Positions 1 to 64,000 of a stretch of 64,000 nt of DNA are shown in pieces; positions within the stretch are counted from its first letter, which is position 1, and each line of letters begins with the position of its first letter. The position numbers and the translations under genes are program-made. The notes under the pieces were generated by a model. The model did no database searches. It was not told the origin of the DNA and saw only the letters and a list, made by a program, of their open reading frames with translations. The DNA is taken from positions 1,674,001-1,738,000 of the forward strand of contig NW_027248941.1 of the NCBI RefSeq assembly GCF_036711975.1, read 5' to 3'. This DNA comes from Onthophagus taurus. Taxonomy: Eukaryota > Arthropoda > Insecta > Coleoptera > Scarabaeidae.

Positions 1-98
1 AAAAAATTTTTGAACAGATTGAAACTATTAAAAATGTTAGAAAAGTACAATAAAAGGGGGTTGTGGTATAGTGTAGGGGAGAAAGAAATGTTGAACGA

Positions 99-292
99 TT
101 TTTTGGGAAGAACAAGGATTTTGGTAACCAAAGGAAACCAGATGTTGCAAACTCAAGTTGCTACCGCGGCTTGAGAACGAGGATAGATAGATAGATGATA
201 GATGGACGAGGAGCTCAAACCACGGTAGCAACTTGAGTTCGCAACATCTGGTTTCTTTTGGCTACCAAAATCTTTGTTCTTCCCAAAAAATT
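99..292. repeat. Foldback (hairpin) repeat with GATA-rich loop
   Basis: The arm at about 99-175 is the near-perfect reverse complement of 213-292; for example GGGAAGAACAAGGATTTTGG on the left returns as CCAAAATCTTTGTTCTTCCC on the right. The ~37-bp loop carries a short GATA microsatellite at 181-200. A transcript could fold into a stem of roughly 75 bp. No coding sequence is supported here. It could be a small foldback transposon or a locally duplicated inversion. Confidence 0.75.
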
Positions 293-299
293 AGTTTAA

Positions 300-820
300 T
301 GAATTCTATATCATTTCTAATGATATTATGTACCATTATTTTGACACCGTACTGGTTGTTTATATGCGAAAGCATATAAGCGGCCTATGTGTTTATTATT
401 TATTATCATCCGTAGTGATATTAAGAACCATTATCTTCACATTGATCCTGTATTTGATCTAAAAATTATCTTCAATGATCACTTAACTCCTAATGGGTGT
501 GTAAACCAGTTAAATATGCGTAATTCAACAGCAACAAACCCATTTGTACTTCAAAAGACTTCATTATAATCACAAAAAGTGACCGTATGGTGTGGATTTC
601 AGATGGGATTGGACTAAATTTTTTCAGAGTTGGATGAATTTGACGATATATGGTTCCAACAAGATGGTGTCTCATGAAACATAGCTGGTTAAATAAGTGA
701 TTATAATTATTAGATTTATTTTTAGACGTTAAGTCATTGGATTATGCCAACAAGTCAACAAAGTCAGAGCTCAGAGACTATCATCAATCAATGAGGGCAT
801 TGTTGTTTTGTTCTCTTTAT
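300..820. other. AT-rich unassigned stretch
   Basis: Only short open frames with no recognisable family are present, and stops are frequent in all frames. I see no repeat or RNA gene here. Confidence 0.5.
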
Positions 821-821
821 T

Positions 822-1612
822 CTAAGCACTCTGTATCCAATTTGTTACTCTTTTGATATTGTTACTCCAACGTTTACTTCTCCTATCCAATTTCATCTGA
901 AAAACACTCGAAACATCAAAACACCAAGCACTGAAGTATCCATTTTTGCATGTCATATCTGCTAATACGCATTGATTAAATGTTTTTCGTTTTTGGCAAG
1001 TTGGCAAATTACCTTTGAAGATATCCTTAACCATCGTTACTTTAGATTTATTTTTATCTTAGCTCGTGTCATTATTAGCGACGAACTTATTTAATAACAT
1101 CACATCTTTAACTAAGTGGCTTTTGTCAGTAAATACAAAATCTATTTCGTTGTTTGTATTGCCATCATGTCCATGTTCTACCCAAATTCATGATGAAAGA
1201 TAAATGTTTTTTCAAAAGTGTGTTCTTACCGTTTGAGTAAAAATTGCGTAGTAGTGTTTAGTTCCATCTTGGCGTTGAAATCGCCACACATAAGTGTAAC
1301 GTGTAAAAAAAAACTCTTGTGTGACAAATTGTGTGAATGTTTCTTTTATGTCATGCTGTTTCAGTGCCTTTATGTTGTATTTTATTGTCTTACCTTTCCT
1401 TTTTTTATTTTCGCGACCACTAAGGAAGTGGTCGGAATCGATGTTCGCCCCTCTATAATCCAATCCATAATATTGGTGGAACATCTTCCGTCTATCAGAA
1501 TATGCTCAATTTGGCTAAAAGTTCAATATCCGGAGATTGCCAAGTAATTTTATGATGGAAATAACTGGTTACAACTGATATCCCTGGTGCTGCGGCGCAT
1601 TCTATAAGATGT
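822..1612 (-). pseudogene. Decayed endonuclease/reverse transcriptase LINE remnant
   Basis: Read on the minus strand, about 1600-1430 gives pieces of the end of an endonuclease/exonuclease/phosphatase domain in shifted frames: ITWQSPD, then QIEHILIDGR, then YRGANIDSDHFL. These match the layout (T-W-x-S-P-D, Q-I-D-H-V-L, R-G-A-D-x-D-S-D-H) of the craniofacial development protein 2-like endonuclease used by many insect non-LTR retrotransposons. Further downstream, about 1030-822 encodes LPTCQKRKTFNQCVLADMT, resembling the conserved stretch after the reverse transcriptase fingers and palm. Frameshifts and a missing centre show it is dead. Family recognition is from motifs alone, so the clade is uncertain. 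Confidence 0.6.
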
Positions 1613-1985
1613 GTCCAGTTATATCATTGTTATGCCGGCTTTTGATTTCATACCCCTACAATTATTTTTATATCATGATTTTGGCATTTGTTATACAGCC
1701 TGATTCAGAGTAAGCGCCTTATTTTTTTTTAGCCACACTATGGGTACTACTTTCAAAATATTTGGCAGTAATATGTTTTAGGACACTCTCTACACGATGG
1801 TGATATCATATTTTCAATTGGACGAATTATTTCAAAATGGCGACTGTCAACTTTTTTTTTTAAATGGAATGCCAAAATTTTTTTTTTATTATTGAGATCT
1901 TAAAAGCATTCTTTTTACGACAGTATTTTGTTTTTCTTAAAAATTCATTTCTTTCCCCATCCAAAAGGAACCTAATATTTTAATC

Positions 1986-2172
1986 TATACTCTGTTTTTA
2001 AACCAGGAGGAGTATTTTAAATTTGTCACCAGATTGACCTTGCACGTGATTGGTTGAATGCGAGGAAGGTTCACACACAGGCAATTTTGAATTTTGATTT
2101 TGAATTTGAAGGTTAGGTAATTGATAAATCTGACTTTCGCGTTTACTCCTCCTGGTTTAAAAACAGAGTATA
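1986..2172. mobile_element. MITE, 187 bp, with 29-bp terminal inverted repeats
   Basis: The ends are TATACTCTGTTTTTAAACCA followed by GGAGGAGTA, and the exact inverse of this 29-mer closes the element at 2144-2172. The terminal TA could be the duplicated target. There is no coding capacity. A second, incomplete copy at 2821-2945 keeps the left end and the GTCACCAGATTGACCTTGCA interior but lacks the right end. Confidence 0.8.
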
Positions 2173-2204
2173 GTTCTAGTGCAAGTGTTAGTTCTAGTTT
2201 TAAT

Positions 2205-2275
2205 TGTTATTCAGCGCTAAGTTGTATATTTTTAAGTTTCGGGTTTAGCCCTGTGTCTTCAGACGCTGAATGTTA
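2205..2275. repeat. Partial CGGGTTTAGCC hairpin-family copy
   Basis: It contains TTTCGGGTTTAGCC and a CAGCGCTAA segment shared with the hairpin repeats at 11.8-14.8 kb and 21.4 kb, directly after the MITE. Confidence 0.5.
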
Positions 2276-2820
2276 GGTAAGGTTAGTTTTGTTTACAAAC
2301 ATTAATTATACCATGAAGTATTCTTTGGCAATTTGTAATGGCAATTATAGCGTGAAGTTTTCTTTTGTAATGTCAATTATAGCGTGAAGGAATGTGAGGT
2401 AAGGTTAGTTTTGTTTACAAACATTAATTATACCATGAAGTATTTTTTGCCAATTTGTAATGGCAATTATAGCGTGAAGTTTTCTTTTGTAATGTCAATT
2501 ATAGCGTGAAGGAATGTGAGGTAAGGTTAGTTTTGTTTACAAACATTAATTATACCATGAAGTTTTCTTTGGCAATTAGTAATGGCAATTATAGCGTGAA
2601 GTTTTCTTTTGTAATGTCAATTATAGCGTGAAGGAATGTTCGGTAAGGTTAGTTTTGTTTACAAACATTAATTATACCATGAAGTTTTCTTTGGAAATTA
2701 GTAATGGCAATTATAGCGTGAAGTTTTCTTTTGTAATGTCAATTATAGCGTGAAGGAATGTTAGGTAAGGTTAGTTTTGTTTACAAACATTAATTATACC
2801 TTGAAGTTTTCTTTGGCAAT
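2276..2820. repeat. 122-bp tandem repeat, about 4.5 copies
   Basis: GGTAAGGTTAGTTTTGTTTA recurs at 2276, 2398, 2520, 2642 and 2764, exactly 122 bp apart, with few substitutions. Each unit itself contains two ATTATAGCGTGAAG half-repeats. Degenerate relatives occur at about 20780-21240. Confidence 0.9.
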
Positions 2821-2945
2821 TATACTCTGTTTTTAAACCAGGAGGAGTATTTTAAATTTGTCACCAGATTGACCTTGCACGTGATTGGTTGAATGCGAGG
2901 AAGGTTCACACACAGGCAATTTTGAATTTGAAGGTTAGGTTATTG
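2821..2945. mobile_element. Truncated second copy of the 1986-2172 MITE
   Basis: It starts with the same 29-bp terminal sequence and follows the 1986 copy for about 120 bp, then diverges without the closing inverted repeat. Confidence 0.75.
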
Positions 2946-3005
2946 ACAATTCGGCAGTTTTGTGTCATTATTGTAAATTTTGTGTTCTTAAACCCTTCTT
3001 TATTA

Positions 3006-3385
3006 TAAACTGACCGGCAAAAAAAACCGGCCACTAAAATTTTGCCACAATTTCAAAGCTGGGTTTCTCGCGAACCACTCATTCGATTTTGATGATTCCT
3101 TTTTTGATCGAAAGGTTGATTCTTCTGTAATAATCCTGCTATAGAAATTTGTATTCGGATATTAATTTGAACATATACGGGGTGCAAGAATGAGAAATGC
3201 ATTTTTTCTCGAAATTTGAAATACCCTGTGGGGTGCAGATGCTACAGCAGAGGGTGTTAACTGGAATCAAACGGTAACCCAATCTTTTCTGAACATTTTG
3301 TTTTTTTATTCACTCTATTATCTCTGTTACTAACGAAGATGCACTGTTTTAAACCGAATGCCTGTGAAAACAAGACAAACAAGCA
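3006..3385. repeat. Left end (inverted repeat) of Tc1-like element
   Basis: TAAACTGACCGGC and the following ~370 bp are matched inverted at about 4930-5293. The shared blocks include AAACCGGCCACTA and CTCTGTTACTAACGAAGATG. The long similarity exceeds ordinary Tc1 terminal repeats because the two flanking elements point at each other. Confidence 0.75.
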
Positions 3386-3457
3386 TACAAAATCTAAGGT
3401 GGCGCTCTAGGTAGCGTATGTCAGTTGTTTCGAATAGTAAATTGACAGTTGTCAAAG

Positions 3458-4234
3458 ATGCCGTTGTCAATAACTGATGTTGCGCGTATTATTAGTTTAA
3501 TTGAAGATGGCAAAAGTCAGCGGTACGTTGATTAAATTTTACTAGGCGGCAAGGTTCCGGTAGAAGACGAGTGACAACAGCAGTTGATGATCGATTTATT
3601 GTGCTAAACACTCTGAGGAATCGTAGAACGACTGCTGTAAAAACTCGGCATCGTCTTCAAATGGTGCGTGGGGTTGACGTAAGTGAAAGAACCATTCGTC
3701 GAAGACTTGCTGAAACTGATCAAACTGCAAGAAGACCTGCGAAAAGACAGCGGCTGCCCCAGAGACATCGGCGAGCACGTTTTCAATTTGGGCGCCTACA
3801 TACGAATTGGAAAATGGAACAATGGGGTAAGGTGCTCTTCACTGACGAGTCCCGATTTTGTCTCCGGTCACCTGATGGTCATCTTTGTTGAAAATGGCAC
3901 GCTAAATGCACACCGTTATATCCAAGATATTCTGCAAGAAGCTGTCGTGCCCTATTCCCATTTTATTGGTGACGGATTCATGCTAATGCATGACAATGCT
4001 CAACCGCACGTAGCACGTGTGATTCGCGAATATCTTGATGAGGTGGGTATTGAACGGATGGAGTGGCCAGCGTGCAGCCCGGACCTTAACCCTATCGAGC
4101 ATCTTTGGGGCCAACTTCAGAGACGCATTCGTCGTCGTCCTGTCCTACCGGACAACCTTCAGGAGTTACGAATTGCTCTTGAAAAAGAGTTTACCGCAAT
4201 TCCGAACCTAATCAGTTCGATGCCGACTACATGA
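3458..4234 (+). pseudogene. Tc1-like DD34E transposase, broken
   Basis: The start ATG at 3458 opens MPLSITDVARIISLIEDGK, the usual Tc1-type N-terminus, then stops and resumes out of frame at 3571 (VTTAVDDRFIVL). Next come the second helix-turn-helix (VSERTIRRRLAE) and the first catalytic Asp in LFTDESRFCL. About 40 residues are lost around 3888 and the frame shifts. The rest carries MHDNAQPHVAR and SPDLNPIEHLW, whose Asp and Glu are separated by 34 residues, as in the DD34E Tc1 group. It would cut and paste its own DNA at TA sites if intact. Two frameshifts and two deletions make it inactive. Confidence 0.88.
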
Positions 4235-4249
4235 CGTTACTTTGGCTCG

Positions 4250-4514
4250 TGAGGGGCACACACGCTATTAATTTTCGTGTTATTATTAATTATTACATTA
4301 AATTAAATTTGTTTTCTTGTTTATTTGTCTTTGTTTTTACCGCATATTAGAACTGAGAACAGATGTTTACAATAATGAAGGACGTACGCAATTCTGTAAT
4401 TCTAAGAAAATGTAAGTGCTTCTGCAAAACTGTTTCGGGTGCCCAGTTTTACTTTTCAAGGTCAGTGATTTAAGGCGCCACTTTTAACAATGATTAAAAA
4501 TCTGTATAGGCTTC
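4250..4514. other. Spacer between the two opposed transposase copies
   Basis: AT-rich 3' flank of the forward copy, with no open frame or clear repeat. Confidence 0.5.
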
Positions 4515-4945
4515 TTTGGAAATATCCGGCCACACCATCACAGAACCACCATCGAAACTTTCGCGTTTCATAATTATTGTATAGTCCACAAATCTTTCAT
4601 TTCAACGTCTTCATATTCGCTCCTGACTATCGGGTGATAGTAGACAAAACCACTACTCATCCGTAAAAAGGACCTCCATTGCTCGATCTCCTAATTCACA
4701 TGTAAGCGCGCAGATTGAAGACGCGCACGTCGATATCTAGGAAGCAGCCTCGGCCCTTTGGTAGCCTTCTTGCAGCCAGACCAGTTCTAGCAAGGTTTCA
4801 GCGAATGGTTCTCTCACTGACATCAACAGCACGCATCATTTGAAAACGATGCTGAGCCTCTACAGCTGTCGTTCTACGATTGCTTAGAACAATAAAACGG
4901 TCATCAGCTACTATTGTCACTCATCTTGTTTTCACAGGCGATGGC
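4515..4945 (-). pseudogene. Second Tc1-like transposase fragment, opposite strand
   Basis: The minus strand reads ADDRFIVLSNRRTTAVEAQH, VDVSERTIR, VLFTDE and FDGGSVMVW, with several stops. It is the same family as the forward copy, running head-on towards it. It retains the GGSVMVW segment that the forward copy has lost, and lacks the C-terminal half. Confidence 0.8.
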
Positions 4946-5293
4946 TTTAAAATACTGCATCTTCGTTAGTAACAGAGATAATAGAGTGAATAAAAAAAGA
5001 AAATGCTCAGAAAAGATTGGGCTACTGTTTGATTTCAGGTAATACCCTCTGCTGTAGCAGCTGCACCCCACAGGGTGTTACAAATTTCGAGAATAAAAGT
5101 TTTTCTCATTTTTCTCACCCCGTATATGCTCAAAATAAATCTGAACGAAAATTTCTATAGCAGGATTATTACAGAAGAATCAACCTTTCCATCAAAAAAA
5201 GAATCATCAAAATAGAATGCGCGGTTCGCGAGAAAGCCAGCTTTGAAGTTGTGGCAAATTTATAGTGGCCGGTTTTTTTTGCCGGTCAGTTTA
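4946..5293. repeat. Right end (inverted repeat) of the Tc1-like pair
   Basis: This is the inverse of 3006-3385, ending with GCCGGTCAGTTTA. It passes straight into the outer inverted arm. Confidence 0.75.
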
Positions 5294-5529
5294 CTATCGT
5301 ATAAAGAATGTTTTTAGGACCTCAATAATAAAAAAAAAATTTTAGCATTCCATTTAAAAAAAAAAGTTGACAGTCGCCATTTTGAAATAATTTTTCCAAT
5401 TGAAAATGTGGCATCACCATCGTGTAGAGAATGACCCAAAACATATTACTGCCAAATATTTTGAAAGTAGTACCCATAGTGTGGCTAAAAGAAAATAAGG
5501 CGCTTACTCTGAATCAGGCTGTACATTGT

Positions 5530-6400
5530 CCATAAAATCCCTTTTTCCTTCATAGCTGCTTCCTTTTATGGGTGCATGTACATATATTAATAATGAAGTA
5601 ATTGAAGAATTATTCTGATCACGCAGATCCTGGGGTCAACCGCTTCGAAGCAATTACCAAGTCTATAATAACACTAACACCAAAGGTGTGTAGTTGTGTA
5701 GCATGTTGTAACAGCTTTAATAAACATTGTATCAAGTTTTTTCTAGTACACAATTCCATCTTATTTCCTACAGTGCTGCCACGACTGGGTTATAGTTTTA
5801 AGCTTTTAGATAGTGATAAACAAAAATTCGTCCGACTAGTTTTGTTTTGGCTTACGTAACAATTTCGCCCAATACACTCTGGATCAAATAATAAGATGCT
5901 TCTTTTGAGATTACTGGTAGCAAAGAAAGTAGTCTATATAATTACATATCCTATACGTTTATTAGGATTAATATATTCTTTGCCTTCTTCAGCATGAGAA
6001 CTTATATCATTTGGGAGGCTGTATCTATATCTACTCGTGATATATTTTGTAATATCTTTGTTACTTTCTTCGTTTCTGTGACAAAATATCAATATTCCGT
6101 CGTATTGGTTGCGAAGTTTCTCTATGTACCATTAGGCATTATAAGATAGTGAAGCAACTCGGTGTAAATAGCTACAGAGATGATTCCACTTTACTATTTA
6201 ATAGCAAGAATACGTTTCGATTTACGTTACGTTATTTTACGTGTTTCGATTGGTGCCATCATCAGGCGGTTGGTGCCATCATTGATTTTGATGCTTCATT
6301 TTTCACCACTTTTCATTTAAAGTTTTTCATTTATGAGTTCTATTATAAATCAATGTATTTAATTTTTCCTATTCATAAAGGGTTCGATTTCACATACAAC
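5530..6400. other. Unassigned AT-rich stretch
   Basis: Small open frames at 5602-5859 and 6149-6409 have no recognisable family. GATTGGTGCCATCAT is repeated at 6247 and 6271 in part. No gene is supported. Confidence 0.45.
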
Positions 6401-6405
6401 AGTTT

Positions 6406-7210
6406 TTGACTGACCGTATTACAAAAAAAAAGCATACACACAGTTCAGTCAACAGCCGTTGTGGTATAATATCCCGGGGACCGGATTCGCGAATTACCCT
6501 CAGAGTGGCCCCCTTTTGTACACAAAATGGCGATACGAACCCCGCGTCGTCGGTTTCCCTTTGTCGGTGCGGTACTTCGTTTTCGACGGCATCGGTTTTT
6601 GTGTAATCTACACCGCGACCGGTCGCTTTGTTAAGCACCCCACAACGCCATGAAAAGGTGCCGCCGCGACGGCTAATATACGCCGCACTGTGTACTAGCT
6701 CTTTCTTTCGTGTTCTTTTACCGCGATCTCTTCATCTCCTCAACGGAATCTTTTCGGAATAAGCTATCTCGGCGAATCTAAATCGCTAATTAAGGGGGAA
6801 CATTTTGTAAAGTCCCTTTTTTTGTTCGATTGTTGATTTCGAGATTAGAGGGTTCGGTTTCAGAAAACAAATTTTTTTTTAATTTAAATCAATATTTCGC
6901 GGACCCAAGCGAAATGTTTATAATTCATTCATTCGAAGGTTGCCTTAGGGGGATGTATTGCACAGCATCATCCCCCGAGGGGGATGATTTCAACGAAACC
7001 CCCGGGGTTTCACTCTTCCTTTTCCCCCGAGCATTTAATTATAGAGAAAATCGCGATTATCCCCGTCATGATTAGACGCGCGGGATGAATTCGATGATGA
7101 CAAATCATGGTCGGGGAAGACCCTCTCCCTTATATTCGTCGTTCTAATTAAGTAGGATAGGGTGGAACCCTAAATTGTCGTCATCGTCCACCATTTTGAA
7201 TCGATTTCAA
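6406..7210. promoter_or_regulatory. CpG-rich patch, possible promoter or 5' exon
   Basis: Against an AT-rich background this stretch is rich in C, G and CpG. It has an initiator-like TCAGTCAACAGC at 6448, and perfect palindromes GCATCATCCCCCGAGGGGGA (6965) and AACCCCCGGGGTTT (about 6998). Open frames of 60-80 codons occur on both strands but resemble nothing I know. Composition suggests a promoter or untranslated first exon of a gene whose body lies outside the window, but this is inference. Confidence 0.35.
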
Positions 7211-7348
7211 CTTGGAAGGTTTAAAAACAATTTTTTATATCACGTATATAAACCGTAGGTAATCCAACTTATATCGTAATCGATAAAGTCTCGAGTTGTA
7301 TTAATTCTGTAAATATGCTTGTATTACGAAGGAGAATTGAAACAAAGA

Positions 7349-7386
7349 TTACCGGTTTCGAGATGATTTGGTCATCTTCAGGGTAA
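7349..7386 (-). ncRNA. Hammerhead-like motif, weak (candidate 1)
   Basis: On the minus strand: TTACC, CTGAAGA, a hairpin (GATGA..TCATC), TCGAAACC, GGTAA. The two core boxes CUGANGA and GAAA are present in order, and TTACC/GGTAA closes the structure, but the strand after the expected cleavage site does not pair as helix I. It is probably a decayed relative of the motif at 7680. Confidence 0.3.
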
Positions 7387-7679
7387 CTAATAGAAACTTA
7401 ATAGTCTGTTAGTTTATAAAATATGTTTCTCAAAGTTCTTTTACGTTGCATCTGACATCCTATAAGATCTCGCACAAAATCGATTATGCCGTAACTCAAC
7501 CACTTTCATTTCACTTGACATCATCGTCTCCGACAATCTCAATATTGTCTCGGATATTATACAATATCATCCCAGATAGCTATTAACATTGTCCCGGATG
7601 TCACTCGATATAATGGACTTTATTATTATTAATAATAATGGGTGAGTTTGAGGATCTCAGGAAATACATATAATTAATG

Positions 7680-7718
7680 AGTCTTACTAGTTTCGGCTAT
7701 GTGCCATCTTCAGAGACT
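7680..7718 (-). ncRNA. Hammerhead ribozyme-like motif (candidate 2)
   Basis: On the minus strand: AGTCT, then CTGAAGA (core CUGANGA), a small hairpin GGC-ACATA-GCC, GAAA, CTAGTA, AGACT. The outer five bases pair perfectly as helix I, and the predicted cut would fall after GUA. Helix III would be the palindrome ACTAGT, a very short helix as in type I hammerheads of Penelope-like elements. The first position of helix II is a U/C mismatch, which weakens the case. Penelope-like debris occurs elsewhere in the window. Confidence 0.45.
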
Positions 7719-7857
7719 AATTTTACCATGTCGTGAAGTAGATTAAGACATCAAATTTTGTTGTATGTATAAACTTTACATAGTTATAAAACTAAGCTTC
7801 CTATTACCTCTATCACTTTTCAACGTCATTGCTCGTCTCTCCCAATATAATCTAAGA

Positions 7858-8102
7858 TAGTATTAGATAATATTGAACATCATTCTGGAACATCTCAATA
7901 TCGTTCTGGGTATCCTTCAATATCAATTAAGACAATTTTTCATAATATCTAGATATTCTACAACATGTCTAGATATATCTCCCTATAATTATTGTCATCG
8001 TTCCAAATATCCGTCAATATCCTCCATTGCAAATATAATAACTTCAAAACTTGCTGAAGTGTTTGGAATTTTTCAAAAATACTTGAATATCGATGAAGTA
8101 GT
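7858..8102. repeat. Left arm of a 245-bp inverted repeat pair
   Basis: It is almost the exact inverse of 9814-10057, separated by 1.7 kb. Both arms read AACATCATTCTGGAACATCT in opposite directions. The open frames of about 82 codons in each arm are a by-product. Confidence 0.85.
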
Positions 8103-8230
8103 TATAAACACAAGTAGTTAGTAGACAGTTTATAAACAAACTTTTATTTGAAACATTTTTCTTTACAACCACAAATGGCGAAGTTATGGGCTATATTTTT
8201 TGAAAATAAACTAAGCAGAAAATCTGCACA

Positions 8231-8880
8231 AGAAACCATTTATCGTCGCACTTCGCCGAGGTCGCTTGCGAGCGAAGCCCTAGATCTTTCAAAACTAACG
8301 ATTTTTTGTTGATTTATTAAATGCAGCGATTTAAGACAAAATCGTTCCTTATACATATATCTTAGTATAGATACAAAGTCTCTTATAAGAAAATATTTAC
8401 CCTCAAATCGCCGAGGTCGCTTGCGGCCGAGGCGCTGGTTTTGATACATCAATATAAAATCGTCAATGTTGCATGATTCTAGTGCCTCGCCGGTAAGCGA
8501 CCTTGGCGATGTTGGATGACATTGTTTATCTTGGAAAATGAACTAAACGGAAAATACTTGCACAAGAAACCATTTATCGTCACACTTCGCCGAGGTCGCT
8601 TGCGGGCGAGGCGTTAGATCTTTCAAAACTAACGATTTTTTGTTGATTTATTAAATGCAGCGTCTCACTCGCAAGCGACCTCGGCGATTTAAGACAAAAT
8701 CGTTCCTTATACATATATCTTAGTATAGATACAAAGTCTGTAATAAAAAAACATTTACCCTCAAATCGCCGAGGTTGCTTGCGGCCGAGCCGCTGGTTTT
8801 GATACATCAATATAAAATCGTCAACGTTTTATGTTGAATCTAGCGCCTCGCCCGTAAGCGACCTTGGCGATGTTGGTTAA
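8231..8880. repeat. 334-bp tandem duplication with GC-rich modules
   Basis: AGAAACCATTTATCGTC at 8231 and 8565 opens two units 334 bp apart that are highly similar. Embedded in AT-rich DNA are ~29-bp GC-rich modules of the form CGCCGAGGTCGCTTGCG plus GGCGAGGCG, at 8251, 8408, 8481, 8585, 8658, 8765 and 8841, with one more at 9009 beyond the duplication. They alternate in orientation. Unit 2 has a module at 8658 that unit 1 lacks at the matching point. Confidence 0.85.
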
Positions 8881-9039
8881 TATGGTTCATTTGATATCTT
8901 GAAAAATGAACCAAACTTAAAATACTTGTAAGAATAAGTAATAAATAACAATAATAATAAATAGTAGTATTTTCCAAAACTGACGACTTTTTGTTGATTT
9001 ATCAAATGCAGCGTCTCGCCCGCAAACGACCTCGGATGT

Positions 9040-9813
9040 TGGTTGATGTCGTTTATCTTGAAACTAACAATTTTTTGTTGAAATATCAAATACATCTTGT
9101 GCTCAATTACAGTGTGGTTAACTGCATTTCAAGTTTAATCATTTTACAGTTATTAGATGAAGTAGAGTTGAAATTGGCGTGGTTAGGTTGGCATCAAACA
9201 GGTTGGCTCAACCCAATTATGCATCAAAATTGAACTACATCAACGTAGATTAAGTTATTTGCATTTGATTCACTTTTGAGATGGATTGGATTTGGATTAT
9301 TTTATGGTTATGTTTAATTAGGGTGGGGTTAACTTAATTTAAAGTACATTCGCTTTGTAAGTGAGTTGGAATGATTTAGACCCAACCCAACTCATCAAAA
9401 AAATCATAACATATAGATTTCGGAGATTCGGAGCAATGTTTGGCCACATTTTCAACACTTTCTGCACTCATCATTCTTTCATTATATTTCTTTATGACAT
9501 GGTTGTATCACGTATTTCTTATTTGCTCCTTTTACTATTCTAGAAACCTTCCGAAGAGGTGTTGTAACTTTGTACGGTCACTATTGCATTGTCGTTCCTT
9601 AAATCGTTCATGTTCTTTAACGCTTTGGAATGTGTAAAAGGATGCTTATTTGTTCTATTTTCACGTACAGTTCTACAAGCCCGAATATTTATCTCCGACA
9701 GATAACGAAATACTTTGTGTGTGTAGTAAAAGTAATTTCCCATAATAGATTTATCCATGTTATTTGGATAACCATCGATTTCACACACACATCCATATTT
9801 AAAACCAAACGGA
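9040..9813. other. Unassigned stretch between inverted arms
   Basis: Imperfect repeats of GGTTGG and CAACCCAA occur at 9180-9390. No family is recognised in the short open frames. Confidence 0.4.
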
Positions 9814-10057
9814 TACTTCATCGATATTCAAGTATTTTTGAAAAATTCCAAACACTTCAGCAAGTTTCGAAATTATTATATTTGCAATGGAGGATGATAT
9901 TGATGAATATTTGGAACAATAACAATAATTATAGGGAGATATATCTAGACATGTTGCAGAATATCTAGATATTATGAAAAATTGTCTAAATTGATATTGA
10001 AGGATACCCAGAACGATATTGAGATGTTCCAGAATGATGTTCAATACTATCTAATAC
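9814..10057. repeat. Right arm of the 245-bp inverted repeat pair
   Basis: Inverse of 7858-8102 with few differences, including a 3-bp insertion and scattered substitutions. With the left arm it encloses the 334-bp duplication. Confidence 0.85.
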
Positions 10058-10059
10058 TG

Positions 10060-11140
10060 CACATTTATTGGCGATATTTGCTTGTTTGCATTGTTTTTTG
10101 TTTCGTTGCTATGGCAACCAACATTTTTATTTTTTTTTGCACGTCCATGAAATTTATCACGTAATAGATGTTGCGCCATCCTGTTAAATATAAACGTCCT
10201 CCATATCCATAATTTCGAAAATCTATTATTATTGTGGACGGGCGCACCAGCAGCTTTATTTCGAATTACTCCGCCAACCTAAACATCGCACTAAACTGTC
10301 ACTCATTGTTGATGAAGTACTTACTGAGTAGCTTGACCACTTATCTTGGGGTTTAGGAGCTACAAATCTGACAATTTTGCTTGTTGACATAATCAGATAG
10401 TACCCAATCAGCGAATATACAGCGTTATGCACGTAGTCCCACAAGATGTGGGTTTAATTTTTGTATTAGCTGCACTTTGTAAGCATTTAATGCAAAATCT
10501 TTATACAAAATACACACTGTCAACTAAGGCGGCAATATTTTCTGCAGACTTCTGCCGGACAAACACGAATTAGAGTCGTCACATCACCAACATGTCCGAG
10601 ACTTTCAAATTCATCCCTCTTTGTCGCTGCACATTGTCTTAGATTAAAATCCTTTCTCCTATTTAAAGAGATTCTCGCAGAATTGGTGTCCAAATAAAAA
10701 AATATTTTGTGTATCGGCTACAAAGACAAAAAAATCTTTCCTACATTCTTCCATAATTAGCTTGAAAAAATAAGATACTCCCTCTTCCAAAATTTCCAAA
10801 ATTCGTTGTACTACGGTATTATTTGTAAAGTAACGTCTTTTCGCAAAAATAATCAATACAACATGATTTTGTTATGCAAAATAATTTAGAGTTTAGTATT
10901 TAACTGTTGTGGTTATTAAACATCACTAAACCATAAATATCGACATTTTGATGAAATTAATTTCACTTTCGACGTCACATCACCATTTGAATCGAAACCA
11001 ACTTTTTCACATCAATACGAAAATAATCGACCGGAAATCACCTCCCGAAACGCTTCAAACGATAATTATTATTCTATTTTCCAAACGTTTCTCTCTTTCT
11101 CTTTTTTATTCTTTCGTTTCACATTCATGTTGTAGTTGTT
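10060..11140. other. Unassigned AT-rich stretch
   Basis: No open frame with a recognisable family and no clear repeat. A pyrimidine-rich run ending TTTTATTTTCAG at about 11145-11156 would serve as a splice acceptor, leading into a short GC-richer stretch, but no coding frame follows it. Confidence 0.4.
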
Positions 11141-11446
11141 TTTTTTTTATTTTCAGGGTTGGAATAACAAAAACGGAACAAAAGGCTCCATACGGAGTAG
11201 GCCATGCCGTAACTAGGCAACTGTCGATTATAAGCCTACTCGATTTTTGCCGGGGCCTTTTGTTGGGCCTCCTTTTTTTTTAATCGAAGAAGGAAACGTC
11301 ACATCAACTCACGTCATATTCCGGCTCATAAATATAAGTAATCTCTTTCTTTTCTTTATATCAATATAATAATACTTAATAAAGACGTATTTAAAAAAAA
11401 AAGTGAAAAAAAGGTTATTGAGGAATTTGAATAAAGAGTTATTAGC

Positions 11447-11788
11447 ATGGAAAGCGTTAATTTAAACGGGGGTTATGCGGAAAAAGGTATGATTTTCCGA
11501 CCGAATCCTGAATTCTCTTGTTTCCTCGTTTCGCCCCGCTTGGGGGTGAATTCCCCAAACCCCGGATTGCCACCCTTTTGCAATGAAAGGCACGCTGCTA
11601 CTACGGCCTTAAATTCAATTCCGGGAAGCTTTCACAGCAAATACACGATTTTGTATTTTCCGGACGCGACGCTTGGGATGCGACATCCCAGCCGCCTCGG
11701 GGGACCCTTTTCAACTGCATTCAAACTTACTTGGGATTTCCTATTTCATCAAAATAGGGAATTTTTGCGTCTGATGACGCACGGCTAA
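11447..11788 (+). other. GC-richer patch with an orphan 113-codon open frame
   Basis: The frame reads through a CpG-rich block containing CCCCGCTTGGGGGTGAATTC and ends against the hairpin repeat family (GACGCACGGCTAAACCCGAA). I recognise no domain, and its composition is like the other CpG-rich patches (6.4 and 15.6 kb). A real protein is possible but not supported. Confidence 0.2.
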
Positions 11789-12125
11789 ACCCGAAACTTT
11801 CTAGTTCTAGTTTTATTTGTTATTTAACACTAGATTGTTGTATATTTTTATTGAAGTAAAAGTAGAACTAACACACTATACCTAGAACTAGAATCATTCG
11901 GGTTTAGCCGTCTTATGAGACGAACGCTAAACCTGAATGTTTCTAGTTCTTGGTCTAGTGTTAGTTCTAGTGACAATGCAAGTGTAAAACTAGAACTAAC
12001 ACTAGACCTAGAACTAGAATCATTCGGGTTTAGCCGTCTTGAGAGACGTGCGGCTAAACCCGAATGATTCTAGTTCGCGGTCTAGTGTTAGTTCTAGTAG
12101 CAGTGGTAGGTAGCGCTAGTTAGCA
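11770..12125. repeat. CGGGTTTAGCC hairpin family, about two copies
   Basis: Copies carry CACTAGACCTAGAACTAGAA, CATTCGGGTTTAGCCGTC, then the inverse. The one at about 11985-12100 is a complete ~110-nt hairpin with a short GAGAGACG loop. AACTAGAACTAACACTAG is the outermost arm. Confidence 0.85.
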
Positions 12126-13400
12126 TATGTTATATATTAACACATTGATTACTTAATCAATATAATATAAGTATTAGATTGAAATTCCTGCGATATTTCA
12201 AAAATATTTCCCAAATTTTAACTAAAAAATCATCTATTTTCATATTATAAAGATTTATGTATATTGCTTAACACATTAACTATAAAGTGTGATAGTTATA
12301 ACCAAATTTCTTTTAATAACAGTTCTATAATGTCGGAATTTCCAAAATTAAACTTATTTATGCTTATATTAATGCAAAAAAAGGAAACAATTTGAAACTA
12401 ATGTAATATTTATATCTATAAAAATTAGTAAACCATAAATTACTATTATTTATGAATATTCTCTTAACACATTGACTACTTAATCAATATAATATAAGAT
12501 TTAGATAGAAATTTTTAAAATATCTCATAAATTTTTCTCACGATATTTCCAAAAATTGATCTATTTTGAAATCATCAAAAATTATTGATATAGCACGTAA
12601 CACATTAACTGCTAAACATGAGAGTTATGCATAAATTTATTTTAGTAATGATTTTACAATGTCAAAATTTATAAAATTTAACTCATTTACGCCTATATTA
12701 ATGAAAAAAAGTAAAATCTTCAATTTTATTTTAACACATTAACTACCCATTGAATGTTAAGATCTAATATCAGCAATAATCAATTAAATTTGAAGCAAAT
12801 ACGATATCTATATCTATACAAATTTAGTAAACGATAAATTATTATTATCTATGCATATTTTCTTAACACATTGATTACTTAATCAATATAATATAAGTGT
12901 TAGATTGAAATTTTTGCGATATTCCAAAAATGTTTCTCAAAATTTAACTAGAAAATCATCTATTTTTAAATTATTAAGATTTATTTGTGTATTGCTTAAC
13001 ACATTAACTATAAAGTGTAAGAGTTGTAAATTACTATTATTTATGAATATTTTCTTAACACATTGACTACTGAATCAATATAATATGAGATTTAGATAGA
13101 AACTTTTAAAATATCTCAAATTTTTCTCACAATATTTCCAAAAATTAATCTATTTTGAATTTATAAAGAGTTAATGATAAATTACTTAACACTTTAACTA
13201 CCAACTATGAGAATTGTGTCCAAATTTATTTTAGTAACGATTTTACAATATCAAAATTTCCAAAATTTAACTCATTTAAGTTATATTAATAAAAAAAATT
13301 AATATAGTCTTCGATTTTTTGTTAACACATTGACTACCATATGTTAGAAACCCCTTAAATAAGTTATAATATGATTTTTAATAATTATTCAATCTCGGTA
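12126..13400. repeat. AT-rich degenerate tandem repeats (TTAACACATT family)
   Basis: TTAACACATTGAYTACTTAA followed by TCAATATAATATAAG recurs at about 12137, 12465, 12865 and 13055. A second phrase, TTAACACATTAACTA, recurs between them. Spacing is irregular (about 190-400 bp), suggesting an old tandem array with insertions and losses. No gene. Confidence 0.7.
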
Positions 13401-13890
13401 ATTGAAAATTAAGGATTTATCCAACCCACATGTAGGTAGATAATTTGCTAAACATAACTTGGTATTATAATATGCATGACTTAGCTACACATAGTTTATC
13501 ACTCTTAACAAGTACCCTAGAAATTGAAAGTTCGGGAGGTTCTTGTTACAATTTGAAATTGTCTACATAACACCTTTTTGGAGTCTTATCTAGCAATCTG
13601 TGCATATTTCAAATGATTATCCAAGATCATTTTATCTTATAAAACACTAAATTCCTGTAGAGCAGATGTGATGAAATGTCTAAGAAGCCACTCTCGGCCT
13701 AACAATACTAATTGCTTGGAAAAACGTCTTATTAAACTACTTTTAGTTCTGTGGCATGGTGTCCACGTTTGGATCACATGGAGTGGATGATTTTGAATAA
13801 AATTACTTTAGCGTACGACATCAAATTAAAAACTGGACAAAAAAAATCACTTTCTACATCGATGCACACTTCACTACTTAGGTTGTATGA
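13400..13890. other. Unassigned stretch
   Basis: Mixed AT-rich DNA with a 63-codon open frame at 13751 that matches nothing I know. Confidence 0.4.
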
Positions 13891-13894
13891 CTGT

Positions 13895-14760
13895 TTTAGG
13901 TTCAGGGCTAAACCCAAAACTTCTAGTTCTAGGTCTAGTTAGCCGTGCGTCTTTAGAGTGCACTATCACTAGAACTAACACTAGACCTAGAACTAGAATC
14001 ATTCGGGTTTAGCCGTCTTGACAGACGTGCGGCTAAACCCGAATGATTCTAGTTCTCGGTCTAGTCTTAGTTCTAGTGATAGTGGTAGGTAGCGCTAGTT
14101 AGCATAAAATGGTATATATTTTTATTGAAGTAAAATTAGAACTAACACTAGACCTAGAACTAGAATCATTCGGGTTTAGCAGTCTTGAGAGACGTGCGGC
14201 TAAACCCGAATGATTCCAGTTCTCGGTCTAGTGTTAGTTCTAGTGATAGTGGTAGGTAGCGCTAGTTAGCATAGAATGGTATATATTTTTATTGAAGTAA
14301 AATTAGAACTAACACTAGACCTAGAACTAGAATCATTCGGGTTTAGCCGTCTTGAGAGACGTGCGGCTAAACCCGAATGATTCCAGTTCTCGGTCTAGTG
14401 TTAGTTCTAGTGGCAGTGGTAGGTAGTGTTAGTTAGTATAAAATGGTATATATTTTTATTGAAGTAAAATTAGAACTAACACTAGACCTAGAACTAGAAT
14501 CATTCGGGTTTAGCCGTCTTGAGAGACGTGCGGCTAAACCCGAATGATTCTAGTTCTCGGTCTAGTGTTAGTTCTAGTGATTGTGGTAGGTAGCGCTAGT
14601 TAGCATAAAATGGTATATATTTTTATTGAAGTAAAATTAGAACTAACACTAGACCTAGAACTAGAATCATTCGGGTTTAGCCGTCTTGAGAGACGTGCGG
14701 CTAAACCCGAATGATTCTAGTTCTCAGTCTAGTGTTAGTTCTAGTTTTAATTGTTATGCA
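13895..14760. repeat. Tandem array of five ~110-nt perfect hairpins
   Basis: Complete hairpins start at about 13971, 14128, 14305, 14472 and 14639, so the period is 157-177 bp. Each has arms of about 45 bp ending in ATTCGGGTTTAGCCGTC and its inverse around a short loop. Between hairpins lies a conserved linker, GTAGGTAGCGCTAGTTAGCA, then TGGTATATATTTTTATTGAA. Copies are very alike, so the array is young. Confidence 0.9.
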
Positions 14761-15027
14761 GTGCGAGTTTAATAAAAATCTAGCGCTGAATAACAATTAA
14801 AAGTAGAACTACCGTGCTTGATTTATACGTCGTATAGACATCTCGGGGAATAACGCGAGTTGAATTTTCAAAAAATTTATATTATTTTGAGATAAGAAAA
14901 AGAAAATAAGTCCCGCCTATTCAACCAATCATAAGGTGCTTATAAAAAGTGTTAGGAGAAAAAAAAATAGTTTTGGCATTTTTGTATGTGATAAAAAAAC
15001 GATTTTCTCACAATATCAATTTTATTA
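14760..15027. other. Flank of hairpin array
   Basis: It contains AGCGCTGAATAACAATTAAA, the inverse of the TTTTAATTGTTATTCAGCGC block at 2197, so the family end extends to about 14805. The rest is AT-rich with no feature. Confidence 0.45.
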
Positions 15028-15054
15028 TTGCGATTTTCGAATTTTCAACGTCAT

Positions 15055-15245
15055 GAATGTTTGGACGCAGTGGACATGGGAAAATTCAGCTTGCGTCGTC
15101 ATGGTTACGGTGGCACCGCTGCGGGATCGAACCCCGTCCGTGTCAGAGTTCCCACTCTTCAGTGTACATACGTCAGTTGGTGCGGCCCCCCGAGGCCACC
15201 CCTGGTACAGTCAACAACAAAAATTTCCCACAAATTTCACCCAGA
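15055..15245 (-). mobile_element. Possible tRNA-derived SINE
   Basis: On the minus strand GGGGTTCGATCCCGC (15121-15135) fits the RNA polymerase III B box GGTTCGANNCC. A weak A-box-like GTGGCCTCGGGG lies about 60 nt upstream in that strand, and the body ends in a non-coding GC-rich tail. A-box quality is poor, and I cannot compare it with other copies in the window. Confidence 0.35.
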
Positions 15246-15569
15246 AAAAAAAATAAAATCAACCAAAATTTTATAAAAATTAATTGATGGTTAAAACACC
15301 TCCTCAACCTATAGTTAATTAAACAATATAGCCGAAGGAAAATAACATTAAACATACGATTTTTGTGACGTATAATAAAAAATTATGATTCAAAAAAATC
15401 TCTTTTTATTTATCTCCCTTTTTAATAAAGATAATAAAACACGCGTTCATATCATTCATATCGTTCTCAATCTCATCGAAACCACCCCCATTTTATCCTG
15501 CTTCTCACTCCCTTTGAAAACTCCTTTTCGGATCAATATCGCGCCCGTCTTCCACCCCATCGTAATCCA

Positions 15570-16080
15570 CCTAGGAAAAATTCGCAATTAATTTCGGGGG
15601 AGCGAAGCACACAGTTGAGAGAAGAGGGTTTCGAAACAGCTTCGCTTTTCCACCCCCTGAACGACGGGGGTTATTCGAGCCATCGCAAGGGGGAGGGTGG
15701 GGTGTGCAGAACGCCACCACCACCACACAGCCGCACAGATACGGCTAATGAAACCCCCGGGGACGCGCCGTTCCCCACACGACGGGGCGCCACGTCCAAC
15801 GCCATGTTGCCCCTACGATCGCACTCCCGATTGGTCCGCCAACGGATGACAAATGACATTTTTTTACCCTCTCCCGCTCACTTCTCGTTCGCCCCCTTCG
15901 TCTTTTCCCTTCTCGTCGAGTAACCCCAAACCCGTAGAGACCCTTTTTCGAAACCAACCCGGGGGCCGAAAAAAAATACGTTGCTTCACCCACCCTAAGG
16001 GCTTCGGGGGTTTAAGGGGTGGAAAGAGGAGGACGCAAACGTTAAACGCACGCGGACACAAAAGAATTATGGTTGTTTAA
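15570..16080. promoter_or_regulatory. CpG-rich patch, possible promoter or untranslated exon
   Basis: Rich in C and CpG (for example GAAACCCCCGGGGACGCG at about 15748), with open frames on both strands caused by the base composition. It shares the AACCCCCGGGG phrase with the 6.4-7.2 kb patch. No protein family is recognised. Confidence 0.3.
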
Positions 16081-16955
16081 AAAAATTAAAAAAGGGGATG
16101 TTTTTGGGTGTAAATAGGGGTTGAATAAAGTGATGACTAAACTAAGGTTTTTGAGTGTTGCACTAAATTTTATTGTTAAATTGTTGTAATTGTTAAATTA
16201 ACTCACTTTGAATTTTTTCCCACAATTTTTCATACAAAATTAGAATTGTATTGATGCTACAATTTTGTTTTAAACGTTGAATGAATTCAAAAATTCATTT
16301 AAACATTATAATTGAATTAAAACAACATTATAAATATTAAGCAGTTTATATACAAATTTGAATGAAATTGCGTAACCGAAAATGGTACTTTATCTGAACG
16401 CGTTTTCCGCAGAAATCTCTTTAAATTGTGACAAGTTAATCAAAACTTGAATAAACCTTTATAATCACGATAAACATGTAAATAAAAAAATTCCAGTTAA
16501 ATCACGTAAAGAGAAGTGGTACTTTATCCGAACGCAATCACTGGTTTTTTCGTCAAAACAGTCACGATTCAAATGTTAATCCTTTAATTAAATGGTATAA
16601 TCGTTTATAATCATTAAAAACGTTCATAAATAAACCTTTTAATCGAATTGCGAATGCGAAAGCGCCACTTAATCCGATCACCCGATTATAATTGTGTGAT
16701 ATTTTGTATAAAGTTGTGTTTAAAATGAAAATAATTAGAATTGTTTTCTAGTTACGATGATATAATGAATTGAATAAATTATTTAAAATCCAATTCGTAT
16801 AGTAAATATATTGTATATAATAAACTACGATGAACTTTGGTGTAATCTAAGTTGTTACTTTGTGTAGAGTATGTGTATAAAGTAAGTTTTTTAATGTTTG
16901 CAATTTTTTGTATTGCAGCGACCTTTATTTGAAACGAATTAACTTTGTCTTTTGG
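16080..16955. other. AT-rich stretch with three degenerate repeats
   Basis: AATGGTACTTTATCTGAACG (16380), GTGGTACTTTATCCGAACGC (16517) and GCGCCACTTAATCCGATCAC (16661) are spaced about 140 bp apart. Nothing else is recognised. Confidence 0.45.
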
Positions 16956-16959
16956 CCAA

Positions 16960-19900
16960 TAGGCGGCGCCAGATCATTTGATTTCCTCAAAATGACACCA
17001 GTTCAATTTTTGGGGTTATCATCTCTAGCAGTGTCTCAAAATCTCCTCTAGGTATTCACATACACCCTCTGTATTCTTCTACATCTTATAAATCAACTTC
17101 CTTTTCAGACTTGATCATAGCCAGAGTCACTATTTACCATTTACTATGACATTTGATTTCTTCAAAATGACATTAGTTCAATTTTTAGAGTTACCATCTC
17201 TAACAGTGCCACAAAATCTCCTCTAGTCATTCACATACACCCTCTGTATTCTTATACATCTTATAAATCAACTTCCTTTTCGGACTTGACGATAGCCAGA
17301 GTCACTATTTATCATTTACTATGACATTTGATTTCTTCAAAATGACATTAGTTCAATTTTTAGAGTTACCATCTCTAGCAATGTCTCAAAATGTCCTCGA
17401 GTCATTCACATACGCCCTCTGGATTCTTCTACATCTTATGAATCAACTTTCTTTTCGGACTTGACGATAGCCAGAGTCACTATTTACCATTTACTATGAC
17501 ATTTGATTTCCTCAAAATGACATTAATTCAATTTTTGGAGTTACCATCTCTAGCAGAGTCTCAAAATGTACTCGAGTCTTTGATTACATATAATATGGAT
17601 TGAGCTAACTGAATATATCTACTAACAAAAATGTGGCTCAAGGTGAATAGAAGCAGATGGAAAGCGATAATGTGAAAGTGTAACAAAGATAGACATAAAA
17701 CGGTACTAAACAGACGGGCGCATGCGCACAAAAGTGTCAAACCTCTTCCATTTGACGTTTATCGTTTTGTTGTGTCACAGCCAGTCACACCGTTATGTTT
17801 AAAAATGTATTGTTTCGTGTGCAAAGTTCGCGATAATACAGTTTCACATCACCTGTAAGTATTATAAATGTTACTTCTAATTGATAGTTTTTTATCTTAT
17901 AAATTAACGCACGCCCATTATATGTCAGTACGCTTCTATGTTTATCTCGGTTCGATCACCTTGCGCAAGCTATCTCTCTCGTTGGCTCAATCCATATTAT
18001 ATATAATCAAAGACTCGAGTCATTCACATACACCCTCTGTATTCTTCTACATCTTATAAATCAACTTCCTTTTCGGACTTGACGATAGCCAGAGTCACTA
18101 TTTACTATGACATTTGATTTCCTCGAAATGACATCAGTTCAATTTTTGGAGTTACCATCTCTAGCAGTGTCTCAAAATGTCCTCGAGTCATTCACATACA
18201 CCCTGTATATTCTTTTACATCTTATAAATCAACTTCCTTTTCGGACTTGACGATAGCCAGAGTCCCAATTTACCATTTACTATGACATTTGATTTCCTCA
18301 AAATGACGTCAGTTCAATTTTTGAGGTTATCATCTCTAGCAGTGTCTCAAAAGGTCCTCTAGTCATTCACATACACCCTCTGTATTCTTTTACATCTTAT
18401 AAATCAACTTCCTTTTCGGACTTGACGATAGCCAGAGTCACTATTTACCATTTACTATGACATTTGATTTCCTTGAAATGACAGTTCAATTTTTAGAGTT
18501 GCCATCTCTAGCAGTGTCTCGAAATGTCCTCGAGTCATTCACATATACCCTCTGTATTCTTCTACATCTTATAAATCAACTTCCTTTTCGGACTTGACGA
18601 TAGCCAGAGTCACTATTTACCATTTACTATGACATTTTATTTCCTCGAAATGACATTAATTCAATTTTTGGAGTTACCATTTCTAGCAGTGTCTCAAAAT
18701 GTCCTCTAGTCATTTACATACACCCTCTGTATTCTTCTACATCTTATAAATCAACTTCCTTTTCGGACTTGACGATAGCCAGAGTCACTATTTACCATTT
18801 ACTATGACATTTGATTTCCTTGAAATGACAGTTCAATTTTTAGAGTTGCCATCTCTAGCAGTGTCTCGAAATGTCCTCGAGTCATTCACATATACCCTCT
18901 GTATTCTTCTACATCTTATAAATCAACTTCCTTTTCGGACTTGACGATAGCCAGAGTCACTATTTACCATTTACTATGACATTTGATTTCCTTGAAATGA
19001 CAGTTCAATTTTTAGAGTTGCCATCTCTAGCAGTGTCTCGAAATGTCCTCGAGTCATTCACATATACCCTCTGTATTCTTCTACATCTTATAAATCAACT
19101 TCCTTTTCGGACTTGACGATAGCCAGAGTCACTATTTACCATTTACTATGACATTTTATTTCCTCGAAATGACATTAATTCAATTTTTGGAGTTACCATT
19201 TCTAGCAGTGTCTCAAAATGTCCTCTAGTCATTTACATACACCCTCTGTATTCTTCTACATCTTATAAATCAACTTCCTTTTCGGACTTGACGATAGCCA
19301 GAGTCACTATTTACCATTTACTATGACATTTGATTTCCTTGAAATGACAGTTCAATTTTTAGAGTTGCCATCTCTAGCAGTGTCTCGAAATGTCCTCGAG
19401 TCATTCACATATACCCTCTGTATTCTTCTACATCTTATAAATCAACTTCCTTTTCGGACTTGACGATAGCCAGAGTCACTATTTACCATTTACTATGACA
19501 TTTTATTTCCTCGAAATGACATTAATTCAATTTTTGGAGTTACCATTTCTAGCAGTGTCTCAAAATGTCCTCTAGTCATTTACATACACCCTCTGTATTC
19601 TTCTACATCTTATAAATCAACTTCCTTTTCGGACTTGACGATAGCCAGAGTCACTATTTACCATTTACTATGACATTTGATTTCCTCAACATGACATCAG
19701 TTCAATTTTTGGAATTACCATTTCTAGCAGTGTCCCAAAATGTCCTCGAGTCATTCACATACAGCCTCTGTATGCGTTTACATCTTATAAATTAACTTAG
19801 TTTTCGAACTTGACGATAGCCAGAGTCACTATTTACCATTTACTATGACATTTGATTTACTCGAAATGATATTAGTTCAATTTTTGGAGTTACCATCTCT

Positions 19901-20716
19901 AGCAGTGTCTCAAAATCTCCTCGAGTCATTCACATACACCCTCTGGATTCTTCTACATCTTATAAATCAACTTCCTTTTGGGACTTGACGATAGCCAGAG
20001 TCACTATTTACCATTTACTATGACATTTGATTTCCTCGAAATGACATTAGTTCAATTTTCGGAGTTACCATCTCTTGCAGTGTCTCAAAATGTCCTCGAG
20101 TCATTCACATACAGCCTCTGTATTCGTTTACATCTTATAAATCAACTTAGTTTTCGGACTTGACGATAGCTAGAGTCACTATTTACCATTTACTATGACA
20201 TTTGATTTACTCGAAATGATATTAGTTCAATTTTTGGAGTTACCATCTTTAGCAGTGTCTCAAAATCTCCTCTAGTCATTCACATACACCCTCTGTATTC
20301 TTCTACATCTTATAAATCAACTTCCTTTTCGGACTTGACGATAGCCAGAGTCACTATTTACCATTTACTATGACACTTGATTTCCTCAAAATGACATCAG
20401 TTCAATTTTTGGAATTACCATTTCTAGCAGTGTCTCAAAATGTCCTCGAGTCATTCACATACACCCTCTGTATTCTTCTACATCTTATAAATCAACTTCC
20501 TTTTCGGACTTGACGATAGCCAGAGTCACTATTTACCATTTACTATGACATTTGATTTCCTCGAAATGACATCAGTTCAATTTTTGGAGTTACCATCTCT
20601 AGCAGTGTCTCAAAATGTCCTCTACTCATTCACATACACCCTCTGTATTCTTCTACATCTTATAAATCAACTTCCTTTTCGGACTTGACGATAGCCAGAG
20701 TCACTATTTACTATGA
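16960..20716. repeat. ~175-bp satellite array, about 19 monomers
   Basis: CGGACTTGACGATAGCCAGA recurs every 170-178 bp from about 17279 to 20684, with diverged copies at the left edge (CAGACTTGATCATAGCC at 17108). Monomers contain CATTTACTATGACATTTGAT and TCATTCACATACACCCTCTG. In 18.6-19.6 kb a two-monomer unit of about 348 bp repeats, marked by alternating CATTTTATTTCCTCG and CATTTGATTTCCTTG. The array is interrupted at 17578-18012 by a transposon. Confidence 0.93.
17578..18012. mobile_element. P-element-like miniature element, 435 bp
   Basis: The ends are CTTTGATTACATATAATATG then GATTGAGCTAAC, and their inverse with two mismatches, giving terminal repeats of about 31-32 bp. Direct repeats ACTCGAGT lie at 17570-17577 and 18013-18020, an 8-bp target duplication inside the satellite. 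Eight-base duplications and ~31-bp inverted ends are the mark of the P superfamily. Inside, the ATG at 17805 opens MYCFVCKVRDNTVSHHL followed by a GTAAGT splice donor. The C-x2-C start resembles the THAP zinc finger that begins P transposases. The rest of the transposase is absent. Confidence 0.75.
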
Positions 20717-20719
20717 CCT

Positions 20720-21490
20720 TCCATACCATACTATTTACAAGTTAAGTGGCCAAACTAAATTAGGCAAGGACATTTTGAATGTTGGGTTAGGTTAGTTTTC
20801 TCTTGTAATGTCAATTATACCGTGAAGTTAGATAAAATATTATTAGTACATTATATTCTAGTAATGAACTTTTGTTCAAATTAAAACAAATATTCCAATT
20901 TAAATCTGTCATTTAAAGAGCTGTATCGGATTTTATTGACTGTTTTGATGACATGTTGCAATGATTAAGAGAGGCGTTTACTCAAATCCCTCGCAACCAA
21001 ATGTTGCCGATGGATAACGCAATGTACAGCGACTACGCCTGGAATTTTATTTTTTAAATATGCTATGAACCGTTTATGACGCCCTGTCATATCCAGAGCG
21101 CTATGTTTACAAATTCCAACCACCCAAAAAAGAATGTTGGGTATGGTTAGTTTTCTTTTGTAATATCAATAATACTGTGAAGGAGTGTCGAGTCAGGTTT
21201 GTTTTGTAATGTCAATTATACCCTGAAGTTGGATAAAATACAATCTCAATTTAATCATAAAATATATTAAGCATAACTACACATGCACTTTATTGAAGGC
21301 ATCATTATTAGAGTTATTAAACATTCCGGCCATTACGTAAGCTAATATTACCGTTGAACTAAAACTAGAACTACCACTAGAATCTTTCGGGTTTTGCCGT
21401 GCGTCTTTTAAGAAATGGTTTGACGAGGTTCGAAGTGACGAAATCGGAAACAATATATAAGTCGGAAAACTAATTTATAATCCATTAAAG
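20720..21490. other. Degenerate 122-bp-repeat relatives and hairpin fragment
   Basis: GGTTAGTTTTCTCTTGTAAT (20793) and GGTTAGTTTTCTTTTGTAAT (21144), with TGTCAATTATACCGTGAAGT, are diverged copies of the 2276-2820 unit. A fragment of the CGGGTTTAGCC hairpin family (TTTCGGGTTTTGCCGTGCGT) lies near 21390. No gene. Confidence 0.5.
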
Positions 21491-22172
21491 CTAACTATTA
21501 ACTAATTGCATCGCGTCCGGTGTGAGGCAGGAGGAGGTCTTCGTGTTCACCACCATCTTCCATGTTCTGCTTAGCTCCCAGCCATCTTCTTTGTTGATGT
21601 TATTTCTATGTCGATGGATCTCTATGGCTTCTTTTGTCAGTCTTTGGTAGTATGTTTTGTCCCTAGCCAGCACCTATGTTTGATCGAAATCTATTCGGTG
21701 TCCCTCTGCATGGCAATGTTCTGCCAATGATCTTCTTCAACCTTACATCCCTTTCATGCTCCTTGATGCAGCACTCAACATTATGTCTAATTTGGCCAAC
21801 GTATCCAAGTGGTTTTGTACTTACCGTGTCCTCCCTGCTTTCGCTGCTTGATAGCCCGGTTGATGTCCTTCGAAGTGTATCCGTTCTTCTGCAGCACGCC
21901 TCGTAGAAAGTGTTGCTCTTTCTTCAAGTTATCTTTTCACATATTCTCGCTGCTCGCTGAAATAAAGTACGGATGACCCCCTCTTCTGTTGGGGATGATG
22001 ATGTGGTATGGGTCTTCTTCCGATACACACCAAGATCCAAATCTCCATTTGTCGTCCTTGTGACCAACAGATCTAGGAATGGTAATTTTTCGGCAGTTTC
22101 TGTTTCCATGGTAAACTTAATCATAGGATGTTGAGAGTTCAAGTGACCACCTTGCCATATCACAAACGACTC
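21491..22172 (-). pseudogene. Penelope-like element fragment (RT 3' part and GIY-YIG end)
   Basis: The minus strand from 22172 reads SFVIWQ, HLNSQHPMIKFTMETETAEK, LPFLDLLVTR and YRKKTHT, the region just after the YVDD box of Penelope-like reverse transcriptases. It then gives a frameshifted remainder and YYQRLTKEAIEIHRHRNNIN with EDGWELS, the conserved end of the GIY-YIG endonuclease domain. The active-site part of RT is missing, and an internal deletion joins WQGG to HLNSQ. Dead element, 5' truncated. Confidence 0.8.
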
Positions 22173-22174
22173 AC

Positions 22175-22905
22175 TACTAGATGGCCCGAAATAGAATACT
22201 TCTTTATCATTATCGATAAATTTAATTATAATTTTATATTTATTTCTTATACACAGAAAAGAAATAATCTGTGCTTACTTCGATATCTGGACCATTAAAT
22301 ATTCCCGGAAAAATTGTTGAAATTCGTGAAACGGTGAAAAAGACACGAATTATAATAAATTCATAAAAAATCTCGAACTCGATTGTATTTTAGGATAAAT
22401 AAGTACTTACTGCGATATCGGGAACAATTCCTTGTTAAAATTCGGGGATACAAGCGAATTTTCTTGGAAAATTTCGGGAAATTCGGGAGCGATGTAAACC
22501 ACAACAAACTTTTTAACCACTTTTTACAACATGGCGTCAAAAAAACAATTGAAAATCAAAATCTTTTGACGTCACATTTTAATTATTGCATTAATTTAAA
22601 TAATTAAACATGTAAGATTAATTAAAAAAGCATAAAAAATCACCTAAACGCTTCGTTTATATTAACCAAACAAAATGGTTTTAATAAATAAAAAGTATTA
22701 AAAAAAATTAAAAATTAATTTTCAAAATAAATCGGATTTAATTAAATTTTTAACTCAAAATCGATTCGTTTCATCAATCCAAACTAAAATAAATCGTTAA
22801 AATAATTTTTTAAAAACGAAATTTAATAAAAATTAATTTATTTTAAACGCAACATTTTTTTTTACACGGTTGGCACCTTTGAATGTTTTCGATCTAAACT
22901 CGCTG
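22175..22905 (+). repeat. ~700-bp dispersed repeat, copy 1
   Basis: About 700 bp here reappears inverted at 49835-50545. The ends are CACTACTAGATGGCCCGAAA (left) and TTTACACGGTTGGCACCTTT with GAATGTTTTCGATCTAAACT (right). A short piece of the right end is also at 54357-54430. It has no coding capacity; the 74-codon open frame in both copies is incidental. Confidence 0.85.
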
Positions 22906-23067
22906 GGTTACTTAAAAAATTATTTATTATTTAATAATTTATTTCTATTATTTATCTTTTTACCAATTTACTAATTTTTTTATTAAGTAATATTGCGAAA
23001 TGAGTGATTCATAAATTTGATTGTAATCCTTTTTTTTAGGCGGTGAATTTGACATTTGACAGAAACG

Positions 23068-23082
23068 TAACCTCACTTTTTT
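23068..23082 (+). promoter_or_regulatory. TAACCTCACTTTTTT motif upstream of LRRC47
   Basis: This 15-mer ends 4 bp before the LRRC47 start codon and is identical to 32516-32530 upstream of RECQ5. Its role is unknown; it may lie in the 5' untranslated region. Confidence 0.35.
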
Positions 23083-23086
23083 CGCA

Positions 23087-24664
23087 ATGGTTTGGGAGGA
23101 AGTCCAAATCGCTTTAAGCGAAAAAAGACGCGAATTGGTGTTAACTGGAAGCGGAATTACCGAGAGAATAAAAAAAAGTGGCCTTGATACTAACATTTTT
23201 AATGTGACAACTTTGAATTACCTCAATATCAGCGAGACAATTCTAGAAAACCTCCCCGATGATGTTGGAAATTTGCTAAATTTGCAAACTTTGGTGTTAC
23301 ACACCAATAAATTATCGAAAATAAACGAAAATGTATTCAAATTAGATAAGTTAAAGATGCTGGATTTATCGAATAACGTTATATTGGAGATTTCGGAAGC
23401 AATTTCTAACTTAACTCATTTAACGACTCTTAATCTTTCGATGAATAAGTTGGAGAATTTACCGGATTTGGCTAAAAACGTTAAATTATCGAGTTTAGAC
23501 GTTTCAAATAATAAATTGAAGTGTTTTAAAAGCGTTTGTTGTAAAGAATTGGGTTTATTATCGGAATTAAAACTTCATGGAAATCAAATTGAGGTTATCC
23601 CAAATAAAATTAATGGATTAATTTCGTTAAAAAACTTAGATTTGAGTTTAAATAAAATAAAAATCGTCCCTGGGGAAATCATTGATTGCAACAAAATCAA
23701 AGAGATCCAATTAAAGAGTAACCCAATTTCCGATAGGAGATTACAAAAATTAATTGATCAATGCCGCACAAAACAAATCCTCGATTATGTTAAACAACAT
23801 TCAGAACGCACTTTAGAGGTTAATGTTGAAGAAAAAAACGTTGAGGAGGTGCTCGAGGAAGACGACAACAGAAAAAAATATAAAATTGTTATAAAACATT
23901 TTAATGATGGAATTAAAATCGTATCAGAAGAGAAAGTAAGGAATGTTAGGGGGTATATTTTGTGTTGTATCGTACATAACGTTGAATTCACCCCAGAAAG
24001 CTTCAGGAAATTCATCCAATTACAAAATAAATTGCACCAAGGGATTTGCGATCAAAGAAATAACGCAACGATTGCAACTCATGATTTAACTTTAATTGTA
24101 AGTCAAAATAGCGCTTAATTTTTTTTAAATAATAAGCATTAATTGTTACAGAATCAACAAATAACCAACAACACATTAATTTATTCATCATGTCCATCAA
24201 AAGACTTAAAAATAATCCCACTTAATCGAAAATCTTTAATGACAGGGAAAGAATTATTCGAAAAACTCCAAGCAGAAGCTGAAACACTCCGCAAAGAAAA
24301 GAAACGAAATAATTATTCAGGGATTCATAAATATTTGTATTTATTAAAAGGAAAACCTGAATATCCTTTTTTAAAAGTAAACGAAACCATCATTTCTTTT
24401 CCTCCAATAACTAATTCAGAAACAACTAAAATCTCGGTTAAAACCACCGCTATTTTCTTAGAAGTAACCAGTAATAAATCATTACAAATGTGTTGCGATG
24501 TTCTTGACGATTGTATTAAGGAATTCGTACAATTTTTCGAATTAAACTCGCTTACCGTAGAACAGGTTAAAATCGTCGATGTCGAAGGGAACTTGAAAAG
24601 TGTTTATCCATCGAGGACGGATTTGAAATTTTCGGAGAGTTTTATTGAAGTTGTGAGAGATTAA
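23087..24664 (+). CDS. LRRC47: Leucine-rich repeat-containing protein 47
   Basis: Two exons, 23087-24097 and 24152-24664, join in phase 0 across a 54-bp intron (ATT|GTAAGT ... TTGTTACAG|AAT), giving 507 aa. Residues ~45-215 carry about seven leucine-rich repeats (for example LNISETILENLPDDVGNLLN and LTTLNLSMNKLENLPDL). The N-terminus, a helix with EKRRELVLTGSGI, matches the LRRC47 pattern. The second half should form the B3/B4-type domain that resembles the phenylalanyl-tRNA synthetase beta chain; I infer this from family layout. Reading on past the donor would stop at once (VSQNSA), so splicing is needed. AATAAA lies at 24680-24685. The family's role is poorly known; the human protein is somewhat longer (about 580 aa). 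Confidence 0.88.
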
Positions 24665-24679
24665 TTTTTATAAATTAAG

Positions 24680-24685
24680 AATAAA
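24680..24685 (+). terminator. Poly(A) signal AATAAA of LRRC47
   Basis: Canonical AATAAA 16 bp after the stop codon, followed by a T-rich tract. Confidence 0.6.
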
Positions 24686-24879
24686 GTTTGATTTTTGTAA
24701 AAAATTTTTTTTTTTGACATAATCACATAACCTAAAAATTTTTTTTTTTAATTTAAATATTTATTTACTTATTTCTGTAGGAAATTAAATTACCTTTTTG
24801 GCAATAACGTGTTATTTAACAATTATTATTTCTATTTGTTATTTATTGTAATGATTTTAAATAAATATCAAAAATTAAA

Positions 24880-26640
24880 TGAACGTTGTTGCGCCATCTA
24901 TTGACGCTCCAAAAATTTGTACTTTTAGTAGTTAAATATAAATATAATAATTTTTTCTTATAATTACTATAATTTTTTTATGATTATTGATTAAACTTAA
25001 TTGTTATAATTAAAATAAGTTTTAAAAAAGAAACTAACCTGGAATGAAGAAGTCGATTAGCGCCATCTGGTGGTGATTTTTAATTTTAATCCAAATTAAT
25101 CGATATTTCTGTAGGAAATTAAATTAATTTTTTGTTAATAACGTGTTATTTAATAATTATTATTAATATTTTTTATTTATTTTAATAATTCTAAATAATT
25201 ATGATAAATTAAATGAACGTTGTTAGCCCCATCTATTGACGCTTCAAAATATTCTTCTTTTAGGGGTTAAATCAAAACAGATTTAATTTTTTACTTGAAA
25301 TAATTATAATTAATTGTTTTATAATTATTGATTAAACTTAATTATTATTAATAATTTATTATAATTACAGAAAGTTTTAGAAAAGAAAGTAAAAATTAAA
25401 TGAATGATGTTAGCGCCATCTATTGACGTTTCAAAAAACTCAACTTTTAGGTGTTAAATAAAAATAAATTTAATTTCTTTATTAAAATCACTATAATTGT
25501 TTTATAATTATTGCTTGAACGCAATTGTTATTATTAAATTGTTAAAATTAGATTAAGTTTTGAAAAAGAAAGCAAAAATCTAGTGACGTTTCAAAAAAAA
25601 TATTTACTTTTAGGTTTAAATCAAAATAAATTTAACTTTTTTCTTAAAATTACTATAATTGTTTTATAACTATTGATTAAACTTAATTGTTGTTAATAAA
25701 TTATTATAATTAAAATAAGTTTTAAAAAAATAAACGTTATTAGCGCCATCTATTGACGTTTCAAAAAATTTCAACTTTTAGGGGTTAAATCAAAATAGAT
25801 TTAATTTTATTCTTATAATAATTATAATTAATTGTTTTATAATTGTTGATTAAACTTAATTGTTATTAATAATTTATTATAATTAAAGAAAGTTTTAGAG
25901 AAGAAAGTAAAAATTAAATGAATGTTGCTAGCGCCATCTATTGACGTTTCAAAAACTTTAACTTTTAGGTGTTAAATTAAAATAAATTAATTTTTTTTTA
26001 TTAAAATTACTATAATTGTTTTATAATTATTGATTAAACACAATTGTTATTATTAAATTGTTAAAATTACATTAAGTTTTGAAAAGAAAAGCAAAAATCT
26101 ATTGATGTTTCAAAATAATATCTACTTTTAGGGGTTAAATCAAAATAAATTTAATTTTATCTTAAAATTACTATAATTGTTTTATAATTATTGATTAAAC
26201 TTAATTGTTATTAATAATTTATTATAATTAAAGAAAGTTTTAGAGAAGAAAGTAAAAATTAAATGAATGTTGTTAGCGCCATCTATTGACGTTTCAAAAA
26301 ATTCAACTTTTAGGTGTTAAATTAAAATAAATTTAACTTTTTTGTTAAAATTACTATTATTGTTTTATAATTATTGATTAAACTGAATTGTTATTAATAA
26401 TTTATTATAATTAAAGAAAGTTTTAGAAAAGAAAGTAAAAATTAAATGAATGTTGTTAGCGCCATCTATTGGCGTTAAGAAGAACTCAACTTTTAGGTGT
26501 TAAATTAAAATAAATTTAATTTTTTTATTAAAATTACTATAATTGTTTTATAATTATTGATTAAATTTAATTGTTATTAATAAATTATTATAATTAAAAA
26601 AAATAAACGTTGTTAGTCATCTATTGACGTTTAAGAAATG
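24880..26640. repeat. ~180-bp tandem repeat carrying GCGCCATCTATTGACG
   Basis: About ten diverged units are spaced 165-185 bp apart. The phrase AGCGCCATCTATTGACGTTT or a variant recurs at about 24889, 25062, 25228, 25412, 25578, 25745, 25930, 26097, 26276, 26459 and 26612. The rest of each unit is AT-rich (for example ACTATAATTGTTTTATAATT). The array fills the gap between the convergent genes LRRC47 and UBE2L3. GCGCCATCTAYTG resembles the insect CTCF core (CCACTAGRTGGCGC read in reverse). Confidence 0.85.
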
Positions 26641-27055
26641 TCAACTTTTGAGGTTAAATCAAAATAAATTTTAATTTTTTGTTAAAATTACTAAAATTGT
26701 TGCAAAATCGTCGATTTTTAAAAAAAGAAAGTGTACAATAACGTGTATTTAATTGATATTTATTTACCTTACAATTCTAAAAAAATTATTTATAGGATTT
26801 ACAACATTTTTCCCCACTCGACTGCAGCTTTATTCGTGTTATCACAAAGTTTTCTCCTTTTTTCACAACAACAAATGAACCCATCATTAAAGATCAATAA
26901 AGATTAAATAATAACGTTTAAAAATTACATTTTTTTTTGTTTTAAGTAGAAAGGCACAAAAAATTTTCTTCCCCAAACTGTTTAGCGTTCAAATTAAAAA
27001 AAGAGACTAATATTGTAAGTTTTTTTTTATTCGCTAGCAGCAGTGGATTGCGGTG
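26640..27055. other. 3' flank of UBE2L3
   Basis: AT-rich DNA. On the minus strand AATAAA at 27056-27061 and 27027-27032 are plausible poly(A) signals for UBE2L3, 42 and 71 bp past its stop. Nothing else is seen. Confidence 0.5.
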
Positions 27056-27102
27056 TTTATTATTTTTTTTTTAACTGTAACTCCCCGGAAAGAAACCCGA
27101 TT

Positions 27103-28000
27103 TTAATCCGCCGGTCTTCTCTCACCGTGTTTCTTTGTATATTCTTCGGCGTTCTTTGAAAATTTCTTTTTGTCTTTCAAATATTCTTCTGCTAAATCCG
27201 CTCTGAGTGGGTGTTCGGGTTCCGGTTCATTCACTAAAGCTACTAATGCTTGAACCACTATTAAAATAAATAAAATAATTAATTAAGTGGGGATTAACTC
27301 CAATTAATTAGGGATTAACCTTGTTCGGTTTTTGTAGCAGGTTTCCAATTTTCCGCACTGATTATTGGCAAACAAACTTGCCCCTTCTCATCGATATTTG
27401 GGTGATAAATTTTCGTTTTAAAACTAATTTTAGGTGGCTTAAAAGGATATTCAGCAGGAAAATTGATTTCGATTTTAAATGCTCCTTTATTATACGGTGC
27501 GTTATCCTAAAATCAAACCATTTAACCCAAATTACCTCAATTAATCAACACTTACTGGTACAATAAGTCCTTGCCAAGTAAGTATATTGCTCTCGTCGAC
27601 TTGAATATCCCTGAACGATTTCAAACCAGAGTTCCGAATATCGCACAACTCCTAAAATAATAAAAAATTAGTTGACATAACCTCAAAAAATTTTCCTCCA
27701 AACTTAATTACACCAAAACAAAACGTTCTTAATCAACAATTTAACTCGAAATATCTTAATTAAAACGTGTCACCACGAAAAAACCTCGTTTTAATCATAA
27801 AAAAAAATAATAAACGATGACAATCGCTTTTCGCGATGTAATTTTTGTCGATCCCAACCAAACTAAGCGCGATTTAAACGCGATTTTTTCACCCCCCGAT
27901 GCAGAAAACCTTCTTTTTCAATCAGAAACGGTTCGGAGTGAAATAAACGGTTATTATCACGCAGAAAACTCACCTTTTGCAATCGTCTCGTGGCGGCCAT
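27103..28000 (-). CDS. UBE2L3: Ubiquitin-conjugating enzyme E2 L3 (Ubc10/UbcH7 type)
   Basis: Four minus-strand exons, 27974-28000, 27556-27651, 27320-27506 and 27103-27257, all with GT..AG introns, give exactly 154 aa, the length of human UBE2L3. The protein starts [18 protein letters not shown]. It has [20 protein letters not shown] (Phe63 at the E3 contact), HPN, and the catalytic Cys86 in [10 protein letters not shown], and ends [16 protein letters not shown]. This class of E2 transfers ubiquitin only to cysteines, so it works with HECT and RBR ligases such as parkin, in cytosol and nucleus. Exon 1 codes for only nine residues and precedes a 322-bp intron, so gene finders may miss it. Nothing looks broken. 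Confidence 0.96.
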
Positions 28001-28613
28001 TTTGAAAATTAATGATGATATCGAAGCGAAAAGCCGTTTTTCGCGGGGAAATTCTAACGGGAAAGAGTTTCGCGCTACACTAAACGCTATACTAACAATT
28101 TGTTCGAAATAAACGCGCAATCCGCTAATTTATAAGCTTTATTGGAGGTTTTCTATAGTAGATTTGACAACTATTTTGACACATACCCCACCTGGTGGGA
28201 GGTTATGGGTGATTCATCTTTTATCTTTATTTTTATAAAAATAATCTTATTTTAATTTTTTTTTGGTTTATCGCTTTAAAAGAGATAAAAATTAAAATAA
28301 ATTTATTAAATTAATTAGGATTAATAAAAAAAAATTTAGGAAGTTTGGTGCCAGAGTTGCCAACCCTACCGATATAAAAGATAGTCTACCGATATACCAC
28401 TTAATTTACGGAATTTAAAAATTTTAATAAAGTATTATGAAACACATCGTACTTAAAATCAATACAATTGCGACTTATATTATTATTTTACTTATATTGC
28501 ATAAAAGCACATACCAACGATATGGCAATGTCGCTCAAGCAACGTTGCCAGATCGTTGGTATATACAGTACGCGTCATAAGTGCCTAATTTGAAAACAGT
28601 TCAAAATATAATA
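28001..28613. promoter_or_regulatory. UBE2L3 upstream region
   Basis: This lies between the UBE2L3 start and the satellite. Short repeats such as CTACCGATATA (28366 and 28388) and GTTGCCAACC/GTTGCCAGATC (28352, 28545) are present. No TATA box or other gene is convincing. Confidence 0.35.
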
Positions 28614-31600
28614 TTGTCAAAATAGATATTGATCAATCGATATTGATTCTCAAGTGTTATCTTTAATAACTTGAAAGAGCAACAAATACATCAAATTTTT
28701 ATATTTTCGTATATATCTCGATATTGACGTATTTAAGAGCAAAAGTGCAAGAGAGCAATATTGTTAATAATAAAATTTGCAACAATTTTTGTTATAAAAG
28801 TTTTCTTATAACAAGCTCCAATTCTCAAGTGGTACCTTTAATAACTTAAAAGAGCAACAAATTCATATAATTTTCATATTTATCTCGATATTGACGTATC
28901 TAAGAGCAATAGTGCAAGAGAGCAATATTGTTGATAATAAAATTTGCAACAATTTTTGTTATAAAAGTTTTCTTATAGCAAGTTCCGATTCTCAAGTGTT
29001 ACGTTTAATAAATTAAAAAGCAACAAATTCATACAATTTTCATATTTATCTCGATATTGACGCATCTAAGAGCAAAAGTGCAAGAGAGTAATATTGTTAA
29101 GAATAAAATTTGCAACAATTTTTGTTATAAAAGTTTTCTTATAACAAGTTCCGATTCTCAACTGTTACTTTTAATAAATGAAAGAGCAACAAATTCATAT
29201 AATTTTCATATTTATCTCGATATTGACGTATCTAAGAGCAAAAATGTAAAAGAGCAATATTGTTGATAATAAAATTTGCAACAATTTTTGTTATAAAAGT
29301 TTTCTTATAACAAGTTCCGATTCTCAGGTATTACTTTTAATAAATGAAAGAGCAACAAATTTATACAATTTTCTTATTTATCTCGATATTGACGTATTTA
29401 AGAGCAAAAGTGCAAGAGAGCAATATTGTTAAGAATAAAATTTGCAACAATTTTTGTTATAAAAGTTTTCTTATAACAAGTTCCGATTCTCAAGTGTTAC
29501 CTTTAATAAATGAAAGAGCAACAAATTCATACAATTTTCATATCTATCTCGAAATTGACGTATCTAAGAGCAAAAGTGCAAGAGAGCAATATTGTTAAGA
29601 ATAAAATTTGCAACAATTTTTGTTACAAAAGTTTTCTTATAACAAGTTCCGATTCTCAAGTGTTACCTTTAATAAATGAAAGAGCAACAAATTCATACAA
29701 TTTTCATATCTATCTCGAAATTGACGTATCTAAGAGCAAAAGTGCAAGAGAGCAATATTGTTAAGAATAAAATTTGCAACAATTTTTGTTACAAAAGTTT
29801 TCTTATAGCAAGTTCCGATTCTCAAGTGTTACTTTTAATAAATCAAAGAGCAACAAATTCATGCAATTTTCATATTTATCTCGATATTGACGTATCTAAG
29901 AACAAAAGTGTAAGAGAACAATATTGTTGATAATAAAATTTGCAACAATTTTTGTTATAAAAGTTTTCTTATAACAAGTTCCGATTCTCAAGTGTTACTT
30001 TTAATAAATGAAAGAGCAACAAATTCGTACAATTTTCATATTTATCTCGATATTGACGTATCTAAGAGCAAAATTGTAAGAGAGCAATATTGTTGATAAT
30101 AAAATTTGCAACAATTTTTGTTATAAAAGTTTTCTTATAACAAGTTCCGATTTTCAAGTGTTACCTTTAATAAATGAAAGAGCAACAAATTTATACAATT
30201 TTCATATTTATCTCGATATTGACGTATCTAAGAGCAAAATTACAAGAGAGCAATATTATTAACAATAAAATTTGCAACAATTTTTGTTATAAAAGTTTTC
30301 TTATAACAAGTTCCGATTCTCAACTGTTACTTTTAATAAATGAAAGAGCACCAAATTCATACAATTTTCATATTTATCTCGATATTGACGTATCTAAGAG
30401 CAAAATTGTAAGAGAGCAATATTGTTGATAATAAAATTTGCAACAATTTTTGTTATAAAAGTTTTCTTATAACAAATTCCGATTCTCAACTGTTACTTTT
30501 AATAAATGAAAGAGCAACAAATTCATACAATTTTCATATTTATCTCGATATTGACGTATCTAAGAACAAAAGTGTAAGAGAGCAATATTGTTAAGAATAA
30601 AATTTGCAACAATTTTTGTTATAAAAGTTTTCTTATAACAAGTTCCGATTCTCAACTGTTACTTTTAATAAATGAAAGAGCAACAAATTCATACAATTTT
30701 CATATTTATCTCGATATTGACGTATCTAAGAACAAAAGTGTAAGAGAGCAATATTGTTAAGAATAAAATTTGCAACAATTTTTGTTATAAAAGTTTTCTT
30801 ATAACAAGTTCCGATTCTCAACTGTTACTTTTAATAAATGAAAGAGCAACAAATTCATACAATTTTCATATTTATCTCGATATTGACGTATCTAAGAACA
30901 AAAGTGTAAGAGAGCAATATTGTTAAGAATAAAATTTGCAACAATTTTTGTTATAAAAGTTTTCTTATAACAAATTCCGATTCTCAACTGTTACTTTTAA
31001 TAAATGAAAGAGCAACAAATTCATACAATTTTCATATTTATCTCGATATTGAGGTATCTAAGAACAAAAGTATAAGAGAGCAATATTGTTAAGAATAAAA
31101 TTTGCAACAATTTTTGTTATAAAAGTTTTCTTATAACAAGTTCCGATTCTCAACTGTTACTTTTAATAAATGAAAGAGCAACAAATTCATACAATTTTCA
31201 TATTTATCTCGATATTGACGTATCTAAGAGCAAAATTGTAAGAGAGCAATATTGTTAACAATAAAATTTGCAACAATTTTTGTTATAACAATTTTCTTAT
31301 AGCAAGTTCCGATTCTGAAGTGTTACTTTTAATAAATGAAAAAGCAACAAATTCATACAATTTTCATATTTATCTCGATATTGACGCATCTAAGAGCAAA
31401 ATTGTAAGAGAGCAATATTGTTGATAATAAAATTTGCAACAATTTTTGTTATAAAAATTTTCTTATAACAAGTTCCGATTCTCAAGTGTTACTTTTAATA
31501 AATGAAAGCGCAACAAATTCATACAATTTTCATATTTATCTCGATATTGACGTATCTAAGAGCAAAATTGCAAGAGAGCAATATTGTTGATAATAAAATT

Positions 31601-32275
31601 TGCAACAATTTTTGTTATAAAAGTTTTCTTATAGCAAGTTCCGATTCTCAAGTGTTACTTTTAATAAATGAAAGAGCAACAAATTCATACAATTTTCATA
31701 TTTATCTCGATATTGACGCATCTAAGAGCAAAAGTGTAAGAGAGCAATATTGTTAATAATAGAATTTGCAACAATTTTTGTTATAACAATTTTCTTATAG
31801 CAAGTTCAGATTCTCAAGTGTTACTTTTAATAAATGAAAGAGCAACAAATTCATACAATTTTCATATTTATCTCGATATTGACGTATCTAAGAGCAAAAT
31901 TGTAAGAGAGCAATATTGTTGATAATAAAATTTGCAACAATTTTTGTTATAAAAGTTTTCTTATAACAAGTTCCGATTCTCAAGTGTTACCTTTAATAAC
32001 TTAAAAGAGCAATAACTTCATACAATTTTCATATTTATCTCGATATTGACGCATCTAAGAGCAAAAGTGCAAGAGAGCAATATTGTTAATAATAAAATTT
32101 GCAACAATTTTTGTTATAACAATTTTCTTATAGCAAGTTCAGATTCTCAAGTGTTACTTTTAATAAATGAAAGAGCAACAAATTCAGACAATTTTCATAT
32201 TTATCTCGATATTGACGTATCTAAGAGCAAAAGTGCAAGAGAGCAATATTGTTAACAATAAAATTTGCAACAATT
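28614..32275. repeat. 166-bp satellite array A, about 22 monomers
   Basis: Units of 166 bp carry TTGACGTATCTAAGAGCAAA, AGAGAGCAATATTGTTAAGA and AAATTTGCAACAATTTTTGT with few changes. Exact 166-bp steps appear, for example, at 29344, 29510 and 29676. The array fills the space between the divergent genes UBE2L3 and RECQ5 and stops about 300 bp before the RECQ5 start. It is homologous to array B (34.4-41.6 kb) and the inverted pieces near 61 kb. Confidence 0.95.
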
Positions 32276-32573
32276 TCTCACTTTGTATTTAAACCCACCG
32301 ATTTTTTACCATTTAGTCGACATAGGTTGGCAACGCTGGTTGGTGCTAACTTCATTTTTGACTTTGACAGGTATTTGTTGTTATTTTTATTAACGCAAAT
32401 AAAGTCGTTTAAATCCGACTTTTTTATTAATTAATCCAATTTTAACATGGTGTAACTCATCATTTTAGGCATGGTAAAAATCGAGTGTGATTTATAAAAA
32501 TTAAAAAAAAAAACATAACCTCACTTTTTTTAGATATCGTTTTAAGCGAAAATAATAACATTTGAAGCAAGAA
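32276..32573 (+). promoter_or_regulatory. RECQ5 upstream region
   Basis: Unique sequence between array A and the RECQ5 ATG at 32574. It contains the 15-mer TAACCTCACTTTTTT at 32516-32530, shared with LRRC47. A possible 5' untranslated intron end (TTTTTTTAG) is at 32525-32533. Confidence 0.4.
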
Positions 32574-34376
32574 ATGGATGAGAATCAATTAAAGGATGTT
32601 TTAAAAAGTCGTTTCAATTTCAACACCTTCAAATCCAACCTCCAAAAAGATGCAATCATTAAAATCGTTCAAGAAAAAGCGGACGTTTTGGTTTCGATGC
32701 CTACGGGCTCGGGAAAATCGCTTTGTTACCAACTCCCCGCCGTGTTAAAAGAGAGGCAAACAACGTTGGTGTTTTCGCCGCTTTTAGCGTTAATAAAAGA
32801 CCAAATCGATCATTTAAAAGCGATTAAAATCCGAGCGGCGTCTTTAAACTCAAAAACTTTAAAAGGAGAGCGCGAAACGATTTTAACTGATCTAAAAAGT
32901 GTCTCACCTAACATTAAGTTATTGTATATAACCCCTGAGCAGGCTTCAACTCAAACTTTTAAGGAGTTATTTCAAAATTTGGTTAAATTTGATAAAATTG
33001 CGTATATTGTAGTTGATGAAGCGCATTGTGTGAGCGAATGGGGGCACGATTTTCGGCCGGATTATCTCAAATTAGGCGAATTAAGGAAGGGGAATGAGAT
33101 CCCTTTTGTTGCTTTAACCGCGACGGCCGGGGCGGAAGTCACAAAAGACATTATTTATAACCTAAAGTTATCAAAGAATTTAAAAATATTTAAATCGTCG
33201 TCGTTTCGCGAAAATTTATTTTACGACGTCTTTTTTATCAACATCCTCGACGATCCTTACTTGCATTTAAAACAATTTATCGAAAAACATTTATATTTTG
33301 ATAAAGAAATTGACGTGGAGAATAAAAAAAAATCTTGCGGGATCATTTATTGCAGAACTCGCGATCAAACCGAGGTTTTATCGACGAAATTAAATTCTTT
33401 AGGGGTGAAATCGACGGTTTATCACGCTGGGTTAAACCATAAGAATCGAATTGAGTGCCAAGAATCGTGGCAAAGCGGTTGCGTTCAAGTTATTTGCGCC
33501 ACAATTAGTTTTGGGATGGGAGTTGATAAAGCGTCGGTGCGTTTCGTGGTTCATTGGGGGGTCCCAAAGGATCCCGCGTCTTATTACCAAGAATCCGGGA
33601 GAGCTGGACGCGATGGAAAAAACTCGTTCTGTCGATTATATTATAACCGCTCCGATCGAAAAGCCGTCGAATTCTTAATAACCCAAGAACTCGGGAGATC
33701 CAAAGATAAAAAACAACGCGAGAATAAAGCCAAAAACGCGATGAAATCGTTCGCAAAAATCGTAGAATTTTGCGAATCCCCAAACGAGTGTCGCCATAAA
33801 TTATTTGCAAAACACTTTGGGGATGATTTTAAACGATGTAAAACTAAATGCGACGTTTGCGTTGATCCTAAAAAGGTCGAAAAAATGGTTGAGTTATATC
33901 TAACCAAAAGCATTCAATTTAATTCGCTCCCCCAAGACATTAATGATATGAATTATGACGACCTTTATGAGGGCGGGCGAAAAGCTGCTGATAATTACGA
34001 TAATAACGAAAACGATGAACGTAACATTTACGAAGAAAAAGCCAAAAAAGAAACTACCGAGCTAATTAGGAAACAATTTCAACTAAGGCGGAGTGCTCAA
34101 GAAGTATCAAAAGACACCATAGATAAGTTATTCGCGAAAAATTCTAAAGTTAAAGCGGCCGGGTCGACGAAAACTAAAGTTAAAGGGCTCACAATCGCAG
34201 CTAGGGAGCAATACTTTTCGAAAATGACCGAGGTTTTGATCGAAAATTATAATCAATGCGTTGAGGAGAAAGTTCTTGATGCAATCGATATTGAGGAATG
34301 TACCAAGGAATTAGAATACTCTACTTTTACCTCGGTTACGACGCTAATGATGTATCGAAACGCTTCAGCTAAATTG
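32574..34376 (+). CDS. RECQ5: RECQ5 DNA helicase, exon 1 (helicase core)
   Basis: 601 codons from ATG 32574 (MDENQLKDVL) to a phase-0 donor TTG|GTAAGT. The RecQ motifs appear in order: MPTGSGKSLCYQLP (Walker A, Lys48), VVDEAHCVSEWGHDFRP (DEAH box and aromatic loop, ~146-162), ALTATAG, YHAGLNHKNR, ICATISFGMGVDKA and YYQESGRAGRDG with the arginine finger. A four-Cys zinc site follows (VEFCESPNECRHK, then CKTKCDVC). RECQ5 is a 3'-5' helicase that strips RAD51 from DNA and limits conflicts with RNA polymerase II. The wide spacing before the second RecA lobe (HLYFDKEIDVENKKKSC) is a small insertion. The open frame runs nine codons into the intron before a stop, so joining to 41864 is required. Confidence 0.93.
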
Positions 34377-37300
34377 GTAAGTAAATGCTTTTCTCGAAAT
34401 TGACGCATTTGAGAGCAAAAATGATAAGATTAGGTACAACTTTCGTTCGAAAAGTTTTTTTGTAACATCATTAGATTCCCGAATACTACCACGACGAAGT
34501 AGTAAAATAACGAAATTCATCAAATTGTCATATTTTCGTATCTATCTCGATATTGACGCATCTGAGAGCAAAAATGAAAGAGAGCAATATTGTTAAGAAT
34601 GAAATTAGCTACAACTTTTGTTCTAAAAGTTTTTTTGTAAAATGATTAGATTCCCGAATATTACCATTACGAAGTAGTAAAATAACGAAATTCATCAAAT
34701 TTTCATATTTTCGTAACTATCTCGATATTGACGCATCTGAGAGTAAAAATGAAAGAGAGCAATATTGCTAAGAATAAGATTAGCTACAACTTTCGTTCAA
34801 AAAGTTTTTTTGTAACATGATTAGATTCCCGAATACTACCATTACGAAGTAGTAAAATAACGAAATTCATCAAATTTTCATATTTTCGTAACTATCTCAA
34901 TATTGACGCATCTGAGAGCAAAAATGAAAGAGAGCAATATTGCTAAGAATAAGATTAGCTACAACTTTCGTTCGAAAAGTTTTTTTGTAACATGATTAGA
35001 TTCCCGAATACTACCATTACGAAGTAGTAAAATAACGAAATTCATCAAATTTTCGTAACTATCTCGATATTGACGCATCTGAGAGCAAAAATTAAAGAGA
35101 GCAATATTGCTAAGGATAAGATTAGCTACAACTTTCGTTCGAAAAGTTTTTTTGTAACATGATTAGATTCCCGAATACTACCATTACGAAGTAGTAAAAT
35201 AACGAAATTCATCAAATTTTCGTAACTATCTCGATATTGACGCATCGGAGAGTAAAAATGAAAGAGAGCAATATTGCTAAGAATAAGATTAGCTACAACT
35301 TTCGTTCGAAAAGTTTTTTTGTAACATGATTAGATTCCCGAATACTACCATTATGAAGTAGTAAAATAACGAAATTCATCAAATTTTTATATTTTCGTAT
35401 CTATCTCGATATTGACGCATCTGAGAGCAAAAATGAAAGAGAGCAATATTGCTAAGAATAAGATTAGCTACAACTTTCGTTCGAAAAGTTTTTTTGTAAA
35501 ATGATTAGATTCCCGAATACTACCATTACGAAGTAGTAAAATAACGAAATTCATCAAATTTTCGTAACTATCTCGATATTGACGCATCTAAGAGCAAAAA
35601 TGAAAGAGAGTAATATTGCTAAGAATAAGATTGGCTACAACTTTCGTTCGAAAAGTTTTTTTGTAACATGATTAGATTCCTGAATGCTACCATTACGAAG
35701 TAATAAAATAACGAAATTCATCAAATTTTTATATTTTCGTATCTATCTCGATATTGACGCATCTGAGAGCAAAAATGAAAGAGAGCAATATTGCTAAGAA
35801 TAAGATTAGCTACAACTTTCGTTCGAAAAGTTTTTTTGTAACATGATTAGATTCCCGAATACTACCATTACGAAGTAGTAAAATAACGAAATTCATCAAA
35901 TTTTTATATTTTCGTATCTATCTCGATATTGACGCATCTGAGAGCAAAAATGGAAGAGAGCAATATTGCTAAGAATAAGATTAGCTACAACTTTCGTTCG
36001 AAAAGTTTTTTTGTAACATGATTAGATTCCCGAATACTACCATTACGAAGTAGTAAAATAACGAAATTTATCAAATTTTTATATTTTCGTATCTATCTCG
36101 ATATTGACGCATCTGAGAGCAAAAATGAAAGAGAGCAATATTGCTAAGAATAAGATTAGCTACAACTTTCGTTCGAAAAGTTTTTTTGTAACATGATCCG
36201 ATTCCAGAATACTACCATTACGAAGTAATAAAATAACGAAATTCATCAAATTTTCATATTTTCGTAACTATCTCAATATTGACGCATCTGAGAGCAAAAA
36301 TGAAAGAGAGCAATATTGCTAAGAATAAGATTAGCTACAACTTTCGTTCGAAAAGTTTTTTTGTAACATGATTAGATTCCCGAATACTACCATTACGAAG
36401 TAGTAAAATAACGAAATTCATCAAATTTTCGTAACTATCTCGATATTGACGCATCTGAGAGCAAAAATTAAAGAGAGCAATATTGCTAAGGATAAGATTA
36501 GCTACAACTTTCGTTCGAAAAGTTTTTTTGTAACATGATTAGATTCCCGAATACTACCATTACGAAGTAGTAAAATAACGAAATTCATCAAATTTTCGTA
36601 ACTATCTCGATATTGACGCATCGGAGAGTAAAAATGAAAGAGAGCAATATTGCTAAGAATAAGATTAGCTACAACTTTCGTTCGAAAAGTTTTTTTGTAA
36701 CATGATTAGATTCCCGAATACTACCATTATGAAGTAGTAAAATAACGAAATTCATCAAATTTTTATATTTTCGTATCTATCTCGATATTGACGCATCTGA
36801 GAGCAAAAATGAAAGAGAGCAATATTGCTAAGAATAAGATTAGCTACAACTTTCGTTCGAAAAGTTTTTTTGTAAAATGATTAGATTCCCGAATACTACC
36901 ATTACGAAGTAGTAAAATAACGAAATTCATCAAATTTTCGTAACTATCTCGATATTGACGCATCTAAGAGCAAAAATGAAAGAGAGTAATATTGCTAAGA
37001 ATAAGATTGGCTACAACTTTCGTTCGAAAAGTTTTTTTGTAACATGATTAGATTCCTGAATGCTACCATTACGAAGTAATAAAATAACGAAATTCATCAA
37101 ATTTTTATATTTTCGTATCTATCTCGATATTGACGCATCTGAGAGCAAAAATGAAAGAGAGCAATATTGCTAAGAATAAGATTAGCTACAACTTTCGTTC
37201 GAAAAGTTTTTTTGTAACATGATTAGATTCCCGAATACTACCATTACGAAGTAGTAAAATAACGAAATTCATCAAATTTTTATATTTTCGTATCTATCTC

Positions 37301-40300
37301 GATATTGACGCATCTGAGAGCAAAAATGGAAGAGAGCAATATTGCTAAGAATAAGATTAGCTACAACTTTCGTTCGAAAAGTTTTTTTGTAACATGATTA
37401 GATTCCCGAATACTACCATTACGAAGTAGTAAAATAACGAAATTTATCAAATTTTTATATTTTCGTATCTATCTCGATATTGACGCATCTGAGAGCAAAA
37501 ATGAAAGAGAGCAATATTGCTAAGAATAAGATTAGCTACAACTTTCGTTCGAAAAGTTTTTTTGTAACATGATCCGATTCCAGAATACTACCATTACGAA
37601 GTAATAAAATAACGAAATTCATCAAATTTTCATATTTTCGTATCTTTCTCAAAATTGACGCATCTGAGAGCAAAAATGAAAGAGAGCAATATTGCTAAGA
37701 ATAAGATTAGCTACAACTTTCGTTCGAAAAGTTTTTTTGTAACATGATCCGATTCCAGAATACTACCATTACGAAGTAATAAAATAACGAAATTCATCAA
37801 ATTTTCATATTTTCGTATCTTTCTCAAAATTGACGCATCTGAGAGCAAAAATGAAAGAGAGCAATATTGCTAAGAATAAGATTAGCTACAACTTTCGTTC
37901 GAAAAGTTTTTTTGTAACATGATTAGATTCCCGAATACTACCATTACGAAGTAATAAAATAACGAAATTCATCAAATTTTCATATTTTCGTATCTTTCTC
38001 AAAATTGACGCATCTGAGAGCAAAAATGAGACAGAGCAATATTGCTAAGAATAAGATTAGCTACAACTTTTGTTCTAAAAGTTTTTTTGTAATATCCTTC
38101 GATTTCCAAATACTACCATTACGTAGTAGTAAAATAACGAAATTCATCAAATTTTCATATTTTCGTAACTATCTCGATATTGACGCATCTGAGAGTAAAA
38201 ATGAAAGAGAGCAATATTGCTAAGAATAAGATTAGCTACAACTTTCGTTCGAAAAGTTTTTTTGTAACATGATTAGATTCCCGAATACTACCATTACGAA
38301 GTAGTAAAATAACGAAATTCATCAAATTTTCGTAACTATCTCGATATTGACGCATCTGAGAGCAAAAATGAAAGAGAGCAATATTGCTAAGAATAAGATT
38401 AGCTACAACTTTCGTTCGAAAAGTTTTTTTGTAACATGATTAGATTCCCGAATACTACCATTACGAAGTAGTAAAATAACGAAATTCATCAAATTTTCGT
38501 AACTATCTCGATATTGACGCATCGGAGAGTAAAAATGAAAGAGAGCAATATTGCTAAGAATAAGATTAGCTACAACTTTCGTTCGAAAAGTTTTTTTGTA
38601 ACATGATTAGATTCCCGAATATTACCATTACGAAGTAGTAAAATAACGAAATTCATCAAATTTTTATATTTTCGTATCTATCTCGATATTGACGCATCTG
38701 AGAGCAAAAATGAAAGAGAGTAATATTGCTAAGAATAAGATTAGCTACAACTTTCGTTCGAAAAGTTTTTTTGTAACATTATTAGATTCTCGAGTACTAC
38801 CATTACGAAGTAGTAAAATAACGAAATTCATCAAATTTTCATATTTTCGCAACTATTTCGATATTGACGCATCTGAAAGCAAAAATGAAAGAGAGCAATA
38901 TTGTTAAGAATGAAATTAGCTACAACTTTCGTTCGAAAAGTTTTTTTGTAACATGATTAGATTCCCGAATACTACCATTACGAAGTAGTAAAATAACAAA
39001 ATTCATCAAATTTTCGTATTTTCGTAACTATTTCAATATTGACGCATCTGAGAGCAAAAATGAAAGAGAGCAATATTGTTAAGAATAAGATTAGCTACAA
39101 CTTTCGTTCGAAAAGTTTTTTTGTAACATGATTAGATTCTCGAATACTACCATTACGAAGTAGTAAAATAACGAAATTCATCAAATTTTTATATTTTCGT
39201 ATCTATCTCGATATTGACGCATCTGAGAGCAAAAATGAAAGAGAGTAATATTGCTAAGAATAAGATTAGCTACAACTTTCGTTCGAAAAGTTTTTTTGTA
39301 ACATTATTAGATTCTCGAGTACTACCATTACGAAGTAGTAAAATAACGAAATTCATCAAATTTTCATATTTTCGCAACTATTTCGATATTGACGCATCTG
39401 AAAGCAAAAATGAAAGAGAGCAATATTGTTAAGAATGAAATTAGCTACAACTTTCGTTCGAAAAGTTTTTTTGTAACATGATTAGATTCCCGAATACTAC
39501 CATTACGAAGTAGTAAAATAACAAAATTCATCAAATTTTCGTATTTTCGTAACTATTTCAATATTGACGCATCTGAGAGCAAAAATGAAAGAGAGCAATA
39601 TTGTTAAGAATAAGATTAGCTACAACTTTCGTTCGAAAAGTTTTTTTGTAACATGATTAGATTCTCGAATACTACCATTACGAAGTAGTAAAATAACGAA
39701 ATTCATCAAATTTTCATATTTTGGTAACTATCTCGATATTGACGCATCTGAGAGCAAAAATGAAAGAGAGCAATATTGCTAAGAATAAGATTAGCTACAA
39801 CTTTCGTTCGAAAAGTTTTTTTGTAACATGATTAGATTCCCGAATACTACCATTACGAAGTAGTAAAATAACGAAATTCATCAAATTTTAATATTTTCGT
39901 AACTATCTCGATATTGACGCATCTGAGAGCAAAAATGAAAGAGAGCAATATTGCTAAGAATAAGATTAGCTACAACTTTCGTTGTAAAAGTTTTTTTGTA
40001 AAATGATTAGATTCCCGAATACTACCATTACGAAGTAGTAAAATAACGAAATTCATCAAATTTTCATATTTTCGTATTTTTCTCGATATTGACGCATCTG
40101 AGAGCAAAAATGAAAGAGAGCAATATTGCTAAGAATAAGATTAGCTACAACTTTCGTTGTAAAAGTTTTTTTGTAAAATGATTAGATTCCCGAATACTAC
40201 CATTACGAAGTAGTAAAATAACGAAATTCATCAAATTTTCATATTTTCGTAACTATCTCGATATTGACGCATCTGAGAACAAAAATGAAAGAGAGCAATA

Positions 40301-41863
40301 TTGCTAAGAATAAGATTAGCTACAACTTTCGTTCGAAAAGTTTTTTTGTAAAATGATTAGATTCCCGAATACTACCATTACGAAGTAGTAAAATAACGAA
40401 ATTCATCAAATTTTTATATTTTCGTATCTATCTCGATATTGACGCATCTGAGAGCAAAAATGAAAGAGAGCAATATTGCTAAGAATAAGATTAGCTACAA
40501 CTTTCGTTCAAAAAGTTTTTTTGTAACATGATTAGATTCCCGAATATTACCATTACGAAGTAGTAAAATAACGAAATTCATCAAATTTTCGTAACTATCT
40601 CGATATTGACGCATCTGAAAGCAAAAATGAAAAAGAGCAATATTGCTAAGAATAAGATTAGCTACAACTTTCGTTCGAAAAGTTTTTTTGTAAAATAATT
40701 AAATTCCCGAATACTACCATTACGAAGTAGTAAAATAACGAAATTCATCAAATTTTCATATTTTCGTATCTATCTCGAAATTGACGCATGTGAGAGCAAA
40801 AATTAAAGAGAGCAATATTGCTAAGGATAAGATTAGCTACAACTTTCGTTCGAAAAGTTTTTTTGTAACATGATTAGATTCCCGAATGCTACCATTACGA
40901 AGTAGTAAAATAACGAAATTCATCAAATTTTCATATTTTCGTAACTATCTCGATATTGACGCATCTGAGAACAAAAATGAAAGAGAGCAATATTGCCAAG
41001 AATAAGATTAGCTACAACTTTCGTTCGAAAAGTTTTTTTGTAACATGATTAGATTCCCGAATATTACCATAACGAAGTAGTAAAATAACGAAATTCATCA
41101 AATTTTTATATTTTCGTATCTATCTCGATATTGACGCATCTGAGAGCAAAAATGAAAGAGAGCAATATTGTTAAGAATAAGATTAGCTACAACTTTCGTT
41201 CGAAAAGTTTTTTTGTAACATGATTAGATTCCCGAATATTACCATTACGAAGTAGCAAAATAACGAAATTCATCAAATTTGTATATTTTCGTATCTATCT
41301 CGATATTGACGCATCTGAGAGCAAAAATGAAAGAGAGCAATATTGCTAAGAATAAGATTAGCTACAACTTTCGTTGGAAAAGTTTTTTTGTAACATGATT
41401 AGATTCCCGAATACTACCATTACGAAGTAGTAAAATAACGAAATTCATCAAATTTTCATATTTTCGTAACTATCTCGATATTGACGCATCTGAGAGCAAA
41501 AATGAAAGAGAGCAATATTGCTAAGAATAAGATTAGCTACAACTTTCGTTCGAAAAGTTTTTTTGTAACATGATCCGATTCGGTAAATGTTAGATATAAC
41601 CTCAACATTTTTCAAATTCATAAAAGCCACGTTTCTATGATTTTTTTTTGTTTCTAATTAATAAAAGGGAAATTTTAATTGTTAATAATAATTAGATCTA
41701 CGTTGGTTTCGCTTTATTATCCTAAAATAAATCGATTAATAATTAATTTTTGTCAACTAGTCGGTAATGAAGTTATCTACTTTCAAGGTCACTTTAAATT
41801 AGTTCAATTCTGTTTGTGTTTTGTATATTAATTAAATGTTAATACATTTAGAGCTATTTTTAG
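34377..41863 (+). other. RECQ5 intron 1, 7.5 kb, almost wholly satellite
   Basis: The donor GTAAGT at 34377 and the acceptor TATTTTTAG ending at 41863 are both good and keep phase 0. Satellite begins within about 15 bp of the donor and runs to about 41578. Only the last ~285 bp are unique. All other introns assigned in this window, apart from the transposon-filled CFAP61 one, are far smaller. Confidence 0.8.
34391..41578. repeat. ~165-175-bp satellite array B, about 42 monomers
   Basis: Each unit has TATTGACGCATCTGAGAGCA, GAAAGAGAGCAATATTGCTA, AGCTACAACTTTCGTTCGAA and CCGAATACTACCATTACGAA. Units differ by a ~10-bp indel (with or without ATATTTTCGT). A block of 1376 bp (about eight monomers) is repeated: markers at 35041, 35631, 35951 and 36194 recur 1376 bp later. 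A three-monomer block is repeated 525 bp apart (38689 and 39214). It is homologous to array A through the AGAGAGCAATATTG core. Confidence 0.95.
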
Positions 41864-42919
41864 ATTTCAAACATAAAATGTTGTACTCAAGAAAATCTCC
41901 TTTACGATGTCTTTGAAAATTTCCAACCGCAACCAAAAAAACTTGAAACTTTATCTGATTTTTTTCGAAATAGTTCCAAAATGAATTTATTAAAACTAAA
42001 TGAGCTAGATTTAAATAAAACTAAAAATATAAAGGAAATAAAAAATGATTTAAAATGCGAAAATATAAACGTCAATAATGAAGTTGGCGTTATTAAAGAT
42101 GTCGATAAAACAGATTTGGTTAGGGTTGATAAAATTGAGGTTAAGTCAACTTTCGATGGATTTAAACGAGCTAGTGAACTATTTAAAGTAAAATCGAATG
42201 AAAATGTGTTAAATTCATCGATAAAAGTCGACGATGAAACGGAACGTGTAAAAGAAAATCAAGAAATGGATAAAAATAAAATTAAAAATGATGATGGTGG
42301 TAAAATGGTGATCTCCGATAATACAAGACAAGTTATTGAGGAACGTTACGAGAATTTCGAACAAATCATTCGCGATTCTAAACGAATGATGGACGAGATG
42401 AGTGAAAGAATGGTCGATAAAAATAACGTTAAAAAAGACGATGGGGCGAAGAAAAAAGGGAGGGTTAAAGATCATAAACAGCCGGAGAAAAGTAACAAAT
42501 CAATTTCAAAGTTATTCGGTGATGATAGCGAGGAGGAGGAGGGTGTTAATAAAGATGTTGTGAAAAGAAAAGTGGAACTCGATGACGATGAAAAAGGAAA
42601 AAGAAAAAAATTGAAACGAAACGACGATATTAAAAAAGACGGAGAAAATAAATCTGGGAAATTAAAAAAGAACGAAATCGGGCTGTTGGTCGTTAAATTA
42701 TTAACACCGGCGTATACGGAGAAACGATTCGATTCGAAAGAAACGTTTAAAAGTATGGCTCGAACAATATCTCATTCGCTTTTAGATAAAGGTACGTATT
42801 ATTTATTTAAACAAGATTTTCGTAATCGTTTTATTTTTATAGATGAATCGGAAATAAAACGATTCGTCGCCGATTTTCTTTCGAAAAACGAGGAAATCAC
42901 AACAGCAACAACTTTATAA
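41864..42919 (+). CDS. RECQ5: RECQ5 DNA helicase, C-terminal exon(s)
   Basis: The frame is open from the acceptor at 41864 (ISNIKCCTQENLLYDVFENF) through to TAA 42917-42919, in phase with exon 1, so the full protein is about 950 aa against 991 in human. It is rich in Lys, Asp and Glu, with a basic stretch KGKRKKLKR as a likely nuclear signal. KSISKLFGDD sits where human RECQ5 has its PCNA-binding box, but the leading Gln is missing. The last part (IGLLVVKLLTPAYTEKRFDS, KETFKSMARTISHSLL) fits the Set2-Rpb1-interacting domain that binds phosphorylated RNA polymerase II. A 51-bp GTACGT..TTATAG segment at 42792-42842 may be a further intron; removing it restores SHSLLDKDESEIKRF, as in relatives. 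Confidence 0.85.
   Translation: MSNIKCCTQENLLYDVFENFQPQPKKLETLSDFFRNSSKMNLLKLNELDLNKTKNIKEIKNDLKCENINVNNEVGVIKDVDKTDLVRVDKIEVKSTFDGFKRASELFKVKSNENVLNSSIKVDDETERVKENQEMDKNKIKNDDGGKMVISDNTRQVIEERYENFEQIIRDSKRMMDEMSERMVDKNNVKKDDGAKKKGRVKDHKQPEKSNKSISKLFGDDSEEEEGVNKDVVKRKVELDDDEKGKRKKLKRNDDIKKDGENKSGKLKKNEIGLLVVKLLTPAYTEKRFDSKETFKSMARTISHSLLDKGTYYLFKQDFRNRFIFIDESEIKRFVADFLSKNEEITTATTL
42792..42842 (+). other. Candidate 51-bp intron inside the RECQ5 SRI domain
   Basis: It starts AAAG|GTACGT and ends TTTATTTTTATAG|ATG. It is AT-rich and 51 bp long, a multiple of three with no stop, so retained and spliced messages are both translatable. The retained form inserts 17 residues (including YYLFKQDFRNRF) into the helix-rich domain. 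Confidence 0.6.
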
Positions 42920-43140
42920 TACAATAGATCGTAATTATTTCTTCTTTCTTTTAAATCATATTATTAATATTCTCATCTATTAATTGATTTGTTAATCTTG
43001 AGTCAACATTGTACATTATTAAGATTAAAATAGCATTAAGCTAGCATCTAGCTACGTTTAAAACTTAAATATTCATTTAATGTAATTACTCATTTACATT
43101 TTATTCCTTCAAGTCCTAAATCCTATTGATATATATGTTG
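42920..43140 (+). other. RECQ5 3' flank
   Basis: AT-rich 3' untranslated-type sequence. An AATAAA at 43148-43153 lies at the edge of the next array and could be the poly(A) signal. Confidence 0.4.
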
Positions 43141-46100
43141 AGAATATAATAAAATTGATTTTAAACTAATTATAAGGAAGAAAATGAGAATATAACCTCA
43201 AAAATCAAAACGTCAAAGTAGAAATGTCAAAAATGACGTTTAAATTTTAAATGAAGTAAAAAATTTATTGATACTTTTTTTATTAAATAATGGGATAAAT
43301 ACCGTTTAAACAGGATTATAACGGTGTTTTCGAATGAAATTTACTATAATTTTATTAAATCTACAAGTAATTATTGTTATTTTTGGTCTTAAAAAGTGAA
43401 CGGTAAAGTAGAACGCGATTTTATCATTTCGAATTTTCTTTAAAGCTCTTCAAAGTTTAATTAATTATTTTTGTGTCACATTTTTAACCATTACAGATCG
43501 GTAATACTTAAGGCAGTTGTTAATTTATTTATTTATTTTCATTAAATTAAATAAAACGACTAGAAAAATTAAAGGAAAATTAAACGTCAAAAATGACAGT
43601 TGTCATATTTCGCCCTAATAATAATAAAATTGATTTTAAACAGTAATTATAAGGAAAAAAATAGGAATAATAACTTCAAAAATCAAAACGTCAAAGTATA
43701 AATGTCAAATGAAGTAAAAAATTAACCTCATTTTTGTGTATTAAAAATTTATTGATACTTTTTTTTATTAAATAATAGGATAAACACCGTTTAAACAGGA
43801 TTATAGCAGTGTTTTCGAATGAAATTCACTATAATTTTATTAAATCTACAAGTAATTATTGTTATTTTTGGTCTTAAAAAGTGAACGGTAAAGTAGAACG
43901 CGATTTTATCATTTCGAATTTGCTTTAAGGCTCTTAAAAGTTTAATTAATTATTTTTGTGTCACTTTTTTTAACCATTACAGATCGGTAATACTTAAGGC
44001 AGTTGTTAATTTATTTATTTATTCTCATTAAATTAAATAAAACGACTAGAAAAATTAAAGGAAAATTAAACGTCAAAAATGACAGTTATCATATTTCGCC
44101 CTAATAATAATAAAATTGATTTTAAACAGTAATTATAAGGAAAAAATAGGAATTATAACCTCAAAAATCAAAACGTCAAAGTATAATGTCAAAAATGACG
44201 TATAAACATCAAATGAAGTAAAAAATTAACCTCATTTTTGTGTATTAAAAATTTATTGATACTTTTTTTTATTAAATAATAGGATAAACACCGTTTAAAC
44301 AGGATTATAGCGGTGTTTTCGAATGAAATTCACTATAATTTTATTAAATCTACAAGTAATTATTGTTATTTTTGGTCTTAAAAAGTGAACGGTAAAGTAG
44401 AACGCGATTTTATCATTTCGAATTTTCTTTAAGGCTCTTAAAAGTTTAATTAATTATTTTTGTGTCACTTTTTTTAACCATTACAGATCGGTAATACTTA
44501 AGGCAGTTGTTAATTTATTTATTCTCATTAAATTAAATAAAACGACTAGAAAAATTAAAGGAAAATTAAACGTCAAAAATGACAGTTGTCATATTTCGCC
44601 CTAATAATAATAAAATTGATTTTAAACAGTAATTATAAGGAAAAAATAGGAATTATAACCTCAAAAATCAAAACGTCAAAGTATAAATGTCAAAAATGAC
44701 GTTTAAACATCAAATGAAGTAAAAAATTAACCTCATTTTTGTGTATTAAAAATTTATTGATACTTTTTTTATTAAATAATAGGATAAACACCGTTTAAAC
44801 AGGATTATAGCGGTGTTTTCGAATGAAATTCACTATAATTTTATTAAATCTACAAGTAATTATTGTTATTTTTGGTCTTAAAAAGTGAACGGTAAAGTAG
44901 AACGCGATTTTATCATTTCGAATTTTCTTTAAGGCTCTTCAAACTTTAATTAATTATTTTTGTGTCACTTTTTTTAACCATTACAGATCGGTAATACTTA
45001 AGGCAGTTGTTAATTTATTTATTTATTCCCATTAAATTAAATAAAACGACTAGAAAAATTAAAGGAAACTTAAACGTCAAAAATGACAGTTGTCATATTT
45101 CGCCCTAATAATAATAAAATTGATTTTAAACAGTAATTATAAGGAAAAAATAGGAATTATAACCTCAAAAATCAAAACGTCGAAGTATAAATGTCAAAAA
45201 TGACGTTTAAACATTAAATGAAGTAAAAAATCAACCTTATTTTTGTGTATTAAAAATTTATTGATACTTTTTTTATTAATTAATAGGATAAACACCGTTT
45301 AAACAGGATTATAGCGGTGTTTTCGAATGAAATTCACTATAATTTTATTAAATCTACAAGTAATTATTGTTATTTTTGGTCTTAAAAAGTGAACGGTAAA
45401 GTAGAACGCGATTTTATCATTTCGAATTTTCTTTAAGGCTCTTCAAACTTTAATTAATTATTTTTGTGTCACTTTTTTAACCATTACAGATCGGTAATAC
45501 ATAAGGCAGTTGTTAATTTATTTATTTATTCTCATTAAATTAAATAAAACGACTAGAAAAATTAAAGGAAAATTAAACGTCAAAAATGACAGTTATCATA
45601 TTTCGCCCTAATAATAATAAAATTGATTTTAAACAGTAATTATAAGGAAAAAATAGGAATTATAACCTCAAAAATCAAAACGTCAAAGTATAATGTCAAA
45701 AATGACGTATAAACATCAAATGAAGTAAAAAATTAACCTCATTTTTGTGTATTAAAAATTTATTGATACTTTTTTTTATTAAATAATAGGATAAACACCG
45801 TTTAAACAGGATTATAGCGGTGTTTTCGAATGAAATTCACTATAATTTTATTAAATCTACAAGTAATTATTGTTATTTTTGGTCTTAAAAAGTGAACGGT
45901 AAAGTAGAACGCGATTTTATCATTTCGAATTTTCTTTAAGGCTCTTAAAAGTTTAATTAATTATTTTTGTGTCACTTTTTTTAACCATTACAGATCGGTA
46001 ATACTTAAGGCAGTTGTTAATTTATTTATTCTCATTAAATTAAATAAAACGACTAGAAAAATTAAAGGAAAATTAAACGTCAAAAATGACAGTTGTCATA

Positions 46101-48600
46101 TTTCGCCCTAATAATAATAAAATTGATTTTAAACAGTAATTATAAGGAAAAAATAGGAATTATAACCTCAAAAATCAAAACGTCAAAGTATAAATGTCAA
46201 AAATGACGTTTAAACATCAAATGAAGTAAAAAATTAACCTCATTTTTGTGTATTAAAAATTTATTGATACTTTTTTTATTAAATAATAGGATAAACACCG
46301 TTTAAACAGGATTATAGCGGTGTTTTCGAATGAAATTCACTATAATTTTATTAAATCTACAAGTAATTATTGTTATTTTTGGTCTTAAAAAGTGAACGGT
46401 AAAGTAGAACGCGATTTTATCATTTCGAATTTTCTTTAAGGCTCTTCAAACTTTAATTAATTATTTTTGTGTCACTTTTTTTAACCATTACAGATCGGTA
46501 ATACTTAAGGCAGTTGTTAATTTATTTATTTATTCCCATTAAATTAAATAAAACGACTAGAAAAATTAAAGGAAACTTAAACGTCAAAAATGACAGTTGT
46601 CATATTTCGCCCTAATAATAATAAAATTGATTTTAAACAGTAATTATAAGGAAAAAATAGGAATTATAACCTCAAAAATCAAAACGTCGAAGTATAAATG
46701 TCAAAAATGACGTTTAAACATTAAATGAAGTAAAAAATCAACCTTATTTTTGTGTATTAAAAATTTATTGATACTTTTTTTATTAATTAATAGGATAAAC
46801 ACCGTTTAAACAGGATTATAGCGGTGTTTTCGAATGAAATTCACTATAATTTTATTAAATCTACAAGTAATTATTGTTATTTTTGGTCTTAAAAAGTGAA
46901 CGGTAAAGTAGAACGCGATTTTATCATTTCGAATTTTCTTTAAGGCTCTTCAAACTTTAATTAATTATTTTTGTGTCACTTTTTTAACCATTACAGATCG
47001 GTAATACATAAGGCAGTTGTTAATTTATTTATTTATTCTCATTAAATTAAATAAAACGACTAGAAAAATTAAAGGAAACTTAAACGTCAAAAATGACAGT
47101 TGTCATATTTCGCCCTAATAATAATAAAATTGATTTTAAACAGTGATTATAAGGAAAAAATAGGAATTATAACCTCAAAAATCAAAACGTCAAAGTGTAG
47201 TTGTCAAAAATGACGTTTAAACATCAAATGAAGTAAAAAATCAACCTCGTTTTTGTGTATTAAAAATTTATTGATACTTTTTTTATTAAATAATAGGATA
47301 AACACCGTTTAAACAGGATTATAGCGGTGTTTTCGAATGAAATTCACTATAATTTTATTAAATCTACAAGTAATTATTGTTATTTTTGGTCTTAAAAAGT
47401 GAACGGTAAAGTAGAACGCGATTTTATCATTTCGAATTTTCTTTAAGGCTCTTCAAACTTTAATTAATTATTTTTGTGTCACTTTTTTTAACCATTACAG
47501 ATCGGTAATACATAAGGCAGTTGTTAATTTATTTATTTATTCTCATTAAATTAAATAAAACGACTAGAAAAATTAAAGGAAACTTAAACGTCAAAAATGA
47601 CAGTTGTCATATTTCGCCCTAATAATAATAAAATTGATTTTAAACAGTAATTATAAGGAAAAAAATAGGAATTATAACCTCAAAAATCAAAACGTCAAAG
47701 TATAATGTCAAAAATGACGTTTAAACATCAAATGAAGTAAAAAATCAACCTCATTTTTGTGTATTAAAAATTTATTGATACTTTTTTTATTAAATAATAG
47801 GATAAATACCGTTTAAACAGGATTATAGCAGTGTTTTCGAATGAAATTTACTATAATTTTATTAAATCTACAAGTAATTATTGTTATTTTTGGTCTTAAA
47901 AAGTGAACGGTAAAGTAGAACGCGATTTTATCATTTCGAATTTTCTTTAAGGCTCTTCAAACTTTAATTAATAATTTTTGTGTCACTTTTTTTAACCATT
48001 ACACATCGGTAATACTTAAGGCAGTTGTTAATTTATTTATTCTCATTAAATTAAATAAAACGACTAGAAAAATTAAAGGAAAATTAAACGTCAAAAATGA
48101 CAGTTGTCATATTTCGCCCTAATAATAAAATTGATTTTAAACAGTAATTATAAGGAAAAAATAGGAATTATAACTTCAAAAACCAAAACGTCAAAGTATA
48201 AATGTCAAATGAAGTAAAAAATCAACCTCATTTTTGTGTATTAAAAATTTATTGATACTTTTTTTTTATTAAATAATAGGATAAACACCGTTTAAACAGG
48301 ATTATAGCAGTGTTTTCGAATGAAATTCACTATAATTTTATTAAATCTACAAGTAATTATTGTTATTCTTGGTCTTAAAAAGTGAACGGTAAAGTAGAAC
48401 GCGATTTTATCATTTCGAATTTTCTTTAAGGCTCTTCAAACTTTAATTAATAATTTTTGTGTCACTTTTTTAACCATTACAGATCGGTAATACTTAAGGC
48501 AGTTGTTAATTTATTTATTTCTCATTAAATTAAATAAAACGACTAGAAAAATTAAAGGAAAATTAAACGTCAAAAATGACAGTTGTCATATTTGACGTTT
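43141..48600. repeat. ~500-bp tandem array, about 11 monomers
   Basis: Units of about 480-510 bp include AATAGGATAAACACCGTTTA, TGAACGGTAAAGTAGAACGC, CCATTACAGATCGGTAATAC and ACTTAAGGCAGTTGTTAATT. A three-monomer block is duplicated 1507 bp apart (44181 and 45688; 45231 and 46738). Each unit has the near-palindrome AAATGTCAAAAATGACGTTT and TGACAGTTGTCA. The array fills the gap between the convergent genes RECQ5 and the SLC35G-type transporter. Confidence 0.95.
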
Positions 48601-48645
48601 AAAAACTGACTAGAAAAAAAAACTAACCTCACTTTACAAAGAAAT

Positions 48646-49698
48646 TCATTTCACTAAAATTCGAAATTTGTGCCTCAACGTAGCGTTTTCGGGTAAAGCT
48701 AAAATCCATTTTCTTAATCCCGTTAAAACAACGGAACTTAAAACCAAAAAAGCCCCGGCTATTGAGAACCTATTGGGAATCTCCTCAAAAAATAAAACCT
48801 GCCAAATAAACGCAAAAACGATATCGCTACTTCTCGCGATAGCAACAGGGCCAGCTTGTTCTATTTGGAGCGCGATGGTTAATAAAATTTGCCCCAAAAA
48901 ACTAAAAAAAGCCAACGCCACAATTAAATAACGATCCATCCCGCACATCGGCAAACACAATCCCCCAATTAAATACGTTACAATAACGCACAAAGTTAAA
49001 GCGAAAGCACCAAAATTCGTCATTATAACCGCAAAGTGAATCCCTTTTAAAGCTCTCAATAAAACGTAAGCATTCGCTCCGAATAAAGTGGCTGAAAAAG
49101 CGGCTACGGCCCCCCAAATCGTTGATGTTTCTTGCGAATTTCCCAACGAATCGATCGTGTCGTAGAATAAAAACGACGGTCTTGTTATTAAAACGACTCC
49201 GATTAATGTTAAAATAATCGAGAAAATACTAAATAATCCACACGGTTCTTTCAAAAAAATCCTTGCAAAAATTCCTGTAAAAACTGGAACTGAAAATACA
49301 ATAACAGAGGCATCCGCTAAAGGCATATGCCGAAATGCGTAAAAACTTAGCATTAAAGCGGCCGTCCCCGTAAACGATCGTAACAATAAAATGACGCGTT
49401 TTCCATCGGGAAATAAAGCTTCTTGTTTATAAATAACGATTGGTATGGCAGGAAGTAACACTCCTAAGTATCTATAAGCCGCTAAAGCCATTGGATCTAT
49501 ATCCGTTAACCATTTTACAATGACAGAACACAACGAAAAGAATAACGAGCTTAACATAGCTAAGATTAAGCCTAAATAAGGGCAACGACACCATTTCTTA
49601 TCCAATTTTGTCTTGGGATTATGTATTTTTGGTTCTTCATCGATATCTTCTTCAACTAATTGTTGTAATTCGACGTTTTCGTTGATCATCTTTGACAT
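48646..49698 (-). CDS. SLC35G-type EamA-family membrane transporter
   Basis: One uninterrupted minus-strand frame of 350 aa. After a polar, acidic N-terminus (residues 1-35, with EEDIDEEPKIHN) come about ten membrane helices in two EamA/DMT halves, from LGLILAMLSSLFFSLCSVIV to FSIAGAFLVLSSVVLTGL. Family-typical phrases are DPMALAAYRYLGVLLPAI, YAFRHMPLADASVIVFSVPV, FARIFLKEP and GPVAIARSSDIVFAFIWQ. It is closest in memory to SLC35G1 (TMEM20), a protein of the ER/plasma membrane whose substrate is not settled. The start at 49698 was chosen because it is the first Met; the Met at codon 4 has the better -3 A. No intron and no defect are seen. The 3' end abuts the 500-bp array. Confidence 0.88.
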   Translation of the reverse strand: MSKMINENVELQQLVEEDIDEEPKIHNPKTKLDKKWCRCPYLGLILAMLSSLFFSLCSVIVKWLTDIDPMALAAYRYLGVLLPAIPIVIYKQEALFPDGKRVILLLRSFTGTAALMLSFYAFRHMPLADASVIVFSVPVFTGIFARIFLKEPCGLFSIFSIILTLIGVVLITRPSFLFYDTIDSLGNSQETSTIWGAVAAFSATLFGANAYVLLRALKGIHFAVIMTNFGAFALTLCVIVTYLIGGLCLPMCGMDRYLIVALAFFSFLGQILLTIALQIEQAGPVAIARSSDIVFAFIWQVLFFEEIPNRFSIAGAFLVLSSVVLTGLRKWILALPENATLRHKFRILVK

Positions 49699-49834
49699 AA
49701 CCTAAAAAAAAATTTGTTTATAATTTTAATTGTATCATTTACGCAATAAAAGTGATTTATACCGTTAAAAAACTAGGTAAACGTTTGATTATCGGTTATA
49801 TTAAAGGTTTTAATCCATTTTTTTGTTAAAAATA

Positions 49835-50545
49835 ATCTCGCCAGTTAGATCGAAAACATTCAGAGGTGACAACCGTGTAAAAAAAAAAATTTCGTTTAAA
49901 ATAAATTAATTTTTATTAAATTTCGTTTTTAAAAAAATATTTTAACGATTTATTTTAATTTGGATTGATGAAACGAATCGATTTTGAGTTAAAAATTTAA
50001 TTAAATCCGATTTATTTTGAAAATTAATTTTTAATACTTCTTATTTATTAAAACTATTTTATTTGGTTAATATAAACGATTCATTTAGGTGATTTTTTAT
50101 GCTTTTTTAATTAATCCTACTTGTTTAATTATTTAAATTAATGCAATAATTAAAATGTGACGTCAAAAGATTTTGATTTTCAATTGTTTTTTTGACGCCA
50201 TGTTGTAAAAAGTGGTTAAAAAGTTTGTTGTGGTTTACATCGCTCCCGAATTTTCCGAATTTTTCCAGGGAAATTCGCTTGTATCTTGGAATTTTAACGA
50301 GGAAATGTTCCCGATATCGCAGTAAGTACTTATTTATCCTAAAATACAATCAAGTTCGAGATTTTTATGATTTTATTATAATTCGTTGCTTTTTCACCAT
50401 TTCACGAATTTCAACGATTTTTCCGGGAAGATTTAATCCAAGTAAGTACAGATTATTTCTTTTCTGTGTATAAGAAATAAATATAAAATTATAATTAAAT
50501 TTATCAATAATGATAAAGAAGTATTCTGTTTCGGGGCGCCATCTA
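49835..50545 (-). repeat. ~700-bp dispersed repeat, copy 2 (inverted)
   Basis: This is the inverse of 22175-22905, with ends GTTAGATCGAAAACATTCAG and TTTCGGGGCGCCATCTAGTG. The last of these contains a CTCF-like GCGCCATCTAGTGG at 50537. It separates the divergent transporter and four-helix protein genes. Confidence 0.85.
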
Positions 50546-50664
50546 GTGGTGTTCTCATGAATGAGTACTTTAATGATAAGATATGATATTAAAGTTATTT
50601 TTATTACAAACATTGCATGAGCTTGGATTTTATGTTATGGTTTATTCTATTCTTTTATAAAAAA

Positions 50665-51352
50665 ATGTGTTGTGAATTTGGTATGGTTAAAAAAGCCTTC
50701 CACGGTTCTCTATTAATTTCCCTGGTAAGTATGATTTATTATTTTTTATTAAATTCATTTAATATCCCAATTTTTTTTTGCAGTTAAACTGCTTATCAAT
50801 GGTAATATTGGCCTGCGTAATGGGCGGAATGTTTAATAATGATGCCATCAATAAAGTTACACCTCTTATGGAATACCTATTTGTCAACGCATGTGTAGTT
50901 ATGTTTTTAACAGCATTAGGCTGGATGGGATTAAAACTAGAACGAAAACTCGTCCTTAACGCTGTTAGACATCTGTAATAATCGCTTTTTTACAATCATA
51001 ATATTTTTTAAAATTTTAACAGTATGCAATTAGTGCCGTGATGATCATTGTAAGTCAAGTAATTGGAGGCGTTATGCTTTTCTTACGTACCAAAAATGAT
51101 GATTCTATAATTATTATAAACGATGAAAATATTAAAGTAATCGCCATCGTTTTTATAAGTGTATTAGGCGTTGAGGTAAAATGTGATAAAAAAAATTTTA
51201 CTCAATTTTTATGATAATACTTTTGATTATTTTTTTAGATGGTGGCACTGAGTGTAACGATATTATTTTCACTTCTTTTTTCCTATGTGATACACAATAA
51301 CAGAAACACCAACATTACAGAACATACGCGTTTATTAACGCAAGATGCTTAA
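50665..51352 (+). CDS. Small four-helix membrane protein, unidentified
   Basis: Four exons are inferred: 50665-50724, 50784-50974, 51034-51175 and 51239-51352, giving 168 aa. All have GT donors and AG acceptors, and introns of 59-63 bp. Hydrophobic segments fall at about residues 14-37 (SLLISLLNCLSMVILACVM), 52-72 (YLFVNACVVMFLTALGWMGL), 85-101 (AVMIIVSQVIGGVMLFL) and 118-148 (VIAIVFISVLGVEMVALSV). The N-terminus is short (MCCEFGMVKKAFHG) and the tail is polar (NNRNTNITEHTRLLTQDA). Exon 3 uses an AG (51032-51033) inside GCAATTAG; the stronger upstream CAG would break the frame. The layout recalls four-helix families such as tetraspanins, but no cysteine signature (CCG) is present. I do not recognise the family. 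Confidence 0.6.
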
Positions 51353-51599
51353 TATATTTGAATATTTTACGATTAAATTTATATTGTATTTCATCCAACT
51401 TCATAGTATAATTGACATTACAAAAGAAAACCTTACTCAACATTCCTTCACGGTATTATCCTTTCTTGGGTTGATTAGCATTTGTAAACAAAAATTCACA
51501 CCGGCCGTGAAAGCCTTCGTACTTATATTATTAACCTTTATGGGGATGATATCAACAAACAAATCAAGGATTTGGATAACTCACGAATTAGACAACGCA

Positions 51600-52497
51600 A
51601 GCTGTGGAGCAGTTTTACCATCCTATGAAGATGCAGAAAGAAGAAAGTAACGCCAACCTTCTTGAAGGTGAAGCACCACATCGACTCCGCTGCAGCACGT
51701 AGAATCTTGATTAGGACAAAACAAGCACTACTACGAGAAAGAATCCACAAGACCTTCAATGATCTACAAAAAATAAGTGAGTGGTTACTACGACTTCAAG
51801 TGGGCAGACTAACAATGGAGAAGATTGATCGTGAATTCCAGAAGACACGTGACACGCACATCAAGAGGTTTGAATCCCTGGAACGCCGGATATAAAAGAA
51901 GAAAAGTAATAGTTTACCAGTAGACACAATCGTCATCAACAGATCGAGTGCCCACTTATAAATTATTATACTCGCCAAAGGATTGAACTACGCAATCGCC
52001 CCGAGGAAGGTCCCAAAAGAGAAATCATCTGCGCAGTCGAAGCGGTTGTTCGAGGGATGCCCGCACTAAAAGCCGAAGAGACCCAACAAGAAGTTGCGAG
52101 AGTACTGAAGTCAGCAAAAAACCGAAATCCAACTTGACGGTTCGTGAAAAGAAGGCACTCCGGTTTATTGAAGAAAAGTCAGAAATCGTCGTATTACCAG
52201 CAGACAAGGGCCTGAAAGAATATGACGACAAAATGATAAACCTACTGGACCCAGCCACCTACAGGAAGATTAAGAAGGACCTCACAGACAGAATCGTAAG
52301 GAAAATGAAGGACCTGATCAAATCCACAGGAATTCCAGTAGAACAGCAGAAAGGATTGTTTGTGCAGGTGCCGGTCCCACCAAGAATTTATGGACTACCG
52401 AAGATTCATAAACTTCTCTCCAACATACTAGTTGGCCAAATATCTCGCAAAGATTCTGTCTCCTTTTACAGGGAACACAGAATCATATGTCAGGCAG
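51600..52497 (+). pseudogene. Penelope-like reverse transcriptase, N-terminal part
   Basis: In shifting frames: a helical N-terminus (RILIRTKQALLRERIHKTFN), LAKGLNYAIAPRKVP, SEIVVLPADKG, then KMINLLDPATYRKIKKDL and PPRIYGLPKIHK, and at the end AKYLAKILSPFTGNTESYVR. These are the ordered hallmarks of Penelope-like RT before the fingers and palm. Frameshifts at about 52130 and 52430 make it non-functional. It continues at 54047. Confidence 0.85.
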
Positions 52498-54036
52498 GGG
52501 ATTAAATCCGAAAGTTACAATGTGGATCTACACTTCTGTGATAAGACCCATGGTAGCTCACGGAGCCATAGTTTGGTGCTCAGCACTAAAACATGCATCA
52601 TGCGTCAATTGCAACGACTGGCCTGCCTGCTAATCACAGGCGCTATGAGATCTACACCTACGATTGCAATGGAAACTCTGCTAAACGTGCTGCCCCTAGA
52701 TATTTTTATCAGGGAGGTGGCCGTGATAGCATTGCTTCGATTGCGATCAGTAAATGAAAAGCATAAAATGGGAATAGTCCGGAGCAAGCTCTGGAGTGGG
52801 GCTGTTAGTAAACAACCCCTCCTTAAAGCTCGCACAGACTACATTACACCTACTTTCTTAGGGAAGCCACACTTTGGCATTGAAACGATACCCCAGAACA
52901 ACTCAACCTCGGGCAAAACGCTGACCATCTACACTGATGGATCAAAGAAGGCTAGAGGTTCCGGAGCGGGAATTTTCTTTGCTGCACGTTTCCACTTCGT
53001 TAGGATCGTATTGCGATAATTGCTATAAACACAGTAGCCGATGCGATTATCGACTCCAAAAAGTCGGCAGAAACGTTGTAATCTGTACTGATAGCAGACA
53101 GGCTATGCTGGCGGTTGGCAGGCATCATACTGCATCATCGTTGGTGAAGTCCTGTCGGCAATCACTTAAAGAGGCAAACGTATACAACAACGTCACGGTA
53201 AAATGGCGAAAAGGACATGATCATGCGGACAGGTTGGCGAAACGGGCGGCTAACAAGTCACCGATCTCCCCTGAACCGTTTGTACCACTATCTGTTAATA
53301 CAGCATCAAAACTGATAAACTCCATCTCCCACCAAGGTCTATAGAACATAAGGTTACCCAATACCGATTCTCCTCCTCTGAGAGGCAAGGTGGGTCAGTG
53401 ACGTAGCTGGTTCTATGAACAACACAACACGATGCGAGGTTTAAATATTTTATATAGACTGTACCACAGTATAGGCACGTATAGGCTATCTTTTATTCTG
53501 ACTGTATCGAACCAGTGACGTCAATTTGCGGGGTAATAATCGATACTACAGAGGCATAGGGAATGAGGTAACCTTATGTTCTATAAACCTGGGACAGCAG
53601 TAGGTGCCTTTGCTAAGAAAACTCTGCTCTACCCTGACCAGAAGACATCTACTCAGTTTCTGGGAAAATCGAAAAGTGACTTGAGGCTTCTCACCCACTT
53701 CCTGACCGGACACTGCAGGTTACGTAAGCACATGTTTTACATGAAGCTGGCGAATACACCCCTCTGTGGAGGGTGTGAAATGGAAGACGAGACGGTAAGT
53801 CATATTGTTTGTGACTGTCCAAACCTCGCGTACTTAAGGGAATCTATTTTCGGAGTACCATGGCTCCAAATTTCGGATATAAGGAACATACTTTTCTGTT
53901 CTATATTAACGTTCATGAAAAGATTGGGCTGGTTTTCTGACCCTTGAATGAACAGTAAATTGTGGGGACGTACAAAGGGTCCGTTGGGGCCTAAGTGCTG
54001 TGAGTAACTCACCCCCACGTGAAACTACATACATAC
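52498..54036 (+). mobile_element. 5'-truncated non-LTR retrotransposon inserted in the Penelope-like element
   Basis: It is flanked by ATGTCAGGCA at 52488-52497 and 54037-54046, a 10-bp target duplication; removing 52498-54046 restores the host frame SYVR|HSTLFVE. The insert begins inside the LINE's second open frame, so it is 5' truncated, and ends with (TACA)n instead of a poly(A) tail. The pieces are an RT C-terminal region (LQRLACLLITGAMRSTPTIA), an RNase H domain (LTIYTDGSKKARGSGAGIFF, then ICTDSRQAML and VKWRKGHDHADRLAKRAAN) and a terminal zinc-knuckle segment (LTGHCRLRKHMFYM, LCGGCEMEDETVSHIVCDC). At least one frameshift is present near 53000. Confidence 0.85.
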
Positions 54037-54046
54037 ATGTCAGGCA

Positions 54047-54275
54047 TTCAACACTTTTTGTAGAATCGGGTATAAAGCTAGATCTTGAGGATATTTTGGT
54101 AAGTTTCGATGTTGAGTCTCTTTTTACCAGGGCACCAGTTAAGGATGCTGTGGATGGCCTCCGCCAAAAGCTTATTCCCGAGGGATTACCAGATACGTAC
54201 CAGATCTAGTGAATTTTACGAACAGTACGAAGGGGTAGTCATGGGATCTCCATTATCACCAGTTATAGCTAATAG
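54047..54275 (+). pseudogene. Penelope-like RT, continuation to motif B
   Basis: Continues with HSTLFVESGIKL, ILVSFDVESLFTRAPV (motif A, catalytic Asp) and, after a frameshift, FYEQYEGVVMGSPLSPVIAN (motif B). The element stops here; motif C (YVDD) and the endonuclease are missing. Confidence 0.82.
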
Positions 54276-54346
54276 CAAAACCCGAAAGTTTCTAGTGTTA
54301 GTTTTAGTTCAATCGGTGTGAATCGCCGTGAAACCCTTCGTACTTA

Positions 54347-54535
54347 AAGTATAATAATGTTTAATAATCTCGCGAGTTAGATCGAAAACATTCAGAGGTG
54401 ACAACTGTGTAAAAAAAAATGTTGCGTTCAATGTCAAAAAAATGTTTACAAACTTGTCACTTTTTTAATAATTTTTACATTCTTTTAGCATAAAAAACCA
54501 GAAATAATTTAAACAAGAACCAGCTTGTTGTTAAA
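54347..54535 (+). other. CFAP61 upstream region with repeat fragment
   Basis: 54357-54430 repeats the right end of the 700-bp dispersed repeat (GTTAGATCGAAAACATTCAG, GGTGACAACTGTGTAAAAAA). The CFAP61 ATG lies about 100 bp beyond. No clear core promoter is seen. Confidence 0.4.
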
Positions 54536-56674
54536 ATGCTTAGAAACATATCATTTTTTGAGACGAACGTTAATTCCTCAATCCGATCATCATCATTTTT
54601 CAACCAACAAAAAATATGGCCCATAACGCGATGTCGCGCAGCGCTTCTCTCTGATCTCCCAATCCTCAACGAATTAGTCGATAAAACAACAGACTCACAC
54701 TTCGGAATGGACGATATCAAAGCAGCTTAGTAAGCAAAAAATTAATTATTTTATTTTAATTAATAATTTATTTTACGGTTTAAGCGAATTGAGTTATATA
54801 ACTTTGGTGGCCGAAACAAGGCAAGGTGAAATAGTGGCTGGAGTGTTTTTTAACAATTTCCCCAATTTAAGATCGATCCCACCGGACGATTGGGTACCAT
54901 GGATCATATACTCGTACAATTTAAACAACGCCAACAGTTCGAACACGCTTTTCGTTCATTTAGCCGTTTACAACCAACGATATTTGAAATTATTTTTGGA
55001 ACCCGTTTTAGAAAAAGTTTTTAAAAAATTCCTTCTCGTCCAATACGTAATCGTTATAATCCCAGCCCAAAAAAAATTCGTCGACTTCTTACCGTTAAAC
55101 GGCCTAAACTTACCAAGCACCTCAAATTGCCCAAACTCCCAAAAAATCATGCTTTATCTAAGACAAGATTACGATAAACACTACAAACTTCGCCAAGCCG
55201 TCATCGAAGACAACGACGATTTAATTCCTTTAATCGACACGCATAGTGAGAGATTGAAAAAAATGTACGGCGAATTTTATATGGCCGAAATAATATCCGA
55301 CGGAAAATCAAACCGACACACGATCGTGACGGAATACGAAGGATTAGCCGTCGGGATAATAATTTACAACGAAATCGTTAATTTAGAGATTTTAAAAAAT
55401 TATTTCCAACTCGAATGTTTCTACGGATTAAGAAAACACGTTCATTTCGACGACAAATACGATAAAGAGCACTACGATTCCGACAACTACGAGGACTACG
55501 ATTACTTAAACGAAGAAGATTACGACTTCATTCACTCGGATTCAGTCGAAACGGTATCAAGACACCGATCGATATCAAATCAAACACTTTCATTTAGCAT
55601 CTTTTCATCACCATCATCATCGGAATCATACTCAATATTGATCCCCCAAACGACGTGTTCGAGCGAAACCTCTCCTAACCCATCAGAAATCGTTTTTAAA
55701 GGCGTCGTTGAAGGCAAATTTAGCTCCAATTTATTGCACTTTAACGATAACGAATTACAAAGGGTGCGAAATCAAGACAAATTCGACGACGACCAAATAA
55801 AATCGGTTTCTTATTACGCAACTTTGAATAAGTTAGCGGAAGACCAGAGATATAACGGGCCGATTAACGCGTTTACTTTGGAGTTGTTGGCCGCGTGGCC
55901 CGAGCATGAAAAATCTTTGGTTGAATTGCTCCAAGCGGGGTTTGAATTGTTTCCGAATAAAGATTATTGCGTTTTATGCATCCCAAGTACAGCGCCGTTT
56001 TTTCAATTACTAACGAAGATGTTTATCAGGGTCACCCCGACGGGGGGATCAAACTTTGCGCACGAACTATACGTGGTTCATCGTAACTCGTTGTATTGCA
56101 GGATTTTGATTCGTAAAGCTACTTTGTACGATGTTAAAAACGTGAAAAAATTGTTGTCGAGGATGAGAAGTGGGCTAAAAGTGTTTCAAACTTTCCACAA
56201 ATACCTAACAAGTCATTACGATAACCACCAAACGTTCGTTGTTTTAGCGAATAACGAGATTGTGGGTGTCGTTAATGTAAAAGATTTAAATAATTCGGCT
56301 TATATATTCAATAGGTACCAAGTGTCGCGAATGACCGATTTGTCGAAACACAAACCGTGTTGTTTTGGGAGAATTAAACATTTCGCGTTGTCTCCGATTT
56401 TTCAAAGACACTCGCGATGGTTGTTGTTGGAGTTGCATCGCTTAACCGATTATAGTTTGTTGATACATCTCGTTGAGCCCGATGAAGGGACCACCATGTT
56501 TCGCTTCGATCCGTTGGCGTGCGTTTTGAATGAGTTAATGCCGGTGCTTCCTGCGAGGGTCCCCGAATTTGATACAAGCGATAAAGAAAATTGCGAATTT
56601 ATGCCGGTTATGATGCACGATGAACGACCGTATGCTGTTTATATGTCGACGCCGATGTATTGCGGATTATCCAG
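54536..56674 (+). CDS. CFAP61: CFAP61, exons 1-2 (acetyltransferase-like N-terminal half)
   Basis: Exon 1 (54536-54729) starts MLRNISFFETNVN and carries RCRAALLSDLPILNELVDK, the opening of the first acetyltransferase-like fold. A 55-bp intron is followed by exon 2 (54785-56674), joined as KAAY|ELSYITLVAETRQG. DDWVPWIIYSYNLN, FVHLAVYNQRYLKLFLEPVL, LLVQYVIVIIPAQKK and, later, LYVVHRNSLYCRILIRKATL fit the CFAP61 pattern. Between them sits a low-complexity acidic and Tyr-rich stretch (DDKYDKEHYDSDNYEDYDYL) and a Ser-rich linker. CFAP61 is part of the calmodulin- and spoke-associated complex at the base of radial spokes in motile axonemes, here presumably of sperm. The 54789 Met often proposed as a start is internal; exon 1 supplies the true N-terminus. 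Confidence 0.87.
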
Positions 56675-56694
56675 GTAAAAATAATATTAATTAA

Positions 56695-56740
56695 TTAAAC
56701 TAAAACTAGAACTAACAGTATCACTAGAACTAACACTAGA
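56695..56740. repeat. CGGGTTTAGCC hairpin-family arm fragment
   Basis: AACTAGAACTAACAGTATCA then CTAGAACTAACACTAGACTA is the outermost arm of the hairpin family of 11.8-14.8 kb, without the centre. Confidence 0.6.
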
Positions 56741-57680
56741 CTAATTAAGTCTAATTGTCAACTAAGTTGTTTTTGTCAAATCCGGGTGGAGAGTTCCCAG
56801 CTATCTTCTCTATACATATTATTCCCACGTCGATGAATCTCTATCGCCTCTCTCGTCAATCTTTGGAAGTAATGTCCGTTTCTTGCTAGCACTATGGTTT
56901 TCTCGAACTCCATGCTGTGTTCTCCTTTGTGGCAATGCTCTGCGACTGCAGATTGTTGGATCTTCCTTAGTCTTGTGTTCCTTGATGCGGCACTCGATGT
57001 TACGTCCAGTTTGGCCAACGTAATATTTCCCGAAACTGCACGATAGCCTACCTTTACTGGGGTTAGCTTGTCTTTGGCTATCGGTACAGCGTTTTGTATT
57101 TTGCTGACCGTACCGTATCGTACCACGATATTATTCTTCTTCAGACGCCTCGCAATTCACTCCGTCACACCTGAAATATAAGGAAGGCAGATAAAACCGG
57201 ACCTCTTCTGTTGTGGGTGGTGGTGGGATGAAGCCTGCAAGTACCTATTCGTATGCGTTTTCTTCCGATATACTCCCAGTTCCATGCTCCCATCTGTCTT
57301 CCTAGTGACTAACACATCCAGGAATGGCAACTGTTTTGCAGTTTCTGTTTCCATGGTAAATTTTATCATGGGGTGCTGTGAATTGAGGTGGTCTAGAAAT
57401 TCCTGAGTTGCTCTTTTCCATGTTGCCAGATCACGAAAGTGTCATCGACGTAACGGAGCCATAACTTCGGTTTCCAAGGACTCTTCTTTAATGCTTTCTC
57501 TTCAAATACCTCCATGTAAAAAATTGGCTATCATAGGAGACAGAGGTGATCCCATGGCTGCCCCTTCCAGCTGAAGTATGTCGACGATAGTCCTGGGACA
57601 TACTTGGCAAATCCTCTGGGATGAGTTTCTGGCGATTTGACAAAAACAACTTAGTTGACAATTAGACACTAATTAGTTAT
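56741..57680 (-). mobile_element. Penelope-like fragment between 40-bp inverted repeats
   Basis: The inner left end TCTAATTGTCAACTAAGTTG + TTTTTGTCAAAT (about 56751-56782) is repeated inverted at about 57635-57670. Between them the minus strand encodes the 3' half of a Penelope-like protein, from RT motif B (LEGAAMGSPLSPMIANF) through an intact YVDD (LWLRYVDDTFVIWQHG) and HLNSQHPMIKFTMETETAK, to the GIY-YIG end region (SAVAEHCHKGEHSMEFEKTI, EAIEIHRRGNNMYREDSWEL). Stops and frameshifts are present. Penelope elements do not normally have such ends, so this may be a fragment captured by a DNA transposon. Confidence 0.75.
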
Positions 57681-57699
57681 TAATTACCTTTGCATGTAT

Positions 57700-60600
57700 T
57701 TATTGCCAAATTTTAATTTTTAATTTTTTTTTAAATTGGTTTAGGGGGTTAAATTGCTAGGTTTTATTATTAATATTATTCCTTCCGGGCTGAAGAGAAC
57801 AGTCCCTCTCGTTACCGCGACCTATATGATCTATTGTAACTTTAGCCCTCTAAAGGTTTAGGGCAAATGTAGGTCCTTGATGGACCTTAGTATTGTCCTG
57901 AGGTCTTGCACCTTTATGTCGGTAGGTAAGTAGGGAGTTTTACCGAAAATGTTGTGTCTTAGACGGCCTCTGGCGACGCATTTGCACAGTATATGTTCAG
58001 CAGTTTCTGACTCGTCGTTGCATAGTCGACAAGTGTGGTGAGGCCGCCTTTGAACGGTCTCGACCTTTGGTAATACCGCTGCCACCAGAAACAGTATTTC
58101 GCGCTTCCTAATTCTTAGTCTGAAGGACCCCTAATTGATCCTAGCGAATCAATCAAAACTAAATGACAAGCGCGCGGTCACTATTTCAGAACTGTGGGTT
58201 CTTGCACTAAGGCTCTGCCAGGAAAAGGGGAAAATCAAAAAACAAGTGTTCTAACCACACTTAAACTATATTAACAAAATAACAAGTAAAAATAGACAAT
58301 GAACAAAAATGAACCTTATAATCTACCTACGATTATCTATGACCCGACGTTACTTAAAAAAAGAGATATTTCCGAATCCAACCTCGACAGCTAATACTCG
58401 TTGACAGATAGGTGATAACGAAAACTGGCAAACAGACTTACTCAGGACTTGTATTCCGATTTGGTGGTACGCCGATGGATCGCAACCCTGGATCCTTTTT
58501 GGTGGCTTCTCGGAAGTTAACCGGGAAGGTTCCAACACCACTCTTGCACCAAATCCTCAGTGGAAACACAATTACCGACACGGATGCCCGAAGTACAAAG
58601 AATGTTCGCAAATGAAACTAAGTCACAGTTCTCGATATACGACGACACTTAGAATTGGCGTTAAAGCGAATTCTAAGTTGCTATCTAACGGAGCGCTGAC
58701 GACGTTTCGACTCAAAAACCTCTTGTGATTGGTATTATTATTCTGATTATGATTGTGATCGTAATTCGTAATCCCCTGAAAAAGGTCTTACAAGCCCTTA
58801 AGTAACCTCGGGTATTGGAGGGGTGCAAAAACCTTCTTGAGGCGTTCCTATCGCCTGGATGTTCCCGACACCTGGGCCAATCCAAAATACGGGGCGGATG
58901 TTTTACAATAATTTTCTGAGCCAATGAGGAAATTTGGGGAAGGGAACAATTTTTGACCACGGGGCCAGAAGATAACATCCGCCACTAGCTAATCCCAAAA
59001 ATCATCACGTAAATCCCAAACTGTGGGAGCCATCAAACCTTTACGTTTTCTAACGTCTATTGTATTTTTAACGACTTTTTCGTTATCTACGTTTTCCCAT
59101 AAATTTGCTTGTACATTAATCTTTCTCAAAATTTATTTCGACGTCTGGTCACCACCCCGGACGTCGGTCGTAAACGCGAGACGTGATTTTTGGTTTTTAG
59201 AAGAAAAAGGCTGCACGCCAGGAATATACAATTCGTATGGTTTATTCCCAAAACCATTAAATAATTTCCGAATTATTACACAAGTTTAATTCTCAGCTTG
59301 TCCAATGTGGAAGAGGTGGTAATTTAGAGGTGCATGGCCGGTCAGGTAGCTTGAGGAGCGTCCTTAGATCCCCTTTGCTGAGGCATAAAACCTCTTTGGT
59401 TTTGTTTTGCGACGGAGTTATCATACTCTTCGCTTGTCTGCGACCGGGAAGTTCTTTCCAGCTTAAGACTACCTTTGAGACCTCCTAGTTGTTGATTATT
59501 TGTTTTAGGTGGCTTTTTTGTGGTCCACAACCAGGTTCGCTGCCTCTTTGGCCAGCTTGTCCGCCTTCCATTGCCCTCAATGTTGCTATGACCCGGTTGA
59601 TGTTACCCACCATAGGGTAACATCATTGCCCCTAGCGAGTTCTGTCGGTTGCTGGTACATTCTCTAATCAGTGCGGAGTCACACGTGTAAACCTGAATTG
59701 CCTTTAAGGCGGCCCGACTGTCTGTGAAAATGTTTATGGATGCACCTTTCTGTCCCTTCTGTAGGTTCATAGCGGTGCAGAAGTTTATAGCAAGAACCTC
59801 TGCTTGGATAATTGTTATGTCCGAGATGAGGGGCAATTTAATGTGGCTATTTGGTCCACTGATGCCCATGCCTACTCCGGATCTAACTGTCTTTGAAGCA
59901 TCGGTATACCAGGCTAGGGCTCCTCTTTTTAGTTGAGGGCCAATCATCCCTGCTTCCAAACATGACCTTATACGGCTGGTTGAAATTGTATTCTGTCGGT
60001 ATAAGATCTGCTTTAATTTCAACCTTGAGGATCTCGAGGTGTCCTCTGAGGTTACCCTGCATCAACTTGAGTGAAGAAACTGTTTTCAATGATAAGGCAC
60101 TTGAGACTGCCTCCTTTTTGTATATATAAATGGAGCGGTGTGAGGCCGAGTTGGGCTTCCAAAGCAGTCGTCGGACAGGATCTCCTTGCACCCGGTATGT
60201 TAAGACATGCTAACCGCTTTGTGAGAGCTGTCTTATGTTTTATTTTTGGCCACCAAACCAATGAGGCGTAGGCGACTATGGGTCTGATTATTGCTACGTA
60301 GGTCCAGTGAGCTATTCGTGGTTTGAGACCCCAGTTCCTTCCTAGGAGCCTGCGGCAGATCTGGTTTGCCATGATGGCCTTTTTCCTCGCCTTATCTAAG
60401 TGTGAGTTTTACTGTCAAGTATTTAACTTCTGTTTTGAGCTTCAATGGAGGGTGCTTTTATTTGTAGCTTCCTTCTCCGAGTGAAAGGGATTATTTCGAT
60501 TTTATTGAGATTGATGCTGACCCCATTCCTTCTACACCAAGTACTGGTGAGTAGTAGAGCTTTCTGCATTAGCTGAGTTATGATTGAATCATATTTACCT

Positions 60601-60740
60601 CGGATAGTGATTACCAGGTCATTAGCATACCCTTGAATCTTAAATGCGTTTTTAGTTAGGGTGTTCATCAAGTCATCAACTACCAGGCACCATAATAGAG
60701 GTGATAGCAGCCCCCTTGGGGACATCCTCTTAGCGTCTTT
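57700..60740 (-). mobile_element. Non-LTR retrotransposon with RNase H, minus strand, broken
   Basis: Reading from 60725 downwards: RT palm (GLLSPLLWCLVVDDL, YANDLVI where YADD is usual, GVSINLNKIEIIPF), RT C-terminal region (NQICRRLLGRNWGLKPR, YASLVWW, LNIPGARRSCPTTALEAQLG), RNase H (ALAWYTDASKTVRSGVGMGI, NIFTDSRAALKAI, GHSNIEGN, DKLAKEAANLVVD) and LTGHAPLNYHLFHIGQAE. The CRLCNDESETAEHILCKC knuckle lies at 58030-57970, about 1.2 kb further on, so 58045-59290 looks like a later insertion of unknown type. Several frameshifts; 5' truncated. Confidence 0.8.
58045..59290. other. Probable insertion splitting the LINE zinc knuckle
   Basis: The LINE order TGH..GQAE (to 59290) and CRLC (from 58035) is normally near-contiguous. 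The intervening 1.2 kb has no recognised protein, and I found no clear target duplication or terminal repeats. It could instead be that two different LINE fragments lie here. Confidence 0.35.
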
Positions 60741-60839
60741 ATAGTCAGCGACTCGCCTCCCAGACTATTGCTAGATTTAGTCTAAAATTTGGTATTCTAA
60801 TGATAATGATAAATAAATACTAGACGCAACGTTGCCAAC

Positions 60840-61420
60840 CTACCTACCAAATTTGATAAATTTCGTTGTTTTACAAGTTATTGATGGTAACACTTGGAAA
60901 TCGGAGTATGTTATAAGAAAACTTTTAGAACAAAAGTTGTAGCAAATTTTGTTCTGAACAATATTGCTCTCTTGTATTTTTGCTCTCAGATGCGTCAATA
61001 TCGAGAAAAATATGAAAATTTGAAAATTTATTGAATTTCCTTGTTTTACTATTAGCTAATGGTAGCATTCCGGGATCAAAGCATGTTATAAAAAAACTTA
61101 TAGAACAAAAGTTGTAGCAAATTTTGTTCTGAACAATATTGCTCTCTTATATTTTTGCTCTCAGATGCGTCAATATTGAGAAAAATACAAATATATGAAA
61201 ATTTATTGAATTTGCTTGTTTTACTATTAGCTAATGGTAGCATTCGGGAATCAAAGCATGTTACAAAATAATTTTTAGAACAGAAGTTGTAGCAAATTTT
61301 GTTCTGAACAATATTGCTCTCTTGTATTTTTGCTCTCAGATACGTCAATATCGAGAAAAATACGAAAATATTGAAATTTGATGAATTTCGTTGTTAATGG
61401 TAACACCTTGAAATCAGTAG
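60840..61420 (-). repeat. Satellite array C, about three inverted monomers
   Basis: GAACAATATTGCTCTCTTGT and TTTTTGCTCTCAGATGCGTC recur at about 60960, 61140 and 61310. These are the inverse of arrays A and B (AGAGAGCAATATTG, GACGCATCTGAGAGC). A further piece is at 61745-61805 (CAATATTGCTCTCTTTCACT). It lies in the CFAP61 intron on the strand opposite to arrays A and B. Confidence 0.9.
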
Positions 61421-62142
61421 ATAATGAGCGTTCTGGACCTTAAGTTAATCCCCCTTATCCCGCTGTGACGTCACGCTCCCATGTTATAAGCATAGGGAGT
61501 GGTGCCAACTTAAACTTGGGGGAAAAAAAATTAGGTTAAAAATTAAGTTTTAAATTTAAAAATATAACACAACGTCATCTATCGTTCATCAGACAAACTT
61601 AAAAATTGTCACTTTTAGGCAACCAACAACTCACGCGCCCCTTTCGCCCCTAGGTGGCGCGATTTTTAAGATTTTTCTAGTTATCTTTTTTAAAAAGTCA
61701 CCAGATCTAGTAACTTTTCGAATACCAACCTAATTTCTTTCTTTAAAGTTGTAGCAAATTTTACTCTTAACAATATTGCTCTCTTTCACTTTTACTCTCA
61801 GATGCATCAAATCAGTAAGCTTGGCAACTTCTTATTATATATTAGTATCTTAGCATCTTCTTAACCTTGGTTAATCAGTTCCTAAGTTTAAGTTAGCTGA
61901 TGTATTTGTCACATCTTTCTTTTATATGCCGATAACAGCAAAACATTGCCCCGATTTGTTCACTGTGTGAAGTCTCTCCAACACTCTCAAACATCTTGGC
62001 GTTCTCTTTCTTCGGCTCCTATCACACAAATTTTTCTTACCATATTGCGACTATGCTCTGCGATACACAGTTTTCGGCATCCTTCTTTTTCAACTTTTCT
62101 ACTACACAATAAATTGAAATCATTTTAATATTTCCATTTTAG
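61421..62142. other. Remainder of CFAP61 intron 2
   Basis: Contains a satellite fragment at 61745-61805 and CCCCTAGGTGGCGCGATTTT at 61649, which has an AGGTGGCGC core like insect CTCF sites. Nothing else is recognised. Confidence 0.4.
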
Positions 62143-63438
62143 ATTTGAAATAAACACCAAAATAGTCGTCGTCGGAGCAAGCGAAATCGGATTATCGTTT
62201 TTAATAGAACTAATTTTTAACGGAAACCCGAATCTTCACACAATCTTCAACAACGTAACCTTAGTTTCAACGCATGGCTTGCCCAAATTCGAAACGAACG
62301 CAACGTACGAATCGATGTTTCCGGTGACGTCGGATAAAACGTCTGGACATTATTTATCGTTGCTTTCATTGGCGACTTATGTTAACGTAGTTTCGGGCGT
62401 TATGAGCGAAATCGATAGAAAAGCAAAAACGATAACCGTTAACTCAACCCAGCTACCGTATGATATGTTATTTCTAACGTGCGGAACTCAATTCCAACCT
62501 GTTCGAAGAGAATTTGAGATTAAGCAGAATCCGGAAGCGACGATTCAAGAGTGTCCCGAGAACGTTTTTGTTATTAATACGACGGTTGATGCGATGTGGG
62601 CTATGAGTCGAATAGAAATGATTTCGGAAGATAGAAAAAGAAAGGGTAATTTTATTGTGTACGGAAATTGTATTGAAGCTTATTGCTGCTTAGAAGGTTT
62701 ATTAAAAAGTGGGATAAACCCCGAAGATCTTATTTTTATAATCCCACCATATTCCGAAGATTCAGGAACGTTCGAAGCGTTCGAAAATTCAATTGAGGAG
62801 GTGGTTCAAAATGAAATTAAAAATTTAGGGATTGAAATTTATAAGAATTATTCATTTTGCGATTGGACGTTCGATAAAAATAATCTTATGGTCACATCGA
62901 TAATGTTTCAAACAAACACGAGGTAATTAAAATCATCTTTGTTGCCGTTTAAATCATTATAGTTTTTAGGACTTACTCGATGAACGTGAAAGCCGCGTTT
63001 ATGTACCAAAGGAAATCAATTAGCAAAGTTACCTTCACCGCTTTTAACAAGGCGAATTTAATTTTTGATGGGGCGTTGGTGATCAGTCCCAATTATGAAA
63101 CGAACGATCCTAATATTTTCGCAGCGGGGAGGATAACTAAGTATCCCCGGAGGTATTACGCGGATCATATGCGTCACAATTTGTTTAATCAGGGCGAAAT
63201 CGGGAGGAGATTGGCCCGGATGATCTTAAAAAAATTGGTTCCGAGTAGTGGGCATGAAGAAGACGACGATAATGTGTTGTTTAAGGAGTGCTCGACGAGT
63301 GAAGGGAAAATGTTGGTGCCGTGGTTTGGAAAACCAGTTGAAGTTTTTGCTCAAGTCCCCACGAAAATTCAGTACTTATTAATTCGGAAACCGGGGGTTC
63401 CTGTTCCGATGGATATTGCAAGTATGGATGAGCGATTT
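62143..63438 (+). CDS. CFAP61: CFAP61, exons 3-4 (FAD-binding-like C-terminal half)
   Basis: Exon 3 (62143-62922) and exon 4 (62970-63438) join across a 47-bp intron as NTR|TYSMNV. RFEINTKIVVVGASEIGLSF starts a Rossmann-type dinucleotide fold with a GAS-x-x-G turn. LVSTHGLPKFETN, LPYDMLFLTCGTQFQPV and DPNIFAAGRITKYPRRYYAD are hallmark phrases of the CFAP61 oxidoreductase-like domain. The donor ERF|GTAAGT at 63439 leads to at least one more exon beyond the window, since the frame otherwise stops after four codons. About 1,110 residues are visible against about 1,240 in human. Whether the fold binds a nucleotide is not shown here. Confidence 0.9.
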
Positions 63439-63479
63439 GTAAGTAATAGTTAATTTATTAAAAATAACTTAAATAACTC

Positions 63480-64000
63480 CTTGTTTGTCGTTTATCATCA
63501 ACATCCTGTTCAAAACTTACATTTTCGTTATTTTGCAACGGTAGTCGGTTGACATCCCGCGGTAGTTTTCAGATTTTTTCGAGGTTCTCATCAAAATCAT
63601 CATAAAATTGACTCTTTTCATCTCCTTTATCATCAACAGTTCCTTTAAAATCTTCAATTTCATTAATTTCCCACGGTAGTTCACTAAATTTTTCTGGTAG
63701 TTGGCTGAGATTTTGCGGTAGTTCTCCGGTTTTTCAAAGTAATCAGCATTTTCAATAAATTAGCTGCTTTCTTGTAGTTTATCATCAAGATCCCGTTTAA
63801 AACTTTCAATTTCGTTATTTTGCCGCGGTAGTCGATTGACAACTGGCGGTAGTTCCCCAGTTATTACCAAACAGTCAATAGAATTTTTGAGAAGTTGGTG
63901 TATTTCTTGTCCTTTATCGATCGTATCTTGTTTAACATTTTCATTTTCGTCAATTTTCCGCGGTAGTCCGTCGGTTTTTTTCAAATAATCAGTGGAATTC
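63480..64000 (-). repeat. Coding-like degenerate tandem repeat
   Basis: On the minus strand a unit of about 135 bp recurs four times. It translates as LPRKIDENENVKQDTIDKGQ (about 63950), LPRQNNEIESFKRDLDDKLQ (63820), LPWEINEIEDFKGTVDDK (63690) and LPLQNNENVSFEQDVDDK (63555). Two units share an open frame (63760-63984); the others carry stops. It could be the edge of a repetitive, acidic coiled protein gene or a protein-derived minisatellite. It lies after the last visible CFAP61 exon, in antisense. Confidence 0.45.

Follow-up and report, generated by a model that had tools for sequence, protein, structure and literature searches.

Satellite DNA in introns

Satellite repeats are described from the introns of several insect genes. 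In Tribolium castaneum, 1416 TCAST elements are intronic and 957 are intergenic (available text of PMC5844308). After heat stress, TCAST1 repeats, including those in introns, suppress neighbouring genes, and the effect depends on copy number and involves H3K9me2/3 (available text of PMC4537270). In the Drosophila Y genes, the satellite introns are far larger and transcription depends on splicing (available text of PMC11207136). In oysters, satellite-like monomers are carried by Helentrons (available text of PMC7492417).

The locus described here lies in a 64,000-bp stretch of the Onthophagus taurus assembly (the window; contig NW_027248941.1, 1,674,001 to 1,738,000), and all coordinates without a locus name are positions in it. 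The array is a real, well-bounded satellite that has expanded in place within an intron of RECQ5, an intact gene, and it is ordinary in kind. By description it resembles TCAST, in that repeats of a dispersed satellite family lie inside introns of ordinary genes. However, TCAST occurs preferentially as single repeats (0.6-2.8 monomers in the available part of the expression table), whereas about 42 copies fill 96% of the RECQ5 intron. As in the gigantic introns of the Drosophila Y (available text of PMC6508621 and PMC11207136), satellite DNA between coding exons is transcribed, in the case of RECQ5 by prediction. The Y introns are megabases long and belong to a spermatocyte gene programme, whereas the RECQ5 array measures 7.2 kb and lies on a 3.24-Mb contig. 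The family as a whole resembles the Helentron-borne repeats in its dispersed short arrays of satellite-like monomers, as at loci L018 and L023. The RECQ5 array differs from this type of carriage because it lacks the L018/L023 flanks and its 3' flank occurs once in the genome. A literature search on satellite arrays within insect introns gave nothing on point among the matches listed, and unprecedented size is not claimed. The RECQ5 intron is a large example of a phenomenon that is already known.

Structure of the RECQ5 gene

The predicted gene consists of the following parts.

32574 to 34376, forward strand: RECQ5 coding exon 1, 601 codons, with the helicase core, the zinc-binding domain and most of the IRI/KIX-aligned region (frame, Pfam, phmmer and limits from the available text of PMC7073763)
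34377 to 41863, forward strand: predicted intron, the first within the coding sequence, 7487 bp, GTAAGT...TTTTTAG, 96% satellite (sequence, frame)
41864 to 42791, forward strand: RECQ5 coding exon 2, with the end of the KIX-aligned region, a linker and the start of the SRI domain (frame, Pfam, phmmer)
42792 to 42842, forward strand: 51-bp intron within the SRI-coding part (frame, Pfam)
42843 to 42919, forward strand: last coding exon, including the stop (frame)

The pieces between 32574 and 42919 read as one gene, the sole RECQ5 found in the assembly. Joined, the three coding pieces give 935 codons with no internal stop. The product has the RecQ helicase core and zinc-binding domain, an IRI/KIX region and a C-terminal SRI domain, as RECQ5 proteins do; DEAD, Helicase_C, RecQ_Zn_bind and SRI all exceed their Pfam cutoffs (SRI 34.8 bits, cutoff 23.5). 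Its best PDB match in phmmer is human RECQL5 (E 1.7e-151). A single alignment of query residues 3-617 to human residues 13-620 crosses the exon junction at 601/602, which corresponds to about human residue 604, and the SRI part aligns to the human protein separately.

The frames joined across 34376/41864 are both phase-0. A TAG overlaps the acceptor of the large intron, so the exon 2 frame has no possible upstream extension, and the first Met in that frame is codon 40. In a protein search of the whole 290.8-Mb assembly (38 of 38 candidates scored), no second RECQ5 copy was found; the only matches at 99-100% are the two pieces described here and the next two are 41% identical. The homology through the junction, the matching frame, the TAG at the acceptor and the lack of a second copy in that search argue against two separate genes. 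The sequence indicates that the transcript is probably spliced as drawn.

In human RECQL5, the IRI region spans residues 490-620, the KIX domain residues 515-620 and the SRI helices residues 910-950 (available text of PMC7073763). With the junction near residue 604, most of KIX/IRI is encoded before the intron. By this alignment, the intron interrupts KIX/IRI close to its end, and the SRI domain alone lies wholly beyond the intron. The original prediction that the intron splits the helicase core from the polymerase-binding C-terminus is thus correct for SRI but not for most of KIX/IRI. The claim that every full-length RECQ5 pre-mRNA must cross the array is supported by the one-gene structure and the position of the SRI-coding part. 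The coding exon, previously taken to reach 34400, ends at 34376. The SRI domain scores 34.8 bits with the 51-bp intron removed and 33.7 bits unspliced; this small intron is open in frame, so its retention is possible.

The intronic array

The large intron is made up of the array and a unique 3' part, in addition to the few bases next to the donor.

34389 to 41581, forward strand: satellite array with 42 anchors and 41 full monomers (153, 167 or 175 bp) in one clade, mean pairwise identity 93.5% (TRF, BLAST, monomer comparison, tree)
41582 to 41863, forward strand: 3' part of the intron, acceptor side, 282 bp, whose one genome match is itself

The donor GT starts at 34377 (AAATTG/GTAAGT) and the acceptor TTTTTAG ends at 41863. 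Similarity to the family spans 34389-41581 in BLAST, so that the onset is 12-15 bp inside the intron, close to the expected 15 bp. Counted from 34392, the array covers 7190 of 7487 bp (96.0%), which bears out the expectation of more than 95% satellite. The expected number of about 42 monomers is likewise recovered: TRF reports 41.3 copies of 175 bp with a score of 12552, far above chance. The monomers are non-coding, run head-to-tail (one unit of 153 bp, the remainder 167 or 175 bp) and are locally homogenised, and arrays of the same family occur elsewhere in the genome, as in a satellite array.

An origin of the array in misassembly or in misplacement of a repeat is highly improbable. Copy-number errors are possible for assemblers where identical blocks are spaced 1376 bp apart, as they are here. 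However, the window contains no N, the monomers form a single private clade, the array flanks are exactly splice-compatible, the 3' flank is single in the genome and the assembly consists of 33 contigs for 290.8 Mb.

The satellite family in the window and genome

Two further arrays of the family are present in the window.

28645 to 32276, forward strand: diverged array of the RECQ5-intron family with a 166-bp unit, about 74% identical to the array in the RECQ5 intron (TRF, similarity)
60849 to 61395, reverse strand: array of the RECQ5-intron family, 0.55 kb, about 84% (similarity)

The upstream array (3.6 kb) ends 298 bp before the RECQ5 ATG and, read on the strand of RECQ5, has about two AATAAA in each monomer. 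The second array is bracketed by CFAP61-matching pieces at 54678-56675 and 62129-62923. Because it lies between CFAP61 exons, it is presumably intronic and antisense to CFAP61. In the assembly, the family has at least 365 matches, with six contigs among the matches listed, and one 23-mer of the family has 1733 exact copies in the genome. RECQ5 is therefore not special, since the family also occurs between CFAP61 exons and in many other places. On contig C1 (L031-L036), the arrays and the few coding-like frames listed by the script gave no recognisable pair of exons flanking an array.

Some arrays share flanks with one another. Those at L018 (5409-5945) and L023 (6399-6935) are both 537 bp long with both flanks in common, and the right flank also occurs in L022 and L028. 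Given the common flanks, L018 and L023 probably represent a mobile element that carries about three monomers. At L027 (1-9300, contig C5), three array blocks lie in a row and have a common left flank. The right flank, too, is common to the two blocks whose right end is contained in the locus, and this forms a higher-order repeat of array plus spacer.

Growth and origin of the array

In the midpoint-rooted tree of 277 monomers, the 41 intron monomers form one clade (support 0.845). The tree is based on 55 arrays of at least 340 bp, with all RECQ5 monomers and at most six per other array, and units outside 150-190 bp are excluded. The closest relatives of the RECQ5 monomers are the arrays L010 and L011, on the same contig and about 155-160 kb away. 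Support is 0.435 and 0.764 at the nodes that connect L011 and L010, and reaches 0.942 in the next wider clade, one node deeper.

Within the array, there are 12 exactly identical monomer pairs. Seven are at a spacing of 8 monomers, two at a spacing of 3 and one each at spacings of 1, 12 and 20. One duplicated block spans eight monomers.

34903 to 36278, forward strand: block of monomers m03-m10, 1376 bp, with its copy m11-m18 at 36279-37654; seven of eight monomer pairs identical (monomer comparison)

The single clade and the exact block duplications indicate that the array grew in place. The identical pairs are what duplication of blocks through unequal exchange would be expected to leave.

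The array is flanked on both sides, at a distance of 1 bp, by the 7-bp direct repeat GTAAATG, which is at most a hint of an insertion-made duplication. Among the 43 arrays with both flanks available, the flanking repeat is 7 bp in one (RECQ5, the longest), 5 bp in six and 4 bp or shorter in the others. Repeats of at least 7 bp occur in 0.9% of mismatched flank pairs, which corresponds to about 0.4 expected among 43 arrays, and repeats of at least 5 bp occur in 7 of 43 arrays compared with about 4.2 expected. A target-site duplication as a trait of the family was rejected, as the 43 arrays have no clear excess over mismatched flank pairs. Fixed transposon ends were also rejected: start phases vary and the flanks differ in most arrays. 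The exceptions are repeated blocks, for example in L027 and L011, and the element common to L018, L023, L022 and L028. Carriage by a transposon was not found for the RECQ5 array, whose 5' flank is RECQ5 exon 1 and whose 3' flank is single in the genome. With the array masked, the RECQ5 flanks have no match of 150 bp or longer in L009-L030.

The RECQ5 array is very likely a passenger: a dispersed satellite that seeded the intron, expanded in place and is transcribed and spliced out. Traces of such a history can be read in the gene, its splice-compatible junction, the single monomer clade, the recent block duplications and the wide dispersal of the family. The seed would have been one or a few monomers of a dispersed, nucleosome-length satellite family, placed about 12 bp inside the first coding-sequence intron of an otherwise normal RECQ5. 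It would then have expanded in situ to about 42 copies via unequal exchange or slippage, in blocks of 1-8 monomers, with the donor and the 282 bp of unique 3' intron with its acceptor retained. RNA polymerase II would traverse about 7.2 kb of repeat, which would be removed with the intron.

Poly(A) signals

In most family arrays sampled, AATAAA occurs about once per monomer on the strand that corresponds to the RECQ5 sense strand, and the intron array mostly has AATAAG. The arrays are a non-random sample, with L009-L028 picked by similarity to the RECQ5 array and L031-L036 by the presence of AATAAA. The count of 32/43 for the AATAAG 23-mer is biased because the pattern was derived from the RECQ5 array.

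This pattern could be read as selection that purged premature poly(A) signals from an array transcribed in the sense direction. The intron array has 0.14 AATAAA per monomer, among the five lowest of 55 arrays, itself included. First-order resampling predicts a mean of 16.2 AATAAA (sd 4.0) for the intron array, in which six are observed in about 42 monomers; for the array upstream of RECQ5 it predicts 9.9, and 40 are observed. The CFAP61 array is antisense and has no AATAAA on that strand. However, AATAAG is shared by the sister array L011, which carries 0.17 AATAAA per monomer and has no evident gene next to it; a founder variant is therefore a sufficient explanation. No evident gene was found at L010-L011 among frames of at least 70 aa; membrane-protein-like frames are present in L029, some 8 kb away. 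Low values are also not confined to RECQ5: with its array included, 5 of 55 arrays lie at or below 0.14 AATAAA per monomer, and among the 21 arrays that reach 2 kb, 3 lie at or below 0.2. In six intron monomers, AATAAA was gained at another site by the change from GTAGTAAAAT to GTAATAAAAT, partly by copying. Two sense-strand AATAAA lie within the unique 282 bp of the intron. The array sense strand also has 39 copies of AGTAAA, a related hexamer that serves as a minor poly(A) signal. Purging is suggestive but weakened by L011, the six gained sites and the 39 AGTAAA, and it is very unlikely as the explanation. The founder variant accounts for the AATAAA pattern at least as well as selection.

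Possible effects on RECQ5

RECQ5 is an anti-recombinase that binds RNA polymerase II. The array could regulate this gene, either through satellite RNA or siRNA that sets H3K9me2/3 on the intron or through slowed polymerase or premature ending that favours a short form; by analogy with TCAST1 this is conceivable, although unlikely. The TCAST1 precedent includes intronic repeats and is stronger with more copies (available text of PMC4537270), and the RECQ5 array shares the intronic location, as judged from frame and homology. The frame through the donor continues exon 1 with VSKCFSRN (8 codons) to a stop at 34403, and premature ending in the array would yield a predicted 609-residue protein without SRI. 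Short isoforms do exist for human RECQ5, but these forms (1-410 and 1-435) end earlier, lack the IRI region and are a different product (available text of PMC7073763). A literature search for short isoforms of Drosophila RecQ5 gave nothing relevant among the matches listed. GTAAGT, GTGAGT, GTATGT, GTACGT and GTAAGA have no occurrence inside the array, which leaves little sign of strong decoy donors.

Repeats that form R-loops have a G-rich non-template strand and positive GC skew. The array has a GC content of 29.6%, a GC skew of 0.004 and no GGG on the sense strand. This composition is unfavourable to the original prediction that R-loops couple the array to RECQ5 output. If the array is a passenger, its effect on RECQ5 would be nil to mild, and any effect would probably resemble the copy-number-dependent H3K9me2/3 suppression of TCAST1 and not R-loops.

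A feedback has also been considered, in which the satellite, transcribed and recombining, gates the SRI-bearing form of RECQ5 and growth of the array lowers that form, loosening control over the array. It has only the slightest likelihood. The same slight likelihood applies to its corollary, that array length would depend on RECQ5 activity and the scarcity of AATAAA on the transcribed strand would reflect selection for a gate that stays passable.

Most likely the array is neutral, and in that case it is simply an ordinary by-product of a genome rich in satellites. The locus offers a clean natural case in which to ask how much satellite the intron of a genome-stability gene tolerates without harm to expression. 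Its value as a test case is based on the intact frame, the absence of a second copy in the assembly search, the recent block duplications and a probably variable array length. It also supplies a testable hypothesis on orientation and poly(A) signals for intronic satellites.

Other tandem repeats

Between RECQ5 and an EamA transporter frame, about 11 copies of a roughly 500-bp tandem repeat are present at 43146-48580. With a period at the limit of what the repeat finder handles, it is missing from that program's list. Among telomere repeats, TCAGG gave no match, and TTAGG gave three overlapping matches at a single place, compared with 11 for the reversed control. At L029 (4481-9831), three similar, small, proline-rich frames that resemble membrane proteins by eye lie amid several tandem arrays. 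At 13970-14745, a 167-bp tandem unit contains a long inverted repeat; judged by eye, its arms measure roughly 45-50 bp, which would allow each monomer to form a hairpin. Sequence related to this unit occurs at 11.8-12.1 kb and in L021.
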